A stretch of 64,000 nt of DNA, taken from the NCBI GenBank assembly GCA_021740585.1, contig JAIOZM010000009.1, positions 1 through 64,000 on the forward strand. The letters run 5' to 3'. Below, piece by piece: positions 1-64,000 of the stretch. The translations under genes were made by a program, and so were the position numbers. The number at the start of each line of letters is the position of its first letter. The first letter of the stretch is position 1. Source of the DNA: Bacteroidales bacterium (GTDB taxonomy: Bacteria > Bacteroidota > Bacteroidia > Bacteroidales > GCA-2748055). The notes beneath the pieces were generated by a model. The model was not told the DNA's origin, ran no database searches, and saw only the letters and a list, made by a program, of their open reading frames with translations.

Positions 1-3000
1 GTAGCTGTTACGGCTGCCGGTGGCACCGGCCCTTATTCATATACTCTGAATCCGGGAGGTGTTACCAATGCCACAGGATTCTTCCCCGGACTTGTTCCCG
101 GAACGTATTCCGTAAGTCTTACCGACAGTGAGTTATGCGGTCCGGTTATCAGCAATAATTTTACCATTGTTGAACCGGGAATAATTTCCATCACCTCAAC
201 CAATTTTACCGATATCCTCTGCAATAACGACAACGACGGTACCATTACAGTTACCGCTACCGGGGGTAATGCTCCCCTCACCTATACCCTTAATCCGGGT
301 GCCATACAGGTTAAACCTACCGGTGACTTTACAGGAATTGCAGCCGGCACTTATTTTGTGAATGTGAGCGATCCAATGGGTTGTCCTGAGGCTGTTTCAG
401 GAGCCATTATTATCGATAATCCCGATCCTGTAAGCATAACATCTGAAGCAGAAACCGATATCAGCTGTAATGGCAGCAACGACGGAAGTGTTTCTGTTAC
501 TGCCGTTGGTGGAACCGGATCTCTTCATTATACTTTGAATCCGGTTGCCTCAACTCAGATTGACAACGGCGTTTTCACCGGACTTTCTCCAAATGTATAT
601 TCCGTAAGCGTTACCGATGATAATGCTTGTCCTGCAGATGTGAGCTCCAATTTCAATATTACTGAGCCGGCCATAATTACTCTCCCTCTTATTTCATCTA
701 CAGATATCACTTGTTTTGGAAACAATAATGGAAGCATCTCAGTAACAGCTGCCGGAGGTACCGGCCCTTATTCCTATGAAATTACGCCAGGAGGAACTTC
801 TAATACTACAGGAGTATTTACAAGCCTGGGACCCAACACATACAGTATTACTGTTACCGATTCGGAATTATGTTCTGAGGTATTTACAGATATTATAACT
901 ATAAATGAGCCACCTGTTTTAGGTATTTCGCTTGCTAAAACAGATATCCCATGCAACGGACTCTCAAATGGAACCATTACTGTAACAGCGACAGGAGGCA
1001 CCCTGCCCTATTCATATTCCAAAAATGGCATTGTTTATCAGGCTTCAAATGTATTCTCAGGTCTGTCAAAAAACAATTATACAATCTGGGTAAAAGATGC
1101 TAAGGGATGTTTGAAAAGTGATATTATAACTATAGATGAACCGGAGGAACTGAAAATAAACAGCGAAATAAACAGTAGTGTTAATAATATCTGTTATGGG
1201 GATAGTTTTGGAGAAATACGAATTCTTTCTGTTTCTGGCGGAGTTGAACCTTATTATTATTCGATCGACAATGGCCTCAATTATGTAACCACACCCGATT
1301 TTCAATTTCTCCCTTCGGATAGCTATCAGGTAAAAGTAAAGGATGCTAACGATTGTGAAACCACTGGAAGTTTGCTTCTTATCAGTCAGCCACCAGCCTT
1401 GAAAATAACAAGTATTAGTCATCTGGATGTAATTGGTTGTTTTGGAGATGCTAACGGACAGATTGCCATAGAGGGAATCGGCGGAACCGGAACAAGATAT
1501 TTTGAAATTGATAACGGATCCAGAAACACCAGCGGTATTTTTACTTCATTATCCGGAGGACTTCATACTTTAAGCCTAATAGACGACAATAATTGCCAGG
1601 TGGACAGTTTTGAAACCATACTCGAACCCCTGGAAATTACATTTACAAATGTTGACCTTAGCCATGTTACAGGGTGCCCGGGTGATAACAATGGAATTAT
1701 AGATGCTTCTGCCTCAGGGGGTGTCGGTGGATTTCAATATGAACTCGATCTTTCCGGACTTCAGCCAACCGGTTATTTTGATTTATTATTAGCGGGTACT
1801 TATGATGTGAGTGCCGAAGATGCAAGTGGCTGTCGGATCGATTCAAGTGTAATCATTACTGAGCCGGCTCCAATTAGCATTGATTCAGAATCGGCATCAG
1901 ACGCAAGTTGCTCCGGTGTTTCAGATGGTGAAGTAAGCATTACTGTTAGTGGAGGTACTGGTCCTTATGTTTATACTCTCAACCCAGTTGCACTTTCAAA
2001 TGCAAGCGGGATTTTCGGCTCTTTGCCAGTTGGTGATTATACAATTTCTGTCGATGATCTGACCGGTTGCGGTCCAATTACAAGTAATACTTTAAGTGTT
2101 TCAGAGCCTCCTGCCATTATACTTGATTCCCTTTCCACAAGTGAGATTTTATGCTCCGGAGATTCCAATGCTGAAATTCATATTTACCTTTCAGGTGGAA
2201 CGGGACCATTTCAATATAGTATAGATGATGGAGGCAGTTACTCAGGAACATCCGATTTTACTTCTCTTAATGCAGGTACATACCATATAAGCGCAATGGA
2301 TGCAAATTTATGTACATTACGAATCGATACTGTTAGTTTCGTCAGCCCTTCTCCTTTAACCATTGTTACTGAAACTGTAACGGGAGGCGCAATTTGTTTT
2401 GGCGATGCTGTTGGGATATTGGAATATGAAATTACCGGAGGAACGGGTAGCATAGAATATTCTGTCGATAATGGAGTATCCTGGCAATCTTCAGGAATAT
2501 ATAATGGTATGCCAGGTGGGGATTATACCATACTTGCCCGTGACCAGAATAATTGTGAATTAAACTCTTCTGTTTTAACCATTATTCAGCCCACAGAAAT
2601 TACGGCTGATATAAGTGTAATACACGCTTTGGATGAATTAAACTTAGGCAGCATAAATATTTCAAACGCAACGGGAGGTACCGGGGGACTGGAATTTTAT
2701 ATTTCTGGTTTGGGAGGATCTTTTTCAGGTCAAACCGATTATTACGATCTGATTCCCGGTTTTTATGATGTGGTTATTCGCGACATGAACTTATGTACTT
2801 TTGATACTACTGTTGAAGTAAAACAGATACCTGCCTTGAGTGTAACTGTAAGTATTACACATTTACGCTGTAATAATACGAACGACGGGCAAATTCAAAT
2901 GCTTGCCACCGATCCGCAGGGCTTTGTTCAGTATAGCATTGATGATAGCACAAGCTGGTCTGATGCAGGACTTTTCGGGAATCTGCCGGGTGGAGATTAT

Positions 3001-4026
3001 ATTATTTTTGCAAGAGATTCCGTTGGACGGTTTTTTGGTGATACCATTACAGTGATAGAGCCCGTGGCATTAGATATTTTCAGTAATATAACTCCTGCTA
3101 CATGCAGCAACTTAAGTGGTGACGGAGCAATAGAGATTACTGTAATCGGAGCTACAGGAACGGTAAGCTATAACTGGTCGACAGGTGCCACCAGCCGGAA
3201 TATCAGCGGATTGGATGCCGGAAAATATTGGCTAAACGTAACAGATGCTAATCTTTGTACAGCCACAGACACCATCGACATCCCCGGAATTACGAATGTA
3301 ACTGCAAATGCCGGTGCCGATACCAGTTTATGTTTTGGAGAAACAATTATCTTAAACGGACAGGGGGGTACAGTGATGTCCTGGATTCCTGAAACAGGAT
3401 TGAGTAACCCGAATATATCAAATCCTGTGTTCGATAGTGATACAAGCATTAGTTACTATTTAACAGTAGTAGGTTTGAACGATTGTTACGATATTGACAC
3501 CATAAACATCACGGTTTTCCCTAATCTTGGATTAAACGCTGGGAATGATACCTCGATTATTGAAGGGCAGTCTGCTATATTGACAACAACCGGAGGACCT
3601 TATCTCACTTACCTTTGGGAACCGGCCACCGGTGTTGATGATACGGCCAGTGCCAGTCCTGTTATCTCACCACTGGCTACAACAACATATATAGTAAGCG
3701 GATTAACGGAAGACGGGTGTTACGACAAAGACACGATAACCATAAGTTTAATTGAAAATCTGATTGTATATAATGCGTTTTCACCCAACGGGGACGGAAT
3801 AAATGAATTCTGGGATATTGAAAATGCACAATTTTTTCCCGATATTATTGTGGAAGTATATAACAGATGGGGAGTAAAATTCTTCAGTTCAGTGGGATAC
3901 ACCGACGACAAGCGCTGGGATGGTACAAACAAAGGGAAAGAAGCCCCGATTGGAACCTATTATTTTGTTGTAATACCTTATTATGGTGCAACACCAATAA
4001 CGGGTCCCGTAACAATTGTGCGATAA
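1..4026 (+). CDS. SprB-repeat T9SS type B surface adhesin (5' end outside window)
   Basis: The frame is open from base 1, so this is the C-terminal 1,341 residues of a larger protein. About 14 SprB-type repeats of roughly 85 residues are visible, each with a core like C-x-G-x-x-D/N-G-x-I followed by GGTGPY and an end like G-x-Y-x-V-x-V-x-D-x-x-x-C. They are followed by two PKD/Ig-like modules starting near NAGADTSLCFGE and NAGNDTSIIEG. The last ~85 residues (from YNAFSPNGDGINEFWD, with VYNRWG and WDG) are the gliding-motility-associated C-terminal domain that directs type IX secretion of type B substrates. SprB of Flavobacterium johnsoniae is a mobile cell-surface adhesin with this repeat; an adhesive surface role here is inferred. 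The PorP/SprF-type gene follows 84 bp downstream, the classic sprB-sprF arrangement. The true start cannot be seen. Confidence 0.93.
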   Translation, partial: VAVTAAGGTGPYSYTLNPGGVTNATGFFPGLVPGTYSVSLTDSELCGPVISNNFTIVEPGIISITSTNFTDILCNNDNDGTITVTATGGNAPLTYTLNPGAIQVKPTGDFTGIAAGTYFVNVSDPMGCPEAVSGAIIIDNPDPVSITSEAETDISCNGSNDGSVSVTAVGGTGSLHYTLNPVASTQIDNGVFTGLSPNVYSVSVTDDNACPADVSSNFNITEPAIITLPLISSTDITCFGNNNGSISVTAAGGTGPYSYEITPGGTSNTTGVFTSLGPNTYSITVTDSELCSEVFTDIITINEPPVLGISLAKTDIPCNGLSNGTITVTATGGTLPYSYSKNGIVYQASNVFSGLSKNNYTIWVKDAKGCLKSDIITIDEPEELKINSEINSSVNNICYGDSFGEIRILSVSGGVEPYYYSIDNGLNYVTTPDFQFLPSDSYQVKVKDANDCETTGSLLLISQPPALKITSISHLDVIGCFGDANGQIAIEGIGGTGTRYFEIDNGSRNTSGIFTSLSGGLHTLSLIDDNNCQVDSFETILEPLEITFTNVDLSHVTGCPGDNNGIIDASASGGVGGFQYELDLSGLQPTGYFDLLLAGTYDVSAEDASGCRIDSSVIITEPAPISIDSESASDASCSGVSDGEVSITVSGGTGPYVYTLNPVALSNASGIFGSLPVGDYTISVDDLTGCGPITSNTLSVSEPPAIILDSLSTSEILCSGDSNAEIHIYLSGGTGPFQYSIDDGGSYSGTSDFTSLNAGTYHISAMDANLCTLRIDTVSFVSPSPLTIVTETVTGGAICFGDAVGILEYEITGGTGSIEYSVDNGVSWQSSGIYNGMPGGDYTILARDQNNCELNSSVLTIIQPTEITADISVIHALDELNLGSINISNATGGTGGLEFYISGLGGSFSGQTDYYDLIPGFYDVVIRDMNLCTFDTTVEVKQIPALSVTVSITHLRCNNTNDGQIQMLATDPQGFVQYSIDDSTSWSDAGLFGNLPGGDYIIFARDSVGRFFGDTITVIEPVALDIFSNITPATCSNLSGDGAIEITVIGATGTVSYNWSTGATSRNISGLDAGKYWLNVTDANLCTATDTIDIPGITNVTANAGADTSLCFGETIILNGQGGTVMSWIPETGLSNPNISNPVFDSDTSISYYLTVVGLNDCYDIDTINITVFPNLGLNAGNDTSIIEGQSAILTTTGGPYLTYLWEPATGVDDTASASPVISPLATTTYIVSGLTEDGCYDKDTITISLIENLIVYNAFSPNGDGINEFWDIENAQFFPDIIVEVYNRWGVKFFSSVGYTDDKRWDGTNKGKEAPIGTYYFVVIPYYGATPITGPVTIVR

Positions 4027-4110
4027 TAAAATGAAATTATAGAAAAAAGCACGACGAAATAAATAATTTGAATGATGTTACTAAGCGGTGAATTTTAATA
4101 AAAAAGACAG

Positions 4111-5004
4111 ATGAAAAAAATAATATATATATCCCTTTTATTTCTTCTGATATCTGCCATTACATCCGCGCAGCAATCGCCCCAGTTTACTCAGTATATG
4201 TTTAATGACTTTGTGATCAATCCTGCTCTGGCAGGAACAAAAGATTACTATCAGATAAGTTCTAATCACCGGTTTCAATGGGTTGGCCTTGCTGATCCGC
4301 CTCTTACAAATACCCTGAGTATTAATGGGCCACACGGTAAGCTTCCCATGGGATATGGGGGATACATATATAACGATGTAACCGGGCCAACAAGCAGAAC
4401 CGGAATAACAGGGGCTTATGCATACAATATTGAAATTAATCGTGATATAAGAATTTCGGGCGGAATTTCACTGGGACTTATGCAATACAAACTAGACGGA
4501 GCTCAACTTACCGTTAAGGATAATTCGGATCTTGTTATTCAGCCGGTTGTTTATAATGCTTATGTTCCCGATGCCGGAGTTGGTTTTTATGCCTATGCAG
4601 ACGAATGGTATGCCGGACTTTCGGTATCACAGTTATTCAATAACAAATTAAATTTACTTGAAGAAGCTGTTGGGATAAATAAATTGAAAAGGCATTTCTA
4701 TTTAACCGGGGGCTATAAATATGAGATTAACCGTGATTTTGTTGCAGAACCTTCCATAATTATTAAAGGTACCGCTCCGAAAGCTTATCAATTTGATCTT
4801 ACCGCCAGAGTAATATGGCAGGAAATGGCCTGGGGCGGACTATCATATCGGTTTAAAGATGCCATTTCTGTACTTCTCGGTTATATTTATGACGAACAAT
4901 TTTATTTTGGTTATGCTTATGATATTGGAACCTCCGACCTTCGAAAATTCAATTCAGGCTCTCATGAGATAATGATTGGATATAAATTTAATGATATCAA
5001 ATAA
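4111..5004 (+). CDS. PorP/SprF family type IX secretion membrane protein
   Basis: A 297-residue outer-membrane protein with an N-terminal signal peptide (MKKIIYISLLFLLISAITSA) directly followed by the family hallmark QSPQFTQYMFN...INPALAGT. The rest is alternating strands rich in Tyr, Gly and aromatic residues, as in a beta-barrel, ending in a short strand (EIMIGYKFND). Length is typical of the family (about 300). In F. johnsoniae SprF is needed for secretion and surface attachment of SprB, a type B substrate. Its position 84 bp after the adhesin suggests it serves that protein, and possibly the other type B protein at 45-62 kb, which has no partner beside it. The ATG at 4111 is chosen because it starts the signal peptide. 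Confidence 0.92.
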   Translation: MKKIIYISLLFLLISAITSAQQSPQFTQYMFNDFVINPALAGTKDYYQISSNHRFQWVGLADPPLTNTLSINGPHGKLPMGYGGYIYNDVTGPTSRTGITGAYAYNIEINRDIRISGGISLGLMQYKLDGAQLTVKDNSDLVIQPVVYNAYVPDAGVGFYAYADEWYAGLSVSQLFNNKLNLLEEAVGINKLKRHFYLTGGYKYEINRDFVAEPSIIIKGTAPKAYQFDLTARVIWQEMAWGGLSYRFKDAISVLLGYIYDEQFYFGYAYDIGTSDLRKFNSGSHEIMIGYKFNDIK

Positions 5005-5022
5005 GCAAGTTCCCAAATTTTC

Positions 5023-5030
5023 TATCTTTG
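5023..5030 (+). promoter_or_regulatory. -7 promoter box (TATCTTTG) of the DUF4296 gene
   Basis: An exact match to the Bacteroidota -7 consensus TAnnTTTG. It ends only 7 bases before the ATG at 5038, so the transcript would have almost no leader. No good -33 TTTG is visible, so this rests on the -7 box alone. Confidence 0.45.
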
Positions 5031-5037
5031 AATAAAA

Positions 5038-5433
5038 ATGAAAAAATCTTCCTTGCTTACTATTATTCTATTGATTCTTAGTTTGTCTTGTTCAAACGAT
5101 CCTACTAAAATTTCAAAGAAAGACATGATCGAAAAAGATGTATTTATTGACATTCTTGTTGATATGCATATTTTGGACGCTATAACAAATGAGTCGGAGT
5201 ACTACCGTAAATTTGCCCCTGAAGATTCTATTAATATATATAAGTTAATTTTTGAAAAACACAAGGTAACACAAGCTGAGTTCGACAGCACAGTAAGTGC
5301 CTATACACGCCGCAGTGACTTATATAAGGAAATTTATGATGAAGTTTTGCTTCAGTTAAGTGTGAGGCTGGATTCAACAGAAACTCTTATTAAAGAAGAA
5401 TATGAAGAATCCTATCGCCAAAATTCAGAATAA
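5038..5433 (+). CDS. DUF4296 domain lipoprotein
   Basis: A 131-residue small lipoprotein: the N-terminus is a lipoprotein signal with Cys18 as the lipidated residue (LSLSCSND). The body contains the DUF4296 pattern: an acidic start (KDVFIDILVDMHILDA), the middle helix around YKLIFEKHKVTQAEFD, and a helical Tyr/Glu-rich tail. The family is restricted to Bacteroidota and has no established function. It lies 33 bp after the PorP/SprF gene but has its own candidate promoter box. Confidence 0.8.
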   Translation: MKKSSLLTIILLILSLSCSNDPTKISKKDMIEKDVFIDILVDMHILDAITNESEYYRKFAPEDSINIYKLIFEKHKVTQAEFDSTVSAYTRRSDLYKEIYDEVLLQLSVRLDSTETLIKEEYEESYRQNSE

Positions 5434-5482
5434 TTCAACCTTTTATTTTCCTGCTTTGGTTTCTTCCTGATACATTGAAGTT

Positions 5483-6670
5483 ATGCGTAAAATATCAGCC
5501 AATTATATATATTCTCCAAATAATGGTCTCTTAAAAAATGCCATTCTTACTTTAGATGAAAATGGAAGGGTATATGAACTAAGGGAAAACAAATCGCCAA
5601 ATATTGAGGAGGAAGGAACAGAATTCTATAATGGCATTATTTGCCCCGGGTTCATTAATGCTCATTGCCATATTGAATTATCACATCTCAAAAATCGTAT
5701 TCCTGAAGGAGAAGGCCTGGATAAGTTTATTTATTCAATAGTAACCGGAAGGAGATCTGAACAAGCCGAAATTGAAAAGGCAATCGCTAAAGCCGACGAG
5801 GAAATGAAACGTGAAGGTATTGTTGCCGTTGGGGATATTTCCAATAAGATTGACAGTTTCCATGTAAAATCTCAAAGTACTATTTTTTACCATACCTACA
5901 TCGAGATTTTCAATATGCAGAACAGGATGGCTGAAGAGACTTTCAGTAAAGGTGTAAATTTATTAAATACAGCAAGAAATGAATATAAACTAAGGGCATC
6001 CCTTACCCCTCATGCTCCATATAGCGTGTCGGAAAAATTATTCACCCTCTTTCGTAACAATCTAAATACAATCGATAATCCCATCAGCATTCATTCTCAG
6101 GAATCTGAATTTGAAAATGATTTTATCAAAACCGGTAAAGGAAGGTTTTATGAATTATTCACAAAATTAGGAATGGAAACAGGCGATTCCCTGCCTCGTG
6201 AAATGAATTCATTAAAATATATAAGTCAATACCTGCCTAAAACCCCCAGCCTACTGCTTGTCCACAATGTCTATACCAAACAAACTGATATTGACGAAAG
6301 CTATCTTGAATCAGACAATACATGGTTTTGCCTCTGCCCAAATTCAAACTTCTATATATCAAAAGAAAAACCCGGAACCTTTCTTATTGAAAATTACCCC
6401 GATAATATCTGCCTTGGCACCGACAGTCTGGCATCGAATCACAGACTTTCTATCCTGGAAGAAATGAAAGCCTTGCAATTGGAGCATAAGGAGTTAGCTT
6501 TAAGTTCTCTGATTCAATTTGCCACTATAAATGGGGCAAAAGCTCTGAATCTGGGATCGCATTTTGGTAGTTTTGAGAAAGGGAAGAAGCCGGGAGTGGT
6601 ATTAATTGAAAGGGCCGATCTGCAAAATTTAAAACTTACCAAAGAAAGTAAGGTTCGGGTATTGATATAG
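5483..6670 (+). CDS. Amidohydrolase family metal-dependent deaminase/hydrolase
   Basis: A 395-residue enzyme of the amidohydrolase superfamily (chlorohydrolase/adenosine-deaminase-like branch). Metal-binding motifs are all present: H61-x-H63 in NAHCHIE, a further His in TPHAPYS, a His in SIHSQESEFE, and the late Asp in LGTDSLASN. A beta-sandwich-like segment precedes the barrel and a short one ends it (KPGVVLIE). Such proteins hydrolyse or deaminate purine-like and related rings; in some Bacteroidota a relative deaminates aminofutalosine in menaquinone synthesis. The substrate cannot be told from the sequence. It follows the DUF4296 gene by 49 bp on the same strand and converges with the stress protein gene downstream. 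Confidence 0.8.
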   Translation: MRKISANYIYSPNNGLLKNAILTLDENGRVYELRENKSPNIEEEGTEFYNGIICPGFINAHCHIELSHLKNRIPEGEGLDKFIYSIVTGRRSEQAEIEKAIAKADEEMKREGIVAVGDISNKIDSFHVKSQSTIFYHTYIEIFNMQNRMAEETFSKGVNLLNTARNEYKLRASLTPHAPYSVSEKLFTLFRNNLNTIDNPISIHSQESEFENDFIKTGKGRFYELFTKLGMETGDSLPREMNSLKYISQYLPKTPSLLLVHNVYTKQTDIDESYLESDNTWFCLCPNSNFYISKEKPGTFLIENYPDNICLGTDSLASNHRLSILEEMKALQLEHKELALSSLIQFATINGAKALNLGSHFGSFEKGKKPGVVLIERADLQNLKLTKESKVRVLI

Positions 6671-6747
6671 AAATGAAATACCCGATTAGGTTTTTGTGTA
6701 AATTTAAGTGGCTGATCTTTAAATACATACAGTCTCAGAGCCCAATC

Positions 6748-7593
6748 CTATCTTCCAAACATAAATTGCCCCATATTCGCAAAATTCGCTTTTGGATTAA
6801 CCACCATAACCGGGATACGCGATGCGTTGGCCATGATATATTGTTCAGGAGCTCCAAAAATATAATCAAGAAAAGTAATGTGCTTGGTGGTGGTTATAAT
6901 TATCATATCCGCTTTAATCTCACGGGAAAACGACATTACTTCCTTTGCAAAATTACCTGATTTTACGCTTGTATGAATTTCATAATCAATATTATTTTGA
7001 ATAAGAAATCGTATGGCAAAATTCAGATTTACTTTAACTTTCTTTGAAAGTGATTTATCAGTTACAGGTGATTTGAAAAGGTGAATTTTCGCATTCAAAT
7101 ACTTTCCCATATAAATGGCCCAAAATAATTTTTCCTTATTCTCAGATTTAAAATCTATTGGGAATACAACATCGGAAAAATGTTCTTTTTCTTCGGGAGG
7201 ATTTTGCACTACCACAAAAGGAATCGTTGATCCGATTATTACCTTCAATGCCGCACTTCCAAAATATTTTTGCTTCCCTTTTATCCCGTGGGTACCCATC
7301 ACAACCATCACAACATCTTTATTATCAGAGGCATATTTGGAAATTTCACTAAATATGGTGCCCTTTAAAAGAACTGATTCAACAGGAATATTGTGAAACT
7401 TTGTCAACTCCTCAGTTTTAGCCTTCAGTTTTTCTTTTACTTCTTTTAAAACAGATTCCTCGTCTGCCTTAACAATATGGACCAAACGAATGGTATTATC
7501 AACACTTCTGGCAATTTTGAGGGCATGCAAAAATGCATTATCAGACACTTCTGTAAAATCCCAGGTTACTAAAATGGTCTTCTTTTCCTTCAT
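6748..7593 (-). CDS. Tandem-domain universal stress protein
   Basis: A 281-residue protein with two UspA-type domains (about 1-145 and 150-281). Domain one starts with a beta strand ILVTWDFTEVSD and holds a nucleotide-binding-like Gly run (MGTHGIKGKQKYFGSAA) before VVVQNPPE. Domain two repeats the fold (VVFPIDFKSE ... IIITTTKHITF ... VMVVNPKA) but its Gly signature is degenerate, so only the first domain may bind ATP. Two-domain Usps of this size are common in Bacteroidota and are tied to stress and stationary phase. The gene stands alone, convergent with the amidohydrolase; a TAnnTTTG box lies just upstream. Confidence 0.87.
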   Translation of the reverse strand: MKEKKTILVTWDFTEVSDNAFLHALKIARSVDNTIRLVHIVKADEESVLKEVKEKLKAKTEELTKFHNIPVESVLLKGTIFSEISKYASDNKDVVMVVMGTHGIKGKQKYFGSAALKVIIGSTIPFVVVQNPPEEKEHFSDVVFPIDFKSENKEKLFWAIYMGKYLNAKIHLFKSPVTDKSLSKKVKVNLNFAIRFLIQNNIDYEIHTSVKSGNFAKEVMSFSREIKADMIIITTTKHITFLDYIFGAPEQYIMANASRIPVMVVNPKANFANMGQFMFGR

Positions 7594-7616
7594 TAAAAGT
7601 TATTGTTTGAATGCAA

Positions 7617-7624
7617 CAAAGTTA
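7617..7624 (-). promoter_or_regulatory. -7 promoter box (TAACTTTG) of the universal stress protein gene
   Basis: Read on the minus strand this is TAACTTTG, an exact TAnnTTTG match, 23 bases before the start codon at 7593. No convincing -33 box is at the usual 17-23 bp spacing. Confidence 0.45.
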
Positions 7625-8042
7625 ATTACTATATATCACAAAAGAAAGAAAGAATAAAGCAGCTTTTAATCAGATTTTAACAAACCCGACTGTATCCCTG
7701 ATATAAACGGAAAGAATCAAATTTTCTTGTATGCTTCCTACCATTTTTGTCTTCAGTAAAAATAGTGGAGAAGTTCATTCTTTATATGCTGAATGCCACA
7801 AGTTTCAACCACTCCGGGAATTCGGGATTGGTTTATTAAGCTTTTGGTATAAATAGTTCAATATCAGAAACTAAACCCCTCTTAAAAACTAGCATAAAAC
7901 AAAGAAGTGAATAACTGTTTCTTTTAAAAATTTGCTTATGGTATGCAATGACAGCAAAGATTATTTTTGGAAAATATCGATTCTTTCCTTTATAATCTAA
8001 TGATTATATATTCCTTGACCTTGTCTTTTTAATCCTCAATTG

Positions 8043-8072
8043 TTGAGCTATACGCAATAAATATTACTTTTG
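8043..8072 (+). promoter_or_regulatory. Bacteroidota-type promoter of asnS
   Basis: TTG at 8043-8045, a 19-bp spacer, then TACTTTTG at 8065-8072, matching the -33/-7 consensus. Transcription would begin near 8079, leaving a leader of about 170 nt before asnS in which I see no recognisable riboswitch. Confidence 0.6.
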
Positions 8073-8247
8073 CAGATTCAAAGCATGAAATAGTTCTTCA
8101 TTTAAAAGGATGTAACTTTTTTATAGCAGAGATAAATAAAGATTTAGAGCTTTTAAAGCTACTGCATCGATTAGTATAATTCTTGAATGGATTATTCTTG
8201 ATTGTCGATTATTGAAAAAAATTAAAACATAGAATAAATTTTTTATC

Positions 8248-9642
8248 ATGGATATTAAAAGAACAAGTATTAAAGATCTTCTTCAATCGAATGATTTTGA
8301 TAAAAGTGTATTGATTAAGGGTTGGGTACGAACAAAGAGAGGAAATAAAAATATTGCTTTCATCGCAGTAAATGATGGATCAACCATTCATAACATCCAA
8401 GCTGTAATTGATGTGCCGGCTTTTGAGGAAGATCTTTTAAAAAAGATTACCACCGGAGCCAGTCTCGAGATAAGCGGAACTCTGGTTCAGTCATCAGGAC
8501 AAGGTCAGAGTATTGAAATTCAAGCCGACAATATTGTATTGTACGGAGAAGCTGATCCGGATACGTATCCTCTGCAAAAAAAGGGACATTCCATGGAGTT
8601 CCTGAGAGAGATTGCTCACTTGAGATTCCGCACAAATACTTTTGGAGCTGTTTTTCGTATCAGGCATGCACTTAGTTTCGCTATCCACAAGTATTTCAAC
8701 GACAAAGGATTTTTTAATATTCATTCCCCGATAATTACTTCCTCAGATGCTGAAGGGGCTGGTGAAATGTTCAGGGTAACCACCCTGGATCCTGCAAAAC
8801 CGCCTTTAAACGACAAGAAAGAAGTGGATTTTTCTCAGGATTTTTTTGCCAGACCAACAAATCTTACCGTTTCTGGTCAACTGGAAGCTGAACTGGGAGC
8901 TCTGGCATTGGGAGGAGTTTATACTTTCGGCCCCACATTCAGGGCTGAAAATTCGAATACACCCCGTCACCTGGCTGAATTCTGGATGATTGAGCCGGAA
9001 GTTGCGTTTAACGATATTAATGATAACATGGATCTTGCTGAAGAATTTCTTAAATACCTCATTAAATACGCACTCGATAATTGCAAGGATGATATTGAAT
9101 TTTTGAATAATATGGTCGATAAGGAATTAATTAACAGACTGAAAAGTGTGGCTGAAGTTGATTTTGTACGATTGAGCTATACTGATGCCATAAAAGTTCT
9201 TGAAAAAGCAGATCAGAAATTTGAATTTCCTGTTAGTTGGGGTGTTGATTTGCAATCGGAACACGAAAGATATCTGGTTGAAAAACACTATAAAAAGCCT
9301 GTTATTCTGAGCGATTACCCAAAAGAAATCAAAGCCTTTTACATGAAACAGAATGATGACGGAAAAACGGTTCGCGCCATGGATGTTCTTTTCCCAAGAA
9401 TAGGAGAAATTATTGGGGGTTCGCAACGTGAAGAGGTGATGGAGAAACTTCTCACCCGTATTCGCGAAATGAATCTCCCAGAAGAGGAATTATGGTGGTT
9501 TTTAGATACCCGCCGTTATGGTACAGTAGTGCATTCCGGTTTCGGTCTGGGATTTGAGAGGTTAATGCTCTTTGTAACCGGCATGACTAATATTCGCGAC
9601 GTCATTCCTTTCCCAAGAACTCCTCGGAATGCTGAATTCTAA
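8248..9642 (+). CDS. asnS: Asparaginyl-tRNA synthetase
   Basis: A 464-residue class IIb aminoacyl-tRNA synthetase that charges tRNA-Asn with asparagine in the cytoplasm. Residues ~17-110 form the anticodon-binding OB-fold ([12 protein letters not shown]). The catalytic domain shows motif 2 ([21 protein letters not shown] in part, with the AsnRS-type [12 protein letters not shown]) and motif 3 ([15 protein letters not shown]), plus IGGSQREE, typical of AsnRS rather than AspRS. Length matches the bacterial enzyme (~465). It begins at the first ATG after the promoter at 8043-8072. Confidence 0.97.
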
Positions 9643-9797
9643 CAGAGAATTTGGTGTAAATTACAATATAAACCGGTATATGTATTATATTATTCTGTCA
9701 TAATTACTTTCCCTATTGTGGCCTCAAAAAAATCAACTATTTTTACAATAATTAGTTTTTTAAATTTACATCCATTATTAAGATTTAAAGAGGTAAA

Positions 9798-11249
9798 ATG
9801 TTAAAACAAAGTCTTCAGCAGAAACTATTACAAAAGTTGTCTCCGCAGCAGATACAAATGATAAAGCTGTTAGAGATTCCAACTATTATGCTGGAACAAC
9901 GGATCAAAAGAGAAATGGAGGAAAATCCAACTCTTGAGGAAGGAGCTGATAAAGAAGATGAATATGAAAGCAATGTCGAAGAGAATGATGACAGTCAGAA
10001 TGATCAGGACGAATTCACTCTTGAAGATTATATGGATGATGACGAACTTCCAAGTTATAAACTAAATGCTAATAATTATTCCAAAGACGATAAATTTGAA
10101 GAAATTCCCTTCTCGGTAGGTTCTTCTTTTGGCGAAAACCTTATTACTCAATTAGGTCTGCGCAAGCTAACCGAAAGGGAAGAAATGTTGGCCTCATATT
10201 TAATCGGAAATATTGATGACGATGGCTATCTGAGAAGAAAACTGGAAGCCATTGTTGACGATCTTGCTTTTTCAATGGGTATTGAGACAAACGAAACTGA
10301 ATTGAGGGAAGTGCTGGATATCATTCATGATTTTGATCCTCCGGGAATTGGCGCCCGTGACCTGCAGGAATGTCTCTTATTACAGATAAAGCGGAAAGAT
10401 CTGAGCAATGTAGTTATAAAAAATACCCATGATATTTTGAAGTTTCATTTTGATGAATTTTCAAAAAGACACTACGACAAAATTATCGCTCGTTTGAACC
10501 TTAGCGATGACGATATGAAAGATGCCATTTCTGAGGTCACAAAACTTAATCCTAAACCTGGCAACGCGTTCAGCGATCCGATGAACAAAACCAGCGAACA
10601 GATTATCCCCGATTTTATTCTGGAAAATACCGATGGAGTATTGCAGTTAAGTTTAAATGCAAGGAATGTTCCCGAGTTAAGAATAAGCCGGCATTATAGC
10701 GATATGCTGGCGACCTATGCTGACAATAAAAAATCTGGCGCAAAACCTGATAAAGATGCATTTAGCTTTGTAAAACAGAAGCTCGATTCTGCCCGTTGGT
10801 TTATTGACGCCATAAAACAAAGGCAAAATACCCTTCTTTTAACAATGAATGCCATATTGCATTATCAGGAAGAATATTTTCTTGACGGTGATGAGGTAAA
10901 AATGAAACCGATGATACTTAAAGATATTGCTGAAATTACTAATTTGGACATTTCAACGGTTTCCCGGGTAGCAAATTCAAAATACATTCAAACGCATTTT
11001 GGAATTTATCCTTTGAAATATTTCTTTTCTGAAGGTATGCAAACAGATTCTGGTGAGGAGGTATCGACACGGGAGATTAAAAAAATTCTGGAAGAGTGCA
11101 TTTCAGGTGAAGAAAAAAGAAAACCTTTAACCGACGAAAAATTATCTGAAATATTACAAGAAAAAGGGTACCTCATTGCCAGACGTACTGTGGCAAAATA
11201 TAGAGAACAATTGAATATACCCGTCGCTCGCTTAAGAAAAGAAATATAA
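9798..11249 (+). CDS. rpoN: RNA polymerase sigma-54 factor
   Basis: A 483-residue sigma-54. Region I is the Gln/Leu-rich N-terminus (LQQKLLQKLSPQQIQMIKLLEIP), followed by a long acidic region II (about 45-100). The core-binding domain and the helix-turn-helix (DIAEITNLDISTVSRVANSKY) follow, and the RpoN box, ARRTVAKYRE, lies about 15 residues from the end and reads the -24 promoter element. It directs transcription at -24/-12 promoters with AAA+ activators, none of which is in this window. The PAP2-like gene begins 2 bp after its stop, so they are co-transcribed. Confidence 0.97.
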   Translation: MLKQSLQQKLLQKLSPQQIQMIKLLEIPTIMLEQRIKREMEENPTLEEGADKEDEYESNVEENDDSQNDQDEFTLEDYMDDDELPSYKLNANNYSKDDKFEEIPFSVGSSFGENLITQLGLRKLTEREEMLASYLIGNIDDDGYLRRKLEAIVDDLAFSMGIETNETELREVLDIIHDFDPPGIGARDLQECLLLQIKRKDLSNVVIKNTHDILKFHFDEFSKRHYDKIIARLNLSDDDMKDAISEVTKLNPKPGNAFSDPMNKTSEQIIPDFILENTDGVLQLSLNARNVPELRISRHYSDMLATYADNKKSGAKPDKDAFSFVKQKLDSARWFIDAIKQRQNTLLLTMNAILHYQEEYFLDGDEVKMKPMILKDIAEITNLDISTVSRVANSKYIQTHFGIYPLKYFFSEGMQTDSGEEVSTREIKKILEECISGEEKRKPLTDEKLSEILQEKGYLIARRTVAKYREQLNIPVARLRKEI

Positions 11250-11250
11250 T

Positions 11251-11859
11251 ATGTTAAAGAAAATTGCCCAGTCATTTTCTATTACTTTCCACCCTCTTCT
11301 GATGCCAACCATTGGAATTGTTTTGTTGCTCTATACCGATTCCTACCTGGTGTACATTCCGGCTCAGGCAAAAAATACCATTATCCTTCTAATTGCTATT
11401 GGAACACTGGTTCTGCCATTTGTTATATTGCCCATTTTCTTACTTCAGGGAAAAATAAACAATCTGGTTCTTGATGAACGAAAAGAAAGGATTTATCCTC
11501 TGGTTCTGACAAGTATGTTTTATTTCCTTACCTACATCCTCTTTCAAAGAATCCCTATAGTTCAGTTTTTACATGCCTATATTTTTGGAGCCTTCTTATC
11601 CGTATTTGCAGGTTTGATCATTTCTCTAAAATGGAAAATCAGCACTCATATGATAGGTCTTGGTGGTTTAACCGGTTTGGTAGCAATGGCATCCATTAAT
11701 CTGAATATCAACCTTTATTTTTCACTTATTGGCGTAATTATAGCGACTGGTTTAACAGGATCGTCCCGCATATATCTTGAAGCTCATTCACCGGCTCAGG
11801 TTTATGCAGGTTATTTTGCAGGATTTATCATAATGATTGCCTGTTTGTCTTTATATTAG
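11251..11859 (+). CDS. PAP2-like integral membrane protein
   Basis: A 202-residue protein with about six hydrophobic segments. The C-terminal half resembles the phosphatidic acid phosphatase type 2 core: ISTHMIGLGG stands where the SGH motif lies, and SRIYLEAHSPAQVYAGY matches the SR-x5-H-x3-D motif apart from Gln in place of Asp. The usual K-x6-RP motif is reduced to something near LDERKERIYP. It may be a lipid phosphatase or a non-catalytic relative. It follows rpoN by 1-2 bp and converges with upxY with only 5 bp between the stops. Confidence 0.65.
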   Translation: MLKKIAQSFSITFHPLLMPTIGIVLLLYTDSYLVYIPAQAKNTIILLIAIGTLVLPFVILPIFLLQGKINNLVLDERKERIYPLVLTSMFYFLTYILFQRIPIVQFLHAYIFGAFLSVFAGLIISLKWKISTHMIGLGGLTGLVAMASINLNINLYFSLIGVIIATGLTGSSRIYLEAHSPAQVYAGYFAGFIIMIACLSLY

Positions 11860-11864
11860 ATTAT

Positions 11865-12392
11865 TTACCAGAGATTCTCAGCACCGTTTTCTTCATACTT
11901 CCCAATAATTTCAAGACTGCCTTTGGGTATCCTTATAAAAACTGCCTTTCCAACCGCCTCGATCTCTACTTTTACTCTCTGCTTTCCCAGAATTTCAACC
12001 AGTTTACCTTCAAGTCCTTTCATCGGACCAATAATAACCTTAACTTTTTTCCCGGGCTTATAATCGGTTTCGTTGAGTAAAAACTCCTCTCCTGTTTCAG
12101 CATATTTTCGTATGGCTTCAATTTCTGCCGGTCTGATAGAAACTTTTTTGCCCTCAAAACTTATAAACCGCACTACACCCACTGTTTGAAGTACTTTTAA
12201 GTGTTCTTTTTCTTCTATATGAACAAATACATAAGAAGTGAATAAAGGTTCTTCAACTTTTTTCTTCCGGTCGCTCCAGATTTTTACCCTTTCTATCAGT
12301 GGAAGATAGTGTTCAATCCCATCCCTCAAAAACAGTGAGGCCACCTTCTTCTCATTCCGGGCTTTAGTGTAAATCGCATACCAGCCTTTCAT
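11865..12392 (-). CDS. UpxY-type transcription antiterminator (NusG paralog)
   Basis: A 175-residue NusG-like protein: the N-terminal NGN domain begins WYAIYTKARNEKKVASLF and includes PLFTSYVFVHIEEKEH; the C-terminal KOW domain begins near YKPGKKVKVIIGPMKGLEG. This is the architecture of the UpxY family, which in Bacteroides sits at the head of capsule loci and prevents premature termination there. Here it is the last gene behind metK (63 bp gap, same strand) with no polysaccharide gene next to it, so it would act in trans on other loci or has another role. Housekeeping NusG is a less likely identity given the genomic setting and the UpxY-like start. Confidence 0.85.
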   Translation of the reverse strand: MKGWYAIYTKARNEKKVASLFLRDGIEHYLPLIERVKIWSDRKKKVEEPLFTSYVFVHIEEKEHLKVLQTVGVVRFISFEGKKVSIRPAEIEAIRKYAETGEEFLLNETDYKPGKKVKVIIGPMKGLEGKLVEILGKQRVKVEIEAVGKAVFIRIPKGSLEIIGKYEENGAENLW

Positions 12393-12455
12393 AATTTCCT
12401 GAAAAATTTATTTATTATGAAATAATGAGAATCCTTGTAAAATAAAGATTCCAAA

Positions 12456-13712
12456 CTATAAACCAAACTCCTTTTTAATCTGTTCAACATAATCGAGCTT
12501 TTCCCAGGTAAACAGCTCTACTTCAAGATTTACATCCTCGAAATAGGGAGATGTGAAAGTCTTCTTTATCGTTTCTGGTGTACGTCCCATGTGTCCATAT
12601 GCAGCTGTTTCTGAATATATTGGATTTCTGAGTTTTAGTCTTTGCTCAATGGCAGCAGGACGAAGGTCAAAGGTTTTTTTGATCTTTTCGGCAAATTCTC
12701 CATTGGTTAATTTCACCTTCGAAGTACCATAGGTATCAACATAAACACCAACAGGCTCGGCAACGCCAATGGCATAGGATAACTGCACAAGAATTTCATC
12801 TGCTACCCCCGCAGCCACCATATTCTTGGCAATATGACGTGCTGCATACGCAGCTGAACGGTCAACTTTCGATGGGTCTTTACCTGAAAAAGCACCACCA
12901 CCATGACCACCTTTACCACCATACGTATCTACAATTATCTTTCTTCCGGTTAAACCTGTATCACCATGAGGTCCTCCTATTACGAATTTCCCGGTTGGAT
13001 TAACATGATAAATGATGTCGCCGTTAAAAAATTCCTGAACACGCTCCGGCAAAAGAGCTTTCACTCTGGGAATAAGAATATTCTTAACGTCCTCTTCAAT
13101 TTTTGCCAGCATTTTGTTGTCATCATCATCAAAATTATCGTGTTGTGTGGAAACAACAATGGTATGAATTCGCTTCAAAGAATGATCGTCATTGTACTCT
13201 ATGGTCAGCTGCGATTTAGAATCAGGGCGTAAATAAGTCATTACCTTCCCTTCCCGGCGAATTGCTGCAAGTTCCTGTAAAAGAAGGTGAGAAATCTCAA
13301 GAGATAATGGCATATAATTATCTGTTTCCTGACTGGCATAACCGAACATCATGCCCTGATCGCCGGCACCCTGATCCATTTGACTTTCTCTGTCAACGCC
13401 ACGGTTGATATCGTCAGATTGTTCATGAATAGCCGTTAATACTCCGCAACTATCGCCGTCGAACATATACTCACTCTTAGTATAACCAATACGATTTATG
13501 ACCTCGCGAGCCACTTTTTGCACATCTACATAAGTCGATGTCCTGATTTCTCCCGCTATTACAACCTGCCCTGTGGTTACCAGGGTTTCGCAAGCTACTT
13601 TTGAAGAAGGGTCATACGCTAAAATTTGATCCAAAATGGCATCTGATATTTGGTCTGCGACTTTGTCAGGATGACCTTCTGACACAGATTCTGATGTAAA
13701 TAAATATGACAT
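12456..13712 (-). CDS. metK: S-adenosylmethionine synthetase
   Basis: A 418-residue MetK that makes S-adenosylmethionine from methionine and ATP. Key motifs are present: the N-terminal [18 protein letters not shown], the ATP-binding [12 protein letters not shown], and the P-loop-like [25 protein letters not shown]. Length is slightly above the usual ~385-400. It has a ~160-nt leader with a candidate SAM-II-type riboswitch and a matching promoter box, and upxY follows 63 bp later, so SAM levels may control both. Confidence 0.97.
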
Positions 13713-13817
13713 AATTATTATTTAAATAATTTGAAACTATTGGAAAATATATCCATAGCACATAGAACAATATAATTCCTGAAAAAGTTTTCTGATTGCG
13801 TAAAAATGAATGTTAAT

Positions 13818-13870
13818 CTCCGTTTTAGCATTTTTTTTGGTGGTTGCAATCAGTCAAATCTCTCCACAAA
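13818..13870 (-). promoter_or_regulatory. Candidate SAM-II-type riboswitch in the metK leader
   Basis: Read as minus-strand RNA, a GUGG...CCAC stem encloses a 20-nt loop carrying GAUUUGACUGAUUGCAA, followed by an A-rich linker and UGCUAAAACGG. This order (stem, GAUUU..ACC/ACU..UUGCA loop, then AAAUG, GCUAAA and GG) is what I remember of SAM-II aptamers. Loop GCA can pair with tail UGC and loop CUG with tail CGG, giving a pseudoknot. The 5' end sits where the upstream -7 box places the transcription start, and the gene behind it makes SAM. The stem is short (4 bp) and I compared it from memory only. Confidence 0.5.
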
Positions 13871-13877
13871 ATTTATG

Positions 13878-13885
13878 CAAATTTA
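13878..13885 (-). promoter_or_regulatory. -7 promoter box (TAAATTTG) of metK
   Basis: On the minus strand this reads TAAATTTG, an exact match to TAnnTTTG. It predicts a start near 13870, exactly at the 5' edge of the SAM-II-like fold. A clear -33 box is not seen at the usual distance. Confidence 0.5.
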
Positions 13886-13913
13886 ATATTTTTTTATAAA
13901 CAGGGAAGAAATA

Positions 13914-13930
13914 CCAAAATATTGTTTTGG
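13914..13930. promoter_or_regulatory. 17-bp palindrome, possible operator
   Basis: CCAAAA-TATTG-TTTTGG is a perfect 6-bp inverted repeat just upstream of the metK promoter and about 40 bp upstream of the TPR promoter. It could bind a dimeric regulator, but in AT-rich DNA a chance palindrome is possible. Confidence 0.3.
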
Positions 13931-13970
13931 CAAGATATTTGAATATACTCAATTTAAGGCCCTTATAAAA

Positions 13971-14000
13971 TTGTTGAAAAAACAAATTGTTATATATTTG
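13971..14000 (+). promoter_or_regulatory. Bacteroidota-type promoter of the TPR gene
   Basis: TTG at 13971-13973, a 19-bp spacer and TATATTTG at 13993-14000. It predicts a leader of about 25 nt before the ATG at 14032. Confidence 0.65.
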
Positions 14001-14031
14001 TGGCTGAAAAATTTAATCTTAACCAAAATTG

Positions 14032-15021
14032 ATGATTATGACAAAGTTAAAGTCTGCCTTACTCCTTTTTTCTTTATTAATTACCGGAGCAATTTTCGGA
14101 CAAACTTATGAGGACGTGGTTGCAAAATTTAATACGGGAGCTGACCACATAAACAAAGGGGAATATACAATCGCTATAAATCACTTACAAGAAGTGATTG
14201 CTATGGCTGAAACAGTTGGTCAGGACGCTGATGACCTTGCTGTGAAATCGAAAAATCAAATTCCATTGCTGAATTATCAGGCCGCCATTGGTTATATGAA
14301 GCAAAAAGATTACGAAAACGCAATCCCTTATCTCGAAAATACTGTGAATTTGGCAAATGCCTATGGAAATAATGAAGAATATAAGTCCAAGGCTATGAAT
14401 TATCTGCCGGCACTATTAACCGGTGTTGGTACTCAAAAAATTAAGTCAGATGATTGCGAAGGTGCATTGAATTATTTTTCAAGTGCGGTTAATTATTCAC
14501 CAGATTATGCTAAAGCTCATCTTGGATTAGGTCTTTGTTATAAGAATAATTTTAACGAGGAAGAAATGATTGCCTCATTGACTAAAGCCATTGAACTTTC
14601 GAAGGCTCAGGGTGACGAGAAAACCTTGCGTGAGGCACAGGATGGATTAGCCGGTTATTTTGTGGAAATGGGCAAAATGGAGCTGGAAGATATGGATCCG
14701 GTTGATGAGGATTTTAGTTATGCAATCGAAGCTTTTAAAAAAGCTCTGGAATTCCATCCTGAAAATTCAGACGCTAATTACCAATTAGCAATAATAAATA
14801 ATCGTATGGGAGAATCTGATCTTGCTATTGAGCACGGATTAAAAGCTCTCGAATTAGAAACGGTTGAAATAAAAATTGCTGCTATCAATCTTGAAATTGG
14901 TAATGCTTATTTTAACAAAGCAGAACTTGACTTAGCTTGCGAAGCATACAATAAAGCACTGGTTGGAGTAATTGAAGATATCGCTCTTTCCAAAATGGAA
15001 AGAATTCCGGGTTGTGAGTAG
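14032..15021 (+). CDS. Secreted tetratricopeptide-repeat protein
   Basis: A protein of 329 residues with a signal peptide (KLKSALLLFSLLITGAIFGQ) and then helical TPR-like pairs along its whole length: AINHLQEVIAMAE, NAIPYLENTVNLA, GALNYFSSAVNYSPDYAKAHLGLGLCYKNN, AIEAFKKALEFHPENSDANYQLA and ACEAYNKALV. TPRs mediate protein-protein contacts; the partner is unknown and the location is likely periplasmic. The ATG at 14032 (or 14038) is preferred to a TTG three bases upstream. It has its own strong promoter. Such TPR proteins are frequent in Bacteroidota but I cannot name a role. Confidence 0.8.
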   Translation: MIMTKLKSALLLFSLLITGAIFGQTYEDVVAKFNTGADHINKGEYTIAINHLQEVIAMAETVGQDADDLAVKSKNQIPLLNYQAAIGYMKQKDYENAIPYLENTVNLANAYGNNEEYKSKAMNYLPALLTGVGTQKIKSDDCEGALNYFSSAVNYSPDYAKAHLGLGLCYKNNFNEEEMIASLTKAIELSKAQGDEKTLREAQDGLAGYFVEMGKMELEDMDPVDEDFSYAIEAFKKALEFHPENSDANYQLAIINNRMGESDLAIEHGLKALELETVEIKIAAINLEIGNAYFNKAELDLACEAYNKALVGVIEDIALSKMERIPGCE

Positions 15022-15048
15022 AAAACAGGAGTTGTAAGGTTTAATGTT

Positions 15049-15150
15049 TTTAGGTTTCAGGTTGAGCCGGGTTTATGCATTTTGTTTTTCAAGCTAATAC
15101 TAAGCCAATCGGAATAAATCTGAAACCTGAAACGTAAAACCCTGTTTTTC
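15049..15150. repeat. Imperfect palindromic element (AGGTTTCAGG family)
   Basis: The left arm carries AGGTTTAATG..TTTTAGGTTTCAGGTTG and the right arm CTGAAACCTGAAACGTAAAACCC, which are imperfect inverted copies around a ~45-bp spacer. It fills the gap between the TPR gene and gldA. A related half-copy (AGGTTTCAGGTTG then CCGGGGTTT) lies at 62456-62490. Confidence 0.5.
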
Positions 15151-15151
15151 T

Positions 15152-15159
15152 TAAATTTG
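15152..15159 (+). promoter_or_regulatory. -7 promoter box (TAAATTTG) of gldA
   Basis: An exact TAnnTTTG match ending 4 bases before the gldA ATG, so the message would be leaderless or nearly so. No -33 box stands out. Confidence 0.45.
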
Positions 15160-15163
15160 CCTC

Positions 15164-16093
15164 ATGTCAATAAAAGTAGAATCCTTAACGAAAACCTTCG
15201 GCTCTCAAAAAGCGGTTAACAATATAAGTTTTGAGATTCAAAAAGGTGAAATTGTTGGATTTATCGGGCCAAATGGCGCCGGTAAATCGACAACCATGAA
15301 AATTCTAACCGGATTTTTACCTCCCGATTCTGGTCAGGCATTTATAGCAGGATTAAATGTTCGCGACCATAATTTAAAAATTAAACGCATTTTAGGTTAC
15401 CTTCCTGAAAACAATCCTTTGTATCCCGAAATGTATGTAAGGGAATACCTCGATTATGTTTTAAAAATGTATGTGGGATCCAGGGTTGGAAAGGAAATTG
15501 TTTCAGGATATTTATCTGTTAACAAAGTAATTGAGCTGACAGGTTTAGCCAGGGAACAACATAAAAAAATTGGAGCCCTATCTAAAGGTTATCGGCAAAG
15601 AGTGGGGCTTGCCCAAGCTATTATTCATAATCCGGAAGTGCTCATTCTGGATGAACCAACCAGCGGACTGGATCCCGGACAAATAATTGAAATCCGTAAT
15701 CTGATTCTGTCACTAGGAAAAGATAAAACCATACTTCTCTCCACACACCTGATGCAGGAAGTAAAGGCAATTTGCACCAGGGTTATAATGATAAACAGAG
15801 GCGAAATACTTGCTGATGGTTCTGCCGAAGAAATAAGTTTAGCCCGGGAAACAACCAATACTGTTGTCATTGAGCTCGACAAAATTTCAAACTCCGAAAA
15901 AATTAATGAAATCGAGGGTGTTATCCAATATAAAAAAATCGGGGAGAACAAACTCCTTATTGAAAGCAAAGCAGATACAGATATTCGTCCCCTTCTGTTT
16001 AATTTTGCTGTGGAAAACAAACTAACCATACTCTCCTTGCAAAAAAAGGAAAAGAGCCTGGAAGAAGTTTTTGGGGAGCTTCTGGCAAAATAG
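15164..16093 (+). CDS. gldA: GldA-type ABC transporter ATP-binding protein
   Basis: A 309-residue ABC ATPase. Walker A is GPNGAGKSTT (about residues 38-47), the signature stretch is LSKGYRQRVGLAQA, Walker B is VLILDEPTSGLDP and the switch His lies in LLSTHLMQEV. The region YLPENNPLYPEMYVREYLDYV and the C-terminal extension ending in EEVFGELLAK fit GldA, which with GldF and GldG forms an ABC transporter tied to gliding motility in F. johnsoniae. gldF and gldG are not adjacent. Many non-gliding Bacteroidota also keep this ATPase, so the gene alone does not prove motility. Confidence 0.82.
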   Translation: MSIKVESLTKTFGSQKAVNNISFEIQKGEIVGFIGPNGAGKSTTMKILTGFLPPDSGQAFIAGLNVRDHNLKIKRILGYLPENNPLYPEMYVREYLDYVLKMYVGSRVGKEIVSGYLSVNKVIELTGLAREQHKKIGALSKGYRQRVGLAQAIIHNPEVLILDEPTSGLDPGQIIEIRNLILSLGKDKTILLSTHLMQEVKAICTRVIMINRGEILADGSAEEISLARETTNTVVIELDKISNSEKINEIEGVIQYKKIGENKLLIESKADTDIRPLLFNFAVENKLTILSLQKKEKSLEEVFGELLAK

Positions 16094-16194
16094 ATTGATG
16101 CGGCAGAACTGACCCGTGGAGAGTGTTCAAAAAAATAAATCAAAATCTCAGTCCAATTTTCACTATCTTTACTCCAACCAATGTCGATATAATT

Positions 16195-17862
16195 ATGCTT
16201 TCACTGTCCCGCAATTATATTCTCCAAAAAAAATCTTCTTCTTTTCGAAATATCTTTCAGATTCTTATTTTTTCCTTCTTTTTCTCATTTGCATTTTCCT
16301 TTGCTAATAAGCTCTCTGCCCAATATATTCCCGTTCACCCTAGCAATAAGGTTTATGTTTTTTTGAATGAACTAAGCAACTCACATATTATTGATTTTAA
16401 TACACAAACAATCTCCCACAGCCGGAAGCAAATTGCCGGTATACTTTATTCCATTAACACAGAGCTGCTAAACCCCCGCCAGCAAAAGGAACTGGCTTTC
16501 TACCTTAAAGATTACAATAAAGAACTTGTTACTTCAACCAACTTTAACAAGCGCATCGACCTCCTTTCCTATATCGACTCTTCCTTTTCATTTACGGTAA
16601 ATCCTATTCTTGGAGGAAATTACCTGATCAATAATAAGGGTGCCGCCTCGCATTGGTGGAACGGCGCAGAAGCATGGGCTGGTATTGGCAAGTTTGGATT
16701 TTGGGGGAGTTTACGCGACAATCATGAAAGTGAATTTCTAAGCCAGCCTGATTTTATGAACCAAAACTATGGCGGCGCCAATTTTAAAACCTATGGGAAC
16801 GGACAAGTAGATTATTGGGAGTCGCGGGGTGGCGTAACTTACGATTTTGGTATTGGCAGTATTGGATTGATAAAAGATCATTTTGTTTGGGGAAGCAATT
16901 ATAATGGCTCTGCCATTCTTTCAGGCCGGACGCCCTCTGTTCCCCGGTTAAATTTTGAGATTAAACCGGTTAATTGGTTCGAATTTAAATATATACATGC
17001 TTGGCTAAACTCTCAGGTCGTTGATTCTGCCAGATCCTTTTATGTAACTAATGCATACGGCACCAGTTTCCGTGAGGTCTACCATGGTAAATATATTGCC
17101 GCAAACCTGTTTACCTTCAAACCCTTTAAAAACTTTTATATTAGTTTTGGGAATAGCATAATCTACGATTACGACAATGCCAAAGCGGCTTATTTTATAC
17201 CTGTAATGTTTTTTAAAGCTCTGGATCATCAGCTCAGCTCTGGTATAAATAATATGAATTCACAAATGTTCATTGATCTTTCTGCCCGCCCCTTTAAATA
17301 TTTTCATTTCTATTCCAGTTTATTTGTTGATGAAGTAGCCGTTAAAAGAATTACAGATCCTGATAATCACAACTTTTACAGTTTTAAAATCGGGAGTCAT
17401 ATAAGCAATCTTATTCCAAACGCATACGCAGGTTTTGAGTATACCATAAGTAATGCTCTTATTTTCAGGCATAATGTGCCAACCCTCACGTTCGAGTCTA
17501 ACCTTTTTAATTTGGGACATTACCTCGAAGACAATGCAAAAGAAATCTTTCTGCAGCTAGGCTACCGTCCCGGTCGGAATATGGATATAAAACTTAGCTG
17601 GAACCATGCAGAAAAAGGGCCCGATCATACTCTTTTAGGAAGCTTGCCCCGACAATCTATTGAGCCATTTACCCCAACAGTATGGACTTCTGATAAACTG
17701 ACCCTTAATTTTAACTGGCAAATTATAAACGATATCTATTTACGAATAGGATATTCATTTCAAAATGTTGAAGGAGAGGAAAGTTATCTCGATATGTGGA
17801 CCCCGGAATTTGAACAGGGAAAAACAGGAACTCTTAATTTCGGGATTAATGTAGGTTGGTAA
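16195..17862 (+). CDS. Capsule-assembly Wzi-like outer-membrane beta-barrel protein
   Basis: About 555 residues from the ATG at 16195; a GTG at 16123 would add 24 residues but falls before a promoter-like TATCTTTA and extends the basic part of the signal. A hydrophobic signal (QILIFSFFFSFAFSFA) precedes a helical N-terminal part and a barrel-like C-terminus rich in aromatic strands (YEFEYIHAWL-like segments, FKIGSHISNLIPNAY, FGINVGW at the end). This agrees with the Wzi family that helps anchor capsule to the outer membrane, and no other capsule gene is adjacent. It could equally be another outer-membrane barrel. It follows gldA by about 100 bp. Confidence 0.6.
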   Translation: MLSLSRNYILQKKSSSFRNIFQILIFSFFFSFAFSFANKLSAQYIPVHPSNKVYVFLNELSNSHIIDFNTQTISHSRKQIAGILYSINTELLNPRQQKELAFYLKDYNKELVTSTNFNKRIDLLSYIDSSFSFTVNPILGGNYLINNKGAASHWWNGAEAWAGIGKFGFWGSLRDNHESEFLSQPDFMNQNYGGANFKTYGNGQVDYWESRGGVTYDFGIGSIGLIKDHFVWGSNYNGSAILSGRTPSVPRLNFEIKPVNWFEFKYIHAWLNSQVVDSARSFYVTNAYGTSFREVYHGKYIAANLFTFKPFKNFYISFGNSIIYDYDNAKAAYFIPVMFFKALDHQLSSGINNMNSQMFIDLSARPFKYFHFYSSLFVDEVAVKRITDPDNHNFYSFKIGSHISNLIPNAYAGFEYTISNALIFRHNVPTLTFESNLFNLGHYLEDNAKEIFLQLGYRPGRNMDIKLSWNHAEKGPDHTLLGSLPRQSIEPFTPTVWTSDKLTLNFNWQIINDIYLRIGYSFQNVEGEESYLDMWTPEFEQGKTGTLNFGINVGW

Positions 17863-17891
17863 CTAAGGTTTTCCTTTTTTAAAATATACGC

Positions 17892-17899
17892 TAATTTTG
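17892..17899 (+). promoter_or_regulatory. -7 promoter box (TAATTTTG) of ispG
   Basis: An exact TAnnTTTG match with a weak -33 (TTTT at 17869-17872, 19-bp spacer). Transcription would start near 17906, which excludes the TTG codons at 17897/17900 as starts and supports ATG 17918. Confidence 0.55.
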
Positions 17900-17917
17900 T
17901 TGTCCACATACTTGAAA

Positions 17918-19795
17918 ATGTTTCAATCAAAAAAAATACAAATAGGCAATATTGAACTGGGCGGCGACTCCCCGATTGTATTGCAGTCGATGACCAGTAC
18001 CGATACCAATAATATAGAGGCAACTGTTGAAGAATGCATCAGAATTTTTAATGCCGGCGGACAAATGGTTCGCATCACCACTCAAAGTCTTAAGGAGGTT
18101 ATAAGTCTTAAAAAAATTCGGGAGGAACTTCATAAAAGAAATTATACTCAGCCACTTGTTGCCGATGTGCATTTTTTACCCAAAGTGGCAGAGGAGGCAG
18201 CTAAAATTGTTGAGAAAGTAAGGATAAATCCCGGGAATTATCTCGAAAGAAAATATGAGGGTTCATTAAAATTCTCGGTTCAGGAACAAAGACTTCAGGC
18301 AGGGAAAATCAGGGAAAGATTAGTACCCCTCATCAGAATCTGCATGGAACATAATACCGCTATTCGAATAGGAGTTAATCACGGCTCGCTTTCAGAAAGA
18401 ATGATGAATTGGTATGGTGATACTCCCCAGGGAATGGTAGAATCTGCTTTGGAGTTTATCCGGATTTTCGACAAGGAAAATTTTCAAAAGCTCGTTATAT
18501 CTATTAAGTCGAGCAATACCCGCACAATGGTATTTGCAAATCGGTTACTTATGAAACGCATGTATGAAGAGGGATTCAGTTACCCTGTTCATCTGGGCGT
18601 AACCGAAGCCGGCGATGCTGAAGATGGCAGGATTAAATCGACAATAGGGATTGGAGGGCTGCTGTTTGACGGAATTGGCGATACCATAAGAGTTTCACTT
18701 ACCGAAGACCCGGAAAAAGAAATTCCTGTGGCTAAGCAAATTGTTAATACTTTTGGTAACAGAGCCAGAACACCTGAATATATACTAAAGCAGGATCACT
18801 TTTTTAATCCTTTTGAATACAATAAAAGACTTAGTCTTCCAACAGAATCAATTGGCGGGAAAAATGTTCCTGTGGTTATTGCCGGTTCGGGTAATGAAGA
18901 ACCTACAATGGAATATCTTTCCGAAATGGGTTATTTAACCGTGGATAAGGGGAATATTGAAAGCCTGCCACAGGCAGCCAATTTCATTTTTATAGGTAAT
19001 AACCATTCATCCTGTGAATTGAAAGCGCCAATAAACCTGATTTCGGATTTTAATGATTGGAGGGAAAAGTATTCAAAACTGAAAAACCATTTCCCTCTCA
19101 TAGAATGGAAAGATTATGGTTTAAGAATTAATGACATTTTCGGACTTAATTTTATAGCTGTTGATGTACAGGAAACTCCGATTAAGTTTTATGAAATTAT
19201 AGAAAATGATTTGTATGCTTCGCTTATCATTCGGCTAAGCAGCGAATCAACTATTCAACATGCACGGGAGTTTTTCAGGAAGTTAGGGAAAATCGGCTGT
19301 CTCCTTCCTGTTATACTTTACAAAAAGTTTAATTCAAAAAACAAGGAAGAACTTCTGATAAAGGCCGCAACAGAATTTGGTTCACTTTTAAACGATGGCT
19401 ATGGTGATGGCTTATGGATTGAAGATGAGAACCCGGAAATTCCAGACTCCTTTATCAGGGAGTTAAGCTTTAATATTTTACAGGCTACCGGCACCCGCAT
19501 AACAAAAACAGAGTATATCTCTTGTCCATCATGCGGACGAACCCTTTTTAAAATTCAGGACATCTTAAAAAAAATTAAAGATGCAACCTCCGAATTTAAA
19601 GGATTAAAAATTGGGGTGATGGGTTGCATTGTTAATGGACCGGGAGAAATGGCTGATGCCGACTTTGGCTATGTTGGAGCCGGACCCGGATTGGTAACAT
19701 TGTACAAAGGACGGGAAGCTGTAAAGAAAAATATACCTGAGGAAAAAGCTGTGGAAGAATTAGTTATGCTTATCAGGAATTCTACTTCTAAATAA
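17918..19795 (+). CDS. ispG: 4-hydroxy-3-methylbut-2-enyl diphosphate synthase, long form
   Basis: IspG (GcpE) converts MEcPP to HMBPP in the MEP isoprenoid pathway using a [4Fe-4S] cluster. This copy is 625 residues, far above the ~370 of Escherichia coli, because of a large middle insertion (about residues 280-530) as in plant, Chlamydia and Bacteroidota enzymes. The TIM-barrel start (IQIGNIELGGDSPIVLQSMT), the substrate region (VADVHFLPKVAEEAAKIVEKVRINPGN) and the cluster motif (CPSCGRT, then GCIVNGPGEMADADFGYVGAGPG) are present. ATG 17918 is chosen from the promoter position. IspD of the same pathway is 6 kb downstream. Confidence 0.95.
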   Translation: MFQSKKIQIGNIELGGDSPIVLQSMTSTDTNNIEATVEECIRIFNAGGQMVRITTQSLKEVISLKKIREELHKRNYTQPLVADVHFLPKVAEEAAKIVEKVRINPGNYLERKYEGSLKFSVQEQRLQAGKIRERLVPLIRICMEHNTAIRIGVNHGSLSERMMNWYGDTPQGMVESALEFIRIFDKENFQKLVISIKSSNTRTMVFANRLLMKRMYEEGFSYPVHLGVTEAGDAEDGRIKSTIGIGGLLFDGIGDTIRVSLTEDPEKEIPVAKQIVNTFGNRARTPEYILKQDHFFNPFEYNKRLSLPTESIGGKNVPVVIAGSGNEEPTMEYLSEMGYLTVDKGNIESLPQAANFIFIGNNHSSCELKAPINLISDFNDWREKYSKLKNHFPLIEWKDYGLRINDIFGLNFIAVDVQETPIKFYEIIENDLYASLIIRLSSESTIQHAREFFRKLGKIGCLLPVILYKKFNSKNKEELLIKAATEFGSLLNDGYGDGLWIEDENPEIPDSFIRELSFNILQATGTRITKTEYISCPSCGRTLFKIQDILKKIKDATSEFKGLKIGVMGCIVNGPGEMADADFGYVGAGPGLVTLYKGREAVKKNIPEEKAVEELVMLIRNSTSK

Positions 19796-19854
19796 GAAAG
19801 TAAATTTATATATTTACTAATATTATTGTCAGGTAAAACCTGAAAAAACTATAT

Positions 19855-19925
19855 AGATTGCCACGCTGCGAGCGCAGCGAAACAATCTCATATTTTTTCC
19901 GGACAACAATGATTTACTATAAAAA
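19855..19925. repeat. REP-like palindrome, family 1 (copy between ispG and the FNR-like gene)
   Basis: AGATTG-ccac-GCTGCG-ag-CGCAGC-gaaa-CAATCT makes an interrupted hairpin at 19855-19888. The stretch from TGCGAGCG to CTATA (about 19867-19925) aligns almost base for base with 35713-35767, including CAATCTCATATTTTT and CCGGACA. Confidence 0.7.
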
Positions 19926-19933
19926 ATAAAATT

Positions 19934-20629
19934 GTGGCTGTAAATCAAAAAAAGATCAATTGTACCTCTTGCAAGAAAAAATCTTCGTGCTTCAATATTT
20001 TAAGAAAAGCCGATCATAAGTTTATCGATGCAAATCGATTGGAAATTAAGTTCAAAAAAGGTGAAATAATTTGCAAACAAGGCGCTTTTGCCTCAAATAT
20101 CATGTTTATTTATAGTGGTTTGGTTAAGTCTTATCTGGAGACCGAGAATGATAAGCATGTTGTTTTAAATATTCTACCAGCCGAAAAAATGATAGGTCTT
20201 TCAGCATTATTTGGTAATAATGTCTTTCTACACTCTGCCTCTGCTGTGGAAGATTGTGTAATATGCTCCATAGATATCAAAACCTTTGAGAATTATTGCA
20301 ATTCGAATGGGGCTTTTGCTTCTGAAGTTATTAAAACTTTAAATTCTTTCTGTACTGAAAATTACGATCGGTACATCTGCATTACTCAAAAGCAAATGGA
20401 TGGAAGATTAGCCGACGCCCTCCTTTACCTCACAAATAATATTTATAAAAACCGAAGCTTTTCTATGACATTATCGAGAAACGATCTGGCAGAAATGGCC
20501 AATATGTCGCCGGAAAGCATTACCCGTATCCTTACAAAATTCAAAAAAGACAAACTCATCAAAATAACAGGAAAACAGTATGAAATAAAAAATTATGAGA
20601 GACTACTTAAAATTAGCCAGCTTGAGTAA
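19934..20629 (+). CDS. FNR-like Crp family transcription regulator
   Basis: A 231-residue Crp/Fnr protein. The cysteines C10-x2-C13-x5-C19 and C111 match the spacing of the E. coli FNR iron-sulfur ligands (C20-x2-C23-x5-C29 and C122), so an oxygen-labile [4Fe-4S] cluster is likely. The beta-roll (KGEIICKQGAFASNIMFIYSGLVKSY) is followed by the dimer helix and a helix-turn-helix (LAEMANMSPESITRILTKFKKDKLI) with E-x2-T-R in place of FNR's E-x2-S-R. The start is a GTG at 19934, since in-frame ATGs are absent upstream before stops. It probably controls genes in response to oxygen. Confidence 0.85.
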   Translation: MAVNQKKINCTSCKKKSSCFNILRKADHKFIDANRLEIKFKKGEIICKQGAFASNIMFIYSGLVKSYLETENDKHVVLNILPAEKMIGLSALFGNNVFLHSASAVEDCVICSIDIKTFENYCNSNGAFASEVIKTLNSFCTENYDRYICITQKQMDGRLADALLYLTNNIYKNRSFSMTLSRNDLAEMANMSPESITRILTKFKKDKLIKITGKQYEIKNYERLLKISQLE

Positions 20630-20669
20630 ATGAGTTTAAAGCCCCTAAAAAGAAATTTTTAACGTCTCT

Positions 20670-21644
20670 CTAAATCCAGTTCCCCCACTGACATGTCAAA
20701 AGGGCTCCTTCCTTAAATTCAATCGGTTTATAAGCTAATTCATTTTGGGCTTTTGTTATATCCAGCCTAAAATTCTTATTGTATTTTTTTACCAAAGCTG
20801 GGGTTATCATTGGTGATATACCAAAAAATGATAAAAGCATAAAAACATGGGAAATAAACAACATAATAAACAATGGGATTTTATAAAGCCTGGTTCGTTT
20901 GCCTCTTATCTCTTCAAGAATTTCAAATAGTTTATTATAGGAAATGTTTTCTCCACCCAGAATATATTTTTCGCGATCTCTTCCCTTTTCCATCGCCAAA
21001 ATATGGCCACGGATTACATCGTCGATAAAGACATAATTAGCAATACTTTCGCCATTTCCGGGAATAAATCTCCAGCTACCAAGCATGAATTTATTAATCA
21101 GGCTTGTTACACTGTTACTCTCACTTAGCAGGCCGGGACCATATACTCTGCTTGGACTTACAATAACTATTTCAGTATCCCCAAAAGATTCGTCCCGAAT
21201 CTTCTTTTCAATAATGGATTTTGATTTTTCATAATGAGAAAAAGCCTCGTCGGGTAAAGAAGTTTCGTTTATCACACCCTCCTTTGAAGCTCCTAAAACA
21301 CCCGCTGTAGAAGTTAAAACTACTCTCTTAACTCCAGCTTCAGAAGAAACATTAAGTACATTCAGAGCTCCGTCTATATTTAATGAGTAAATGTCATCCG
21401 GATTCTTTGTCCATGCCCTTGCAAAAGCAGCTACATGATATACCTGTTCGCAATTTTCAATAGCTGATCTGAGACTGTTCAAATTTAGAATATCTCCTTT
21501 AAAAAGCTTTATATTCTTATGTTGAATCGATTTGGCTTTTTCATCAGAGCGATAAAGCGCATGCACTATAATTCCTTTTTCTGCAAGAGCCAGAGCCAGC
21601 TTGCTTCCAATAAAACCGGTTGCCCCACTTACAAATACATTCAT
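20670..21644 (-). CDS. NAD-dependent epimerase/dehydratase
   Basis: A 324-residue extended short-chain dehydrogenase. It opens with the Rossmann motif VSGATGFIGSKLALALAEKG (GxxGxxG), carries a catalytic-type YxxxK in SHYEKSKSIIEKK, and has a substrate lobe with VYGPG. The C-terminal part includes hydrophobic stretches (LFIMLFISHVFMLLSFFG), as in dihydroflavonol-reductase-like or 3-beta-HSD-like members. The substrate is unknown. Its ATG overlaps the stop of the CPBP gene by one base, so the two are translationally coupled. Confidence 0.85.
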   Translation of the reverse strand: MNVFVSGATGFIGSKLALALAEKGIIVHALYRSDEKAKSIQHKNIKLFKGDILNLNSLRSAIENCEQVYHVAAFARAWTKNPDDIYSLNIDGALNVLNVSSEAGVKRVVLTSTAGVLGASKEGVINETSLPDEAFSHYEKSKSIIEKKIRDESFGDTEIVIVSPSRVYGPGLLSESNSVTSLINKFMLGSWRFIPGNGESIANYVFIDDVIRGHILAMEKGRDREKYILGGENISYNKLFEILEEIRGKRTRLYKIPLFIMLFISHVFMLLSFFGISPMITPALVKKYNKNFRLDITKAQNELAYKPIEFKEGALLTCQWGNWI

Positions 21645-22333
21645 TAGTTGAGTTTAAAATGAATATCGGGATGAGCCCTGAGAGAAAACCACTCATTACT
21701 GAGAGCAAGAACAACATGAATAAAAAATGCAATCCAAAAGGAACCCGTCTGTATTACCAGTAAACACATAATAACACCTAATACTATTGACCAGAAGGCC
21801 TCCTTTATCCCTTTGGGGATATGTACCAGAGAATAAATTCCAACATTTAAAATAATAGCAGGCCATAAGCCCAGAAAATTTAATGAACTGCTCAGAAAAA
21901 TCCCTCTGAACAGAAACTCGTATGCGAATAAATAGGCTATCCAGCTCAAAGCACTAACAACTAAAAGTGAAAAATTCCAATTCTCTTCTCTTATCTGCGG
22001 ATACATTGATAAGTTTTCTTCACCTTTAGCATTATAAAAACTTACCGGTATAAGTAAAGCGGTTAAAATTCCTAATGGGATTAATATATTTGATGAAGCC
22101 TTTCCGATAAAAGAGCTGATTTCTCCTCCGGATTTTACAATTATAAGCAATAAAGCAGGAAGAAATCCAAAAATAAAAACCCCAGACAATCGCTGTATTA
22201 GAACCTGCTTTAAACTTCCTTTAGCAAATCTGTCTCTTTGTCTTTCATTATAAAAATGATAGAATACAAAACCGAGTGTTGATACTAGAACCGCAATAGT
22301 AAAACCAAGGTGTTCGGGAGTAAAATCTTTCAT
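21644..22333 (-). CDS. CPBP family intramembrane metalloprotease
   Basis: A 229-residue protein with about six to seven hydrophobic helices. The Abi/CPBP signatures are YEFLFRG (motif 1, with Tyr in place of the first Glu of EExxxR), YSLVHIPKG (motif 2 His) and FIHVVLALSNEW (motif 3, H-x6-N). These residues would bind the metal in a membrane-embedded active site; the family includes CAAX prenyl-protease relatives and bacteriocin immunity proteins. It is the first gene of a pair with the epimerase; the substrate is unknown. Confidence 0.8.
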   Translation of the reverse strand: MKDFTPEHLGFTIAVLVSTLGFVFYHFYNERQRDRFAKGSLKQVLIQRLSGVFIFGFLPALLLIIVKSGGEISSFIGKASSNILIPLGILTALLIPVSFYNAKGEENLSMYPQIREENWNFSLLVVSALSWIAYLFAYEFLFRGIFLSSSLNFLGLWPAIILNVGIYSLVHIPKGIKEAFWSIVLGVIMCLLVIQTGSFWIAFFIHVVLALSNEWFSLRAHPDIHFKLN

Positions 22334-22428
22334 AGAAAAGCTTTGTTTTGTTGCTAAAAATATATAAAATACTTTAATTAATGTGATTCTTGTGAATTTT
22401 CGTCCGTTCGACCAATTGCTAAAAAAAG

Positions 22429-22459
22429 TTTGAAAAAGGCTATAATAGAATTATATTTG
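22429..22459 (+). promoter_or_regulatory. Bacteroidota-type promoter of the acyl-CoA synthetase
   Basis: TTTG at 22429-22432, 19-bp spacer, TATATTTG at 22452-22459: the best consensus promoter in the window. The leader would be about 16 nt before the ATG at 22482. Confidence 0.75.
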
Positions 22460-22481
22460 TTCCTCACCATTAAATAAAGCC

Positions 22482-24131
22482 ATGCTTAAAGAAAATTTTG
22501 TAGGATTCCTGGAAAGTAGCATTAAAGCGAACTGGGAAAAAGAAGCTCTTGCCGACTATAAGGGGAAAAGTTTTCTCTATAAAGATGTTGCCGGTCACAT
22601 TACCCGCATCCATATGGGCTTTGAGCTTGCAGGTATTAAAAGAGGGGATAAAATTTCACTTCTGGGAAAAAACTCCGCCTCATGGGGTATTGTTTTTCTT
22701 GCCACAGTCAGCTATGGTGCTGTTATAGTTCCAATACTTCCCGATTTTACTCCTGAGAGCATCCACCATATTGTGAATCACTCCGATTCTGTAATCTTTT
22801 TCACCGGTGAAGAAAATTACAGCTCTCTGAATATAAAAAAAATGCCTCAACTTAAATATGTATTCAGTCTTACTGACTTTTCATTACTATTTTCTCAAGA
22901 TTCTGTTCAAAGTAAGCTTGATGAAAAAATTAAACAGCTTTTCGAAAAGAAGTTTCCAAAGGGTCTTCAACAGGAAGATTTTAAAACCGGGAAAGTTGAA
23001 AACAGTGAATTGGCTGAAATAAGCTATACCAGCGGAACTACAGGTTTTTCAAAAGGGGTAATGATAACACACAATTCATTAATAGCAAATATTCGCTATG
23101 CTCACGAAAATATGCCCCTCAAACCCGGCGACAAAATAGTTTCTTTCCTCCCACTGGCTCACTCATACGGTTGCGCTTTCGAATTTCTGTTTCCCTTTAC
23201 TCTCGGCTGTCACATTAGCATACTCGGAAAGATTCCTTCACCACAAATACTTATTCAGGCTTTTGCAGAAATTAAGCCACGACTTATTTTATCTGCGCCT
23301 CTTGTGATTGAAAAAATCTATAAAAAGCAACTATTGCCCGTTATTTCTAAACCCGTAATGAAAGTTTTACTGAAGGTTCCATTGCTTAACATTCTTCTTC
23401 ATAAAAAGATAAAAACCAAGCTATTTAATGTATTTGGAGGCAACTTCCACGAAATTGTAATTGGAGGTGCTGCTTTTAATAAAGACGCTGAACTCTTTCT
23501 AAAAACTATAAAATTTCCCTTTTCAATCGGATATGGTATGACAGAATGCGGTCCACTTATCAGTTATGCCAATTGGGATAAAGCAAAGCTTAAATCGGCC
23601 GGTAAAATTGTAGATACCCTCGAAATAAAAATTGATTCTTCAGATCCTTATAATGAGGTGGGTGAAATTATGGTTAAAGGGGAGAATGTTATGATAGGTT
23701 ACTATAAAAATGAAGAGGCTACCAAAGCGGTTCTCGACGAGGAAGGCTGGCTTCATACCGGGGATTTAGGTGTAATTGATAAAGAAAACTATGTATATAT
23801 CAGGGGGAGAAGTAAGGATATGTTATTAGGATCCTCCGGTCAAAATATCTATCCTGAAGAAATTGAAGCCCAAATTAACAATATGCCCTTTGTACAAGAA
23901 TCGGTTGTAGTTATGAAGGATAACAAAATTGTTGCTCTGGTTTATCCCGATCCCGATTTGGTGAAAAAAGAACAATTAAGCGATGAAAAGCTTAGCACCA
24001 TATTTAAGCAACACAAGCACAGTCTTAATAAGCTGATTCCTAAATATATGAGTGTTTCTGAATTCATTATTCAAAAAGAAGAATTTGAAAAAACACCGAA
24101 AAAGAGTATTAAGAGGTATTTATATGCTTAG
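22482..24131 (+). CDS. AMP-binding long-chain acyl-CoA synthetase-like enzyme
   Basis: A 549-residue ANL-superfamily ligase that would activate a fatty acid as acyl-AMP and then thioester. The P-loop is SYTSGTTGFSKGVMITH, followed by AHSYGCAFEF, the A5 core YGMTECGP, the A7 LHTGDLG and the A8 hinge GRSKDMLLGSSGQNIYP. The catalytic Lys is expected in the final segment KTPKKSIKRY. Length is near that of bacterial FadD-type enzymes. It stands alone under a strong promoter; divergent CPBP/epimerase genes may or may not be related in function. Confidence 0.88.
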   Translation: MLKENFVGFLESSIKANWEKEALADYKGKSFLYKDVAGHITRIHMGFELAGIKRGDKISLLGKNSASWGIVFLATVSYGAVIVPILPDFTPESIHHIVNHSDSVIFFTGEENYSSLNIKKMPQLKYVFSLTDFSLLFSQDSVQSKLDEKIKQLFEKKFPKGLQQEDFKTGKVENSELAEISYTSGTTGFSKGVMITHNSLIANIRYAHENMPLKPGDKIVSFLPLAHSYGCAFEFLFPFTLGCHISILGKIPSPQILIQAFAEIKPRLILSAPLVIEKIYKKQLLPVISKPVMKVLLKVPLLNILLHKKIKTKLFNVFGGNFHEIVIGGAAFNKDAELFLKTIKFPFSIGYGMTECGPLISYANWDKAKLKSAGKIVDTLEIKIDSSDPYNEVGEIMVKGENVMIGYYKNEEATKAVLDEEGWLHTGDLGVIDKENYVYIRGRSKDMLLGSSGQNIYPEEIEAQINNMPFVQESVVVMKDNKIVALVYPDPDLVKKEQLSDEKLSTIFKQHKHSLNKLIPKYMSVSEFIIQKEEFEKTPKKSIKRYLYA

Positions 24132-24159
24132 TGTGTCGGTGTAATCCGTTTTTGAGTTC

Positions 24160-24226
24160 TCAAGCAGTGATACCGCTACCCGGGCGCAGGTCTTGGTGGG
24201 GAATTCTGCGCGATAATGACACGATG
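24160..24226. repeat. Degenerate copy of REP-like family 1
   Basis: TCAAGCAGTGAT..GGTGGGGAATTCTGCGCGATAATGAC resembles the left half of the element at 35574-35615 (TCAAGCGGTGAT..GGTGGATGCTGCGCTCGCAATGAC). It sits in the gap between converging genes. Confidence 0.4.
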
Positions 24227-24278
24227 TAAGTGCTTATTTCTGTTACATTTAATAAGGGGAGTTGAATGGTTAAATTCA

Positions 24279-24938
24279 CTATTCTTCAAGCCCCTTCTTC
24301 AAAAACATATTAAAATCTTTCATGCCTGAATAAATCTTCATTAATTCAGCTAAGGCATTTTTTTGAGAAAGGATTTTTTCATCAATTGCATGAGAAACGG
24401 TATAACTTTTCAGTTTTATCAGTTCGATATTACTATCCTCTTTAGGAAATCCTTTTGGGGCAGTTTTAAGCTTAACACCGTCTACTTCACCAAATAAATT
24501 TTTAAAGCTTTTCGCCTCTGTAATCTTTTTATATTCCACCGGATTTTCGAAAATAGCACTGCGAATTAATTTCAACTCATTAGGAGGAGGCATATATACT
24601 CCTCCTGCCACAAAGCATGAACCGGGTTCCAAATGCAGGTAATAACCCGGTAAACCTGCTTTTTTTCCTCCCGGGGTAATAAATGCTCCCATATTTATTT
24701 TATACGGACTTTTATCATTCGAAAACCTGATGTCTCTGTTAATTCTAAAGACAGAATCCTTTGCTTCAATATGCTGAACTGAAGGATCAATGATACTCAA
24801 TTCGAAAATTAAAAGTGACACAAAATCCATAAAGTTCTTTCGCAATTCTTTATAGGTATTACGATTTTCATCGAACCATTCCTTGCTATTGTTGTTTTTC
24901 AAATTTTTTAGAAAAACAAAAATGTTTTTATCTAACAT
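24279..24938 (-). CDS. DUF2461 family protein
   Basis: A 219-residue protein from the ATG at 24938; an upstream TTG would add 16 residues of no family likeness. It begins FVFLKNLKNNNSKEWFDENR, and contains FRINRDIRFSNDKSPYKINMGAFI and YYLHLEPGSCFVAGGVYMPP, the diagnostic segments of DUF2461 (TIGR02453). No function is established. It converges with the acyl-CoA synthetase. Confidence 0.85.
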   Translation of the reverse strand: MLDKNIFVFLKNLKNNNSKEWFDENRNTYKELRKNFMDFVSLLIFELSIIDPSVQHIEAKDSVFRINRDIRFSNDKSPYKINMGAFITPGGKKAGLPGYYLHLEPGSCFVAGGVYMPPPNELKLIRSAIFENPVEYKKITEAKSFKNLFGEVDGVKLKTAPKGFPKEDSNIELIKLKSYTVSHAIDEKILSQKNALAELMKIYSGMKDFNMFLKKGLEE

Positions 24939-25153
24939 GTTGTGAAATTTTGATTCCAATATCCCGCTTTTTAATGATAAAAGCAAATTCAGTAGTTACA
25001 GTATGCCAACTATCACTCAACGGCTAAAATGGAGAATTGTTCAAAATAAATCATTGAAGGAAAACTGTCAATAACAGAAAAGCCTTACTTAGAAATTAAC
25101 GATTGTAAACAATTCAACAGCTATATATTCACTTTTATTTAACAATTATTTCC

Positions 25154-25161
25154 TACATTTG
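25154..25161 (+). promoter_or_regulatory. -7 promoter box (TACATTTG) of ispD
   Basis: An exact TAnnTTTG match ending only 3 bases before the ATG at 25165, so the RNA would start at or in the start codon. The -33 region offers only TTTT. Confidence 0.45.
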
Positions 25162-25164
25162 ACT

Positions 25165-25848
25165 ATGCAAAAATCTGTTATAATTGTTGCGGGAGGATCC
25201 GGTAAAAGGATGGGGAGCGAAATTCCCAAGCAATTCATTGAGCTTAATAAGCGGCCGGTATTGATGCGTACTATCGATAAATTTTACGCTTACGATGCCC
25301 AAATTGAAATTGTTGTGGTACTCCCAATGAATCTGATTCCGATTTGGGACCGGGCTTGTCTTGAGTACAATTTCAAGATTAAACATAAAGTTGCGATTGG
25401 TGGAGAATCCCGATATCATTCAGTAAAAAGTGGATTGTTTGCGGTTACACCCGGATCTCTTACGGCTATTCATGATGGTGTAAGGCCCCTGGTAAGTGTT
25501 GAAACAATTTCCCGTTGTTTTAAGGTAGCTGAAGAAAAAGGAAATGCTATCCCGGCCATTCAGCCTACAGAATCGGTTCGCGCTATCACCGGAACAGGAA
25601 ACAGAGTGCTGCAAAGAGAAGATGTTCAGCTTATTCAAACTCCCCAGGTTTTTGTATGGGAGCAACTGGAAAATGCCTACGAACAAGAATTCACTACCGA
25701 GTTTACCGACGATGCTTCAGTAATTGAAAGTTATGGTTTCAGAATACATCTGGTAGAAGGAAATCGTGAAAATATTAAAATTACAACTCCTACAGATATG
25801 ATTTTCGCGAAGCTTTATTTCGAATCTGAATCCTCGTCTTCAGAATGA
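25165..25848 (+). CDS. ispD: 2-C-methyl-D-erythritol 4-phosphate cytidylyltransferase
   Basis: A 227-residue IspD, which joins CTP and MEP in the third MEP-pathway step. The N-terminal CTP-binding VAGGSGKRMG is followed by KQFIELNKRPVLMRT, HDGVRPLV, PATES-like PTESVRAI, TPQVF and FTDDASVIE, all typical. The ATG at 25165 is preferred over a TTG six bases earlier. Its last 34 bases overlap the 3' end of the converging DUF2807 gene, and the terminal Ser/Glu run (ESESSSSE) is a by-product of that overlap. Confidence 0.95.
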   Translation: MQKSVIIVAGGSGKRMGSEIPKQFIELNKRPVLMRTIDKFYAYDAQIEIVVVLPMNLIPIWDRACLEYNFKIKHKVAIGGESRYHSVKSGLFAVTPGSLTAIHDGVRPLVSVETISRCFKVAEEKGNAIPAIQPTESVRAITGTGNRVLQREDVQLIQTPQVFVWEQLENAYEQEFTTEFTDDASVIESYGFRIHLVEGNRENIKITTPTDMIFAKLYFESESSSSE

Positions 25849-26528
25849 TGAGCAATCTCACCACCCAGATTTGTTTTTATATAGGTACTTACAGGAGTTC
25901 CCTTATAACCTATAAAAGCCTTTGAGCTTGCATTTGCATCAATTATACGCGATACTGAAACTTTGGCTTTTCCTCCTGAATTGGCAACAACATAGGCATC
26001 ATTAGATTTCAATTCATAGGCTGAATAAGCTCCACCGGTTGACACTTTAACCTCCTGTTTATCAACCAGTCCGCTAAAAACCAGACTGCCTCCTTGTTTA
26101 GCATCAGCTTCGAGAGAAGTAAGATCGAGTTCTAATTCTATTTTCCCTCCCGCTCTGCTATTGAAAATCATTTTCTCTCCTTTAAGTACTTCCGGACTGG
26201 TAATCAAAGATTGTGACTGCACATCAATCTCGTCCAGTTCAGTATAATATAATTTTATTTTTATCTCAGCTTCTTTAGGTGTAGAGGTTTTAAGCCTTAA
26301 ACTTAATGTCCCGTCAACATTTTCTGTTATAACATTTGCCAAATCAGTTCCTTTGGCAATAACTTCTAATCCGGCTTTTTCAGATTTATACAATTCACAC
26401 CTTATTTTTCCGATAATGCTGATGGAATGATATGACTCAATTTCTCTCTTTTCGGTTTCCTGAGCAAATATTCCGATACCAATCATCAACAATCCGATAA
26501 TTAAAAAACCCTTCAAAATAGACTTCAT
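25815..26528 (-). CDS. DUF2807 (GIN domain) secreted protein
   Basis: A 237-residue protein with signal peptide (FLIIGLLMIGIGIFAQ) followed by a right-handed beta-solenoid-like region of short strands: SYHSISIIGKIRCELY, ENVDGTLSLRL, GGSLVFSGL, STGGAYSAYELKS, ANSGGKAKVSVSR. This is the DUF2807 pattern found in many Bacteroidota exported adhesin-like proteins of unknown role. The acidic tail HSEDEDSDSK is encoded in the antisense overlap with ispD. Confidence 0.85.
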   Translation of the reverse strand: MKSILKGFLIIGLLMIGIGIFAQETEKREIESYHSISIIGKIRCELYKSEKAGLEVIAKGTDLANVITENVDGTLSLRLKTSTPKEAEIKIKLYYTELDEIDVQSQSLITSPEVLKGEKMIFNSRAGGKIELELDLTSLEADAKQGGSLVFSGLVDKQEVKVSTGGAYSAYELKSNDAYVVANSGGKAKVSVSRIIDANASSKAFIGYKGTPVSTYIKTNLGGEIAHHSEDEDSDSK

Positions 26529-26714
26529 CTGTATAATTTTAATGTGTTTGTTATATTTTTTTACTTTCTTTTTTAATCAAATAATGTGCCGCAAATTAGT
26601 TAATAAATTATTATAATTTGTTGTTGAATGGTAAAACTCTTGAAAGATGAAAAGATTGGTTTGCCTCCTTCGTCAGCTTGACTGGAGCAGTTTCGAGGAA
26701 CAGGAGATTGAGGT

Positions 26715-26868
26715 GAGATTGCTTCTCCGCCAGCTGGCAATGACGGCACGGCTTCGGGAACGGGATAAAAAAGTGGGCGGCTGCGCCGTCCACTTTTTTA
26801 TCCTCCCAACGGCAAAGCCCCGTCATTGCGAGGGAGTCCGAGGCACGAGGCGACTGAAGCAATCTTTT
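26715..26868. repeat. Nested palindromic REP-like element, family 1
   Basis: Outer arms are GAGATTGCTTC..GGCAATGACGG (26715-26746) and CCGTCATTGCGAG..GAAGCAATCT (26818-26865). Inside is a 14-bp perfect hairpin, GGATAAAAAAGTGG (26763-26776) with its complement at 26790-26803 and further pairing in the 13-nt loop. The architecture equals that at 35595-35735: conserved outer arms around a different inner hairpin. Confidence 0.75.
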
Positions 26869-26921
26869 CATCCAACAGAAATGTTGTGAGCATTCGAGAC
26901 ACGAGGGTGGATGTGCCACAA

Positions 26922-27001
26922 ATTCTTCTGCAGCCGCCTCCGGGGCTGGGGATTCTCATTACGTCTTACCCCGGACGACAAGCGTCCGGGGCTATTGTTC
27001 G
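26922..27001 (+). repeat. REP-like family 2, copy A
   Basis: About 80 bp: TTCTTCTGCAGCC..CCGGGGCTGGGGATTCTCATTA..CCCCGGACG-acaag-CGTCCGGGGCTATTGTTCG. It holds a perfect CCCCGGACG/CGTCCGGGG hairpin. Copies B (27067-27164) and C (42822-42919) lie in the opposite orientation. Confidence 0.75.
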
Positions 27002-27066
27002 TAAACCCGTCCCGGGTTTTTTGTGAATGGCATTAATTTAAAATATAGTTATTACAAATATCTCCC

Positions 27067-27164
27067 CATCCCGGAGGGATGGACGAACAATAGCCCCAGG
27101 CGCTTGCCGCTTGGGGTATGCTGCCATAATGAATCCGCAACCACAGCGTGGTTGAAGAATTTTA
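27067..27164 (-). repeat. REP-like family 2, copy B
   Basis: Inverted relative to copy A, 65 bp away: CATCCC-gga-GGGATG hairpin, CGAACAATAGCCCC, a GC-rich hairpin, TAATGAATCC, and a CAACCA-cagcg-TGGTTG hairpin. The A/B pair could form one large cruciform. Confidence 0.72.
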
Positions 27165-27268
27165 TACAAAAAATGATTTCCCAAATTTAAAAACAAAAAC
27201 ACAATTTAAACTCCACTAATTTACACCCCACCTCATAGCCCCAAATCGGGCATTCATCAATTTTTAAC

Positions 27269-27287
27269 AATTATTTCGCAAATAATT
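27269..27287. promoter_or_regulatory. 19-bp palindrome, candidate TetR operator
   Basis: AATTATTT-CGC-AAATAATT is a perfect inverted repeat 25 bp upstream of the tetR -7 box, next to the expected -33 position. Autoregulation by the TetR protein of this efflux operon is a natural inference. Confidence 0.5.
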
Positions 27288-27312
27288 CTTAAAAAAACTC
27301 AAAATGAAAATA

Positions 27313-27320
27313 TATATTTG
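27313..27320 (+). promoter_or_regulatory. -7 promoter box (TATATTTG) of the tetR-efflux operon
   Basis: An exact TAnnTTTG match about 65 bp before the tetR ATG. No -33 box is at the usual spacing, consistent with a weak or regulated promoter. Confidence 0.5.
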
Positions 27321-27385
27321 CACCCTGGATAATATTTACACTCCGGATACGTTTTAATAGCAAATAGTTTTCAAGAGGATATATA

Positions 27386-28012
27386 ATGATAGAAGCAAAT
27401 GATACTTTCTATTTGAAAGTCGGGGAATTGTACCGTAAATATGGGGTTAAGAGTGTCACTATGGACGATATAGCCAGAGAATTAGGCATGTCAAAAAAGA
27501 CTCTTTATTCTTTGGTGACAGACAAGCGGGATCTGATAGAAAAAATCCTGGAAGTAGAATTTAGTGAAAACCTGAAGGGATTTGTGGGTATCCAATCTTC
27601 GGGTCAAAATGCTATTGAAGAACTGTTTTCTGTTCATAATTTCATGAAGTCTCAGTTAAAATTCCATTCTCACGCTTTCGAATATGACCTGAAAAAATAC
27701 TATCCTGAAATTTATAATTCTTTGATGGAGAAAAAAAGAGAGGTAATGTATAAATCTGTTTTGGAAAATATCAATCGAGGAAAAAAAGAGGGCATCTATC
27801 GAATGGAACTAAAGGGAGAGTTGATTTCATCTCTTTACATAGCAAGAATGGAAAGCACTAAGGATAATAACGTTTTAAGTCTTGAATACTTTATTACGCC
27901 TGAAATATTTCAGGAATATCTGATCTATCATATAAGAGGAATTGCAAATAATAAAGGCATTGAGATCCTCGAACATTATCTTGAAAGAAATGGTTATAAT
28001 GTCACAATTTAA
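27386..28012 (+). CDS. TetR family transcriptional regulator of the efflux operon
   Basis: A 208-residue TetR-type repressor. The N-terminal helix-turn-helix is VTMDDIARELGMSKKTLYSLVTDKRDLI (about residues 23-52); the rest is an all-helical ligand domain (VHNFMKSQLKFHSHAF, EVMYKSVLENINRGKKEGIYR). It is the first gene of a four-gene operon, 11 bp before the TolC-like gene, and probably represses it until an inducer binds; a palindrome upstream may be its site. Confidence 0.88.
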   Translation: MIEANDTFYLKVGELYRKYGVKSVTMDDIARELGMSKKTLYSLVTDKRDLIEKILEVEFSENLKGFVGIQSSGQNAIEELFSVHNFMKSQLKFHSHAFEYDLKKYYPEIYNSLMEKKREVMYKSVLENINRGKKEGIYRMELKGELISSLYIARMESTKDNNVLSLEYFITPEIFQEYLIYHIRGIANNKGIEILEHYLERNGYNVTI

Positions 28013-28023
28013 TTTTTGATACA

Positions 28024-29337
28024 ATGAAGTTTTATTACGCACTAATTTTCTATTTTTTCCTTGCAATAGCCGTAAAGGCTCAGAATGAAAAAACAGAATC
28101 ATTCAATTTTAGTTTAAAGGAAGCTATTGACTATGCATTGATTAATAACACAGGGGTTAAAAATGCAGAACTGGATATTTTATCGGCTAAAAAAGAGGTT
28201 TGGAAAACGACTGCTATCGGACTTCCACATGCAAGTGGGGCTCTCGATTATCAGCATATTCCCGGGACTCTTCCTACCTTTGATTTTCCAAACGGTGATG
28301 GCACATTCACTTCGGTACCTTTAGGGGTAAAAAACACCTCCACCTATTCAGTTACTGTATCACAACTGGTTTTCAGTGGTGAATATATTGTAGGATTACA
28401 AGCTGCTAAGACTTTTCTGGAATTATCGGAAAATGCTTCTGCTAAAAGTATTCTCGATACAAAAACAGATGTAACTTCTTCCTATTATACCATTTTAGTG
28501 CTTGAGAAAAACAAAGAGATTTTGGACACTTCAGCCCTCAACCTGAATAAAACTCTTATCGAAACCAAAGCCTTAGTTTCCTCAGGATTTATGGAAGATA
28601 CCGATTATGATCAGATTCTCATTGCAGTAAATAGTCTGGAAAACTCATCCAAAGCTGTTCAGCGACAGATTGATTTTGCTTACCTCTTGTTCAAGGTGAA
28701 TCTGGGAATTGGTATCGATGCCGAGGTGTCGCTTACACAAAACATGGAAGATTTATTGGTGGATTTAAACATGGACGGCCTGCTTATGGAAGAATTTATT
28801 CTTGAAAATAATATTGACTATCAAATTCTGGCAACTCAGGAAAAAGTGGCAGAACTGAATTTAAAGAGAGAAAAATCAAAATTTCTCCCAAGCCTGTCTG
28901 CATTTTATCTTTATACCGACAAGACCAATAAAGCGGCCTTCGATTTTACTATTAATCACATCGCCGGCCTTAGTGTTGCGCTGCCCATTTTTTCCAGTGG
29001 ACAAAGAATGGCAAGCGTAAATCAGGCGAAGATTGAAGTCGAAAAGAGTAAAAACAACAGCAATCTTGTAGGAGAAACTTTGATTATGGCGGTTGAACAA
29101 GCGAAAGGAGATTTCAAATCGGCCTGGGAAAAATACCAAATCGGAATTCAAAATGTAGAACTTTCAGAAAAAGTTTACAATAAAACCCTTATTAAATACA
29201 AAAATGGCGTAGCATCCAGTATGGAAGTCACTCAGGCTAACAGTCAGTTTCTCGAAAGTAACTCAGGCTATTCAACTGCCCTGATCGAGATGTTAAACGC
29301 AAAAACAGCACTAGAAAAAGCATTAAATAACTTATAA
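28024..29337 (+). CDS. TolC family outer-membrane efflux protein
   Basis: A 437-residue outer-membrane factor with signal peptide (MKFYYALIFYFFLAIAVKAQ) and two OEP-like halves of long helices. The first half opens FSLKEAIDYALINNTGVKNAELDILSAKKEV and the second repeats ILATQEKVAELNLKREKSKFLPSLSAFYLY and KVYNKTLIKYKNGVASSMEVTQANSQFLE, the typical TolC coiled-coil signatures. It forms the exit duct for the RND pump encoded two genes later. Confidence 0.92.
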   Translation: MKFYYALIFYFFLAIAVKAQNEKTESFNFSLKEAIDYALINNTGVKNAELDILSAKKEVWKTTAIGLPHASGALDYQHIPGTLPTFDFPNGDGTFTSVPLGVKNTSTYSVTVSQLVFSGEYIVGLQAAKTFLELSENASAKSILDTKTDVTSSYYTILVLEKNKEILDTSALNLNKTLIETKALVSSGFMEDTDYDQILIAVNSLENSSKAVQRQIDFAYLLFKVNLGIGIDAEVSLTQNMEDLLVDLNMDGLLMEEFILENNIDYQILATQEKVAELNLKREKSKFLPSLSAFYLYTDKTNKAAFDFTINHIAGLSVALPIFSSGQRMASVNQAKIEVEKSKNNSNLVGETLIMAVEQAKGDFKSAWEKYQIGIQNVELSEKVYNKTLIKYKNGVASSMEVTQANSQFLESNSGYSTALIEMLNAKTALEKALNNL

Positions 29338-29350
29338 TAATCGATATAAA

Positions 29351-30481
29351 ATGAAGAATTTATTAGTCCTCCTCAGTATTTTATTCCTGGTTTCCTGTTC
29401 TTCCGAAAATCCGGAAGCCATTAAAAAGCAAATTATCTCTTACAAAAATAAAGTCGATACCTACGATAAAAAAATTAACGACCTTGAGGCCAAACTGGAA
29501 AATGACAGCCTGCCAAAAGAAGACATTACAGGCACTGCTGTTATTGTGAAAGATATGCAGGTCGGGAAATTTGAACATCATATACAGGTAAGCGGAAAAG
29601 TAGAAGCCGTTGAAGAGGCTTTTGTTAGTCCTGAAATGAGTGGCCAGATAAAGGAAATTCATGTTGTAGAAGGACAACGCGTTAAAAAAGGTCAGTTATT
29701 AATCAGTCTCAATACCGATGTAATTGAAAAGTCGATGATCGAAGTTCAAACCAGCCTTTCCCTTTTGGTTAAACTTTATGAAAAGCAGAAGGAATTGTGG
29801 GATCAGAATATCGGCACTGAGGTTCAGTATTTACAGGCAAAAACCAACAAAGAATCTGCAGATGCCAGATTGGCTACTCTATACGAACAATTGGAGATGG
29901 CAAGAATCAGGGCTGCTTTTGATGGAATTGTTGAAAATATTATGGCAAAAGAAGGTGAGCTTGCCATGCCGGGAGGCCGATTGGTTCAACTCGTTAACCT
30001 TGAAAAATTAAAAATAAACGCCAATGTTTCTGAAATCTATCTTAACAGCATACATAAAGGCGATATGGTAAATGTAAGTTTCTCTGCTACTCCGGGTTAC
30101 GAAATGAATCTGCCCATTAGCAGAACCGGAAGCGTAATTGATAATTTGAGTCGTACTTTTCTTGTTGAGCTTTTAATGAATAATAAAAATGAGAAAATAA
30201 AACCAAATCAACTTGCCATTCTAAGGATGAATGATTTTTCTTCCAATGAGGCTTTTGTGCTTCCCTCAATAATTATTAAACAAGATATTAAAGGCAGCTA
30301 TGTATATAGAGTAGAAGATAATCCATCCGGACCCATAGCCACTAAAGTTTATATTCAACCGGGACTTTCTTCTGAAGATATGACCATGATTGACAGTGGA
30401 GTTAAACCGGGAATGAAAATTATTATTGAGGGCTATAATCTGGTTAAAAACGGCTCACCGGTAAAAGTTATTACAGAATAG
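29351..30481 (+). CDS. RND efflux periplasmic adaptor (HlyD/AcrA family) lipoprotein
   Basis: A 376-residue membrane-fusion protein. Cys16 is the lipidation site (LFLVSCSSEN). A coiled coil spans about residues 25-55. The lipoyl half-motifs are VEAVEEAFVSPEMSGQIKEIHVVEGQRVKKGQLL and MARIRAAFDGIVENIMAKEGELAMPGGRLVQLV, around a helical hairpin, followed by a beta-barrel and membrane-proximal domain. It links the pump and TolC proteins across the periplasm. It follows the TolC gene by 13 bp. Confidence 0.92.
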   Translation: MKNLLVLLSILFLVSCSSENPEAIKKQIISYKNKVDTYDKKINDLEAKLENDSLPKEDITGTAVIVKDMQVGKFEHHIQVSGKVEAVEEAFVSPEMSGQIKEIHVVEGQRVKKGQLLISLNTDVIEKSMIEVQTSLSLLVKLYEKQKELWDQNIGTEVQYLQAKTNKESADARLATLYEQLEMARIRAAFDGIVENIMAKEGELAMPGGRLVQLVNLEKLKINANVSEIYLNSIHKGDMVNVSFSATPGYEMNLPISRTGSVIDNLSRTFLVELLMNNKNEKIKPNQLAILRMNDFSSNEAFVLPSIIIKQDIKGSYVYRVEDNPSGPIATKVYIQPGLSSEDMTMIDSGVKPGMKIIIEGYNLVKNGSPVKVITE

Positions 30482-30501
30482 ACAGAGTTAAAAGGAAAAT
30501 T

Positions 30502-33500
30502 ATGACATCAAGAGATACTTCAGAAAAAGTAAGACGTGAATTCGGTCTTACAACACTGGCTTTAAAAAACCGGAACACTGTATTCTTATTAACCTTTATT
30601 ATTATTGTATTTGGCTTGCTGAGCTATTCCAAATTGCCTAAAGAGTTGTTTCCTGACGTGGTTATTCCAACCGTTATGGTACAGACTACCTATCTTGGGA
30701 ATTCCCCGGTTGACATTGAAAATCTGGTTACCAGACCTATTGAAAAAGAGATAGATGGCATAAACGGAATTAAAAAATTATCGTCAACCTCAGCACAGGA
30801 TGCGTCGATGATTTTCGTTGAATTCAATACCGGCATTGACATAGAAGATGCTCTGAATGACGTAAAAGATGCTGTGGATAAAGCTAAGAAGGAATTACCG
30901 AATGATCCGAGTTTATTCGATCCTTTGGTAATGGACTTCGACCTTTCTGAGTTTCCTATTTTAAATATTAATTTATCCGGTGATTTCAGTATTGAGGAGC
31001 TGAAAGAATACGCTGAATACATTGAAGATCATCTTGAGCCCATCCCTGAAATATCCAAAGTTCTTATTGAAGGTGTGGATGAAAAGGAAATAAAGATAAA
31101 TGTGGATCTGCATAAGATGGAAGCTTATGAACTCGGATTTATGGATATTCAGTTTGCCATTGGTGATGAAAACATAAGTATGTCGGGGGGAGAAATTCTG
31201 CTTGGAGAATCCAGAAGGTCTATCCGTGTAGATGGTGAGTTTAAAAATATTGAACAGATTGAAAATATTATAATAAAAAGAGATGGTGATAAACCCGTGT
31301 TTTTAAAAGACATTGCTGAGGTAATTGATGGGTATGCTGAACCAAAAAGTTATGCCCGTCTTAACCACCAACCAGTTGTTTCTGTTCAGGTAATTAAAAA
31401 AAGTGGAGAGAACCTTTTAGAGGCAACCAATCAGATATTTCAGTTTCTGGATGAAGCAAAGGATAAAGGAAGTATTCCTGCAAATCTTACCGTTACACTT
31501 ACCAATGACCAGTCGGAAATGGTAAGAATGCAGCTTCACAGTTTGGAAAACAATATCATTATGGGGGTTATTCTTGTTGTTTTGGTATTGTTCTATTTCC
31601 TGGGAACCCGAAACGCACTTTTTGTTGGATTAGCCATACCAATGTCAATGTTTCTTTCTTTTGCCATATTAAGCCTGATTGGTTACAAGCTGAATATGAT
31701 TGTTTTGTTTTCCCTGATCCTCGCACTGGGAATGCTTGTTGATAATGCCATTGTTGTGGTAGAAAATATTTATCGATTCGTCGATCTTGGCTATCCTCCT
31801 TTCAAAGCAGCAAGATATGCCGTAGGTGAAATTGCCATTCCTATAATCACTTCCACAATGACAACCCTTGCTGCTTTTCTTCCCCTGGCTTTCTGGGGTG
31901 GTATGGTAGGTGAGTTCATGAAAAATCTTCCGATTACCCTGATCATTGTTCTTACATCATCACTGTTTACTGCACTTGTTATTGTGCCCGTATTTTCTGC
32001 CAGTTTTATCAGAACGGGTGAGGACAGGAAAGATAATATGCCCAATAAAAAGAAAGGATACCGTGTAGCTCTAATTTTATTGATTGCTTCAGCACCAATG
32101 TTTTTATTAGGTTGGCGCATTGTCCCGAATCTCATGGTTTTGTTTGCTTTCTTTGGTTTTATGAATACCATATTTTTTCATAAAGCTGAGGCCTGGTTTC
32201 AGAATGTATTTCTGCCAAAACTTGAGGAAGTGTATGAAAAAGCCTTAAATTTTGCATTAAAAGGCCGCAATCCACTTTGGTTTTTCCTGGGAACCTTTGC
32301 ATTGTTAATTGCCACCATTTTCTTTTTTGCCGCCAGGGGTGTTAACGTGAATTTCTTCCCCATTAATGAGCCAAATTACATCAATATAAATGCTGAACTG
32401 CCATTAGGTACCGATATTAAGAAAACCAATGAATTTATGGTAGATCTGGAGGAGAAAATTGATGCAATTATTCTTCCCTACAGAGATGCCGTTGAATCGG
32501 TGCTCACAACAGTAGGCAAGGATGCAAGCGGAAGCATAGATGTATCGGCCGGAGGATCTCCTTATTTAGCTTTTACAACCATTTCGTTTGTGGATTTTAA
32601 AGACAGAGGAAACGTTGACACCAAAGCTGTTATGAGAGAACTAAGTGATGAGCTGATTAATACTTTTCCGGGAGTAAGTATTTCTATAAATAAAGATGAA
32701 ATGGGACCTCCCGCCGGAGAAGCAATAAATATTGAGGTTACCGGGGAGGATTTCGATAAATTACTCGCTTTAAGCGATAGTATTATCACCATAATTGAAG
32801 TCAATAATGTTGAAGGAGTAGAAGGTTTAAAAATGGATCTTTCTACTGATAAACCCGAATTGCTTATAAGTCTCGACAGAGAAAAGGTGAGACGGTATGG
32901 ACTTTCCACCAAAATGGTTGCAAATACTATCCGTACTGCCTTATTTGGAATAGAAATATCAGACTTTAAAATGGGAGAGGATGAATATCCGATCCATCTT
33001 CGTCTAAAGGAAGAGGATCGTTATAATCTGGCTTCTCTCTTAAATCAAAAAGTTATATTCAGGGAAGACGGTAAGGCGTATTTGCTTCCAATTTCAGCTC
33101 TGGCAAGCATAAAGTATCAAACGACCTATAGCTCTATCCGAAGGAAAGATTTGGACAGGGTTATTACCTTGTCATCTAACGTAATTACAGGTTACAACGC
33201 CACTAAGGTAAATGAACAAATAAAAAACACACTGGAAAATAACTTTGAGGCTCCCGATGGATACCAATATTCCTTTACTGGTGAACAACAAGAGCAGGCA
33301 GAGTCTATGGCTTTTCTGGGAAATGCCCTGATGTTTGCACTGGCATTGATTTTACTCATTCTGGTTTCTCAGTTCAACAGCCTTATTAAACCTTTAATAA
33401 TTATGGCAAGTGTATTGTTTAGTACGATTGGCGTATTTGGAGGGCTGGCGACTTTTAAAATGGATTTTATTATTGTGATGACGGGAATTGGGATTGTATC

Positions 33501-33963
33501 TCTGGCCGGAATTGTGGTTAATAATGCTATTGTTCTAATCGATTATATTGAACTGCTTAAAGCAAGAAAAAGAGAAGAGCTTGGGATGGAAAAAGGAGCA
33601 TTTCTTCCAATTGAAATTGCAACAGAATGTTTGATTCAGGGAGGGAAAACAAGGCTACGTCCGGTTTTACTTACAGCTATAACGACAATTCTTGGATTAA
33701 TCTCTTTAGCGGTAGGATTGAATTTTGACTTTGAAGGATTGTTTACTCATTACAGGCCGGATATTTATTTTGGAGGAGATCAGGTTTTGTTTTGGGGACC
33801 TATTTCATGGACCGTAATTTTCGGGTTGAGCTTTTCGACTTTTCTTACCCTGATCATTGTTCCTGTAATGGTTCGCCTGACTACTATAATTCAGAAAAAA
33901 ATTATCCTAACTTTCGGATATCTTCGCGAAGACAGAAATGGAGAGGTCGGGGCAGAGGAATAA
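30502..33963 (+). CDS. RND efflux transporter permease (AcrB/HAE-like)
   Basis: A 1,153-residue proton-driven efflux pump. TM1 (VFLLTFIIIVFGLLSY), the porter domains, and the TM4 helix LALGMLVDNAIVVVENIYR are clear; AcrB has two Asp here (DD), this protein has D414 and Asn415. The second half has GIVSLAGIVVNNAIVLIDY and RLRPVLLTAITTILGLI. Between the two halves are two additional hydrophobic stretches (about 521-540 and 542-560) not in the standard 12-helix plan. The gene closes the tetR-tolC-adaptor-pump operon (20 bp after the adaptor). Substrates are unknown. Confidence 0.93.
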   Translation: MTSRDTSEKVRREFGLTTLALKNRNTVFLLTFIIIVFGLLSYSKLPKELFPDVVIPTVMVQTTYLGNSPVDIENLVTRPIEKEIDGINGIKKLSSTSAQDASMIFVEFNTGIDIEDALNDVKDAVDKAKKELPNDPSLFDPLVMDFDLSEFPILNINLSGDFSIEELKEYAEYIEDHLEPIPEISKVLIEGVDEKEIKINVDLHKMEAYELGFMDIQFAIGDENISMSGGEILLGESRRSIRVDGEFKNIEQIENIIIKRDGDKPVFLKDIAEVIDGYAEPKSYARLNHQPVVSVQVIKKSGENLLEATNQIFQFLDEAKDKGSIPANLTVTLTNDQSEMVRMQLHSLENNIIMGVILVVLVLFYFLGTRNALFVGLAIPMSMFLSFAILSLIGYKLNMIVLFSLILALGMLVDNAIVVVENIYRFVDLGYPPFKAARYAVGEIAIPIITSTMTTLAAFLPLAFWGGMVGEFMKNLPITLIIVLTSSLFTALVIVPVFSASFIRTGEDRKDNMPNKKKGYRVALILLIASAPMFLLGWRIVPNLMVLFAFFGFMNTIFFHKAEAWFQNVFLPKLEEVYEKALNFALKGRNPLWFFLGTFALLIATIFFFAARGVNVNFFPINEPNYININAELPLGTDIKKTNEFMVDLEEKIDAIILPYRDAVESVLTTVGKDASGSIDVSAGGSPYLAFTTISFVDFKDRGNVDTKAVMRELSDELINTFPGVSISINKDEMGPPAGEAINIEVTGEDFDKLLALSDSIITIIEVNNVEGVEGLKMDLSTDKPELLISLDREKVRRYGLSTKMVANTIRTALFGIEISDFKMGEDEYPIHLRLKEEDRYNLASLLNQKVIFREDGKAYLLPISALASIKYQTTYSSIRRKDLDRVITLSSNVITGYNATKVNEQIKNTLENNFEAPDGYQYSFTGEQQEQAESMAFLGNALMFALALILLILVSQFNSLIKPLIIMASVLFSTIGVFGGLATFKMDFIIVMTGIGIVSLAGIVVNNAIVLIDYIELLKARKREELGMEKGAFLPIEIATECLIQGGKTRLRPVLLTAITTILGLISLAVGLNFDFEGLFTHYRPDIYFGGDQVLFWGPISWTVIFGLSFSTFLTLIIVPVMVRLTTIIQKKIILTFGYLREDRNGEVGAEE

Positions 33964-34114
33964 AAGTTGGGAACCGGGTTGAAGGTCTTATAGCTTGACG
34001 ATATTTCTGTTTAAAGAGAATTATGGTGTTGTAAGCTTCCTTTTATAAAACCCGGTGATCTGCTTTTTTATTTTTGAAGATCATTTTGCTAAAATTTTAT
34101 ATTTACTTTGCAAA

Positions 34115-35530
34115 ATGATTCTTCGAAAAAGCATATTCATATACCTCATATTGTGTAGCCTTGGGTTTGCCCCTATTATGTCACAAACAATCTATGACAG
34201 ACTGTTTGTAATTACTGATATTAGTATCAATGGAAATGAAAAAACCAAGGCAAGTATTATTCTTCGTGAGTTAGATTTCAAGGAAGGGGATAGTATTGCT
34301 CCGGCAGAGTTGATTGAAAAAATTGTTGTTAGTAAAATTAACTTAAACAATACACTTCTATTTAATTTTGTTGATATTCTCTATCTAATAGATGAGTTTA
34401 ATATAACCATTAACATTGAACTTACAGAACGCTGGTACACATGGCCGGTTCCGATTTTTGAAATAGCCGAACGAAATTTACCAGCCTTTTTAGAAAGTCC
34501 CAATTGGGAAGAAATTAATTACGGATTTTTTGTAACCCGCAATAATTTCCGCGGAAGAAAAGAACTCCTTCAGCTTAAAGCGAGATGGGGCTACAAAGAA
34601 CAGTTTAGCCTTAGTTATTCTAAACCCAATCTTGGAAAAGAACAGAAACATGGTATAGATGTGGGAATTAACAATTTCCGCCAACATGAAGTTACTCTGT
34701 GGACAGAAAATAATCAGCCATTAGATTATAGTAATCACGTTTCATATATTTACAGCAGTTTCTCAGCTTTTATAGCTCATAGCTATCGTCCAAAATTTTA
34801 TGCAAAACACGATTTAAGCTTTACCTACAATGCGGCTTCCCTTCACGAAGACAGTTTGCGACAAGATTTTTATGGGAGTGATGTGGATATTTTAGATTGG
34901 TTTAATTTTCAATATCAATTTGAATATGACAGGCGGGATTATAAAATTTATCCTCTTCATGGTTATTTAATAAAAGTGGGAATTTCCCAACGGGGACTTG
35001 GTCTGCTAAAGGGTTTCGATTCTCCAAAGAGCTCTCTTCTTCTTTCCGGCAGTATAAATTATGAATTAGCTCCCAGATTATACATTGAAAATGTTGCCAA
35101 AGTAAGATTGACCAAAGATGAAAATATGCCCTATTTATTCAGGCAGGCCCTGGGTTATACAACCTATCACAGAGGATTTGAACTATATACCATTGATGGA
35201 AATTCTTATGGGATTAGCATTAATAACCTTAAATTCAATTTGCTTCCTACACAAAATTTTAAAATCCCTCTGGTTCCCTGGGAACAGTTTAATAAAGTTC
35301 ACCTGGCTGTTTACACCAATCTGTTTTTTGATCTCTCCTACGTTCAGGGAAAATACTATTATAATCCCGCGGTAGGGAATACATTACAAAACCAGATATT
35401 ATACAGTACCGGATTTGGTATCGACTTAGTTAGTTATTATGACCAGGTTTACCGGTTTGAATTTACCATGAACAGCCTTGGACAAACCGGTATTTTTTTT
35501 CATTTGGAAACACCCTTCAGGAGGTGGTAA
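34115..35530 (+). CDS. BamA/TamA-like POTRA plus beta-barrel outer-membrane protein
   Basis: About 471 residues from the ATG at 34115 (a GTG at 34055 would place 20 unlikely residues before the signal peptide). The signal peptide IFIYLILCSLGFAPIMSQ is followed by one POTRA-like unit (about 30-100: FVITDISINGNEKTKASIILRELDFKEGD ... NTLLFNFVDILYLID ... IELTERWYTWPVPI) and a C-terminal barrel (LSYSKPNLGKEQKHGIDVGIN to FHLETPFRRW). BamA has five POTRAs, so this short form more likely handles specific outer-membrane transport or insertion. Confidence 0.8.
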   Translation: MILRKSIFIYLILCSLGFAPIMSQTIYDRLFVITDISINGNEKTKASIILRELDFKEGDSIAPAELIEKIVVSKINLNNTLLFNFVDILYLIDEFNITINIELTERWYTWPVPIFEIAERNLPAFLESPNWEEINYGFFVTRNNFRGRKELLQLKARWGYKEQFSLSYSKPNLGKEQKHGIDVGINNFRQHEVTLWTENNQPLDYSNHVSYIYSSFSAFIAHSYRPKFYAKHDLSFTYNAASLHEDSLRQDFYGSDVDILDWFNFQYQFEYDRRDYKIYPLHGYLIKVGISQRGLGLLKGFDSPKSSLLLSGSINYELAPRLYIENVAKVRLTKDENMPYLFRQALGYTTYHRGFELYTIDGNSYGISINNLKFNLLPTQNFKIPLVPWEQFNKVHLAVYTNLFFDLSYVQGKYYYNPAVGNTLQNQILYSTGFGIDLVSYYDQVYRFEFTMNSLGQTGIFFHLETPFRRW

Positions 35531-35573
35531 AAAACCAGATTTACAATTATTTCAGGGAATTCATTTAAATTTT

Positions 35574-35768
35574 CAAGCGGTGATGGTGCTGGTGGATGCT
35601 GCGCTCGCAATGACCCTGAATGTCAATTGACTATAGCTTGGGAGGGGATCGGATTTCGGCTTCGCCGGAATCCGGCCCCCTCCCAAGCCATAACATACGT
35701 AAACCGAGTCATTGCGAGCGTAGCGAAGCAATCTCATATTTTTACCGGACACTAAAGATTTTCTATAT
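35574..35768. repeat. Nested palindromic REP-like element, family 1, before comF
   Basis: Outer arms: GATGCTGCGCTCGCAATGAC (35595-35614) and GAGTCATTGCGAGCGTAGC (about 35707-35725), followed by GAAGCAATCTCATATTTTT..CCGGACA as in the copy at 19867-19925. The inner hairpin is GCTTGGGAGGGG (35636-35647) with CCCCTCCCAAGC (35677-35688) and CGGATT..AATCCG inside. It fills most of the gap. Confidence 0.75.
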
Positions 35769-35810
35769 AGGCAGGCTGTTTTTTAAGCGTTATTTCCATT
35801 AAGGGTTGAC

Positions 35811-36491
35811 ATGAGTCTTTTAATGGACATATTATCCTTTGTTTATCCTTTAACCTGTGAAGTTTGTGGCAGGATGCTTGCTGATTCTGAGATTGTACTC
35901 TGCTCCTATTGCAACATTAAACTTCCTCGTTCAAATTATCATCTCAACGATGAGAATCCTATGGTTCAGTTATTCTGGGGCAGAGTAGAAATCGCACGGG
36001 CGTCTTCATTTTTCTTTTTCTATAAAGGTAGTCCATACCAGTCATTACTGCACAAGCTCAAATACAAGGGTAAAAAAGATATTGGTCTCACTCTGGGCAG
36101 ACTTTTTGCCGCTGAACTTATAGAAACTGCCTTTTCAAAAACAGACATAATAATTCCTGTTCCTCTTCACCCCAAAAAGAAAAAAAAGAGAGGGTATAAT
36201 CAAAGCGAAATGATTGCGAAGGGAATGAGTGAATTGTTTAAGACTGAACTAAATACTCAAATCCTTTTACGAAAAGGATATGCCGGTACTCAAACCAACA
36301 AAAACCGGTTCGACCGTTTTCTGAATATGAAAGATCAGTTCTCCCTGGAACTTCCTGAAAAAATAAGGGGGAAGTCTGTTCTGCTGGTCGATGATGTTGT
36401 TACTACCGGATCAACACTTGAGGCCTGCGCTCAATTACTTATTGATGCCGGTTGCAAAGAAGTTAGCATTTTGACTCTTGCCATTGCCTGA
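35811..36491 (+). CDS. ComF family phosphoribosyltransferase-like protein
   Basis: A 226-residue ComF-type protein. The N-terminal zinc-finger cysteines are C16, C19, C31 and C34 (TCEVCG ... LCSYC). The C-terminal part is a type I phosphoribosyltransferase fold with IIPVPLHPKKKKKRGYNQSE and the PRPP loop VLLVDDVVTTGSTLE. ComF proteins take part in DNA uptake in competent bacteria; the function in Bacteroidota is not settled. Confidence 0.9.
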   Translation: MSLLMDILSFVYPLTCEVCGRMLADSEIVLCSYCNIKLPRSNYHLNDENPMVQLFWGRVEIARASSFFFFYKGSPYQSLLHKLKYKGKKDIGLTLGRLFAAELIETAFSKTDIIIPVPLHPKKKKKRGYNQSEMIAKGMSELFKTELNTQILLRKGYAGTQTNKNRFDRFLNMKDQFSLELPEKIRGKSVLLVDDVVTTGSTLEACAQLLIDAGCKEVSILTLAIA

Positions 36492-36506
36492 GAAAACGCC
36501 AAGGGA

Positions 36507-37085
36507 CTAATCAAAATCTCTGTTGGCTCCCCAGCTAAAAGAATCGGTTTCGAATCCGGAATGAGCCAGAACCCTGTCAACTACAGTCATGGCCAACTCA
36601 TTTATAGTTTCCGGATTTGAATAAAAAGATGGTATAGCAGGGATGATGCTCACTCCCACTTCGGCCAGACTGGTCATATTCCTAAGATGAATAAGGCTCA
36701 TGGGGGTTTCTCTGGGTACCAGAATTAGTCTTCTTTTTTCTTTAATCATCACATCTGCAGCTCTTAAAAGCAGGTCGTCAGAAATTCCGGTAGCGATCCG
36801 GGCAAGGGTTCCCATGCTGCATGGACAAACAATCATGGTGTCGAAATCAGACGAGCCTGATGCAATGGGTGAGCCAAAATCGGATTTTTTATATTGAATA
36901 AAATGTTTGGGTAAATTCAGTTCTTCCTTTAGTTCATAAAGCCATACTTTTTTTGCATTTTCAGATATCAGAAACGCAACTTCTTCAATTTCATCTGTAT
37001 GATTTTTAAGCTGAGAAATGAGTAATTTCGCATATATGGCACCGCTTGCTCCGGTTACAGCTATAATTATTTTTCTTTTTTTCAT
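36507..37085 (-). CDS. ubiX: UbiX-type flavin prenyltransferase
   Basis: A 192-residue UbiX, which joins FMN and dimethylallyl phosphate to make the prenylated flavin used by UbiD-type decarboxylases. Motifs: AVTGASGAIYAKLLISQL (FMN binding), MIVCPCSMGTLARIATGISDDLLLRAADV, and LILVPRETPMSLIHLRNM. Length is usual. No ubiD is in the window. It converges with comF (15 bp between). Confidence 0.92.
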   Translation of the reverse strand: MKKRKIIIAVTGASGAIYAKLLISQLKNHTDEIEEVAFLISENAKKVWLYELKEELNLPKHFIQYKKSDFGSPIASGSSDFDTMIVCPCSMGTLARIATGISDDLLLRAADVMIKEKRRLILVPRETPMSLIHLRNMTSLAEVGVSIIPAIPSFYSNPETINELAMTVVDRVLAHSGFETDSFSWGANRDFD

Positions 37086-37182
37086 CTTGTATTAATTAAC
37101 TCTGTTGCTAATCCCATTGCCTGCTTTCATAAAAAGGTTTTATAAATTCTTTCCGTACCACAAATCCCTTTTCCCGGTAGCT

Positions 37183-37785
37183 TCACTTAAAATGATAATA
37201 AAGTGTAAAGCTAATAACAGCATTATACTGCCCTCGGTTCAATAAATAGGTCTGTGAGCTGGCGTGATCTCTCATTGGAATGAGGCTGTATGAACTTCTG
37301 GCACCGGCAAGGATATTATCAGTAAGCATATAATAAACCCCTATATTTCCGTTTAATCCAAAACGATGATAGTCGGGGCGGTAGGTTTGGTCCATTTCTC
37401 CATCCTGATCTGTTTCTTTATGAAAAAGATATATATCAGGGGATATTCCGGCGTCAACAATTACCTTTTGATAAATTTTATATTGAAGCATTAGGGGAAT
37501 TTCAACATAATGGATTGTAAGTTTATATAAATTGAAGTTATCTTCACTAGGTTTGGAATAAGAACCTTTTTGAATATACCTCAACTCAGCTTTCCAGTTT
37601 GCTTTCCGGTTTATCTCTTTGGTAATATACCCGCCGGCCGTAAGTCCGATTTTATTAAATCCCGCATAACTGTCGCCATCTACCTGAGAAGCCGTAAGTC
37701 CTCCAAAAAAACCACCTTCAAAAGTTTGTGAAAAGGAATTTCCCACAAAAAGGAAAAAACTTAGGCTTAATAAAAAAAACTTCAT
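37183..37785 (-). CDS. PorT-like outer-membrane beta-barrel protein
   Basis: A 200-residue protein with signal peptide (KFFLLSLSFFLFVGNSFSQ) and an eight-strand barrel pattern: FEGGFFGGLTASQVDGDSY, FNKIGLTAGGYITKE, IHYVEIPLMLQYKI, FGLNGNIGVYYML and a final FTLYYHFK. This is the PorT/outer-membrane-beta-barrel domain common in Bacteroidota. The exact role is unknown. Confidence 0.8.
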   Translation of the reverse strand: MKFFLLSLSFFLFVGNSFSQTFEGGFFGGLTASQVDGDSYAGFNKIGLTAGGYITKEINRKANWKAELRYIQKGSYSKPSEDNFNLYKLTIHYVEIPLMLQYKIYQKVIVDAGISPDIYLFHKETDQDGEMDQTYRPDYHRFGLNGNIGVYYMLTDNILAGARSSYSLIPMRDHASSQTYLLNRGQYNAVISFTLYYHFK

Positions 37786-37830
37786 CTTTTTTGGATAAAA
37801 ATAGAAAAATAATCACAAAAGAAATTATTC

Positions 37831-38508
37831 TCAGGAAATGCTTTTAACGAAAGATTCTATCCCCCGGGTAGCCGTATCCTGAATAAAATGATACTCTCTT
37901 CGTATGGGAGCCACTTCATTTGGGTCAATCAGGTAAATTTCGGTTGAACTCTTCACAAAATCAATCAGACCTGCTGCCGGATAAACATTTAATGATGTGC
38001 CAATAACTAAAAAAATATCTGCCTGTTTCACAAATTCTGCTGCTTCTGGAATTTTATCCACAGCCTCACCAAACCAAACGATGTGAGGACGTAGTTGTGA
38101 ACCTTTTTCGCAAGTATCCCCTTTCTTAAGTTCCCAGCCGTCTATATCGTAAATAAGATCCGGATCAATGGTGCTTCTCGATTTTAACAGCTCCCCATGC
38201 AAATGCAGCACCTTGGTACTACCGGCTCTTTCGTGGAGGTTGTCGACGTTTTGGGTAATTATCTGCACATCAAATTTATCTTCCAAGGAGGCCAATACTT
38301 TGTGTGCTTTGTTAGGTTGAGCATTAAGCAGCTGCTTCCTTCTTTCATTATAAAATCGTAAAACAAGATCCTGATTTGCAGCCCAACCCTCCGGGGAAGC
38401 CACCTCATACACGTCATATTCCTCCCATAATCCTCCCATTTCCCTGAAGGTTCTCAATCCGCTTTCGGCACTAACCCCTGATCCCGATAAAACAACTAGT
38501 TTTTTCAT
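37831..38508 (-). CDS. Sir2 family NAD-dependent deacylase, zinc ligands missing
   Basis: A 225-residue sirtuin. NAD-binding GSGVSAESGLRTFR, the catalytic His motif HLHGEL, TQNVDNLHERAG, and FLVIGTSLNVYPAAG are present. The Y-N-E-R motif in FYNERRKQL matches the Y-x-x-R of class III sirtuins, which remove succinyl/malonyl groups. The four zinc Cys of typical sirtuins are not there: only one Cys occurs between HGEL and VVWFGE-like IVWFGE. The same appears in Bacteroides members I remember. It may be a desuccinylase; CobB-like function is inferred. Confidence 0.88.
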   Translation of the reverse strand: MKKLVVLSGSGVSAESGLRTFREMGGLWEEYDVYEVASPEGWAANQDLVLRFYNERRKQLLNAQPNKAHKVLASLEDKFDVQIITQNVDNLHERAGSTKVLHLHGELLKSRSTIDPDLIYDIDGWELKKGDTCEKGSQLRPHIVWFGEAVDKIPEAAEFVKQADIFLVIGTSLNVYPAAGLIDFVKSSTEIYLIDPNEVAPIRREYHFIQDTATRGIESFVKSIS

Positions 38509-38550
38509 CTAAAGAGTTTTTTTGATTTTTTAAAGTTACGGAAAAAAATG

Positions 38551-38625
38551 AATTGGTGTGTGGTGTGGTGATGGTGTGGCGGTTCCTTCGACAAGCTCAG
38601 GAACCGCCACACCACAACACCAATT
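38551..38625. repeat. Long hairpin with CTTCGACAAGCTCAG loop, upstream of dnaG
   Basis: TGGTGTGGCGGTTCCT (38572-38587) pairs perfectly with AGGAACCGCCACACCA (38599-38614); AATTGGTGT and ACACCAATT extend the outside. The loop TCGACAAGCTC is part of the motif that also appears as CTTCGACGAGCTCAG at 41678. Confidence 0.7.
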
Positions 38626-38704
38626 TCCTCTTTCATTCCTCCATATTTTTCTCTACTTTAGCAATTGGATTTTCCTTAAAATTGAAAAAATATTTATTGG
38701 CTAA

Positions 38705-40651
38705 ATGATTGACAGAGAGACTATAGGAAGAATATTTGATGCTGCAGACATTGTGGAGGTGATTTCAGATTTTGTACAATTGAAAAAGGCAGGATCAAAC
38801 TATAAAGGGCTTAGTCCTTTCGTTAATGAAAAAACTCCTTCGTTTATGGTGTCGCCTTCGAAGGGGATTTTTAAGGATTTTAGCTCGGGAAAGGGAGGTA
38901 ATGTTGTAAGCTTTCTGATGGAAGTGGAAAAACTGAGTTACCCCGATGCTCTTCGTTTTCTAGCCAAAAAATATAATATCGAAATTTTAGAAAAAGAAAA
39001 AACAGAAGAAGATATTATTCAGGAAAATGAAAGAGAAAGTTTGCTTGTAATATCTTCTTTTGCGAATAAATTCTTTATAAACAAGCTTACCAAAAATGCC
39101 GAGGGAAAAGCTATTGCATTAAAATATTTGCAGGAAAGAGGCGTTCGGGAAAACATGATTGAAAAATTTCAGCTTGGATATAATCCCGATTACAGCACCG
39201 CTTTAACAGATGAGTTACTAAAAAATGAATTTAAAAAGGAATATATAGTTTCATCCGGACTGGCTTCTGAAAGCAATGGTAAGTTATTTGACCGGTTCAG
39301 GGGCAGGATTATTTTCCCAATTCATGGATTATCAGGATCGGTGCAAGGATTTGGAGGCAGAACTTTAAGAACTGATAAAAATGTTGCCAAATATTTAAAT
39401 TCTCCCGAGTCTGAAATTTATCATAAAAGCAGAATTTTATACGGTCTTTATTTTGCCAAGAAAAGTATAATAACCCGCGATCGTTGTTATCTTGTTGAAG
39501 GATATACCGATGTCATTTCTTTTCATCAGGCCGGAATAGAAAATGTTGTCGCCTCCTCAGGAACCGCTTTAACGGTAGAGCAGATCAGGCTTATTAAACG
39601 CTTTACTCCTAACGTAACCATCATTTACGATGGCGACGAGGCTGGTATAAAAGCCTCATTCAGGGGTATTGATCTGGTGCTTGAGGAAGGTCTGAATATC
39701 CGAGTTCTCTTACTTCCCGATGGAGAAGATCCCGATTCCTTTTCCAGAAAAAAAAGTTCCGGTGAATTAATCGAATACATTGAAAAGCACGAGCAGGACT
39801 TTATTTCTTTTAAGACGGGACTTCTATTAAAAGATGCGGATAAAGATCCGGTGAAGAAAGCAAATCTTGTAAATGATATACTCCGGTCGGTTTCGATGAT
39901 ACCCGAAGCCATTAATCGCTCTGTTTATATTCGTGAATGCAGTACCATTCTAAATATGGATGAAAGGATACTTCATTCTGAGGTAAATAAACTGCGGAGA
40001 AATAAACTGGATCAAAAATGGTCTTCCCGTCCCGCCACAGAGGAACATCTTCCCCGGGAAATTCCCAGTCAGCCACAAGTACCCGCATTTGTTGAATCGG
40101 TTTATTCTGAATATGAAGAAAGAGATGTACTCAATTTCCTCCTGCGTTACGGTAACGATATGCTAAATCTTAACGAAGAGGAAGGTGAAATATCGGTTGC
40201 CCGATATATTATTCGGGAAATTCAGAATGATGAGCTGGAGATTGAAAATCTTGTTTATAAAAAAGTTTTTGAAACCGTACAGGAACTCCTTGAAAATGGT
40301 AAGCAAATAGAGGATAAATATTTTGTATACCATGATGACAGGAAAATTCAGGATCTTGCTGTGGATATTTTTACTGAAAAACATGAGATAAGCAAAATCT
40401 GGCAAAGAAAGGATAGTTTTATTGAAATGCCGGGTGACAATCCGGGAACTGCAGTTCCCAAGGCCTTGCTGGCATATAAAAGCAGAATTATTACAAAAGC
40501 AATTAAAGAAACAGGCGATAAAATAGCAAAAGCTTCCAGGGAAGATAATTTAGAAAAAATCAGAGAGTTACAATCTCAGTTTATCAGCCTGAAGGAAATT
40601 CAAATTTTGATCTCCAAACAATTGGGAGCCAGGACCATCATTTCACCCTGA
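38705..40651 (+). CDS. dnaG: DNA primase, zinc ligands lost
   Basis: A 648-residue DnaG that makes RNA primers for replication. The N-terminal region aligns to the CHC2 zinc module (GLSPFVNEKTPSF ... FKDFSSGKGGNVVSFLM) but the ligands Cys-x2-His and Cys-x2-Cys are Ser37, Val40, Asp58 and Ser61. The catalytic Toprim part is intact: YLVEGYTDVISF, EGY Glu, IIYDGDEAGIKASFRG and LLPDGEDPDSF. A C-terminal helicase-interaction domain follows (residues 450-648). Zinc-less DnaG is a known trait of many Bacteroidota, to my recollection. Confidence 0.96.
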   Translation: MIDRETIGRIFDAADIVEVISDFVQLKKAGSNYKGLSPFVNEKTPSFMVSPSKGIFKDFSSGKGGNVVSFLMEVEKLSYPDALRFLAKKYNIEILEKEKTEEDIIQENERESLLVISSFANKFFINKLTKNAEGKAIALKYLQERGVRENMIEKFQLGYNPDYSTALTDELLKNEFKKEYIVSSGLASESNGKLFDRFRGRIIFPIHGLSGSVQGFGGRTLRTDKNVAKYLNSPESEIYHKSRILYGLYFAKKSIITRDRCYLVEGYTDVISFHQAGIENVVASSGTALTVEQIRLIKRFTPNVTIIYDGDEAGIKASFRGIDLVLEEGLNIRVLLLPDGEDPDSFSRKKSSGELIEYIEKHEQDFISFKTGLLLKDADKDPVKKANLVNDILRSVSMIPEAINRSVYIRECSTILNMDERILHSEVNKLRRNKLDQKWSSRPATEEHLPREIPSQPQVPAFVESVYSEYEERDVLNFLLRYGNDMLNLNEEEGEISVARYIIREIQNDELEIENLVYKKVFETVQELLENGKQIEDKYFVYHDDRKIQDLAVDIFTEKHEISKIWQRKDSFIEMPGDNPGTAVPKALLAYKSRIITKAIKETGDKIAKASREDNLEKIRELQSQFISLKEIQILISKQLGARTIISP

Positions 40652-40841
40652 TCTGAATCCGGACTTTTTAACCGGTTATTGCCATTAGTACAGATTATTT
40701 TGGGCTATATCTGACATCCTCTTGACTGACAATAAATAATAGAGTACATTTATATAGTCTTAGCGAGAATGTAATTTTACTGTTATAAGCTTCAAATTTT
40801 GCGTAATTATTTTTAGAAGCTATATCAAAAATTATCAGTCC

Positions 40842-41531
40842 ATGAAAATAGATATTTCTAAATACCTGAAAGACAAATACAAACAACCCGGAGGGCCCAA
40901 TGTTTTCCCGGGTCCTGTGGTTACTATTTCTCGTGAACTTGGTTGTCCTTCCAAGATGCTGGCTCAAATTTTAACAGATAAATTAAATCTTCATACAAAT
41001 TACGATAAGAAAATTCCATGGCGCTATATAAGTAAAGAGATTTTGGAAGAATCGGCCAGAGAACTGGGCGTCGATAATGCTGAAATCCAATACGTTTTCG
41101 AATATAAGCAACATGGTCCGCTGGAGGATTTACTCCTGTCTTATTCCCGAAAATTCTATAAAACAGACCGCAAAATCAGGAATACTATTTCTCGGGTAAT
41201 CAGAAATTTTGCTGAAGAGGGGAATTCAATAATTATTGGCCGGGGTGGTGTTGCTATTACGCGTGATATTCCTAAATCATTTCATGTACATCTGGAGGCT
41301 CCCCTCAACTGGAGAGCTCTGAGAACCAGCGAAAAACATAATATGAATATTGAGGAAGCTAAAAAATATTGCATTGAAATTGATAAAAAAAGGGCGCAAT
41401 TCCGCGATTATTTTGAAGGTAAAGGAACCGATTACACACGATTCGATGTGAAGTTCAATTGTATGACTCTGGGACAGGACGAAATAGCGGATATTATTAT
41501 TTCCTGTATGAAAGTGCGTAATTTGATATAG
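40842..41531 (+). CDS. Cytidylate-kinase-like family protein
   Basis: A 229-residue protein of the cytidylate-kinase-like family (PF13189). It opens VVTISRELGCPSKMLAQILTDKLNL, where the P-loop Gly/Lys motif is degenerate (no GxxxxGKS/T). Other kept segments are IIIGRGGVAIT, VHLEAPLNWRALR and a long helix GKGTDYTRFDVKFN, where the Tyr-x-x-Phe-Asp pattern resembles the lid region. It may be an inactive or divergent nucleotide kinase. It stands after dnaG by 190 bp. Confidence 0.7.
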   Translation: MKIDISKYLKDKYKQPGGPNVFPGPVVTISRELGCPSKMLAQILTDKLNLHTNYDKKIPWRYISKEILEESARELGVDNAEIQYVFEYKQHGPLEDLLLSYSRKFYKTDRKIRNTISRVIRNFAEEGNSIIIGRGGVAITRDIPKSFHVHLEAPLNWRALRTSEKHNMNIEEAKKYCIEIDKKRAQFRDYFEGKGTDYTRFDVKFNCMTLGQDEIADIIISCMKVRNLI

Positions 41532-41659
41532 GATGAGGGGGGGATGAAGGGTTGAAGGTTTTGAAGGGCTGTTTATTATTAGAGAATCATTACTGCAAAT
41601 ACCTTTCCTGAAGCCAAACCGATCTGGCAGTTTTCGGAGGGCTCAACGACTAAAAGGAG

Positions 41660-41742
41660 TTAAACCCGGAACACTTCGGCACTTCGACGAGCTCAGTGAC
41701 CTCAAGCTCAGTGCAGCGCCCTGAACCCAGCCTTCCTGTTTG
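41660..41742. repeat. Dispersed repeat, CTTCGACGAGCTCAG family
   Basis: GGCACTTCGACGAGCTCAGTGACCTCAAGCTCAGTGCAGCGCCCTGAACCC resembles the widespread Bacteroidota repeat whose loop sequence also appears at 38587-38600. It lies upstream of the lipoprotein gene. Confidence 0.5.
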
Positions 41743-41786
41743 GCTCGTTTATTTATTTTATTAATTTTATATCCCAATTCCAGTTT

Positions 41787-42674
41787 ATGAAACAATTCCG
41801 ATATATTTCCCTGATAGGTTTCGCTTTCATTTTTATCCTTACTGCTTGCAATAAAAAGTCTGGTGATAAAAGTCAGGAACAAAGCTTCAATATAAATTCT
41901 GACGCTCAGCCCGTTAATGATCTGAGAGAAATATATTACAATATGTATCTCCCGGATGAAATGAGCCGCCTTTTTGAGCGTGTAGGTGCAAATTTTTATC
42001 CTGATATCCTGAACCCATCAGACGACTTTTCCCGCTACACCAATGAAAAGGACATAGCTGCAATAATTGGTGTTTATGGAGTGGATCTTAGCTACGCACA
42101 GCTATATGAGCAAAATTTACTAACAGCAAAATACTTAACTACTATTCAGTATCTTACTCCTAAAATCGGTATCCCCGAAAATTATTTTACAGATTTATTC
42201 GAAAATCTGGAAAACTCAATATCTATCCCCGATTCTATTGAGAAAATAAGCTCTGAATTGTATTTGAGAACAGATCAGTTTCTGAAAGAGTCGGGCGATA
42301 ACTCAGTTGCAGCACTTATTGTAATGGGTGGATGGGTGGAAGCCTTGTATATAGCTTGTAAAATTTTGGAATATAACTCTAACAATATTGAAATTCTGGA
42401 CAGAATTGCCGAGCAAAAATACTCGCTAAACAGTTTGCTTTCCTTGATGAATAATTATCAGGACGATATCAGGATTGCTGAGGATGTATTGATGTTGAAA
42501 CGCCTAAAAAGGTCTTTTGATCAATTCGATATTTATTACGACATAGAAGGTTTTGAACTGGATACTATTAATAAGTCTTTCTCTACATCCGGCTACAATT
42601 CGGGTCTGACTCCTGAAATAGCTTCAGAAATCAATCGTATTATTACCGAGATACGCACTGAATTGGTGAGGTAG
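41787..42674 (+). CDS. Hypothetical lipoprotein
   Basis: A 295-residue lipoprotein: signal ending in ILTAC with Cys21. The mature part is mostly helical (DEMSRLFERVG, LYEQNLLTAKYLTTIQYL, VAALIVMGGWVEALYIACKIL). I do not recognise a domain. It is exported, probably anchored in the outer membrane or inner leaflet, and has no obvious partner. Confidence 0.7.
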   Translation: MKQFRYISLIGFAFIFILTACNKKSGDKSQEQSFNINSDAQPVNDLREIYYNMYLPDEMSRLFERVGANFYPDILNPSDDFSRYTNEKDIAAIIGVYGVDLSYAQLYEQNLLTAKYLTTIQYLTPKIGIPENYFTDLFENLENSISIPDSIEKISSELYLRTDQFLKESGDNSVAALIVMGGWVEALYIACKILEYNSNNIEILDRIAEQKYSLNSLLSLMNNYQDDIRIAEDVLMLKRLKRSFDQFDIYYDIEGFELDTINKSFSTSGYNSGLTPEIASEINRIITEIRTELVR

Positions 42675-42724
42675 GGTTTATTCCAATAAAAAAAGCTTTA
42701 GAATAAGGAAGAAATAATTTCTTC

Positions 42725-42776
42725 AACCACGCCTTGCTCTGCCGGAGCGGCTACGCAAAGGCGAGGTTGGGTTTTT
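42725..42776 (+). terminator. Hairpin after the lipoprotein gene
   Basis: AACC-a-CGCCTTGC and GCAAAGGCG-a-GGTT pair around a GC-rich loop with one bulge, followed by GGGTTTTTGG. It could terminate transcription from the lipoprotein gene, or be part of the neighbouring repeat. Confidence 0.4.
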
Positions 42777-42821
42777 GGTAATTGCTTGTGATTGTAAATT
42801 TTCCATTTGAAACGGTCCAGC

Positions 42822-42919
42822 CATCCCAGAGGGATGACCGAACAATAGCCCCGGACGCTCGTGTCCGGGATATTAAGTAATGAGAATCCCACAGCCCCGG
42901 AGCGGGCTGAAGAGAATAT
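42822..42919 (-). repeat. REP-like family 2, copy C
   Basis: CATCCC-aga-GGGATG hairpin, CGAACAATAGCCCCGGACG..CGTGTCCGGGA, TAATGAGAATCCCACAGCCCCGGAGCGGGCTGAAGAGAAT: the reverse complement is close to copy A, and the flank shares the hairpin of copy B. It lies between converging genes. Confidence 0.75.
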
Positions 42920-42922
42920 CCA

Positions 42923-43546
42923 CTATCTAATCAGATCAATAATCCCTTTTGGTTTTGTCAAATGAAAGGCTCTCAACCCTGCCTTCCTCGCCCCTTCCAC
43001 ATGCTGAGGAGAATCGTCAATAAATAAGGTTTCTTCGGGGCGTAGCTGACTGTCTTTCAGCACATAATCGAAAATTTCAACATTTGGTTTACGAAGATTC
43101 AACCGGCATGAAAAATAGGTTTTTTCAAATAAAGGATCCATATTTTCAATCCCATACCAGACTTTCAATTTATTAAAATAATATTCCAAATGAGTTTCAT
43201 TGGTATTACTTAACAGGAAGGTTCTGTATTTATTTTTAATGGATTTCAAAAATTCATAATTGTCTTGAGGGAAATCCAGAAGCATTGCATTCCAGGCTTC
43301 AATACTATCTTTTCTTATAAGCCTGCCTTCAGAAAGTTTTTCGATTTCTGAAAAGAAAATGTCTTCATTAATACGACCTGTTTCGAATTGATCGAATATT
43401 GGATTCTGGTTAAACTGACTGTATATCTCATCAAAATTATCCAGTCCAAGCTTTAAAAAGGCATCTCGTGTACGGAAATAATCGATGTTAATAATTACAC
43501 CGCCAAAATCAAAAATTATATTTTTAATACCATCTGTAATTTTCAT
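42923..43546 (-). CDS. HAD family phosphatase (YihX-like)
   Basis: A 207-residue HAD-IA-type hydrolase from the ATG at 43546; a longer reading (to 43654) would begin upstream of the TAAATTTG box at 43601-43608, so it is rejected. Motif I is FDFGGVIINID, motif II LLSNTNET, motif III RKPNVEIF, motif IV FIDDSPQHVEGA, all aligned with the HAD core and with glucose-1-phosphatase-like members. A sugar phosphate substrate is plausible but not proven. Confidence 0.85.
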   Translation of the reverse strand: MKITDGIKNIIFDFGGVIINIDYFRTRDAFLKLGLDNFDEIYSQFNQNPIFDQFETGRINEDIFFSEIEKLSEGRLIRKDSIEAWNAMLLDFPQDNYEFLKSIKNKYRTFLLSNTNETHLEYYFNKLKVWYGIENMDPLFEKTYFSCRLNLRKPNVEIFDYVLKDSQLRPEETLFIDDSPQHVEGARKAGLRAFHLTKPKGIIDLIR

Positions 43547-43600
43547 GAGAAAGGCTTGAAGAGGATTTATATTAAAGACTAAATCAGGTTGAAGAACCCA

Positions 43601-43608
43601 CAAATTTA
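43601..43608 (-). promoter_or_regulatory. -7 promoter box (TAAATTTG) of the HAD gene
   Basis: On the minus strand TAAATTTG, an exact TAnnTTTG match; the leader to ATG 43546 would be ~48 nt. It helps set the start of the HAD gene. Confidence 0.45.
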
Positions 43609-43673
43609 GCACTCTTTTTGTATTTTCACATTTTCTAATTACTTTCACATTCACATCCTCAAAAAACTTGCAT

Positions 43674-45110
43674 ATGGATCTTATGGTCTTTATTCCCTTT
43701 GCATCCTATTTTGTGTTGGTAATTTTAATTGGTTTCTTATCGAAAAGATTTTCTTCTGCGGGTATTTCTGAATTTTTTCTCGGTGGTCGAAAAATGAATT
43801 TTATCGTAGTGGCTCTCTCGGCTGTTGTGTCGGGAAGATCGGCCTGGCTTATGATCGGATTTGTTGGTCAGGCCTATTTAATGGGCCTTTCTGCCATTTG
43901 GGCTGTGGCAGGATATATTGTTGTTGAATTTTTTATGTTTATATTCTTTGCCCCAAAAATCAGAAGCTTTTCCGAGAAGCATAATTGCATTACCATTCCT
44001 GATTTCTTCGCGGCAAGGTTCAATGATCACGATGGCAGATTGCGATCTCTGGTTGTATTGATCTTCACAATTTTTATGATTACATATATTGCGGCTCAAT
44101 TTATGGCAGGGGGAAAAGCTTTTTTTGCCTATTTTGGAATAAACCATGGAACCGGTATTGCCATTACGGCTGCTATCGTTCTGTTGTATACCATAGTCGG
44201 TGGATTTCTTGCCGTTAGTCTTACCGATGTTCTTCAGGCAATTGTGATGATGGCAGCATTGATCGTATTGCCGCTTATAGCTATTCATGATAAAGGCGGA
44301 TTTGATATAGTGCACAGCCAATTGCTCGAAATGGATCCGGCATTTTTTAATCCCATGGCTTTTGGTATGGGCTCCATGATTGCCCTACTGGGTATTGGTC
44401 TTGGATCGCCCGGTAATCCTCACATACTTATCCGCTATATGTCGATAAAAGATCCAAAACAGCTTAGATTATCCGCAGTAATTGCAACCATTTGGAATAT
44501 ATTTCTTGCCGGTGGCGCTTTTATGATAGGTATTTTAGCCCGAAGTTATTTCCCCGATTCTTCAATACTGCCCAACGGTGATATAGAAAACGCCTATGTA
44601 AGTCTGGCAGAATTACTACTTCACCCTATACTTATGGGCATCTTTCTTGCCTCAATTTTTGCGGCTATTATGTCAACGGCCGATTCGCAGCTTTTAGTGG
44701 CTGCTTCCAGTCTGGTACGCGATTTTTATCAAAAAATTCTATTTAAACACAAAGAAATCTCTGAGTTTAAAATTATTTTTTACAGCCGGCTTACAATTGG
44801 CGGACTGGTTTATCTGGCAGTTATATTGGCCACCTCAGTGAAAGATCTGGTTTTTTGGTTTGTGTTATTTGCCTGGGCCGGACTGGGTGCTGCTATTGGA
44901 CCCACCTCTATTTTAGCCTTATACAGATCACGTACTACAAAAAACGGGGTTATGGCTGGTATGATTGCCGGAGCTCTTACTGTTTTCCTGTGGAAGAGCA
45001 GTCCGTTTTTATCAGCATGGCTTTATGAACTGATTCCGGGATTTCTCGCGGGCTGGGTGGTAACGTTTTGGGTGAGTGAATTTGATTGGTGGAGGTGGTA
45101 TAGGCGTTAG
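43674..45110 (+). CDS. Sodium:solute symporter (SSS family)
   Basis: A 478-residue transporter with about 13 hydrophobic helices. Signature stretches include SEFFLGGRKMNFIVVALSAVVSGRSAWLMIG, LGSPGNPHILIRYMSIKDPKQL and FAAIMSTADSQLLVAASSLVRDFYQK, typical of PutP-like sodium/proline symporters. It takes up a small organic solute with Na+; the solute is unknown. ATG 43674 is used instead of a TTG six bases earlier. Divergent from the HAD gene. Confidence 0.88.
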   Translation: MDLMVFIPFASYFVLVILIGFLSKRFSSAGISEFFLGGRKMNFIVVALSAVVSGRSAWLMIGFVGQAYLMGLSAIWAVAGYIVVEFFMFIFFAPKIRSFSEKHNCITIPDFFAARFNDHDGRLRSLVVLIFTIFMITYIAAQFMAGGKAFFAYFGINHGTGIAITAAIVLLYTIVGGFLAVSLTDVLQAIVMMAALIVLPLIAIHDKGGFDIVHSQLLEMDPAFFNPMAFGMGSMIALLGIGLGSPGNPHILIRYMSIKDPKQLRLSAVIATIWNIFLAGGAFMIGILARSYFPDSSILPNGDIENAYVSLAELLLHPILMGIFLASIFAAIMSTADSQLLVAASSLVRDFYQKILFKHKEISEFKIIFYSRLTIGGLVYLAVILATSVKDLVFWFVLFAWAGLGAAIGPTSILALYRSRTTKNGVMAGMIAGALTVFLWKSSPFLSAWLYELIPGFLAGWVVTFWVSEFDWWRWYRR

Positions 45111-45128
45111 GCTGAAGCCTAACGCCCG

Positions 45129-45260
45129 AAGCTGCGCATCGGGAAAATGATTTCGCTCCCTGAGCTACGCATAGGGTAAGTGATGACGCTCCCTGAGCTA
45201 CGCATAGGGTAAGTGATTACGCTCCCTGTGCTGCGCATAGGGTAAGTGATTACGCACCTT
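45129..45260 (+). repeat. 33-bp tandem repeat, four units
   Basis: Four head-to-tail 33-bp units, consensus about GAGCTACGCATAGGGTAAGT followed by GATTACGCTCCCT, starting at 45129, 45162, 45195 and 45228. Units two and three are nearly identical; one and four are diverged. It lies between the symporter stop and the terminator. Confidence 0.8.
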
Positions 45261-45279
45261 TGGCGCTGGAGGGAATAGG

Positions 45280-45312
45280 AAAAACCCCGGGAGGAAGGTC
45301 CCGGGGTTTTTT
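45280..45312. terminator. Bidirectional intrinsic terminator
   Basis: A-rich AAAAACCCCGGGA, loop GGAAGG, TCCCGGGGTTTTTT: a 13-bp stem with U-runs on both strands. It separates the converging symporter and giant-protein genes and can end both transcripts. Confidence 0.85.
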
Positions 45313-45347
45313 GTGAGTATAAGTTATTCTGGTTTGGAATTAATCGT

Positions 45348-48300
45348 CTAGTGCAGCAAGGTTACATCGCCTTCTTCCACAAAGTTCTTGCCGTTGGTAT
45401 ACTTACCTTTTACTTTCCAGATGTAAACCCCTTGTTTTGCGAGTCGTTCTTTAATATAGCCATCCCAGCCATAGTTTACTTCCGAGCTGTGGAATACCAT
45501 TTCACCCCAGCGATTGTATATATACAAGTCGTACTCGAGAACCTGATCGATAACCCCAGGGAAGAAAACGGTATTTACCGTGGCAGGATTGTCAGGATCA
45601 TAGTATCCACCTGTAGAACCGTTAGGATTCGGACGGAAGACATTCGGGAACTGTAAGGCTCCTGCCGGACTAACATATACGGCTGCTACTTTAATTATAG
45701 TATCCTTACAAGTTGGATTAGAACCTATACCTATAAGCATTACATCTTTCGAACCCACATATTCATACACATGGCTTGGTTCAAATTCTACGGATGTATT
45801 TTGAGAAGATTCTTCATTCGACGGATCTGTTGGTTCCTCATTGTAATCTCCAAAGTTCCACAGATAACTAACGGCATCTGAAGAATAATTAAAGAACTTA
45901 ACCGGTTTATCGTTTACATAAACGGAGTCTGGCGCATTGTTGAAGAATAAATTCGGCGATGCCCAAATCTCAATGTTTTGTTTTGAAGTGTGAGAGCCAC
46001 CCGGACCTGAAACCGTTAAAGTAACAGCATAAGTGCCTGCTTCAAAATAGGTGTAGAAAGGATCTTTTTTGGTAGATATACTTCCATCTCCGAAGTCCCA
46101 GATATAACTATTGGCATAAAGTGAAGTATTTTCAAACTGAACCAAAAGAGGAGTACAACCAGAAGCCGGTAAATTAAAGTTTGCAATTGGCGGTGTCGGA
46201 TTAATAATCACCGATTGTCTGATACTGTCAATACAATCCCCATATAATACCTTTTGCGTTATTGTATAGGTTCCCGGTGCTGCATAGGTATGTGTTGGAG
46301 CTGCCAGAGTAGAAGAATTACCATCACCGAACTCATATAAATAGCTCCAGGTTCCCGGTGAGCTCACAAGATTTGTGATATTCACGGTAGCGCTTGGATA
46401 GGTCTGTAATATAGGTGTTACGGTGAAATTTGGTTGTGGAATAGGATTCACCACAATATCTTCTGATTCTGTTGCCACACATCCGTAATACGATTTCGTT
46501 GTAAGCGAAATAGTATAGGTTTTCGCTGCCGTAGTAGTATTCAGGAAGGTATGTATAACAAAATATCCTCCATCTGAATCCTGTACCCCATCGCCAAAGT
46601 CCCAGCTATATTGAGAAGCCCCCGGTCTGCCCGTCATTTGGGCGGTAACCGGCTGACAAGCTTCTGTTGGATCGAGATTAAAACTTGCATCCACTTTAGG
46701 ATAAACGGTAACAATCTGATTGGCTGTATCACGACAAATATTGACTGAAGTGGCTACCAATTCAATGTTAAAGTACCTCACGGTTGGATCAAAATTATCA
46801 AAGTCATGAACCGCATGTGTCGTGGTTTCTTTTGCGCCACCATCGTCGAAGTTCCACTCATAGCCAACAGCACCCGTTGAGCTGTTTGTAAAGTTGACCG
46901 TCAGATCTCCACAAGTTGGTATAGCATCAGAGGTAAACTGAGCGTTTGGTCTGTCGTTTTCGATAGTTGCACTGGCACTTCCCTTACAGTTTTTACTGTC
47001 TGTTACCGTATAAACCAGATTGAAAGTACCATCAATAAGAGTGTTAAACACTACTTGTTCACTTGTCTTAGTGTAAAGTGGATTAACATCTCCCGTCCAG
47101 ATATGATTGGTATAAGCACCTGTTCCTCCGCTTGCATTTCCATCCAGATTAAGATCTGAACCACCGCAAACCAATGGGAATGTACCATCTCCAATAATAT
47201 TTGCCGTTGGATTCGGATTCACTTTAAGCGTTGCCGCAGCCGACTTAACCGCAGTACAGGCATTGAAAACTGAAAGCCTGTATTGCTTGCTTGGCACGCT
47301 GACCGGTGCATTAACAATGCTCAGAGTGGCTGTTTTCACATCCAGATATGTGCCTCCTTCAATAAGTGCATTCCATGTTGCTCCATTATCTGCGCTTTCT
47401 TCCCACTGGAACTCAATATTTGATCCTGTGGCACCAGATATAAAGGCTGTATTTGCACCTTCACAAATTTCAGAGTTAGACGGATTTGGATTAATCACCG
47501 GATTCTTGTTTACTATCAGAAGGGCTTCCGAAGAATTTACCGGAGGATTACAACTTCCGCTAACTTTTACTTTAAAACGATATCCATTGAAAGTAGCCCC
47601 AATATCTGTTACACTCAGCACATTGGTTTTAGTCCCGCTGTAACTCGAGTTTTCTGTAAGATTTGAGAAGGCTCCTCCGGTACTATATTGCCATTGGTAA
47701 GTTAAATCCGATCCTTCTGTTACAACCGTAAATATTGCGACTCCATTTTCACAAATGGTTGTTGTAGCCGCCGGCTGTGTAATAATTACCGGACTTGTTT
47801 TCACAATTAGTTCCGCAGCATCTGTAAATAATGGTGAACCACAGATTCCACTTACTATTGCTCTGTATTTATTCCCGCTGAAATCTCTTTCCACTCCAAA
47901 TATGCTCATAACCGGTGTTGCTGTTCCAATATAATCAGCAGTATCCTGTAAATCCTGCCATGCACCGGCCGGTCTTTGCTGCTGCCAGATGTAACTCAAT
48001 CCTGCTCCTTTCATATTCACAGCAAAACTTACATTTCCGTATTCACAAATAGTATCAGGCTGTGGTTGGTCAATAACTTCAGGACCAGTGTTTATAGTAA
48101 GCAGGGCGATATTGGAGATAGTGTAAGGATTGCAATTACCCACTACCCTTACCCTGTAACGATAACCGTTAAAGCGGCGACCGAGGGAGGCGATATTCAG
48201 TTTATTGCTTGCCGATCCGGTGTAAACCGATGTATCCGCAAGATCCTTATATCCCGTTCCCATATCTACCTGCCAGAAATAATTGATGTTTGCACCTGTT

Positions 48301-51300
48301 GCCAGAACCTCGAAGCTTGTAGAGACTCCCTCGCAAACTGTAACATCCTCGGGATCTGTCCATATTTCCGGGGCACTGTAAACCGTTAATGTTGCAGGAT
48401 CTGAGGTTACCGGACTTGTACATGTTCCCGAAACAACCGCATGGTATTCATAACCAGTCATTATTGAATCGACCGAGAATACTTTAAGAATCCTTGTATT
48501 CGCCCCAGTATATTTTCCACCATCAAAAATTGGTTCAAATCCAAGACCTTCACCCTTATCTACCTCCCATTGAATCATTGCTCCGTCGGTATCGCCGGTA
48601 AGAATGCTGAATGCTGCACTTCCCAGTTCACAAACAGCTGAATCTTCAGGTTGTAGCGTAATCTCCGGCCTTCTGTTAACCATCAGCATCACCTGATCGC
48701 TGGTTGCGGAACTACCACACTTTCCGCTTACTTCAGCGTAGTACCTGTAATTGTCATGACTATAAGGTACGTTGGTTAGCGTAAGCGTATTTGTATTGAA
48801 TCCGGTATGAACACCATCTGCAGAAACCACATCCCAGGTGCTACCATCGTAATAATGCCAAATAACTGTTGGAAGGGTGGTTACACCGGTTGCTATGGTA
48901 AAGCTGGTATCTGAATTCTCACAAATAAGAGCTGCCAGAGGTTGCAATGTAATCTCAGGATTTTCTTCAATGCTTAATGTTACACTGTCGGAAATAACCT
49001 GAGGTGTACAGAAACCACCCAGTAATACCCGGTATGCATATTCGTGCATTGAGGAATTCGGACTGTTTATGTTTAATGTAGCTGTATTGGCTCCACTGTA
49101 ATTTGCTCCAATTGTGTTCTGCCACATCGTTCCATTGTGATATTGCCATTGGTAATTCGGAATATAAGTCTGACCTGCATCAACCGTAAAGCTTGTTGGA
49201 ACCGATTCGCAAGTGGTTGCGCTTACCGGCTCAGTTAAAATGGTCGGCCTTATCCTTACATTTAATGCAACCTCATAACTTGTATCTGCTGGTGTACATT
49301 GTCCCGATACAATTCCCCGGAACAAATAGCTATCCATACTTGCAGGAACATTTGTGAGCACCAGGGTATTTGTATTACCATTTGTAAATACTCCTCCGGT
49401 AGCTGTTTGCCAAATCGAATTATTATAGTATTCCCATTTGTAAATAACTCCGGTGGTTACTCCTGCATTCAATGAGAAACTTGCATTTTCGTTTTCACAA
49501 ATTTCTACCTCTACCGGTTGACTTAGAATTTCAGGACGCTCATAAACGGTCAATACCGCTGTATCAGAAATTTGAGCAGGTGAACAGGTTCCGCTAACAA
49601 CCACTCTGTATTGAGATCCGTTGAGCGAAGAATTGGTTCCATTGATAAACAATGTATCGCTGGAAGTACCCTGATAAATACCTGCTGAAGGTGTTACCCA
49701 GGAGCTTCCGTTATAGGTCTGCCAGTTATAAGTAACATTAGTGGTTACTCCCGCATCTACAAAGAAAAATACGGTATCTTGCTCACATACAGCATCATCC
49801 TGAGGATGAGTGTCGATTTGTGGTTTTTCATTTACGGTTAAGTCAACCTCAACGGAAGGAACCGGAACCGGACATTTCCCGGCAACGTTCAATCTGAATT
49901 TGTAGTTATTGTAAGTTGAAGGAACCGAAGTGATAACCAGTGAATCGTTGGTATCATCACTGACACCTCCTAAACCTGAAGCATTAGCCCAGACAGAGCC
50001 GTTATAATACTCCCACTGATAAGTCGGAATGGTAGTTTGACCCGCATCCACCACAAATATTACATCGCTGTCTTCACAAATGGTTCTGCTCATTGGCTCC
50101 TGAATAATTTCAGGATGCTCGTCAACAATAAGTCTGACCGTTTCGGAAGTCACCGGAGGAGTACAGTCGCCCGATATAACCACGCGGTACTGATATCCAT
50201 TGTATGCCGAAGAAGCCGATACAACCGTCAGATTATCTGTATCAACACCGGTATAAGCTCCATCTGTTGTCAGCAATTTCTCCCACATTCCGGTTTTATT
50301 CACATACCATGCCCGTATAACTCCGGTAGTAATTCCGGAATTTACGCTGAAGTGTGCTGGTGCATCTTCACAAACAGTGTCGTTTACAGGTTGAGTAAGA
50401 ATTTCGGGAATATCCTTAACGGTTAATCCTACTTCCGCTGAAATTTCTGTTTCCGGACAAATTCCTCCTACAATAACTCTGTAAGTATATCCATCATAGC
50501 TTGAAGGAACACTTGATAAAAGAAGTGTTGAGGTTCCGGTACCTGAATATACGGCCGAATCAATCCCAATATCACTGAATCCTGTTCCCATATCCACCTG
50601 CCATACATAGCTTGGGAAGCTTGTTACTCCGGCATTCACCGTAAAGAATGTATTATTTTCTTCGCATATTTCCTTGGCAACAGGCTGAACCTTAATTTCA
50701 GCTTTTTCATTAATGTAGAGAGTTGCTGCTGTTGAAGTTTGTGTAGGAGTACAACTTCCGCTTACCCGCACACGGTAACGGTATCCGTCGAACCTACTGG
50801 TTGGATTAAGAACATTCAATACTGCCTGATCAAATCCGCTGTAAACCAGTGCGCTATCGATTCCGATATTATTAAATCCAAGACCCTGATCGACCTGCCA
50901 CTGATATATGGCGCCGTCGGTAACACCCGCATTCACAACAAATGTTACGGGCTCTGTTTCACACACGGTGGTGTCCTCAGGATGCTCGAGTATTTCAGGT
51001 CTTTCTCTTACAGTAAGCAGAGCGTCATCACTTTCAACAGGAACAGGACATATTCCTGAAACTACGGCCTGATAAACCATGCCGTTATAGTTTGAAGGAA
51101 CACTTAGCAGTCGAAGAATAGCAGCATTTGCTCCATTATAAATTGCTGTATCTTCAAGATCTGCCCAATTGGTTCCTCCATCGGTGCTGAGTTGCCATTG
51201 GTACTGAACATTGCTGGTTACACCTCCGTTAACCGTAAAGAACGGACTTTCACCTTCACAAATATCAAGGTCAACAGGTTGAAGGGTAATTTCAGGTTGC

Positions 51301-54300
51301 TCCTGAACATAAAGTGTTGCCGTTGCGGAGGTAACAGGATTTGGACAATCTCCGCTAATAATTACGCGGAAATCATAATCGTCGAATCGTGAGCTTGCGC
51401 TTAATACATTGAGTGTTTCCAGGTTGTAACCACTATAGAAAGCAGCGCTGTCGACGGTGATGTTCCCGAAACCGGAACCCGCATCAACCTGCCATTGGTA
51501 GGCTGCATTGGTTGTATTTCCTGCGTCAACATCAAAATGAACTGCATTGTCTTCACAAACGGTTGTGTCAACCGGTTGAGAATCAATTTCAGGTCTTTCG
51601 TCAACCGATAAGGTAGCAGGATTTGATGTTGCGAATGCACCGCAATCTCCGGTAATAATTACCTGATACTGATGTCCATTAAATCGGCTGGAAGCAGAGG
51701 CGATCATAAGAGTATCGTTAAACGCACCCGAATATACAGCTGTGTCGGCCAGGTCGTCCCATGTTGCGCCATTATCAATGCTAAGCTGCCACTGATAGGT
51801 TGGATTCGTGGTAATACCTGCATTCACACCAAATCCGGTGGATGAGTTCTCGCATACCAACTGATCGAAAGGATCACGAGGGCTGATAGGTTCGTACTTA
51901 ATTAAGAGCTGAACGGTGTCGGAATAAGCAAATTCAGGACAAGTACCACCTACTTTCACTCTGTAATAGTATCCATCGTAAGTTGGATTTGCTGAGTTAA
52001 TAAGCATTGTCGCCTGAGTGAAATCGGCGTGTCCGATCAGTGAACCGTCAACATCAGCAAATGCATTCGCCAGATTGTCGGTATATTCCCACTGATACGT
52101 AAGTCCGTCGCCGGTAGCAGCTACGGTGAAGCTTGTATTGGTTGACTCGCAGACTTCAGAAGTGATTGGCTGCGAAGTAATTTCCACCGTATCACGAACT
52201 ATGATGGATGCGGTTCCGCTAAGATTACCGGAGGCGAAATTCGATGTGCATCCGTTGGCATCGGTTACACTTACCAGATTATAGGTAGTGTTTACCAGAG
52301 GACTAACATTTGTTACTCCCGGAGATGCAAGGAAGTTAAGCGTTCCTACTCCATTATCGATGGTAACATCATAATCTGCTGTTCCTGTGGTGATGGTTAT
52401 TGTTAATGGTGTAGCGTCGCCCGGACAAATGGTATTGTCGCCGCTTAGAACAGCAACAGGCAACGGATCGACCGTGATAATTATTTCTGCTGAAGTTGCG
52501 CTACAGCTATTTCCGTTTAGCGTGCTTGTTACCACTCTTCTGTACCTTGTTGTTTGGGTAAGAACCGGTGGTGAATAAACGGCTGAAATCGCGCCGATAA
52601 CAGTGTTGTATGTTATTCCGTCAGTACTGTTTTCCCAGATATATGTTAGCGAGCCAGATCCTGTAGCCGATAAAACATCGGTTAAGGAGGCCGGGCTTGT
52701 ACCGTAACAAATCGTCTGGGCTGTACCAATGGTTCCTGAAGTCACATCATTAACAGTAACCGTTAACACGTTGGAAATTGCTTCGCAAGGAACACCATTA
52801 TAAGTGCTAATCGTAATCCTTCTGAAATCGGTTGTTACTGCAAGTGGATCCGGATCGTAGGCTACAACATCACTTCCTGCAATTGCAGCAAAAGCGTTCA
52901 CGCCTGTTCTCGATTCCCATCTATAACTAATGGTTCCCGGACCGGTACCTGCCAGCAGACTGCTGAAGATAACAGGATCGCCACCATTACAAATGGTTTG
53001 GTTTCCGCTAATATTTCCCGGATCTACATTGTTGAGGAATACTGTAAGAGTATTGCTTTCTGCCGAACATGATTTTCCATTTAATAAACTGCTTGCAATA
53101 CGCTTATAATAGGTTGTTTGAACCACGGCCGGCGGATCATAAGTAGCTGATGTGGCTCCTATAATATTTACAAAGCTCAGGTTATCCAGACTCGACTGCC
53201 ACTGATAGCTGATGGCTCCGCTTCCGGTTCCCGGAGTTGTGCTGGTAAAGGCCAGTGGATCGTCTGATGAACATACCGTTTGCGTTCCGGCAATAACTCC
53301 AGCGTCAACATCATTAACTGTTACGGTAAGAACATTGGAGATGGCCTCACAAGAAACCCCATTCAATGTACTAATGGCAACTCTTTGGAAGTAAGTTGTT
53401 GCAGCAAGAACTCCATGATCGTAAGTGGCTGCTGTTCCTCCGGTTGAAGTCCATGTCGCGTTATCCGGACTCGATTCCCAACGGTAGGTTACGGCGCCGG
53501 TTCCTGTTCCCAAAACAACGTTGCCAAAGGCAGCAGGATCGTCGCCGCTGCAGATGGTCTGGTCGGCAGATATGCTACCGGCAGATACATTATTTACAGT
53601 GACTGTAATTATATTTGAAGTAGCGGAACAAGCCACAAAGTTTAATGTGGAAGTATGAATTCTTCGGTAGTATGTTGTTTGAAGAATTCCGCCCGGCGGA
53701 TCGTAGGTCGGAGTATTGGCTCCAACAATAGTGTTGTAGGTTATACCGTTTATACTCGACTCCCATGCCCAGCCCGAAACACCACCCGAGGTGGTTCCGT
53801 CATCACTGCTGCCGATTACTCCCGGATCGCCACCACTGCAGATGGTCTGATCGTTGGTAATGGTTCCGGCGGTGAGATCGTTTACTTCAATCATTACTGA
53901 AGCAGTATAATCGGAGCAGGTTACAAAATTCAAAGTAGAAAGAATTTGTCTGCGGAAATACGTTGTTACTGCTTGTGCTGGTGGATCGTAGGTGCTGAAG
54001 TTTGCTCCCCCAATATTAAAGAAGTTAACATCATCCACGCTGCTCTGCCACTGGTATCCGATTACTCCTGCTACGGTACCGTCATCAAGACTGGTAAGCG
54101 GCAAAGGATCATCACCGCTGCAAATGGTAGCATCGGAGCCAATCGTTCCGGCTGAAGCGCTGTTGTATGTAATTTCGATGATATTGCTTTCATTCGAGCA
54201 AGTTTTTCCATTCAATAAACTATAAGCTACTCGTTTATAGTAAACCGTTTCTGTTGGAACCGGTGGATCATAAGTAAGTGCGTTAACACCCAATGATGTC

Positions 54301-57300
54301 CATCCAATCAGATCTGTGCTCACTTCCCAGTCGTACGTTACTGCTCCTGCTCCTACAGGATTAACAGAACTGGTAATGATGGCCGGATCTGTTCCATCAC
54401 AAACCGTCTGATTGCCTGCAATTGTTCCTCCGCTTATGGTGTTAACGGTTACGATAACAGCATCGTTAACAGGAGCACATCCTGAAATTGCATCCGTAAC
54501 TATGAGTGTGTAGGTTCTGGTGCTTGCCGGTGTGGCAACCGGATGCTCAGCAACTGCATCATCCAATGAGAAGGAAGGATTCCATGAATAGGTATAAGTA
54601 CCCGAGCCGCCCGTGGCGCTTGCTCCGGCAGAGGCAACTTCACCACCCAGAGTTACCGGTTCGCCCGAACATATAGTGGTTGCGTCTCCGGCGTAAGCAA
54701 CAGGTATAGAATATACATGAATATCTAATGTCTGTGCATCACCTGAACAACTATAAGGTGCCGGGGTGAATTCCTGAACGCTGACGGTATAATCCCCCGC
54801 ATTCGGAAAACTTAGCACTACCCAATTGGTTGTGCCTCCATTCGAAATTGTTACTCCCGGAGGTATGGTCCAGCTGTAGGTATTGCCCACATTATTCGGT
54901 ACTTCATAATATTGTCCGGCAGTGCCAATACACATGGCTGTTTTCCCTCCTCCTGAAATTGGCGGAGTATCGGGACGACTGATTATTGAAATGTCTTTTT
55001 CATCCCAGTCGGCCTGAACCGGTCCGGCATCATCCGGATCGTTGGTGGTAAGTCTGAAGGTCAGGGTTGCCGTATTGTTTGGCAGAGCCAGATCGCCCGC
55101 ATCCACATTATACACCTGGGTTACCGTACGGAAATCGTCGGTAGTATCGGCCGGTGTTCCGTTATCATCTTCTGCTCCGATTAAAGGAAGTTCAAAACGA
55201 ACGCCGCTGCCGGCCACTGCAGGAAGACTCCAGCTACCTGAAGTTGCAGATCCGCTGATTTCTCCAACCAGAGTTATTTTCATATCGGTAGGCTCACATA
55301 TTGTTTCGTTATCCAATGCGTCGGCTACCGGGTTTTCACCAATACCCACATAAATTTCAGCATATTCAGGTCCGCAAGAGGTACCCGGATCATCGGAAGT
55401 GAGTCTCAAAGTAACTCCTCCGGCCAGTTCCTGTGCAGCGGTTGGGGTGAATGTTATATTATTGGTGGTATTATTTGGGGTGAATGTTCCTCCTGTATTC
55501 GGACCAATTTCTGTCCATGTTCCGGTAGTAACAGTTGCGGAAGCTCCTGAAATAGTAGCCGTCAGACTGCCGCTTGTACCCTGAGCGATAAATATGGAAG
55601 GCGATTCATGAATTTGAACATAAACGGCTTCGTCGATTCCTACGTCTATATCATTAAATACCCTTGGACAAGTTTCATTTACTATGGGAACATTGGTAAT
55701 CAGTCTCAGCTGAATATTTCCGTCATCAATATCTGTATAAGCAGGAACATATTCTACCGAAACGGTATTAAGAGCTGTTGTTTCATTTTGGAGAGTTCCG
55801 TCACCATCAAGTATACTCCAGGCAGCAGAACCGGCGCCACCTCCAAATGTTCCGGAGATATTAATCAAAGCAAGTGAGCTGTCGCGACAAACATCGAAGT
55901 CGGCCACGGTAGCAGCAGTATGTTGCTGGTAGAAGGTAATTACCACATCGTCGAAAGAGGAACAAACTATGGTTGGGAAGTTTCCGTTCTCCAGAGTCCA
56001 GCGGAAAGTATAGGTACCATAGGCACTTACTACAGGCTGCGCGTTATAGTCTGCGGCCGTTGTACCGCCGTTATATGAGCTTATTGCACCAGGATTGACA
56101 CCCGTAAGTGTCCATCTCCCGCGACCTACCACGGGATCGTTTCCTGCCAGAGTGGTAGTAAGCAAATTACAAGCTACATGTTGATCGGTGCCTGCATCTG
56201 CTTTGGGTTGAAGATCTATTATGGTTTCATCAAAGGTTGAACAACTGCCGTTGGTAATGGTCCAGCGGAAAGTGTATCTTCCCGGATTGTTAACCGTAAC
56301 GGAAATATCAGGATTAGTTGCACCTGCGCCCCAGCTGCTAACCACGCCATCGCTGCTGCTTACGGTCCATAATCCGGATCCTACAGTTGGGGTATTGGCA
56401 TCTAAGTCGACGCTAAGTATTTCGCATATATATTGATTCGGACCAGCATTGGCTTGTTCAGCAAAATTAATAATTACCTGATCAAATGAAGAACAAGTTC
56501 CTCCTGTAGGATTGGTTAAAGTCCAGCGTAATGTATATGATCCATATCTATTAACACTGATATTTGTCGTCGGACTGGTATTATTAATAAAACTTACAAT
56601 ACCTCCTGCAGGTTGGGAATCTACTGTCCATAATCCTGATCCGTGCGATGGCGTATTACCGGCAAGAACCGTTGCCAGAGTACCGCAAATAAATTGTGCA
56701 GGGCCTGCTTCGGCTGCTTCTGTATAGGCAATAACCACATCCTCAAAACTGGAGCAGGTAGCTCCGGTTGGATTGGTGAGAGTCCATCGTAAAGTATACG
56801 AACCATATCTGTTTACTGTGGCCGTTGATGTCGCACTGGCACTATTGCTGAAAGTGAGTGTGCTTCCGACTGGCTGGGAGACTATAGACCACAAGCCACT
56901 GCCATGGGAAGGAGTATTTCCTGCTAAAGTTGCAGCGTTCAGACTACTACAGAATGCCTGATCGGGTCCCGCTGTGGCGGTTTCGGTATACGCAATAACT
57001 ACATCATCGAAGGAAGAACATGTTCCTCCGGTTGGATTGGTAAGAGTCCAGCGTAAAGTATACGAACCATATCTGTTTACCGTGGCTGTGGAGGTCGGAC
57101 TGGCACTGTTGCTGAAAGTGAGGGTGCTTCCCACAGGTTGGGAGACAATAGACCACAGTCCACTTCCATGTGAAGGGGTGTTTCCTGCCAGGGTGGCTAC
57201 GGTGAGCGCACCGCAGAATCCCTGGTCGCTGCCTGCATTGGCATTCTGAGTATAAGCGATTACCACATCGTCGAAGGAAGAACATGTTGCTCCGGTTGGA

Positions 57301-60300
57301 TTGCTGAGAGTCCAGCGTAAAGTATAGGAACCATAGCGGTTTACTGTGGCTGTGGAGGTTGGACTGGCATTATTGCTGAAGTTAAGAGTACTTCCGACCG
57401 GCTGGGATATGATAGTCCACTGACCCGTTCCGTGTGAAGGAGCGTTTCCTGCCAGGGTGGCTATGGTAAGAGCACTGCAAAAACCCTCATCGGAACCTGC
57501 ATTTGCCTGTTCGGTAAAGGCTATAACCACTTCATCGGTACTTGAGCAAGTAAGCCCTGTTGGATTGGTAAGTTCCCATTCCAGAGTATATTCACCATAA
57601 CGATCAACAGTGAGGCTGGATGTCGGACTCGTACTGGCTCCCAGAGTTGCGGTACTACCTACAGGACTTGCTGTTACGGTCCACTGACCGCTTCCGTGAG
57701 AAGGAGTATTTCCCGCAAGATTTAAGGCGTTCAGGTTTCCGCAAACACCCACGTCGTTGCCGGCGTTGGCAGTTTCGGTAAATGCAATAACCACATCGTC
57801 GAAGGTGGAGCAGGTACCGTTGGTAATGGTCCAGCGTAATGTATAAGATCCATATAAGGTGGCAGTTGCGGCGGTATTATAAAGATTTCCATTGGTGAAG
57901 GATATGGTTCCCGGTCCCGACTGCATGGTCCAGGTACCTGTTCCAATGGTAGGATTGTTTCCTGCCAGAGTAAATCCAAGCGCTCCACAAATTCCCTGAT
58001 CGTTGCCTGCATTGGCTGGTTCAGCAAAATGAAGATTTACTTCATCCTGACTCGAGCATATCACGCCATTTACCTCTGTCCAGCGAAGAATATAATCCCC
58101 ATATCTGTCGACATTAATGGTAGAAGTGGCACTGGCGGCATTGCCAAATCCCACTGTAGCACCGGCAGGATTTGAAACCACGGTCCATGTACCGGTTCCA
58201 ACACTTGCTGTGGCAGCCAGAGTATAATCGGCGGCGCCTGAAATGTCGGCACAAATAAAATCTTCCGAACCCGCATCAGCTACCGGAACTTCAAAAACGT
58301 TTACATTATAATTTGGTGTAGTGAAACTACAACCGTTCTCATCTTCAACATAATAATTAAGAGAATAAACAGCGCTGCCTGTAACAGCAGGAACCGTCAT
58401 GGTTGCTGTGGTAGGATCACCATTAGCAGTAAGAGTCCATACTCCTCCGGTTACTTTTGTCCAGGTATTTACCGGATAAACCCCGGTTCCCCCTGTAGGC
58501 TGACCGTCGAGGACCAAACCAATACCTTCACAAACGGAGGCGTCGGAGGTAATGGTAGCTGTTACAGTAGAAACATCAACAATAATGGTATCTGCATCGC
58601 TACATCCATTTACATCGGTAACGGTATAAATCATGGTGTAAGTACCTGTGGAAAGACTGGCATCACCATTGGTGTTAAAACTGGTTACCGGATTGTTTGT
58701 AGTTGAAAGCAAGGCTGTAAGTTGAGGTCCGGTAAGCGGTAGGGCTCCATAAAGACCCGACCACACACGACTTTCCCCACCTCCGGAATTTGAGAGATCT
58801 TCCACAGCGGTAAGAATACGGGCATTGTTTTCACATACCCCAACCAAGCTTGCTGCTATGTTAATAACCGGACCGGTAACATTAATCGTTGTAGCATCTG
58901 TAGCCGTACATCCATAATTATCTGTTACGGTATAAGTGAGATTGAATGCCCCAGGAATTGAGGAATTAAAAACTACATCATCCACATCGTCAGCATCGAG
59001 AGGGGTAGTATCTCCCGTCCACAAATAATCGGTAATAGCACGTGTTCCTGCGACTGCATTTCCGTTCAAATTAAGATTGGTGTTGAGACAAAGTGGTGTA
59101 GGTCCGGCCGGTGCGATATTCACGGCAGGAAGAGCCAAAACCGTAACGTCCACAAAATCGGTTGCAGAGCAGCTGCCACCGGCTGTTGGGGAAAAGTCGT
59201 CGGTTAGCGTTACTGTATATCTAATGGTACCCGTGGTATTGGGTGTGATGGTAGGAGAAGCTCCCAGGGCAGATTGTCCGTTATCGCCACTCCAGGAGTA
59301 TACATATCCGGTTCCGGTTCCGGGGTTTACTATGGAGGCAGATAAATTGACGGATTCTCCAGAACAAATAATCATATCGTTATTTACCCCACTGGTCTCA
59401 GTAGCAGAAGCTGTAACGCTAAGAGCATTATTCACCACTATGGTTTGGGTGGTTGACTGATCTTCAGGACAAGCGCCGTTAACAATGGCCACCCGGTACA
59501 CATGATCGCCCGGAGTGGTAGTAGCAGGAGGATTATAAGATGCAGCTGTTGCTCCACCCACGGTATTCCAGCCACCGCCGTCGATATTAACATCCCATCT
59601 GATTATGGTTCCGTTATATGAACCGCCGGTAAGAGTAAGAGCGGTTGGATCTCCCCCGTTACAAACATCATTGGCTCCGGTAAGTGTTCCACCCAGAGAA
59701 GCTTCATCGACGGTAATGGTTGCCACAGCAGAGTTAAGGGTGAGACATTCCCCACTGGTAACAATAGCACGATATTCGTAAGTACCTGCAAGAAGAGCCC
59801 CGCTGGTATAGGTAGCTGAGGTATTCCCAATAGATGTCCATGCACCAAATACCCCGGCCAGCGGCCTGTATCGGTATTCCCAGTCGTCGATACCGCCGAC
59901 GTGTCCGGCAAGAGTGAGAAGACCGGAATTTGAGCCTGCACAAACAGTGCGGTTAGGAGTTACGGCGCCGGCAACGGTGGTGGGGTCGACTATGGTGGTA
60001 ACCATATTCCCCCACAATTCCAAACAGCTGCCGCTTTGCACCCTTGCCTGGTAATCCCAGGTACCCGCCTGTGCTGGTGTATAGGTTCTGGTATTTGCAC
60101 CAGAGGCAGAGACTGTCCATGTGCCGCCATTCCTTCTTGATCGGTAGGCCTCAATGGTACCCACATATCCGCTAAGGGTTAGATTCACGCTATTACCCAG
60201 ACAGATACGATCCTGTCCCGCAGCATAAGCAAGCGTACCCGTATTGGTCTCCGGATCGACACGCACAGTAATATCAAAGCTGGATCCCACGCAACCTGTA

Positions 60301-62420
60301 GGTCCGGTAGGAATTACGCTATATATAACATTAATCTGGGTGGTTCCCGGATTTGTAGGCGCATTATTAATAATTCCCGTTCCTGAAGAACCGTTATTCC
60401 CCGACCAGGAAAAAGTGGACGAGGCAACGTTGGTGTAGGATTGGGGATTAATGTTGAGGGCGTTGTTTTCGCAGGTAGTTAGGGGGGCAGGGGGAGTGCC
60501 TACGGGGATTTGGTTTACATCCACCAAAAAGTTGACTGTAGATCCGCATGTATTATCGGTATACCTCCATTCGGCAGAAACGGTAAGGTCTTCGCCAACC
60601 GTTCCGTTAGCTGAAGCCGTGATATTTCGGGTACCTTGTCCGGCGGTAATGGTCCAGCCTGCAGGAACAGTCCAGTTTATTTCTGTGGCTCCGCCGTTTG
60701 TCATGTTTGGCGCAACTGCGGTATAAGTCGGGGCCGGAACAGAAAAGGCAATTCCGGTTTCGTTTTGGCAGACGTCTAAGGGGCCGGTAATTGGGCCGGC
60801 GAGGGTGAGTTGGTCTTTTATTAGGAGTTCGACTTCGGTTGCGGGGCCTTCGCAGAGGTTGTCTGTGGTTTTCTTATCGGTAACATAATAATTATAAACA
60901 CCAGAGACAGTTACACCGGGATCGTAATTTACACCATTAGCAAGAAATCCCGTTTTATCAGGGTTAGTGTACCAGTTCAAAACTCCAACTGGAGCACTTG
61001 AAACTGATAGTTCAGAATCTCCTCCGAAACAGATGGGCTTATCAGGCACAGTTGGGGGTGGGGGTGCGTCGATAAGTATCAAATAAGCAGTTGTTGTAAG
61101 TGGATCATTATTAGGATCACCATCAATCTGCCAAAATGCATCCCAGGGATTACAATCACCCCAAATTCTCATTCTTACTTCAAAAACATCATTTACCTCA
61201 TCGGTGCTATAATTTCCTTTATGGTAAATCGGCAGGGTTTGTCCGGTGGGCCCATTCCCCTCGGGATCATTGTTAATAAAAACTTCACCCTCGAAATGGT
61301 CAGAAATCCCTCCAAAACTGATTGCAGCACCTGTATTATCCGTTACCCAAACCGTATCTCCAACTCCCCGAATCAGACCAACATTGGGTATCCCTGCTCC
61401 AGCGTGAGTGGCGTACTCAAATTGAGTATAACGGGTACCTCTGTTGATTGCTATATCTTCATTTAGTGTTACTAGTGGATCGATGCAATTAAAAGTTGTA
61501 TTATTTGAGAAAACAACACCTGGAATATCTTCCCCAACACAATATTCAAATCCTTCTGGAGGATCTGCAATTAGCATCTCTCCAGAATTTGTATCATCAT
61601 CGCAGAATGCAGAGATATTGAAACTTTTTATAGATACACCCGAATTACATACTTTAAAGGCGGGCATAGCTAAATAGGGATCGGAGCCAACTTTAAAATG
61701 TACAGGATAAGTATAAGGCTGAAATTTGCATAAGTTATATATCTGAGTATATGAATAGGTTTTGTCAAAAGTAAATATTCCACTTCCGGCAAATGTTTCT
61801 ATTGCAGATTGGGTGTTTGCAATTCCAGTATGCCAAATAAAGTAAGTCAAAATACCACCTGCATTAAAGTGTATACTGTTTCTTGTTCTGGGGGCCACGG
61901 TAAAATTTCCGGTAATTTGAGCACTAAATGTTTGGCAAATACCATCAGTACTTATTGTAGCGTTTGCAATAATATCATCACAAGATACCTCATAGTTGTT
62001 TACAGCTGCTGTAGCAGGAATAGTTGCTACATCGCCCCCTGTTCCGGAAAGACCCCCACCTGGTTGAGTGTATGCTAGGGTTACGGAAGATCTTTCCCCG
62101 TAAGTTATTGAACTATTTAGAATTATAAGCAGATCAGTTGTTGGAAGACCAACGAATGAACCCGGAGCGACACTAGTAATAGTTGCGGCTGTACCTGTTA
62201 AAGTGTAGTCCAGTTTATTACCCGCTGAAGTTATATCGCGATCGAAATGCATAACTATATATTTTTGACCTACATCTGTAAATGTAATCGGATAAACATT
62301 GGTTGCGGGATTTGGGCTAAGCAAAACTGGTTGAGCAAATATATTCCCCAATGTAAAAAGCATTGTAGCAAAAAGAATGAAAGTACTTTTTAGCTTTTGG
62401 GTGGTGGATGCTGTTGGCAT
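45348..62420 (-). CDS. Giant (5,690-residue) T9SS type B repeat protein
   Basis: A 17-kb gene. Order: signal peptide (1-30, ends NIFAQ); a non-repeat head (31-~500) with strand-like, Cys-containing segments; mixed Ig-like units; nine ~88-residue units (about 1379-2167); seven ~94-residue units (about 2657-3317); 17 Ig-like ~97-residue units (about 3411-5067) with a Cys pair each (xxCE ... SGxC); five PKD domains (FDDGG, FGDG, FGDG, FGDG, FGDY; about 5150-5586); and a gliding-motility-associated C-terminal domain (5587-5690, FPNVFRPNPNG, YIYNRWGEMVF, GWDGYIK) for type IX export of type B substrates. The likely role is a cell-surface adhesin or filament (inferred). No PorP/SprF gene is adjacent. 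The ATG at 62420 gives the signal peptide. Confidence 0.95.
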   Translation of the reverse strand: MPTASTTQKLKSTFILFATMLFTLGNIFAQPVLLSPNPATNVYPITFTDVGQKYIVMHFDRDITSAGNKLDYTLTGTAATITSVAPGSFVGLPTTDLLIILNSSITYGERSSVTLAYTQPGGGLSGTGGDVATIPATAAVNNYEVSCDDIIANATISTDGICQTFSAQITGNFTVAPRTRNSIHFNAGGILTYFIWHTGIANTQSAIETFAGSGIFTFDKTYSYTQIYNLCKFQPYTYPVHFKVGSDPYLAMPAFKVCNSGVSIKSFNISAFCDDDTNSGEMLIADPPEGFEYCVGEDIPGVVFSNNTTFNCIDPLVTLNEDIAINRGTRYTQFEYATHAGAGIPNVGLIRGVGDTVWVTDNTGAAISFGGISDHFEGEVFINNDPEGNGPTGQTLPIYHKGNYSTDEVNDVFEVRMRIWGDCNPWDAFWQIDGDPNNDPLTTTAYLILIDAPPPPTVPDKPICFGGDSELSVSSAPVGVLNWYTNPDKTGFLANGVNYDPGVTVSGVYNYYVTDKKTTDNLCEGPATEVELLIKDQLTLAGPITGPLDVCQNETGIAFSVPAPTYTAVAPNMTNGGATEINWTVPAGWTITAGQGTRNITASANGTVGEDLTVSAEWRYTDNTCGSTVNFLVDVNQIPVGTPPAPLTTCENNALNINPQSYTNVASSTFSWSGNNGSSGTGIINNAPTNPGTTQINVIYSVIPTGPTGCVGSSFDITVRVDPETNTGTLAYAAGQDRICLGNSVNLTLSGYVGTIEAYRSRRNGGTWTVSASGANTRTYTPAQAGTWDYQARVQSGSCLELWGNMVTTIVDPTTVAGAVTPNRTVCAGSNSGLLTLAGHVGGIDDWEYRYRPLAGVFGAWTSIGNTSATYTSGALLAGTYEYRAIVTSGECLTLNSAVATITVDEASLGGTLTGANDVCNGGDPTALTLTGGSYNGTIIRWDVNIDGGGWNTVGGATAASYNPPATTTPGDHVYRVAIVNGACPEDQSTTQTIVVNNALSVTASATETSGVNNDMIICSGESVNLSASIVNPGTGTGYVYSWSGDNGQSALGASPTITPNTTGTIRYTVTLTDDFSPTAGGSCSATDFVDVTVLALPAVNIAPAGPTPLCLNTNLNLNGNAVAGTRAITDYLWTGDTTPLDADDVDDVVFNSSIPGAFNLTYTVTDNYGCTATDATTINVTGPVINIAASLVGVCENNARILTAVEDLSNSGGGESRVWSGLYGALPLTGPQLTALLSTTNNPVTSFNTNGDASLSTGTYTMIYTVTDVNGCSDADTIIVDVSTVTATITSDASVCEGIGLVLDGQPTGGTGVYPVNTWTKVTGGVWTLTANGDPTTATMTVPAVTGSAVYSLNYYVEDENGCSFTTPNYNVNVFEVPVADAGSEDFICADISGAADYTLAATASVGTGTWTVVSNPAGATVGFGNAASATSTINVDRYGDYILRWTEVNGVICSSQDEVNLHFAEPANAGNDQGICGALGFTLAGNNPTIGTGTWTMQSGPGTISFTNGNLYNTAATATLYGSYTLRWTITNGTCSTFDDVVIAFTETANAGNDVGVCGNLNALNLAGNTPSHGSGQWTVTASPVGSTATLGASTSPTSSLTVDRYGEYTLEWELTNPTGLTCSSTDEVVIAFTEQANAGSDEGFCSALTIATLAGNAPSHGTGQWTIISQPVGSTLNFSNNASPTSTATVNRYGSYTLRWTLSNPTGATCSSFDDVVIAYTQNANAGSDQGFCGALTVATLAGNTPSHGSGLWSIVSQPVGSTLTFSNSASPTSTATVNRYGSYTLRWTLTNPTGGTCSSFDDVVIAYTETATAGPDQAFCSSLNAATLAGNTPSHGSGLWSIVSQPVGSTLTFSNSASATSTATVNRYGSYTLRWTLTNPTGATCSSFEDVVIAYTEAAEAGPAQFICGTLATVLAGNTPSHGSGLWTVDSQPAGGIVSFINNTSPTTNISVNRYGSYTLRWTLTNPTGGTCSSFDQVIINFAEQANAGPNQYICEILSVDLDANTPTVGSGLWTVSSSDGVVSSWGAGATNPDISVTVNNPGRYTFRWTITNGSCSTFDETIIDLQPKADAGTDQHVACNLLTTTLAGNDPVVGRGRWTLTGVNPGAISSYNGGTTAADYNAQPVVSAYGTYTFRWTLENGNFPTIVCSSFDDVVITFYQQHTAATVADFDVCRDSSLALINISGTFGGGAGSAAWSILDGDGTLQNETTALNTVSVEYVPAYTDIDDGNIQLRLITNVPIVNETCPRVFNDIDVGIDEAVYVQIHESPSIFIAQGTSGSLTATISGASATVTTGTWTEIGPNTGGTFTPNNTTNNITFTPTAAQELAGGVTLRLTSDDPGTSCGPEYAEIYVGIGENPVADALDNETICEPTDMKITLVGEISGSATSGSWSLPAVAGSGVRFELPLIGAEDDNGTPADTTDDFRTVTQVYNVDAGDLALPNNTATLTFRLTTNDPDDAGPVQADWDEKDISIISRPDTPPISGGGKTAMCIGTAGQYYEVPNNVGNTYSWTIPPGVTISNGGTTNWVVLSFPNAGDYTVSVQEFTPAPYSCSGDAQTLDIHVYSIPVAYAGDATTICSGEPVTLGGEVASAGASATGGSGTYTYSWNPSFSLDDAVAEHPVATPASTRTYTLIVTDAISGCAPVNDAVIVTVNTISGGTIAGNQTVCDGTDPAIITSSVNPVGAGAVTYDWEVSTDLIGWTSLGVNALTYDPPVPTETVYYKRVAYSLLNGKTCSNESNIIEITYNSASAGTIGSDATICSGDDPLPLTSLDDGTVAGVIGYQWQSSVDDVNFFNIGGANFSTYDPPAQAVTTYFRRQILSTLNFVTCSDYTASVMIEVNDLTAGTITNDQTICSGGDPGVIGSSDDGTTSGGVSGWAWESSINGITYNTIVGANTPTYDPPGGILQTTYYRRIHTSTLNFVACSATSNIITVTVNNVSAGSISADQTICSGDDPAAFGNVVLGTGTGAVTYRWESSPDNATWTSTGGTAATYDHGVLAATTYFQRVAISTLNGVSCEAISNVLTVTVNDVDAGVIAGTQTVCSSDDPLAFTSTTPGTGSGAISYQWQSSLDNLSFVNIIGATSATYDPPAVVQTTYYKRIASSLLNGKSCSAESNTLTVFLNNVDPGNISGNQTICNGGDPVIFSSLLAGTGPGTISYRWESRTGVNAFAAIAGSDVVAYDPDPLAVTTDFRRITISTYNGVPCEAISNVLTVTVNDVTSGTIGTAQTICYGTSPASLTDVLSATGSGSLTYIWENSTDGITYNTVIGAISAVYSPPVLTQTTRYRRVVTSTLNGNSCSATSAEIIITVDPLPVAVLSGDNTICPGDATPLTITITTGTADYDVTIDNGVGTLNFLASPGVTNVSPLVNTTYNLVSVTDANGCTSNFASGNLSGTASIIVRDTVEITSQPITSEVCESTNTSFTVAATGDGLTYQWEYTDNLANAFADVDGSLIGHADFTQATMLINSANPTYDGYYYRVKVGGTCPEFAYSDTVQLLIKYEPISPRDPFDQLVCENSSTGFGVNAGITTNPTYQWQLSIDNGATWDDLADTAVYSGAFNDTLMIASASSRFNGHQYQVIITGDCGAFATSNPATLSVDERPEIDSQPVDTTVCEDNAVHFDVDAGNTTNAAYQWQVDAGSGFGNITVDSAAFYSGYNLETLNVLSASSRFDDYDFRVIISGDCPNPVTSATATLYVQEQPEITLQPVDLDICEGESPFFTVNGGVTSNVQYQWQLSTDGGTNWADLEDTAIYNGANAAILRLLSVPSNYNGMVYQAVVSGICPVPVESDDALLTVRERPEILEHPEDTTVCETEPVTFVVNAGVTDGAIYQWQVDQGLGFNNIGIDSALVYSGFDQAVLNVLNPTSRFDGYRYRVRVSGSCTPTQTSTAATLYINEKAEIKVQPVAKEICEENNTFFTVNAGVTSFPSYVWQVDMGTGFSDIGIDSAVYSGTGTSTLLLSSVPSSYDGYTYRVIVGGICPETEISAEVGLTVKDIPEILTQPVNDTVCEDAPAHFSVNSGITTGVIRAWYVNKTGMWEKLLTTDGAYTGVDTDNLTVVSASSAYNGYQYRVVISGDCTPPVTSETVRLIVDEHPEIIQEPMSRTICEDSDVIFVVDAGQTTIPTYQWEYYNGSVWANASGLGGVSDDTNDSLVITSVPSTYNNYKFRLNVAGKCPVPVPSVEVDLTVNEKPQIDTHPQDDAVCEQDTVFFFVDAGVTTNVTYNWQTYNGSSWVTPSAGIYQGTSSDTLFINGTNSSLNGSQYRVVVSGTCSPAQISDTAVLTVYERPEILSQPVEVEICENENASFSLNAGVTTGVIYKWEYYNNSIWQTATGGVFTNGNTNTLVLTNVPASMDSYLFRGIVSGQCTPADTSYEVALNVRIRPTILTEPVSATTCESVPTSFTVDAGQTYIPNYQWQYHNGTMWQNTIGANYSGANTATLNINSPNSSMHEYAYRVLLGGFCTPQVISDSVTLSIEENPEITLQPLAALICENSDTSFTIATGVTTLPTVIWHYYDGSTWDVVSADGVHTGFNTNTLTLTNVPYSHDNYRYYAEVSGKCGSSATSDQVMLMVNRRPEITLQPEDSAVCELGSAAFSILTGDTDGAMIQWEVDKGEGLGFEPIFDGGKYTGANTRILKVFSVDSIMTGYEYHAVVSGTCTSPVTSDPATLTVYSAPEIWTDPEDVTVCEGVSTSFEVLATGANINYFWQVDMGTGYKDLADTSVYTGSASNKLNIASLGRRFNGYRYRVRVVGNCNPYTISNIALLTINTGPEVIDQPQPDTICEYGNVSFAVNMKGAGLSYIWQQQRPAGAWQDLQDTADYIGTATPVMSIFGVERDFSGNKYRAIVSGICGSPLFTDAAELIVKTSPVIITQPAATTTICENGVAIFTVVTEGSDLTYQWQYSTGGAFSNLTENSSYSGTKTNVLSVTDIGATFNGYRFKVKVSGSCNPPVNSSEALLIVNKNPVINPNPSNSEICEGANTAFISGATGSNIEFQWEESADNGATWNALIEGGTYLDVKTATLSIVNAPVSVPSKQYRLSVFNACTAVKSAAATLKVNPNPTANIIGDGTFPLVCGGSDLNLDGNASGGTGAYTNHIWTGDVNPLYTKTSEQVVFNTLIDGTFNLVYTVTDSKNCKGSASATIENDRPNAQFTSDAIPTCGDLTVNFTNSSTGAVGYEWNFDDGGAKETTTHAVHDFDNFDPTVRYFNIELVATSVNICRDTANQIVTVYPKVDASFNLDPTEACQPVTAQMTGRPGASQYSWDFGDGVQDSDGGYFVIHTFLNTTTAAKTYTISLTTKSYYGCVATESEDIVVNPIPQPNFTVTPILQTYPSATVNITNLVSSPGTWSYLYEFGDGNSSTLAAPTHTYAAPGTYTITQKVLYGDCIDSIRQSVIINPTPPIANFNLPASGCTPLLVQFENTSLYANSYIWDFGDGSISTKKDPFYTYFEAGTYAVTLTVSGPGGSHTSKQNIEIWASPNLFFNNAPDSVYVNDKPVKFFNYSSDAVSYLWNFGDYNEEPTDPSNEESSQNTSVEFEPSHVYEYVGSKDVMLIGIGSNPTCKDTIIKVAAVYVSPAGALQFPNVFRPNPNGSTGGYYDPDNPATVNTVFFPGVIDQVLEYDLYIYNRWGEMVFHSSEVNYGWDGYIKERLAKQGVYIWKVKGKYTNGKNFVEEGDVTLLH
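45665..46965 (-). repeat. PKD module block of the giant protein
   Basis: Five PKD-type modules in a row, recognised by Trp/Tyr-x-F-G/D-D-G cores: WNFDDGG, WDFGDGVQ, YEFGDGNS, WDFGDGS and WNFGDYN. They stand between the Ig-like block and the sorting domain, as in many surface proteins. Confidence 0.8.
47221..52190 (-). repeat. Seventeen-unit Ig-like repeat block of the giant protein
   Basis: Seventeen copies of ~97 residues (292 bp). Each begins like I-x-x-x-P-x-x-x-x-I/V-C-E, has F-x-V-x-A-G-x-T-T, YQWQ or a variant, and ends with YRVxVSGxC..S. The Cys in each start and end could form the Ig disulfide. DNA similarity is moderate: the units diverge strongly, so this block is old. Confidence 0.85.
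52470..54450 (-). repeat. Seven-unit ~94-residue repeat block of the giant protein
   Basis: Seven ~282-bp units. The consensus is G-x-I-x-x-x-Q-T-I-C-S-G-D-D-P, Y-x-W-x-S-S, Y-D-P-P, T-T-Y-x-R-R, S-T-L-N-x-x-x-C. Each has two Cys. Units differ by many substitutions. Confidence 0.85.
55920..58285 (-). repeat. Nine-unit ~88-residue repeat block of the giant protein
   Basis: Nine units, each starting like NAGNDQGICG, then LAGNTPSHGSGLWS, RYGSYTLRW and ending CSSFDDVVIAYTE. Middle units at about 56.8-57.5 kb follow a 264-bp period and are near-identical in DNA, whereas the outer units are diverged. Confidence 0.88.
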
Positions 62421-62876
62421 GGTGAGTTAGGTTTTTGGGGAAAGCGGGTACGCTATTTCAGGTTTCAGGTTGCTCAATACCGGGGTTTCCCTTTTTATTA
62501 TATTGTTAGTTTTTTTGAGGAAGTTACCGGGGGTAAAGGGTTACGGGGTTATGCGGTAAGGTTGTAACAGCTTTACGAAGCTTCCTTTTATATGTTTTTT
62601 TATACTATTTTTCGTTTCAATTTTAAACCTTCAAATTAGGGATATTTTTTCAATTTTTTGCTTTCTCAGTTGATCAATTAATTAACAGTGAGGAAAGTGG
62701 GGATTTTCCCTGATGTTTTGACAGGGTTGGGGCAGTTTTGGTTGCATGTAGCGGAGAAAAAAGTGATGGAGGAGAGCGGTTGAGCGGTTAAATGGGTTAG
62801 GGGTTGCAGGAGTATTAGTTGAGACGTGAGTTGGAGGTTTTTGATTATGAACTTTTTTCACGCTGTGCCAAGTATT
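62421..62876. other. 456-bp region upstream of the giant gene
   Basis: It holds an AGGTTTCAGGTTG half-copy at 62456-62490 like the one at 15049, and otherwise AT- and G-rich sequence. No exact -33/-7 pair for the giant gene was found, and no ORF. Confidence 0.5.
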
Positions 62877-63980
62877 CTAAGCCACAAAAAACTTTCTATA
62901 TGACCTAAAATGTTTTTTCCAGGCCTCTTTACTTTTAATGTTAGAAATAAAACTCTTTCGGACTTGTTTATTAAAAACAGCTGCAAATGGCTGAAAAATA
63001 TAATGTCGGTAAATTTTATAAATAAACAGGTGAAATATTAAGAAAGTTTTAGACCTTAAATTTAGCTCATGTTTTGCAAGAAAATAATTAGTTGCAAAAC
63101 TTTTTTTTCCGGAAGAAAGAAGGTTTGAATTAAAAACTTTATCAGCCAGCGCAAGGTATGCTTTCCCTTCATTCTGAAAATGCCCAAATTTTTTAATAGT
63201 AGTATAGGGGTCTTCTCTTTTGGATAATAGGAGCATATCATAAAGATTTCTGAGAAAAATATGAGCATGCCTATGCCCTCTATCATCCAGCTGTGAATGC
63301 AAAAAATTATGAATAATTTTATCTTCATCGCTCATAACCCACAAATCTTTATAATTATGGGATGGTCTTCCACCTTCCATAATTCTATTTGTTGAAAAAT
63401 ATTTTGAATACTGGTCTTTTACGGCTATCCAGTGTAGCTCAAGTTCAGCTGGTTCTCCTTCTTTTATCAGGCGAGGATAATGCTTAATAGATTTTTTCTT
63501 TTGAGGGTCATAGTCAAGTCGATTGAAGTACCCGTCTTTTTTCAGGATTTCTGCAGTAGCAATCCAGTCTTTATCATAAACGATCATATCCAGGTCTCCC
63601 AGAATTCTCCCGCCGGGATTGGCATAAATACCGTCAATTATATGTCCCATACCTTTGGTATATAAATGAGCTATTCCATTTTTATTAAGCAATCCGGAAA
63701 TTCCCTCTGCCTGTTTACTAATTTTTATATTTCTTTCGGAATTTAATTCATAAATATATTTAAGGTGTTTTTGTAATTCCTCCGGTAATAGCTCTAATAA
63801 ATTATAAGTCTTATATTCCAGATAAATATTTTGAAGAATTAGGTGATTGCTACCGGCCGAAATCATTCGATTCCAAGAAATATTACTGGAGCCTAATTGA
63901 TCACTAATATTCTGAAGGTTTTTTGGTAAAGATAGGTTAAGGCTGTTGGAGAGTAAGATATATATTTGGGGTAACTGCAT
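62877..63980 (-). CDS. Nucleotidyltransferase-fold protein (NTP_transf_5 type)
   Basis: A 367-residue protein. The core IRELDMIV-like stretch is RILGDLDMIVYDKDWIATAEILKKDGY: the G-D-L-D motif is the Gly plus two Asp that bind metal in pol-beta-type nucleotidyltransferases. It is preceded by HLYTKGMGHII and followed by LELHWIAVKD and a helical tail. Such proteins often occur in polysaccharide and surface loci. The start is near the window edge (ATG 63980); more upstream sequence is not visible. Target unknown. Confidence 0.7.
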   Translation of the reverse strand: MQLPQIYILLSNSLNLSLPKNLQNISDQLGSSNISWNRMISAGSNHLILQNIYLEYKTYNLLELLPEELQKHLKYIYELNSERNIKISKQAEGISGLLNKNGIAHLYTKGMGHIIDGIYANPGGRILGDLDMIVYDKDWIATAEILKKDGYFNRLDYDPQKKKSIKHYPRLIKEGEPAELELHWIAVKDQYSKYFSTNRIMEGGRPSHNYKDLWVMSDEDKIIHNFLHSQLDDRGHRHAHIFLRNLYDMLLLSKREDPYTTIKKFGHFQNEGKAYLALADKVFNSNLLSSGKKSFATNYFLAKHELNLRSKTFLIFHLFIYKIYRHYIFQPFAAVFNKQVRKSFISNIKSKEAWKKHFRSYRKFFVA

Positions 63981-64000
63981 AATCGCAAGCTAATAAAAAG

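Follow-up and report, generated by a model that had tools for sequence, protein, structure and literature searches.

A 5,690-residue repeat protein of a Bacteroidales bacterium as a probable T9SS-exported surface fibre

What might an uncultured Bacteroidales bacterium build from a single gene that fills more than a quarter of the stretch of DNA in which it was found, and how might the product reach the cell surface? The gene lies in a window of 64,000 nucleotides (the whole stretch analysed here, from contig JAIOZM010000009.1). The first-pass annotation had it occupying 27% of this window, which agrees with the measured 26.7%; the strand is minus, which corrects that annotation. The open reading frame starts with ATG and contains no internal stop, and the encoded protein is acidic, with abundant Thr, Gly, Ser, Val and Ala and only 75 Lys. 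The GC content of the gene is raised, mostly at codon positions 1 and 2, in keeping with a protein rich in Gly, Thr, Ala and Ser; GC3 is 0.37, compared with 0.31-0.38 for the neighbouring genes, and rises to 0.46 within residues 501-1000. Horizontal acquisition was considered as a source of the raised GC and rejected, since the rise is mostly in codon positions 1 and 2 and GC3 is near that of the neighbours. Between the convergent ends of the giant gene and the symporter gene lies a 33-bp tandem repeat (window positions 45130-45255; 3.8 copies, 90% matches), at the spot where relatives of the giant carry a shuttle gene.

Domain architecture of the giant protein

We defined the repeat units with iterated profiles that were self-trained on the giant protein alone (Table 1). 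The earlier count of nine units of ~88 residues, seven of ~94 and 17 of ~97 was recovered exactly, and autocorrelation of the protein sequence agrees, with peaks at 88, 94 and 96-99 residues. The three blocks had been described as three repeat families, and the blocks themselves are clearly seen; the division into three independent families was rejected, since the block B and block C profiles cross-match. Because the block B profile scores every one of the 17 block C units (49-72 bits), we take B and C to be subfamilies of a single Ig-like family, which leaves two superfamilies rather than three.

Table 1. Features of the giant gene and its neighbours (window coordinates)
Feature	Position	Strand	Basis or remark
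Giant gene, whole	45348..62420	minus	ORF of 5,690 aa, ~600 kDa, predicted pI ~4.1
Likely Sec signal peptide, residues 1-29	62334..62420	minus	Read by eye and hydropathy
N-terminal head, residues 30-560	60741..62333	minus	Ends in Ig_7 'CHU_C-associated' domain (453-533)
PKD_6 (541-629) and PKD_5 (648-724), PKD-like	60249..60800	minus	Pfam
Three early block-B-like Ig units, residues 737-997	59430..60212	minus	Iterated profile
Block A: nine PKD-like ~88-aa units, residues 1381-2163	55932..58280	minus	Iterated profile, 98-143 bits each
Block B: seven Ig-like ~94-aa units, residues 2670-3318	52467..54413	minus	Iterated profile; related to block C
Block C: exactly 17 Ig-like ~97-aa units, residues 3413-5067	47220..52184	minus	Iterated profile, 81-113 bits
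PKD array, residues 5076-5560	45741..47195	minus	PKD-like module with CGG motif and five PKD modules
Type B T9SS C-terminal domain, residues 5580-5690	45348..45683	minus	CHU_C match 5618-5673
Upstream neighbour	62877..63980	minus	NTP_transf_5 nucleotidyltransferase; no T9SS gene
Downstream neighbour, convergent	43668..45110	plus	Na+:solute symporter

The protein begins like a secreted one, with a basic start, a hydrophobic core at residues 14-28 (the most hydrophobic 15-mer of the whole protein) and an end reading ...NIFAQ. Outside its Ig_7 domain the head had no match in Pfam or the PDB by profile search, and it contains no recognisable lectin or other binding domain; it is nevertheless kept, at ~30% identity, in relatives and also in a 967-aa paralogue. 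At the other end, Pfam places PKD_4/PKD within the last 620 residues. Five PKD modules had been proposed there; five are compatible with the sequence by eye, whereas Pfam gives four PKD_4 stretches. The type B tail ends with the motifs ...NRWGE...GWDGY...GVYIWKV...GDVTLLH.

Block A, which has a divergent tenth unit at residues 2280-2349, is the most regular part of the gene: its central units are ~79% alike in DNA, with a period of 264 bp (56722-57537), and its tandem units reach 85% identity in protein. Repeats this similar could have been collapsed or expanded during assembly, making the long frame partly an artefact, and the contigs of several relatives end inside the gene. We find this scarcely credible: the B and C units are divergent, the frame is unbroken, and a protein of 5,791 aa whose C block likewise has 17 units is encoded in an independent genome. 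Doubt attaches solely to the precise count of central A units. Chance or artefact as the origin of the frame as a whole can be excluded, judging from sequence comparison, because relatives with the same scaffold exist in other genera.

Predicted beads and the comparison with GhpA

The cysteines follow the units closely. Fifty-one cysteine pairs are spaced 55-80 residues apart, with one pair in nearly every bead from residue ~550 to ~5,320, and between residues 1000 and 5320 the spacing alternates almost without a break between 59-77 residues inside a bead and 23-33 between beads. In blocks A, B and C these values are ~60-70 and 23-30, respectively. On the simplest reading, we infer that each bead acquires one disulfide while still in the periplasm, ahead of export.

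Structure prediction of the block units had been suggested as a check on the repeat architecture, and for blocks A and C it gives confident, rod-like strings of beta-sandwich beads. The AlphaFold model of two block A units has a mean pLDDT of 93, and its best Foldseek match is the base of GhpA (9fly, E 4.4e-10); by VIA-align 9fly is again top (Z 11.7, 33% identity), followed by a single-domain PKD structure (Z 10.6). The model of three block C units has a mean pLDDT of 91; overlapping windows in its alignment A1 were partly mis-registered by MAFFT (501 columns, rows at 100%), and the model is still confident. Its best full-length matches are titin I67-I69, with the predicted three-unit arrangement superposing on titin I-band Ig structures (2rik, 2rjm, 3b43) at TM 0.76-0.77 over three domains, a likeness of fold and geometry only, at 17% identity, from which we claim no common function. 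Blocks A and C are thus predicted to be beta-sandwich beads, and block C to form a titin-like Ig rod; on these models the giant would consist of more than 50 bead-like domains in a row. An Ig domain contributes ~4 nm per bead, and with ~55 beads we estimate a fibre length of ~200-240 nm.

The match to grappling hook protein A (GhpA) of the predatory bacterium Aureispira sp. CCB-QB1 (PDB 9flp, 9fly and others) raises the possibility of a grappling-hook-type filament, in which giant chains would lie side by side, as in the GhpA heptamer, and catch other cells. GhpA is likewise a giant single chain (5,898 aa, nearly the same length), one monomer reportedly runs the full length of the filament (PMC13319060), and its tail is type B-like (E 7.9e-6), as is that of the giant. 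Block A and the GhpA base share a domain family: the block A profile matches eight stretches of GhpA at residues ~4678-5720 (E 5e-92). However, strong matches are confined to GhpA residues 4542-5801 plus the tail, and GhpA has no match to the giant's head or block C, so that full GhpA homology was rejected and no other part of the giant is detectably related to it. The position of the shared domains also differs, with the tandem block-A-type domains near the C-terminus of GhpA and block A in the N-terminal half of the giant, and in relatives from other genera the available parts contain no block A. Moreover, hook proteins of this kind occur alongside a T6SS in ixotrophy, and the T6SS sheath gene VipB was not found in the genome, which is 92.5% complete. 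We therefore regard a grappling-hook-type filament as rather improbable.

Relatives with kept ends and a changing middle

Searching with the head brought up a protein of 5,791 aa from another genus (G002; Bacteroidales bacterium RS_7_37, JAGLOO010000035.1) and an incomplete one from the giant's own genus (G001); the C-terminal module as query added relatives in G004, G009, G011, G016 and G018. The proteins measure at least 4,317, 3,834 and 2,434 aa in G004, G009 and G001, respectively, and 2,547 aa in G011; most of these frames run into contig ends, so that the lengths are minima and the absence of block A from relatives in other genera holds for the available parts. The tail and PKD array of the relatives are 47-73% identical, and in most of them units of the Ig block match as well. 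Between the giant and its G002 relative, residues 3295-5689 are colinear at 50% identity and residues 9-517 at 31%, whereas residues 518-3294 of the giant have no colinear match in the 5,791-aa protein. By eye, G002 carries a different ~92-aa repeat of the EPTPVAAISN type where the giant has blocks A and B, and the middle of the G016 protein consists of SprB-like repeats. These comparisons indicate that the middle ~2,800 residues are exchangeable, while the head and the last ~2,400 residues are kept. The genome also encodes the 967-aa paralogue, in which head, PKD array and tail occur but the repeats do not; the giant therefore resembles a short scaffold that has been expanded.

The Ig block itself carries a record of its units. 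Both the giant and its G002 relative have 17 block C units, and unit i pairs with unit i: identity is 50% on the diagonal and 36% off it, a value reached by 0 of 100,000 permutations. G018 has matches to C units 9-17, in order, and the G016 array ends with C units 14-17. Across the series of giants the number of Ig units is 1, 3, 5, 6, 17, 17 and 22; the 22 in G004 are consistent with an internal block duplication, and the three in G001 resemble units 13, 16 and 17. The one-to-one matches, taken with the differing counts, indicate that unit identities are old and that array length shifts by gain or loss of whole blocks. There is modest support for unit 1 of O1 being a chimera of units 1 and 13 (63% versus 56% over 27 residues on one side; on the other, 55%, with the runner-up at 48%).

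Of the 149 genomes of the order, 51 have block A and 46 have block C. Because these modules are so common, sharing A and C does not by itself prove that two proteins do the same thing. Open frames that are larger still, of 11,730, 8,359 and 7,914 aa, contain block C or A units in other genomes of the order (G053:C85 ~77845-91227; G061:C168; G061:C131). Giant T9SS proteins of this kind are already common in the order; what is new here is a member with a useful comparative structure.

Type B tail, shuttle and export

The C-terminus had been assigned to the gliding-motility sorting domain. The Pfam family CHU_C (PF13585) bears this out at 33.2 bits (cut-off 27), and the tail aligns with nine type B tails at the invariant RWG, GW-G and G-Y positions, whereas the NCBIfam type B model TIGR04131 scores 22.5 bits, below its cut-off of 35; the giant's domain belongs to a divergent subgroup that is common to its relatives. 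The genome encodes SprA (2,594 bits), nine PorP/SprF and 10 CHU_C genes above cut-off, and 142 matches to the type A tail Por_Secre_tail at E <= 0.001.

A tail of this type on so long a protein recalls SprB of Flavobacterium johnsoniae (6,497 aa; PMC9870892), a giant repetitive T9SS protein that also has a type B tail and needs a PorP/SprF (PMC9143113; PMC12618676). The giant might similarly be a mobile adhesin that drives gliding as it is drawn along a GldJ track, and besides SprA the genome encodes a GldJ-like protein; this protein, however, scores 435.7 bits, just under the curated cut-off of 458.2. The giant differs from SprB in being built of Ig and PKD beads, with no SprB repeats (PF13573) found by Pfam, and in having no adjacent shuttle, and there is another type B protein in the window (358-4026) that does have seven SprB-repeat stretches and its own PorP/SprF. 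We consider a gliding role unlikely. That second type B protein (1,222 aa, with SprB repeats and CHU_C) has its PorP/SprF directly downstream (358-5004), forming a canonical pair, unlike the orphan giant.

Type B proteins gain anchorage by binding to PorP-like barrels (PMC9143113). The F. johnsoniae shuttle is usually encoded immediately downstream, and orphan type B substrates there use an unlinked one (PMC12618676). No PorP/SprF gene lies beside the giant within the window, where its neighbours are the symporter and the nucleotidyltransferase genes. A PorP/SprF gene is found directly downstream of the giant's relative in G004, G016 and G018, and ~1.6 kb downstream in G002, behind an AbiE-like sequence. 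In G002 an AbiEi-like ORF lies between giant and shuttle, and DUF6577 and AbiEii-like ORFs follow the shuttle (L026:17737-18558, L029:395-2267); mobile defence genes seem to have entered around this pair. Because the shuttle found downstream of the relatives is missing here, and given the F. johnsoniae precedent, the giant is by context an orphan type B substrate. Its shuttle is probably not adjacent, and the closest candidate is the PorP/SprF encoded by C129 (L070:4869-5849), which is the orthologue of the relatives' shuttles (57-61% identity) and follows a protein of 442 aa bearing a type B tail. The likeness to the F. johnsoniae orphans, which share an unlinked PorP/SprF, lies in a type B tail without an adjacent shuttle; there, shuttle use was shown by co-immunoprecipitation (PMC12618676), whereas our candidate is identified by orthology only.

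In this assembly the C129 frame holds one in-frame stop, and because of this another member of the PorP/SprF family may serve the giant. Together with the lack of an adjacent shuttle, the stop could also mean that the giant is a poorly exported or decaying relic whose shuttle has been lost in this lineage. Yet the giant's reading frame is intact over 17 kb, the shuttle genes of relatives are uninterrupted, that of the same-genus G001 lying in the matching place, and the F. johnsoniae orphans are served by unlinked shuttles (PMC12618676). The stop may be an assembly error in the metagenome-assembled genome, and we judge decay to be very improbable.

Beside the shuttle, the C129 locus contains an ECF sigma gene followed by a gene for a ~450-aa protein (L070:6292-8310). 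The two occur together in three genomes from two genera (also at L029:6528-8419 and L067:1283-3197), and a PorP/SprF gene comes after the pair in the giant's own genome and in G001. The ~450-aa protein combines PKD domains and a type B T9SS tail with a short, cytoplasmic-looking N-terminus and one hydrophobic segment at ~50-68; across the order, its N-terminal part has matches in 32 of the 149 genomes. The protein resembles an anti-sigma-type regulator with a secretion tail, and the pair could be a sigma circuit that senses type B traffic; our literature search found no described case of such a circuit.

A broader proposal would make the whole family grappling-hook-like, multi-chain appendages of T6SS-less Bacteroidales, with a kept base and head, an exchangeable shaft and sigma-linked shuttle export. 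We hold this to be distinctly improbable. If true, shaft cassettes, the GhpA-base module included, would be swapped between lineages, retuning length and stiffness, and export would be tied to a shuttle co-located with an ECF sigma factor and a type-B-tailed membrane protein. The solved GhpA base domain is tied to ordinary Bacteroidales giant adhesins, which suggests a common stock of stalk modules as the source of hooks.

Our preferred reading is that the giant is probably an elongated T9SS-exported surface adhesin fibre. The first-pass annotation had proposed a long surface fibre exported by the T9SS, and the tail, the SprA and GldJ-like genes, the shuttles of relatives, the rod-like models and the GhpA precedent all point the same way; the export, anchoring, oligomeric state and tip-out orientation of the fibre, as well as adhesion and its target, are our inference, with orientation and anchoring following from type B biology. 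The signal peptide would take the protein to the periplasm, where more than 50 beta-sandwich beads would fold, most of them closed by one disulfide. The type B tail would then thread through SprA, be received by a PorP/SprF barrel and remain anchored at the outer membrane. The PKD array and the 17-unit Ig block would form the stalk, the exchangeable middle blocks would set length and presentation, and the N-terminal head, as the distal tip, would meet the target. The orphan state and the relocated shuttle make orphan type B cargo-shuttle pairing testable, and the natural series of proteins with the same ends and different middles could show which parts set export, anchoring, length and binding.
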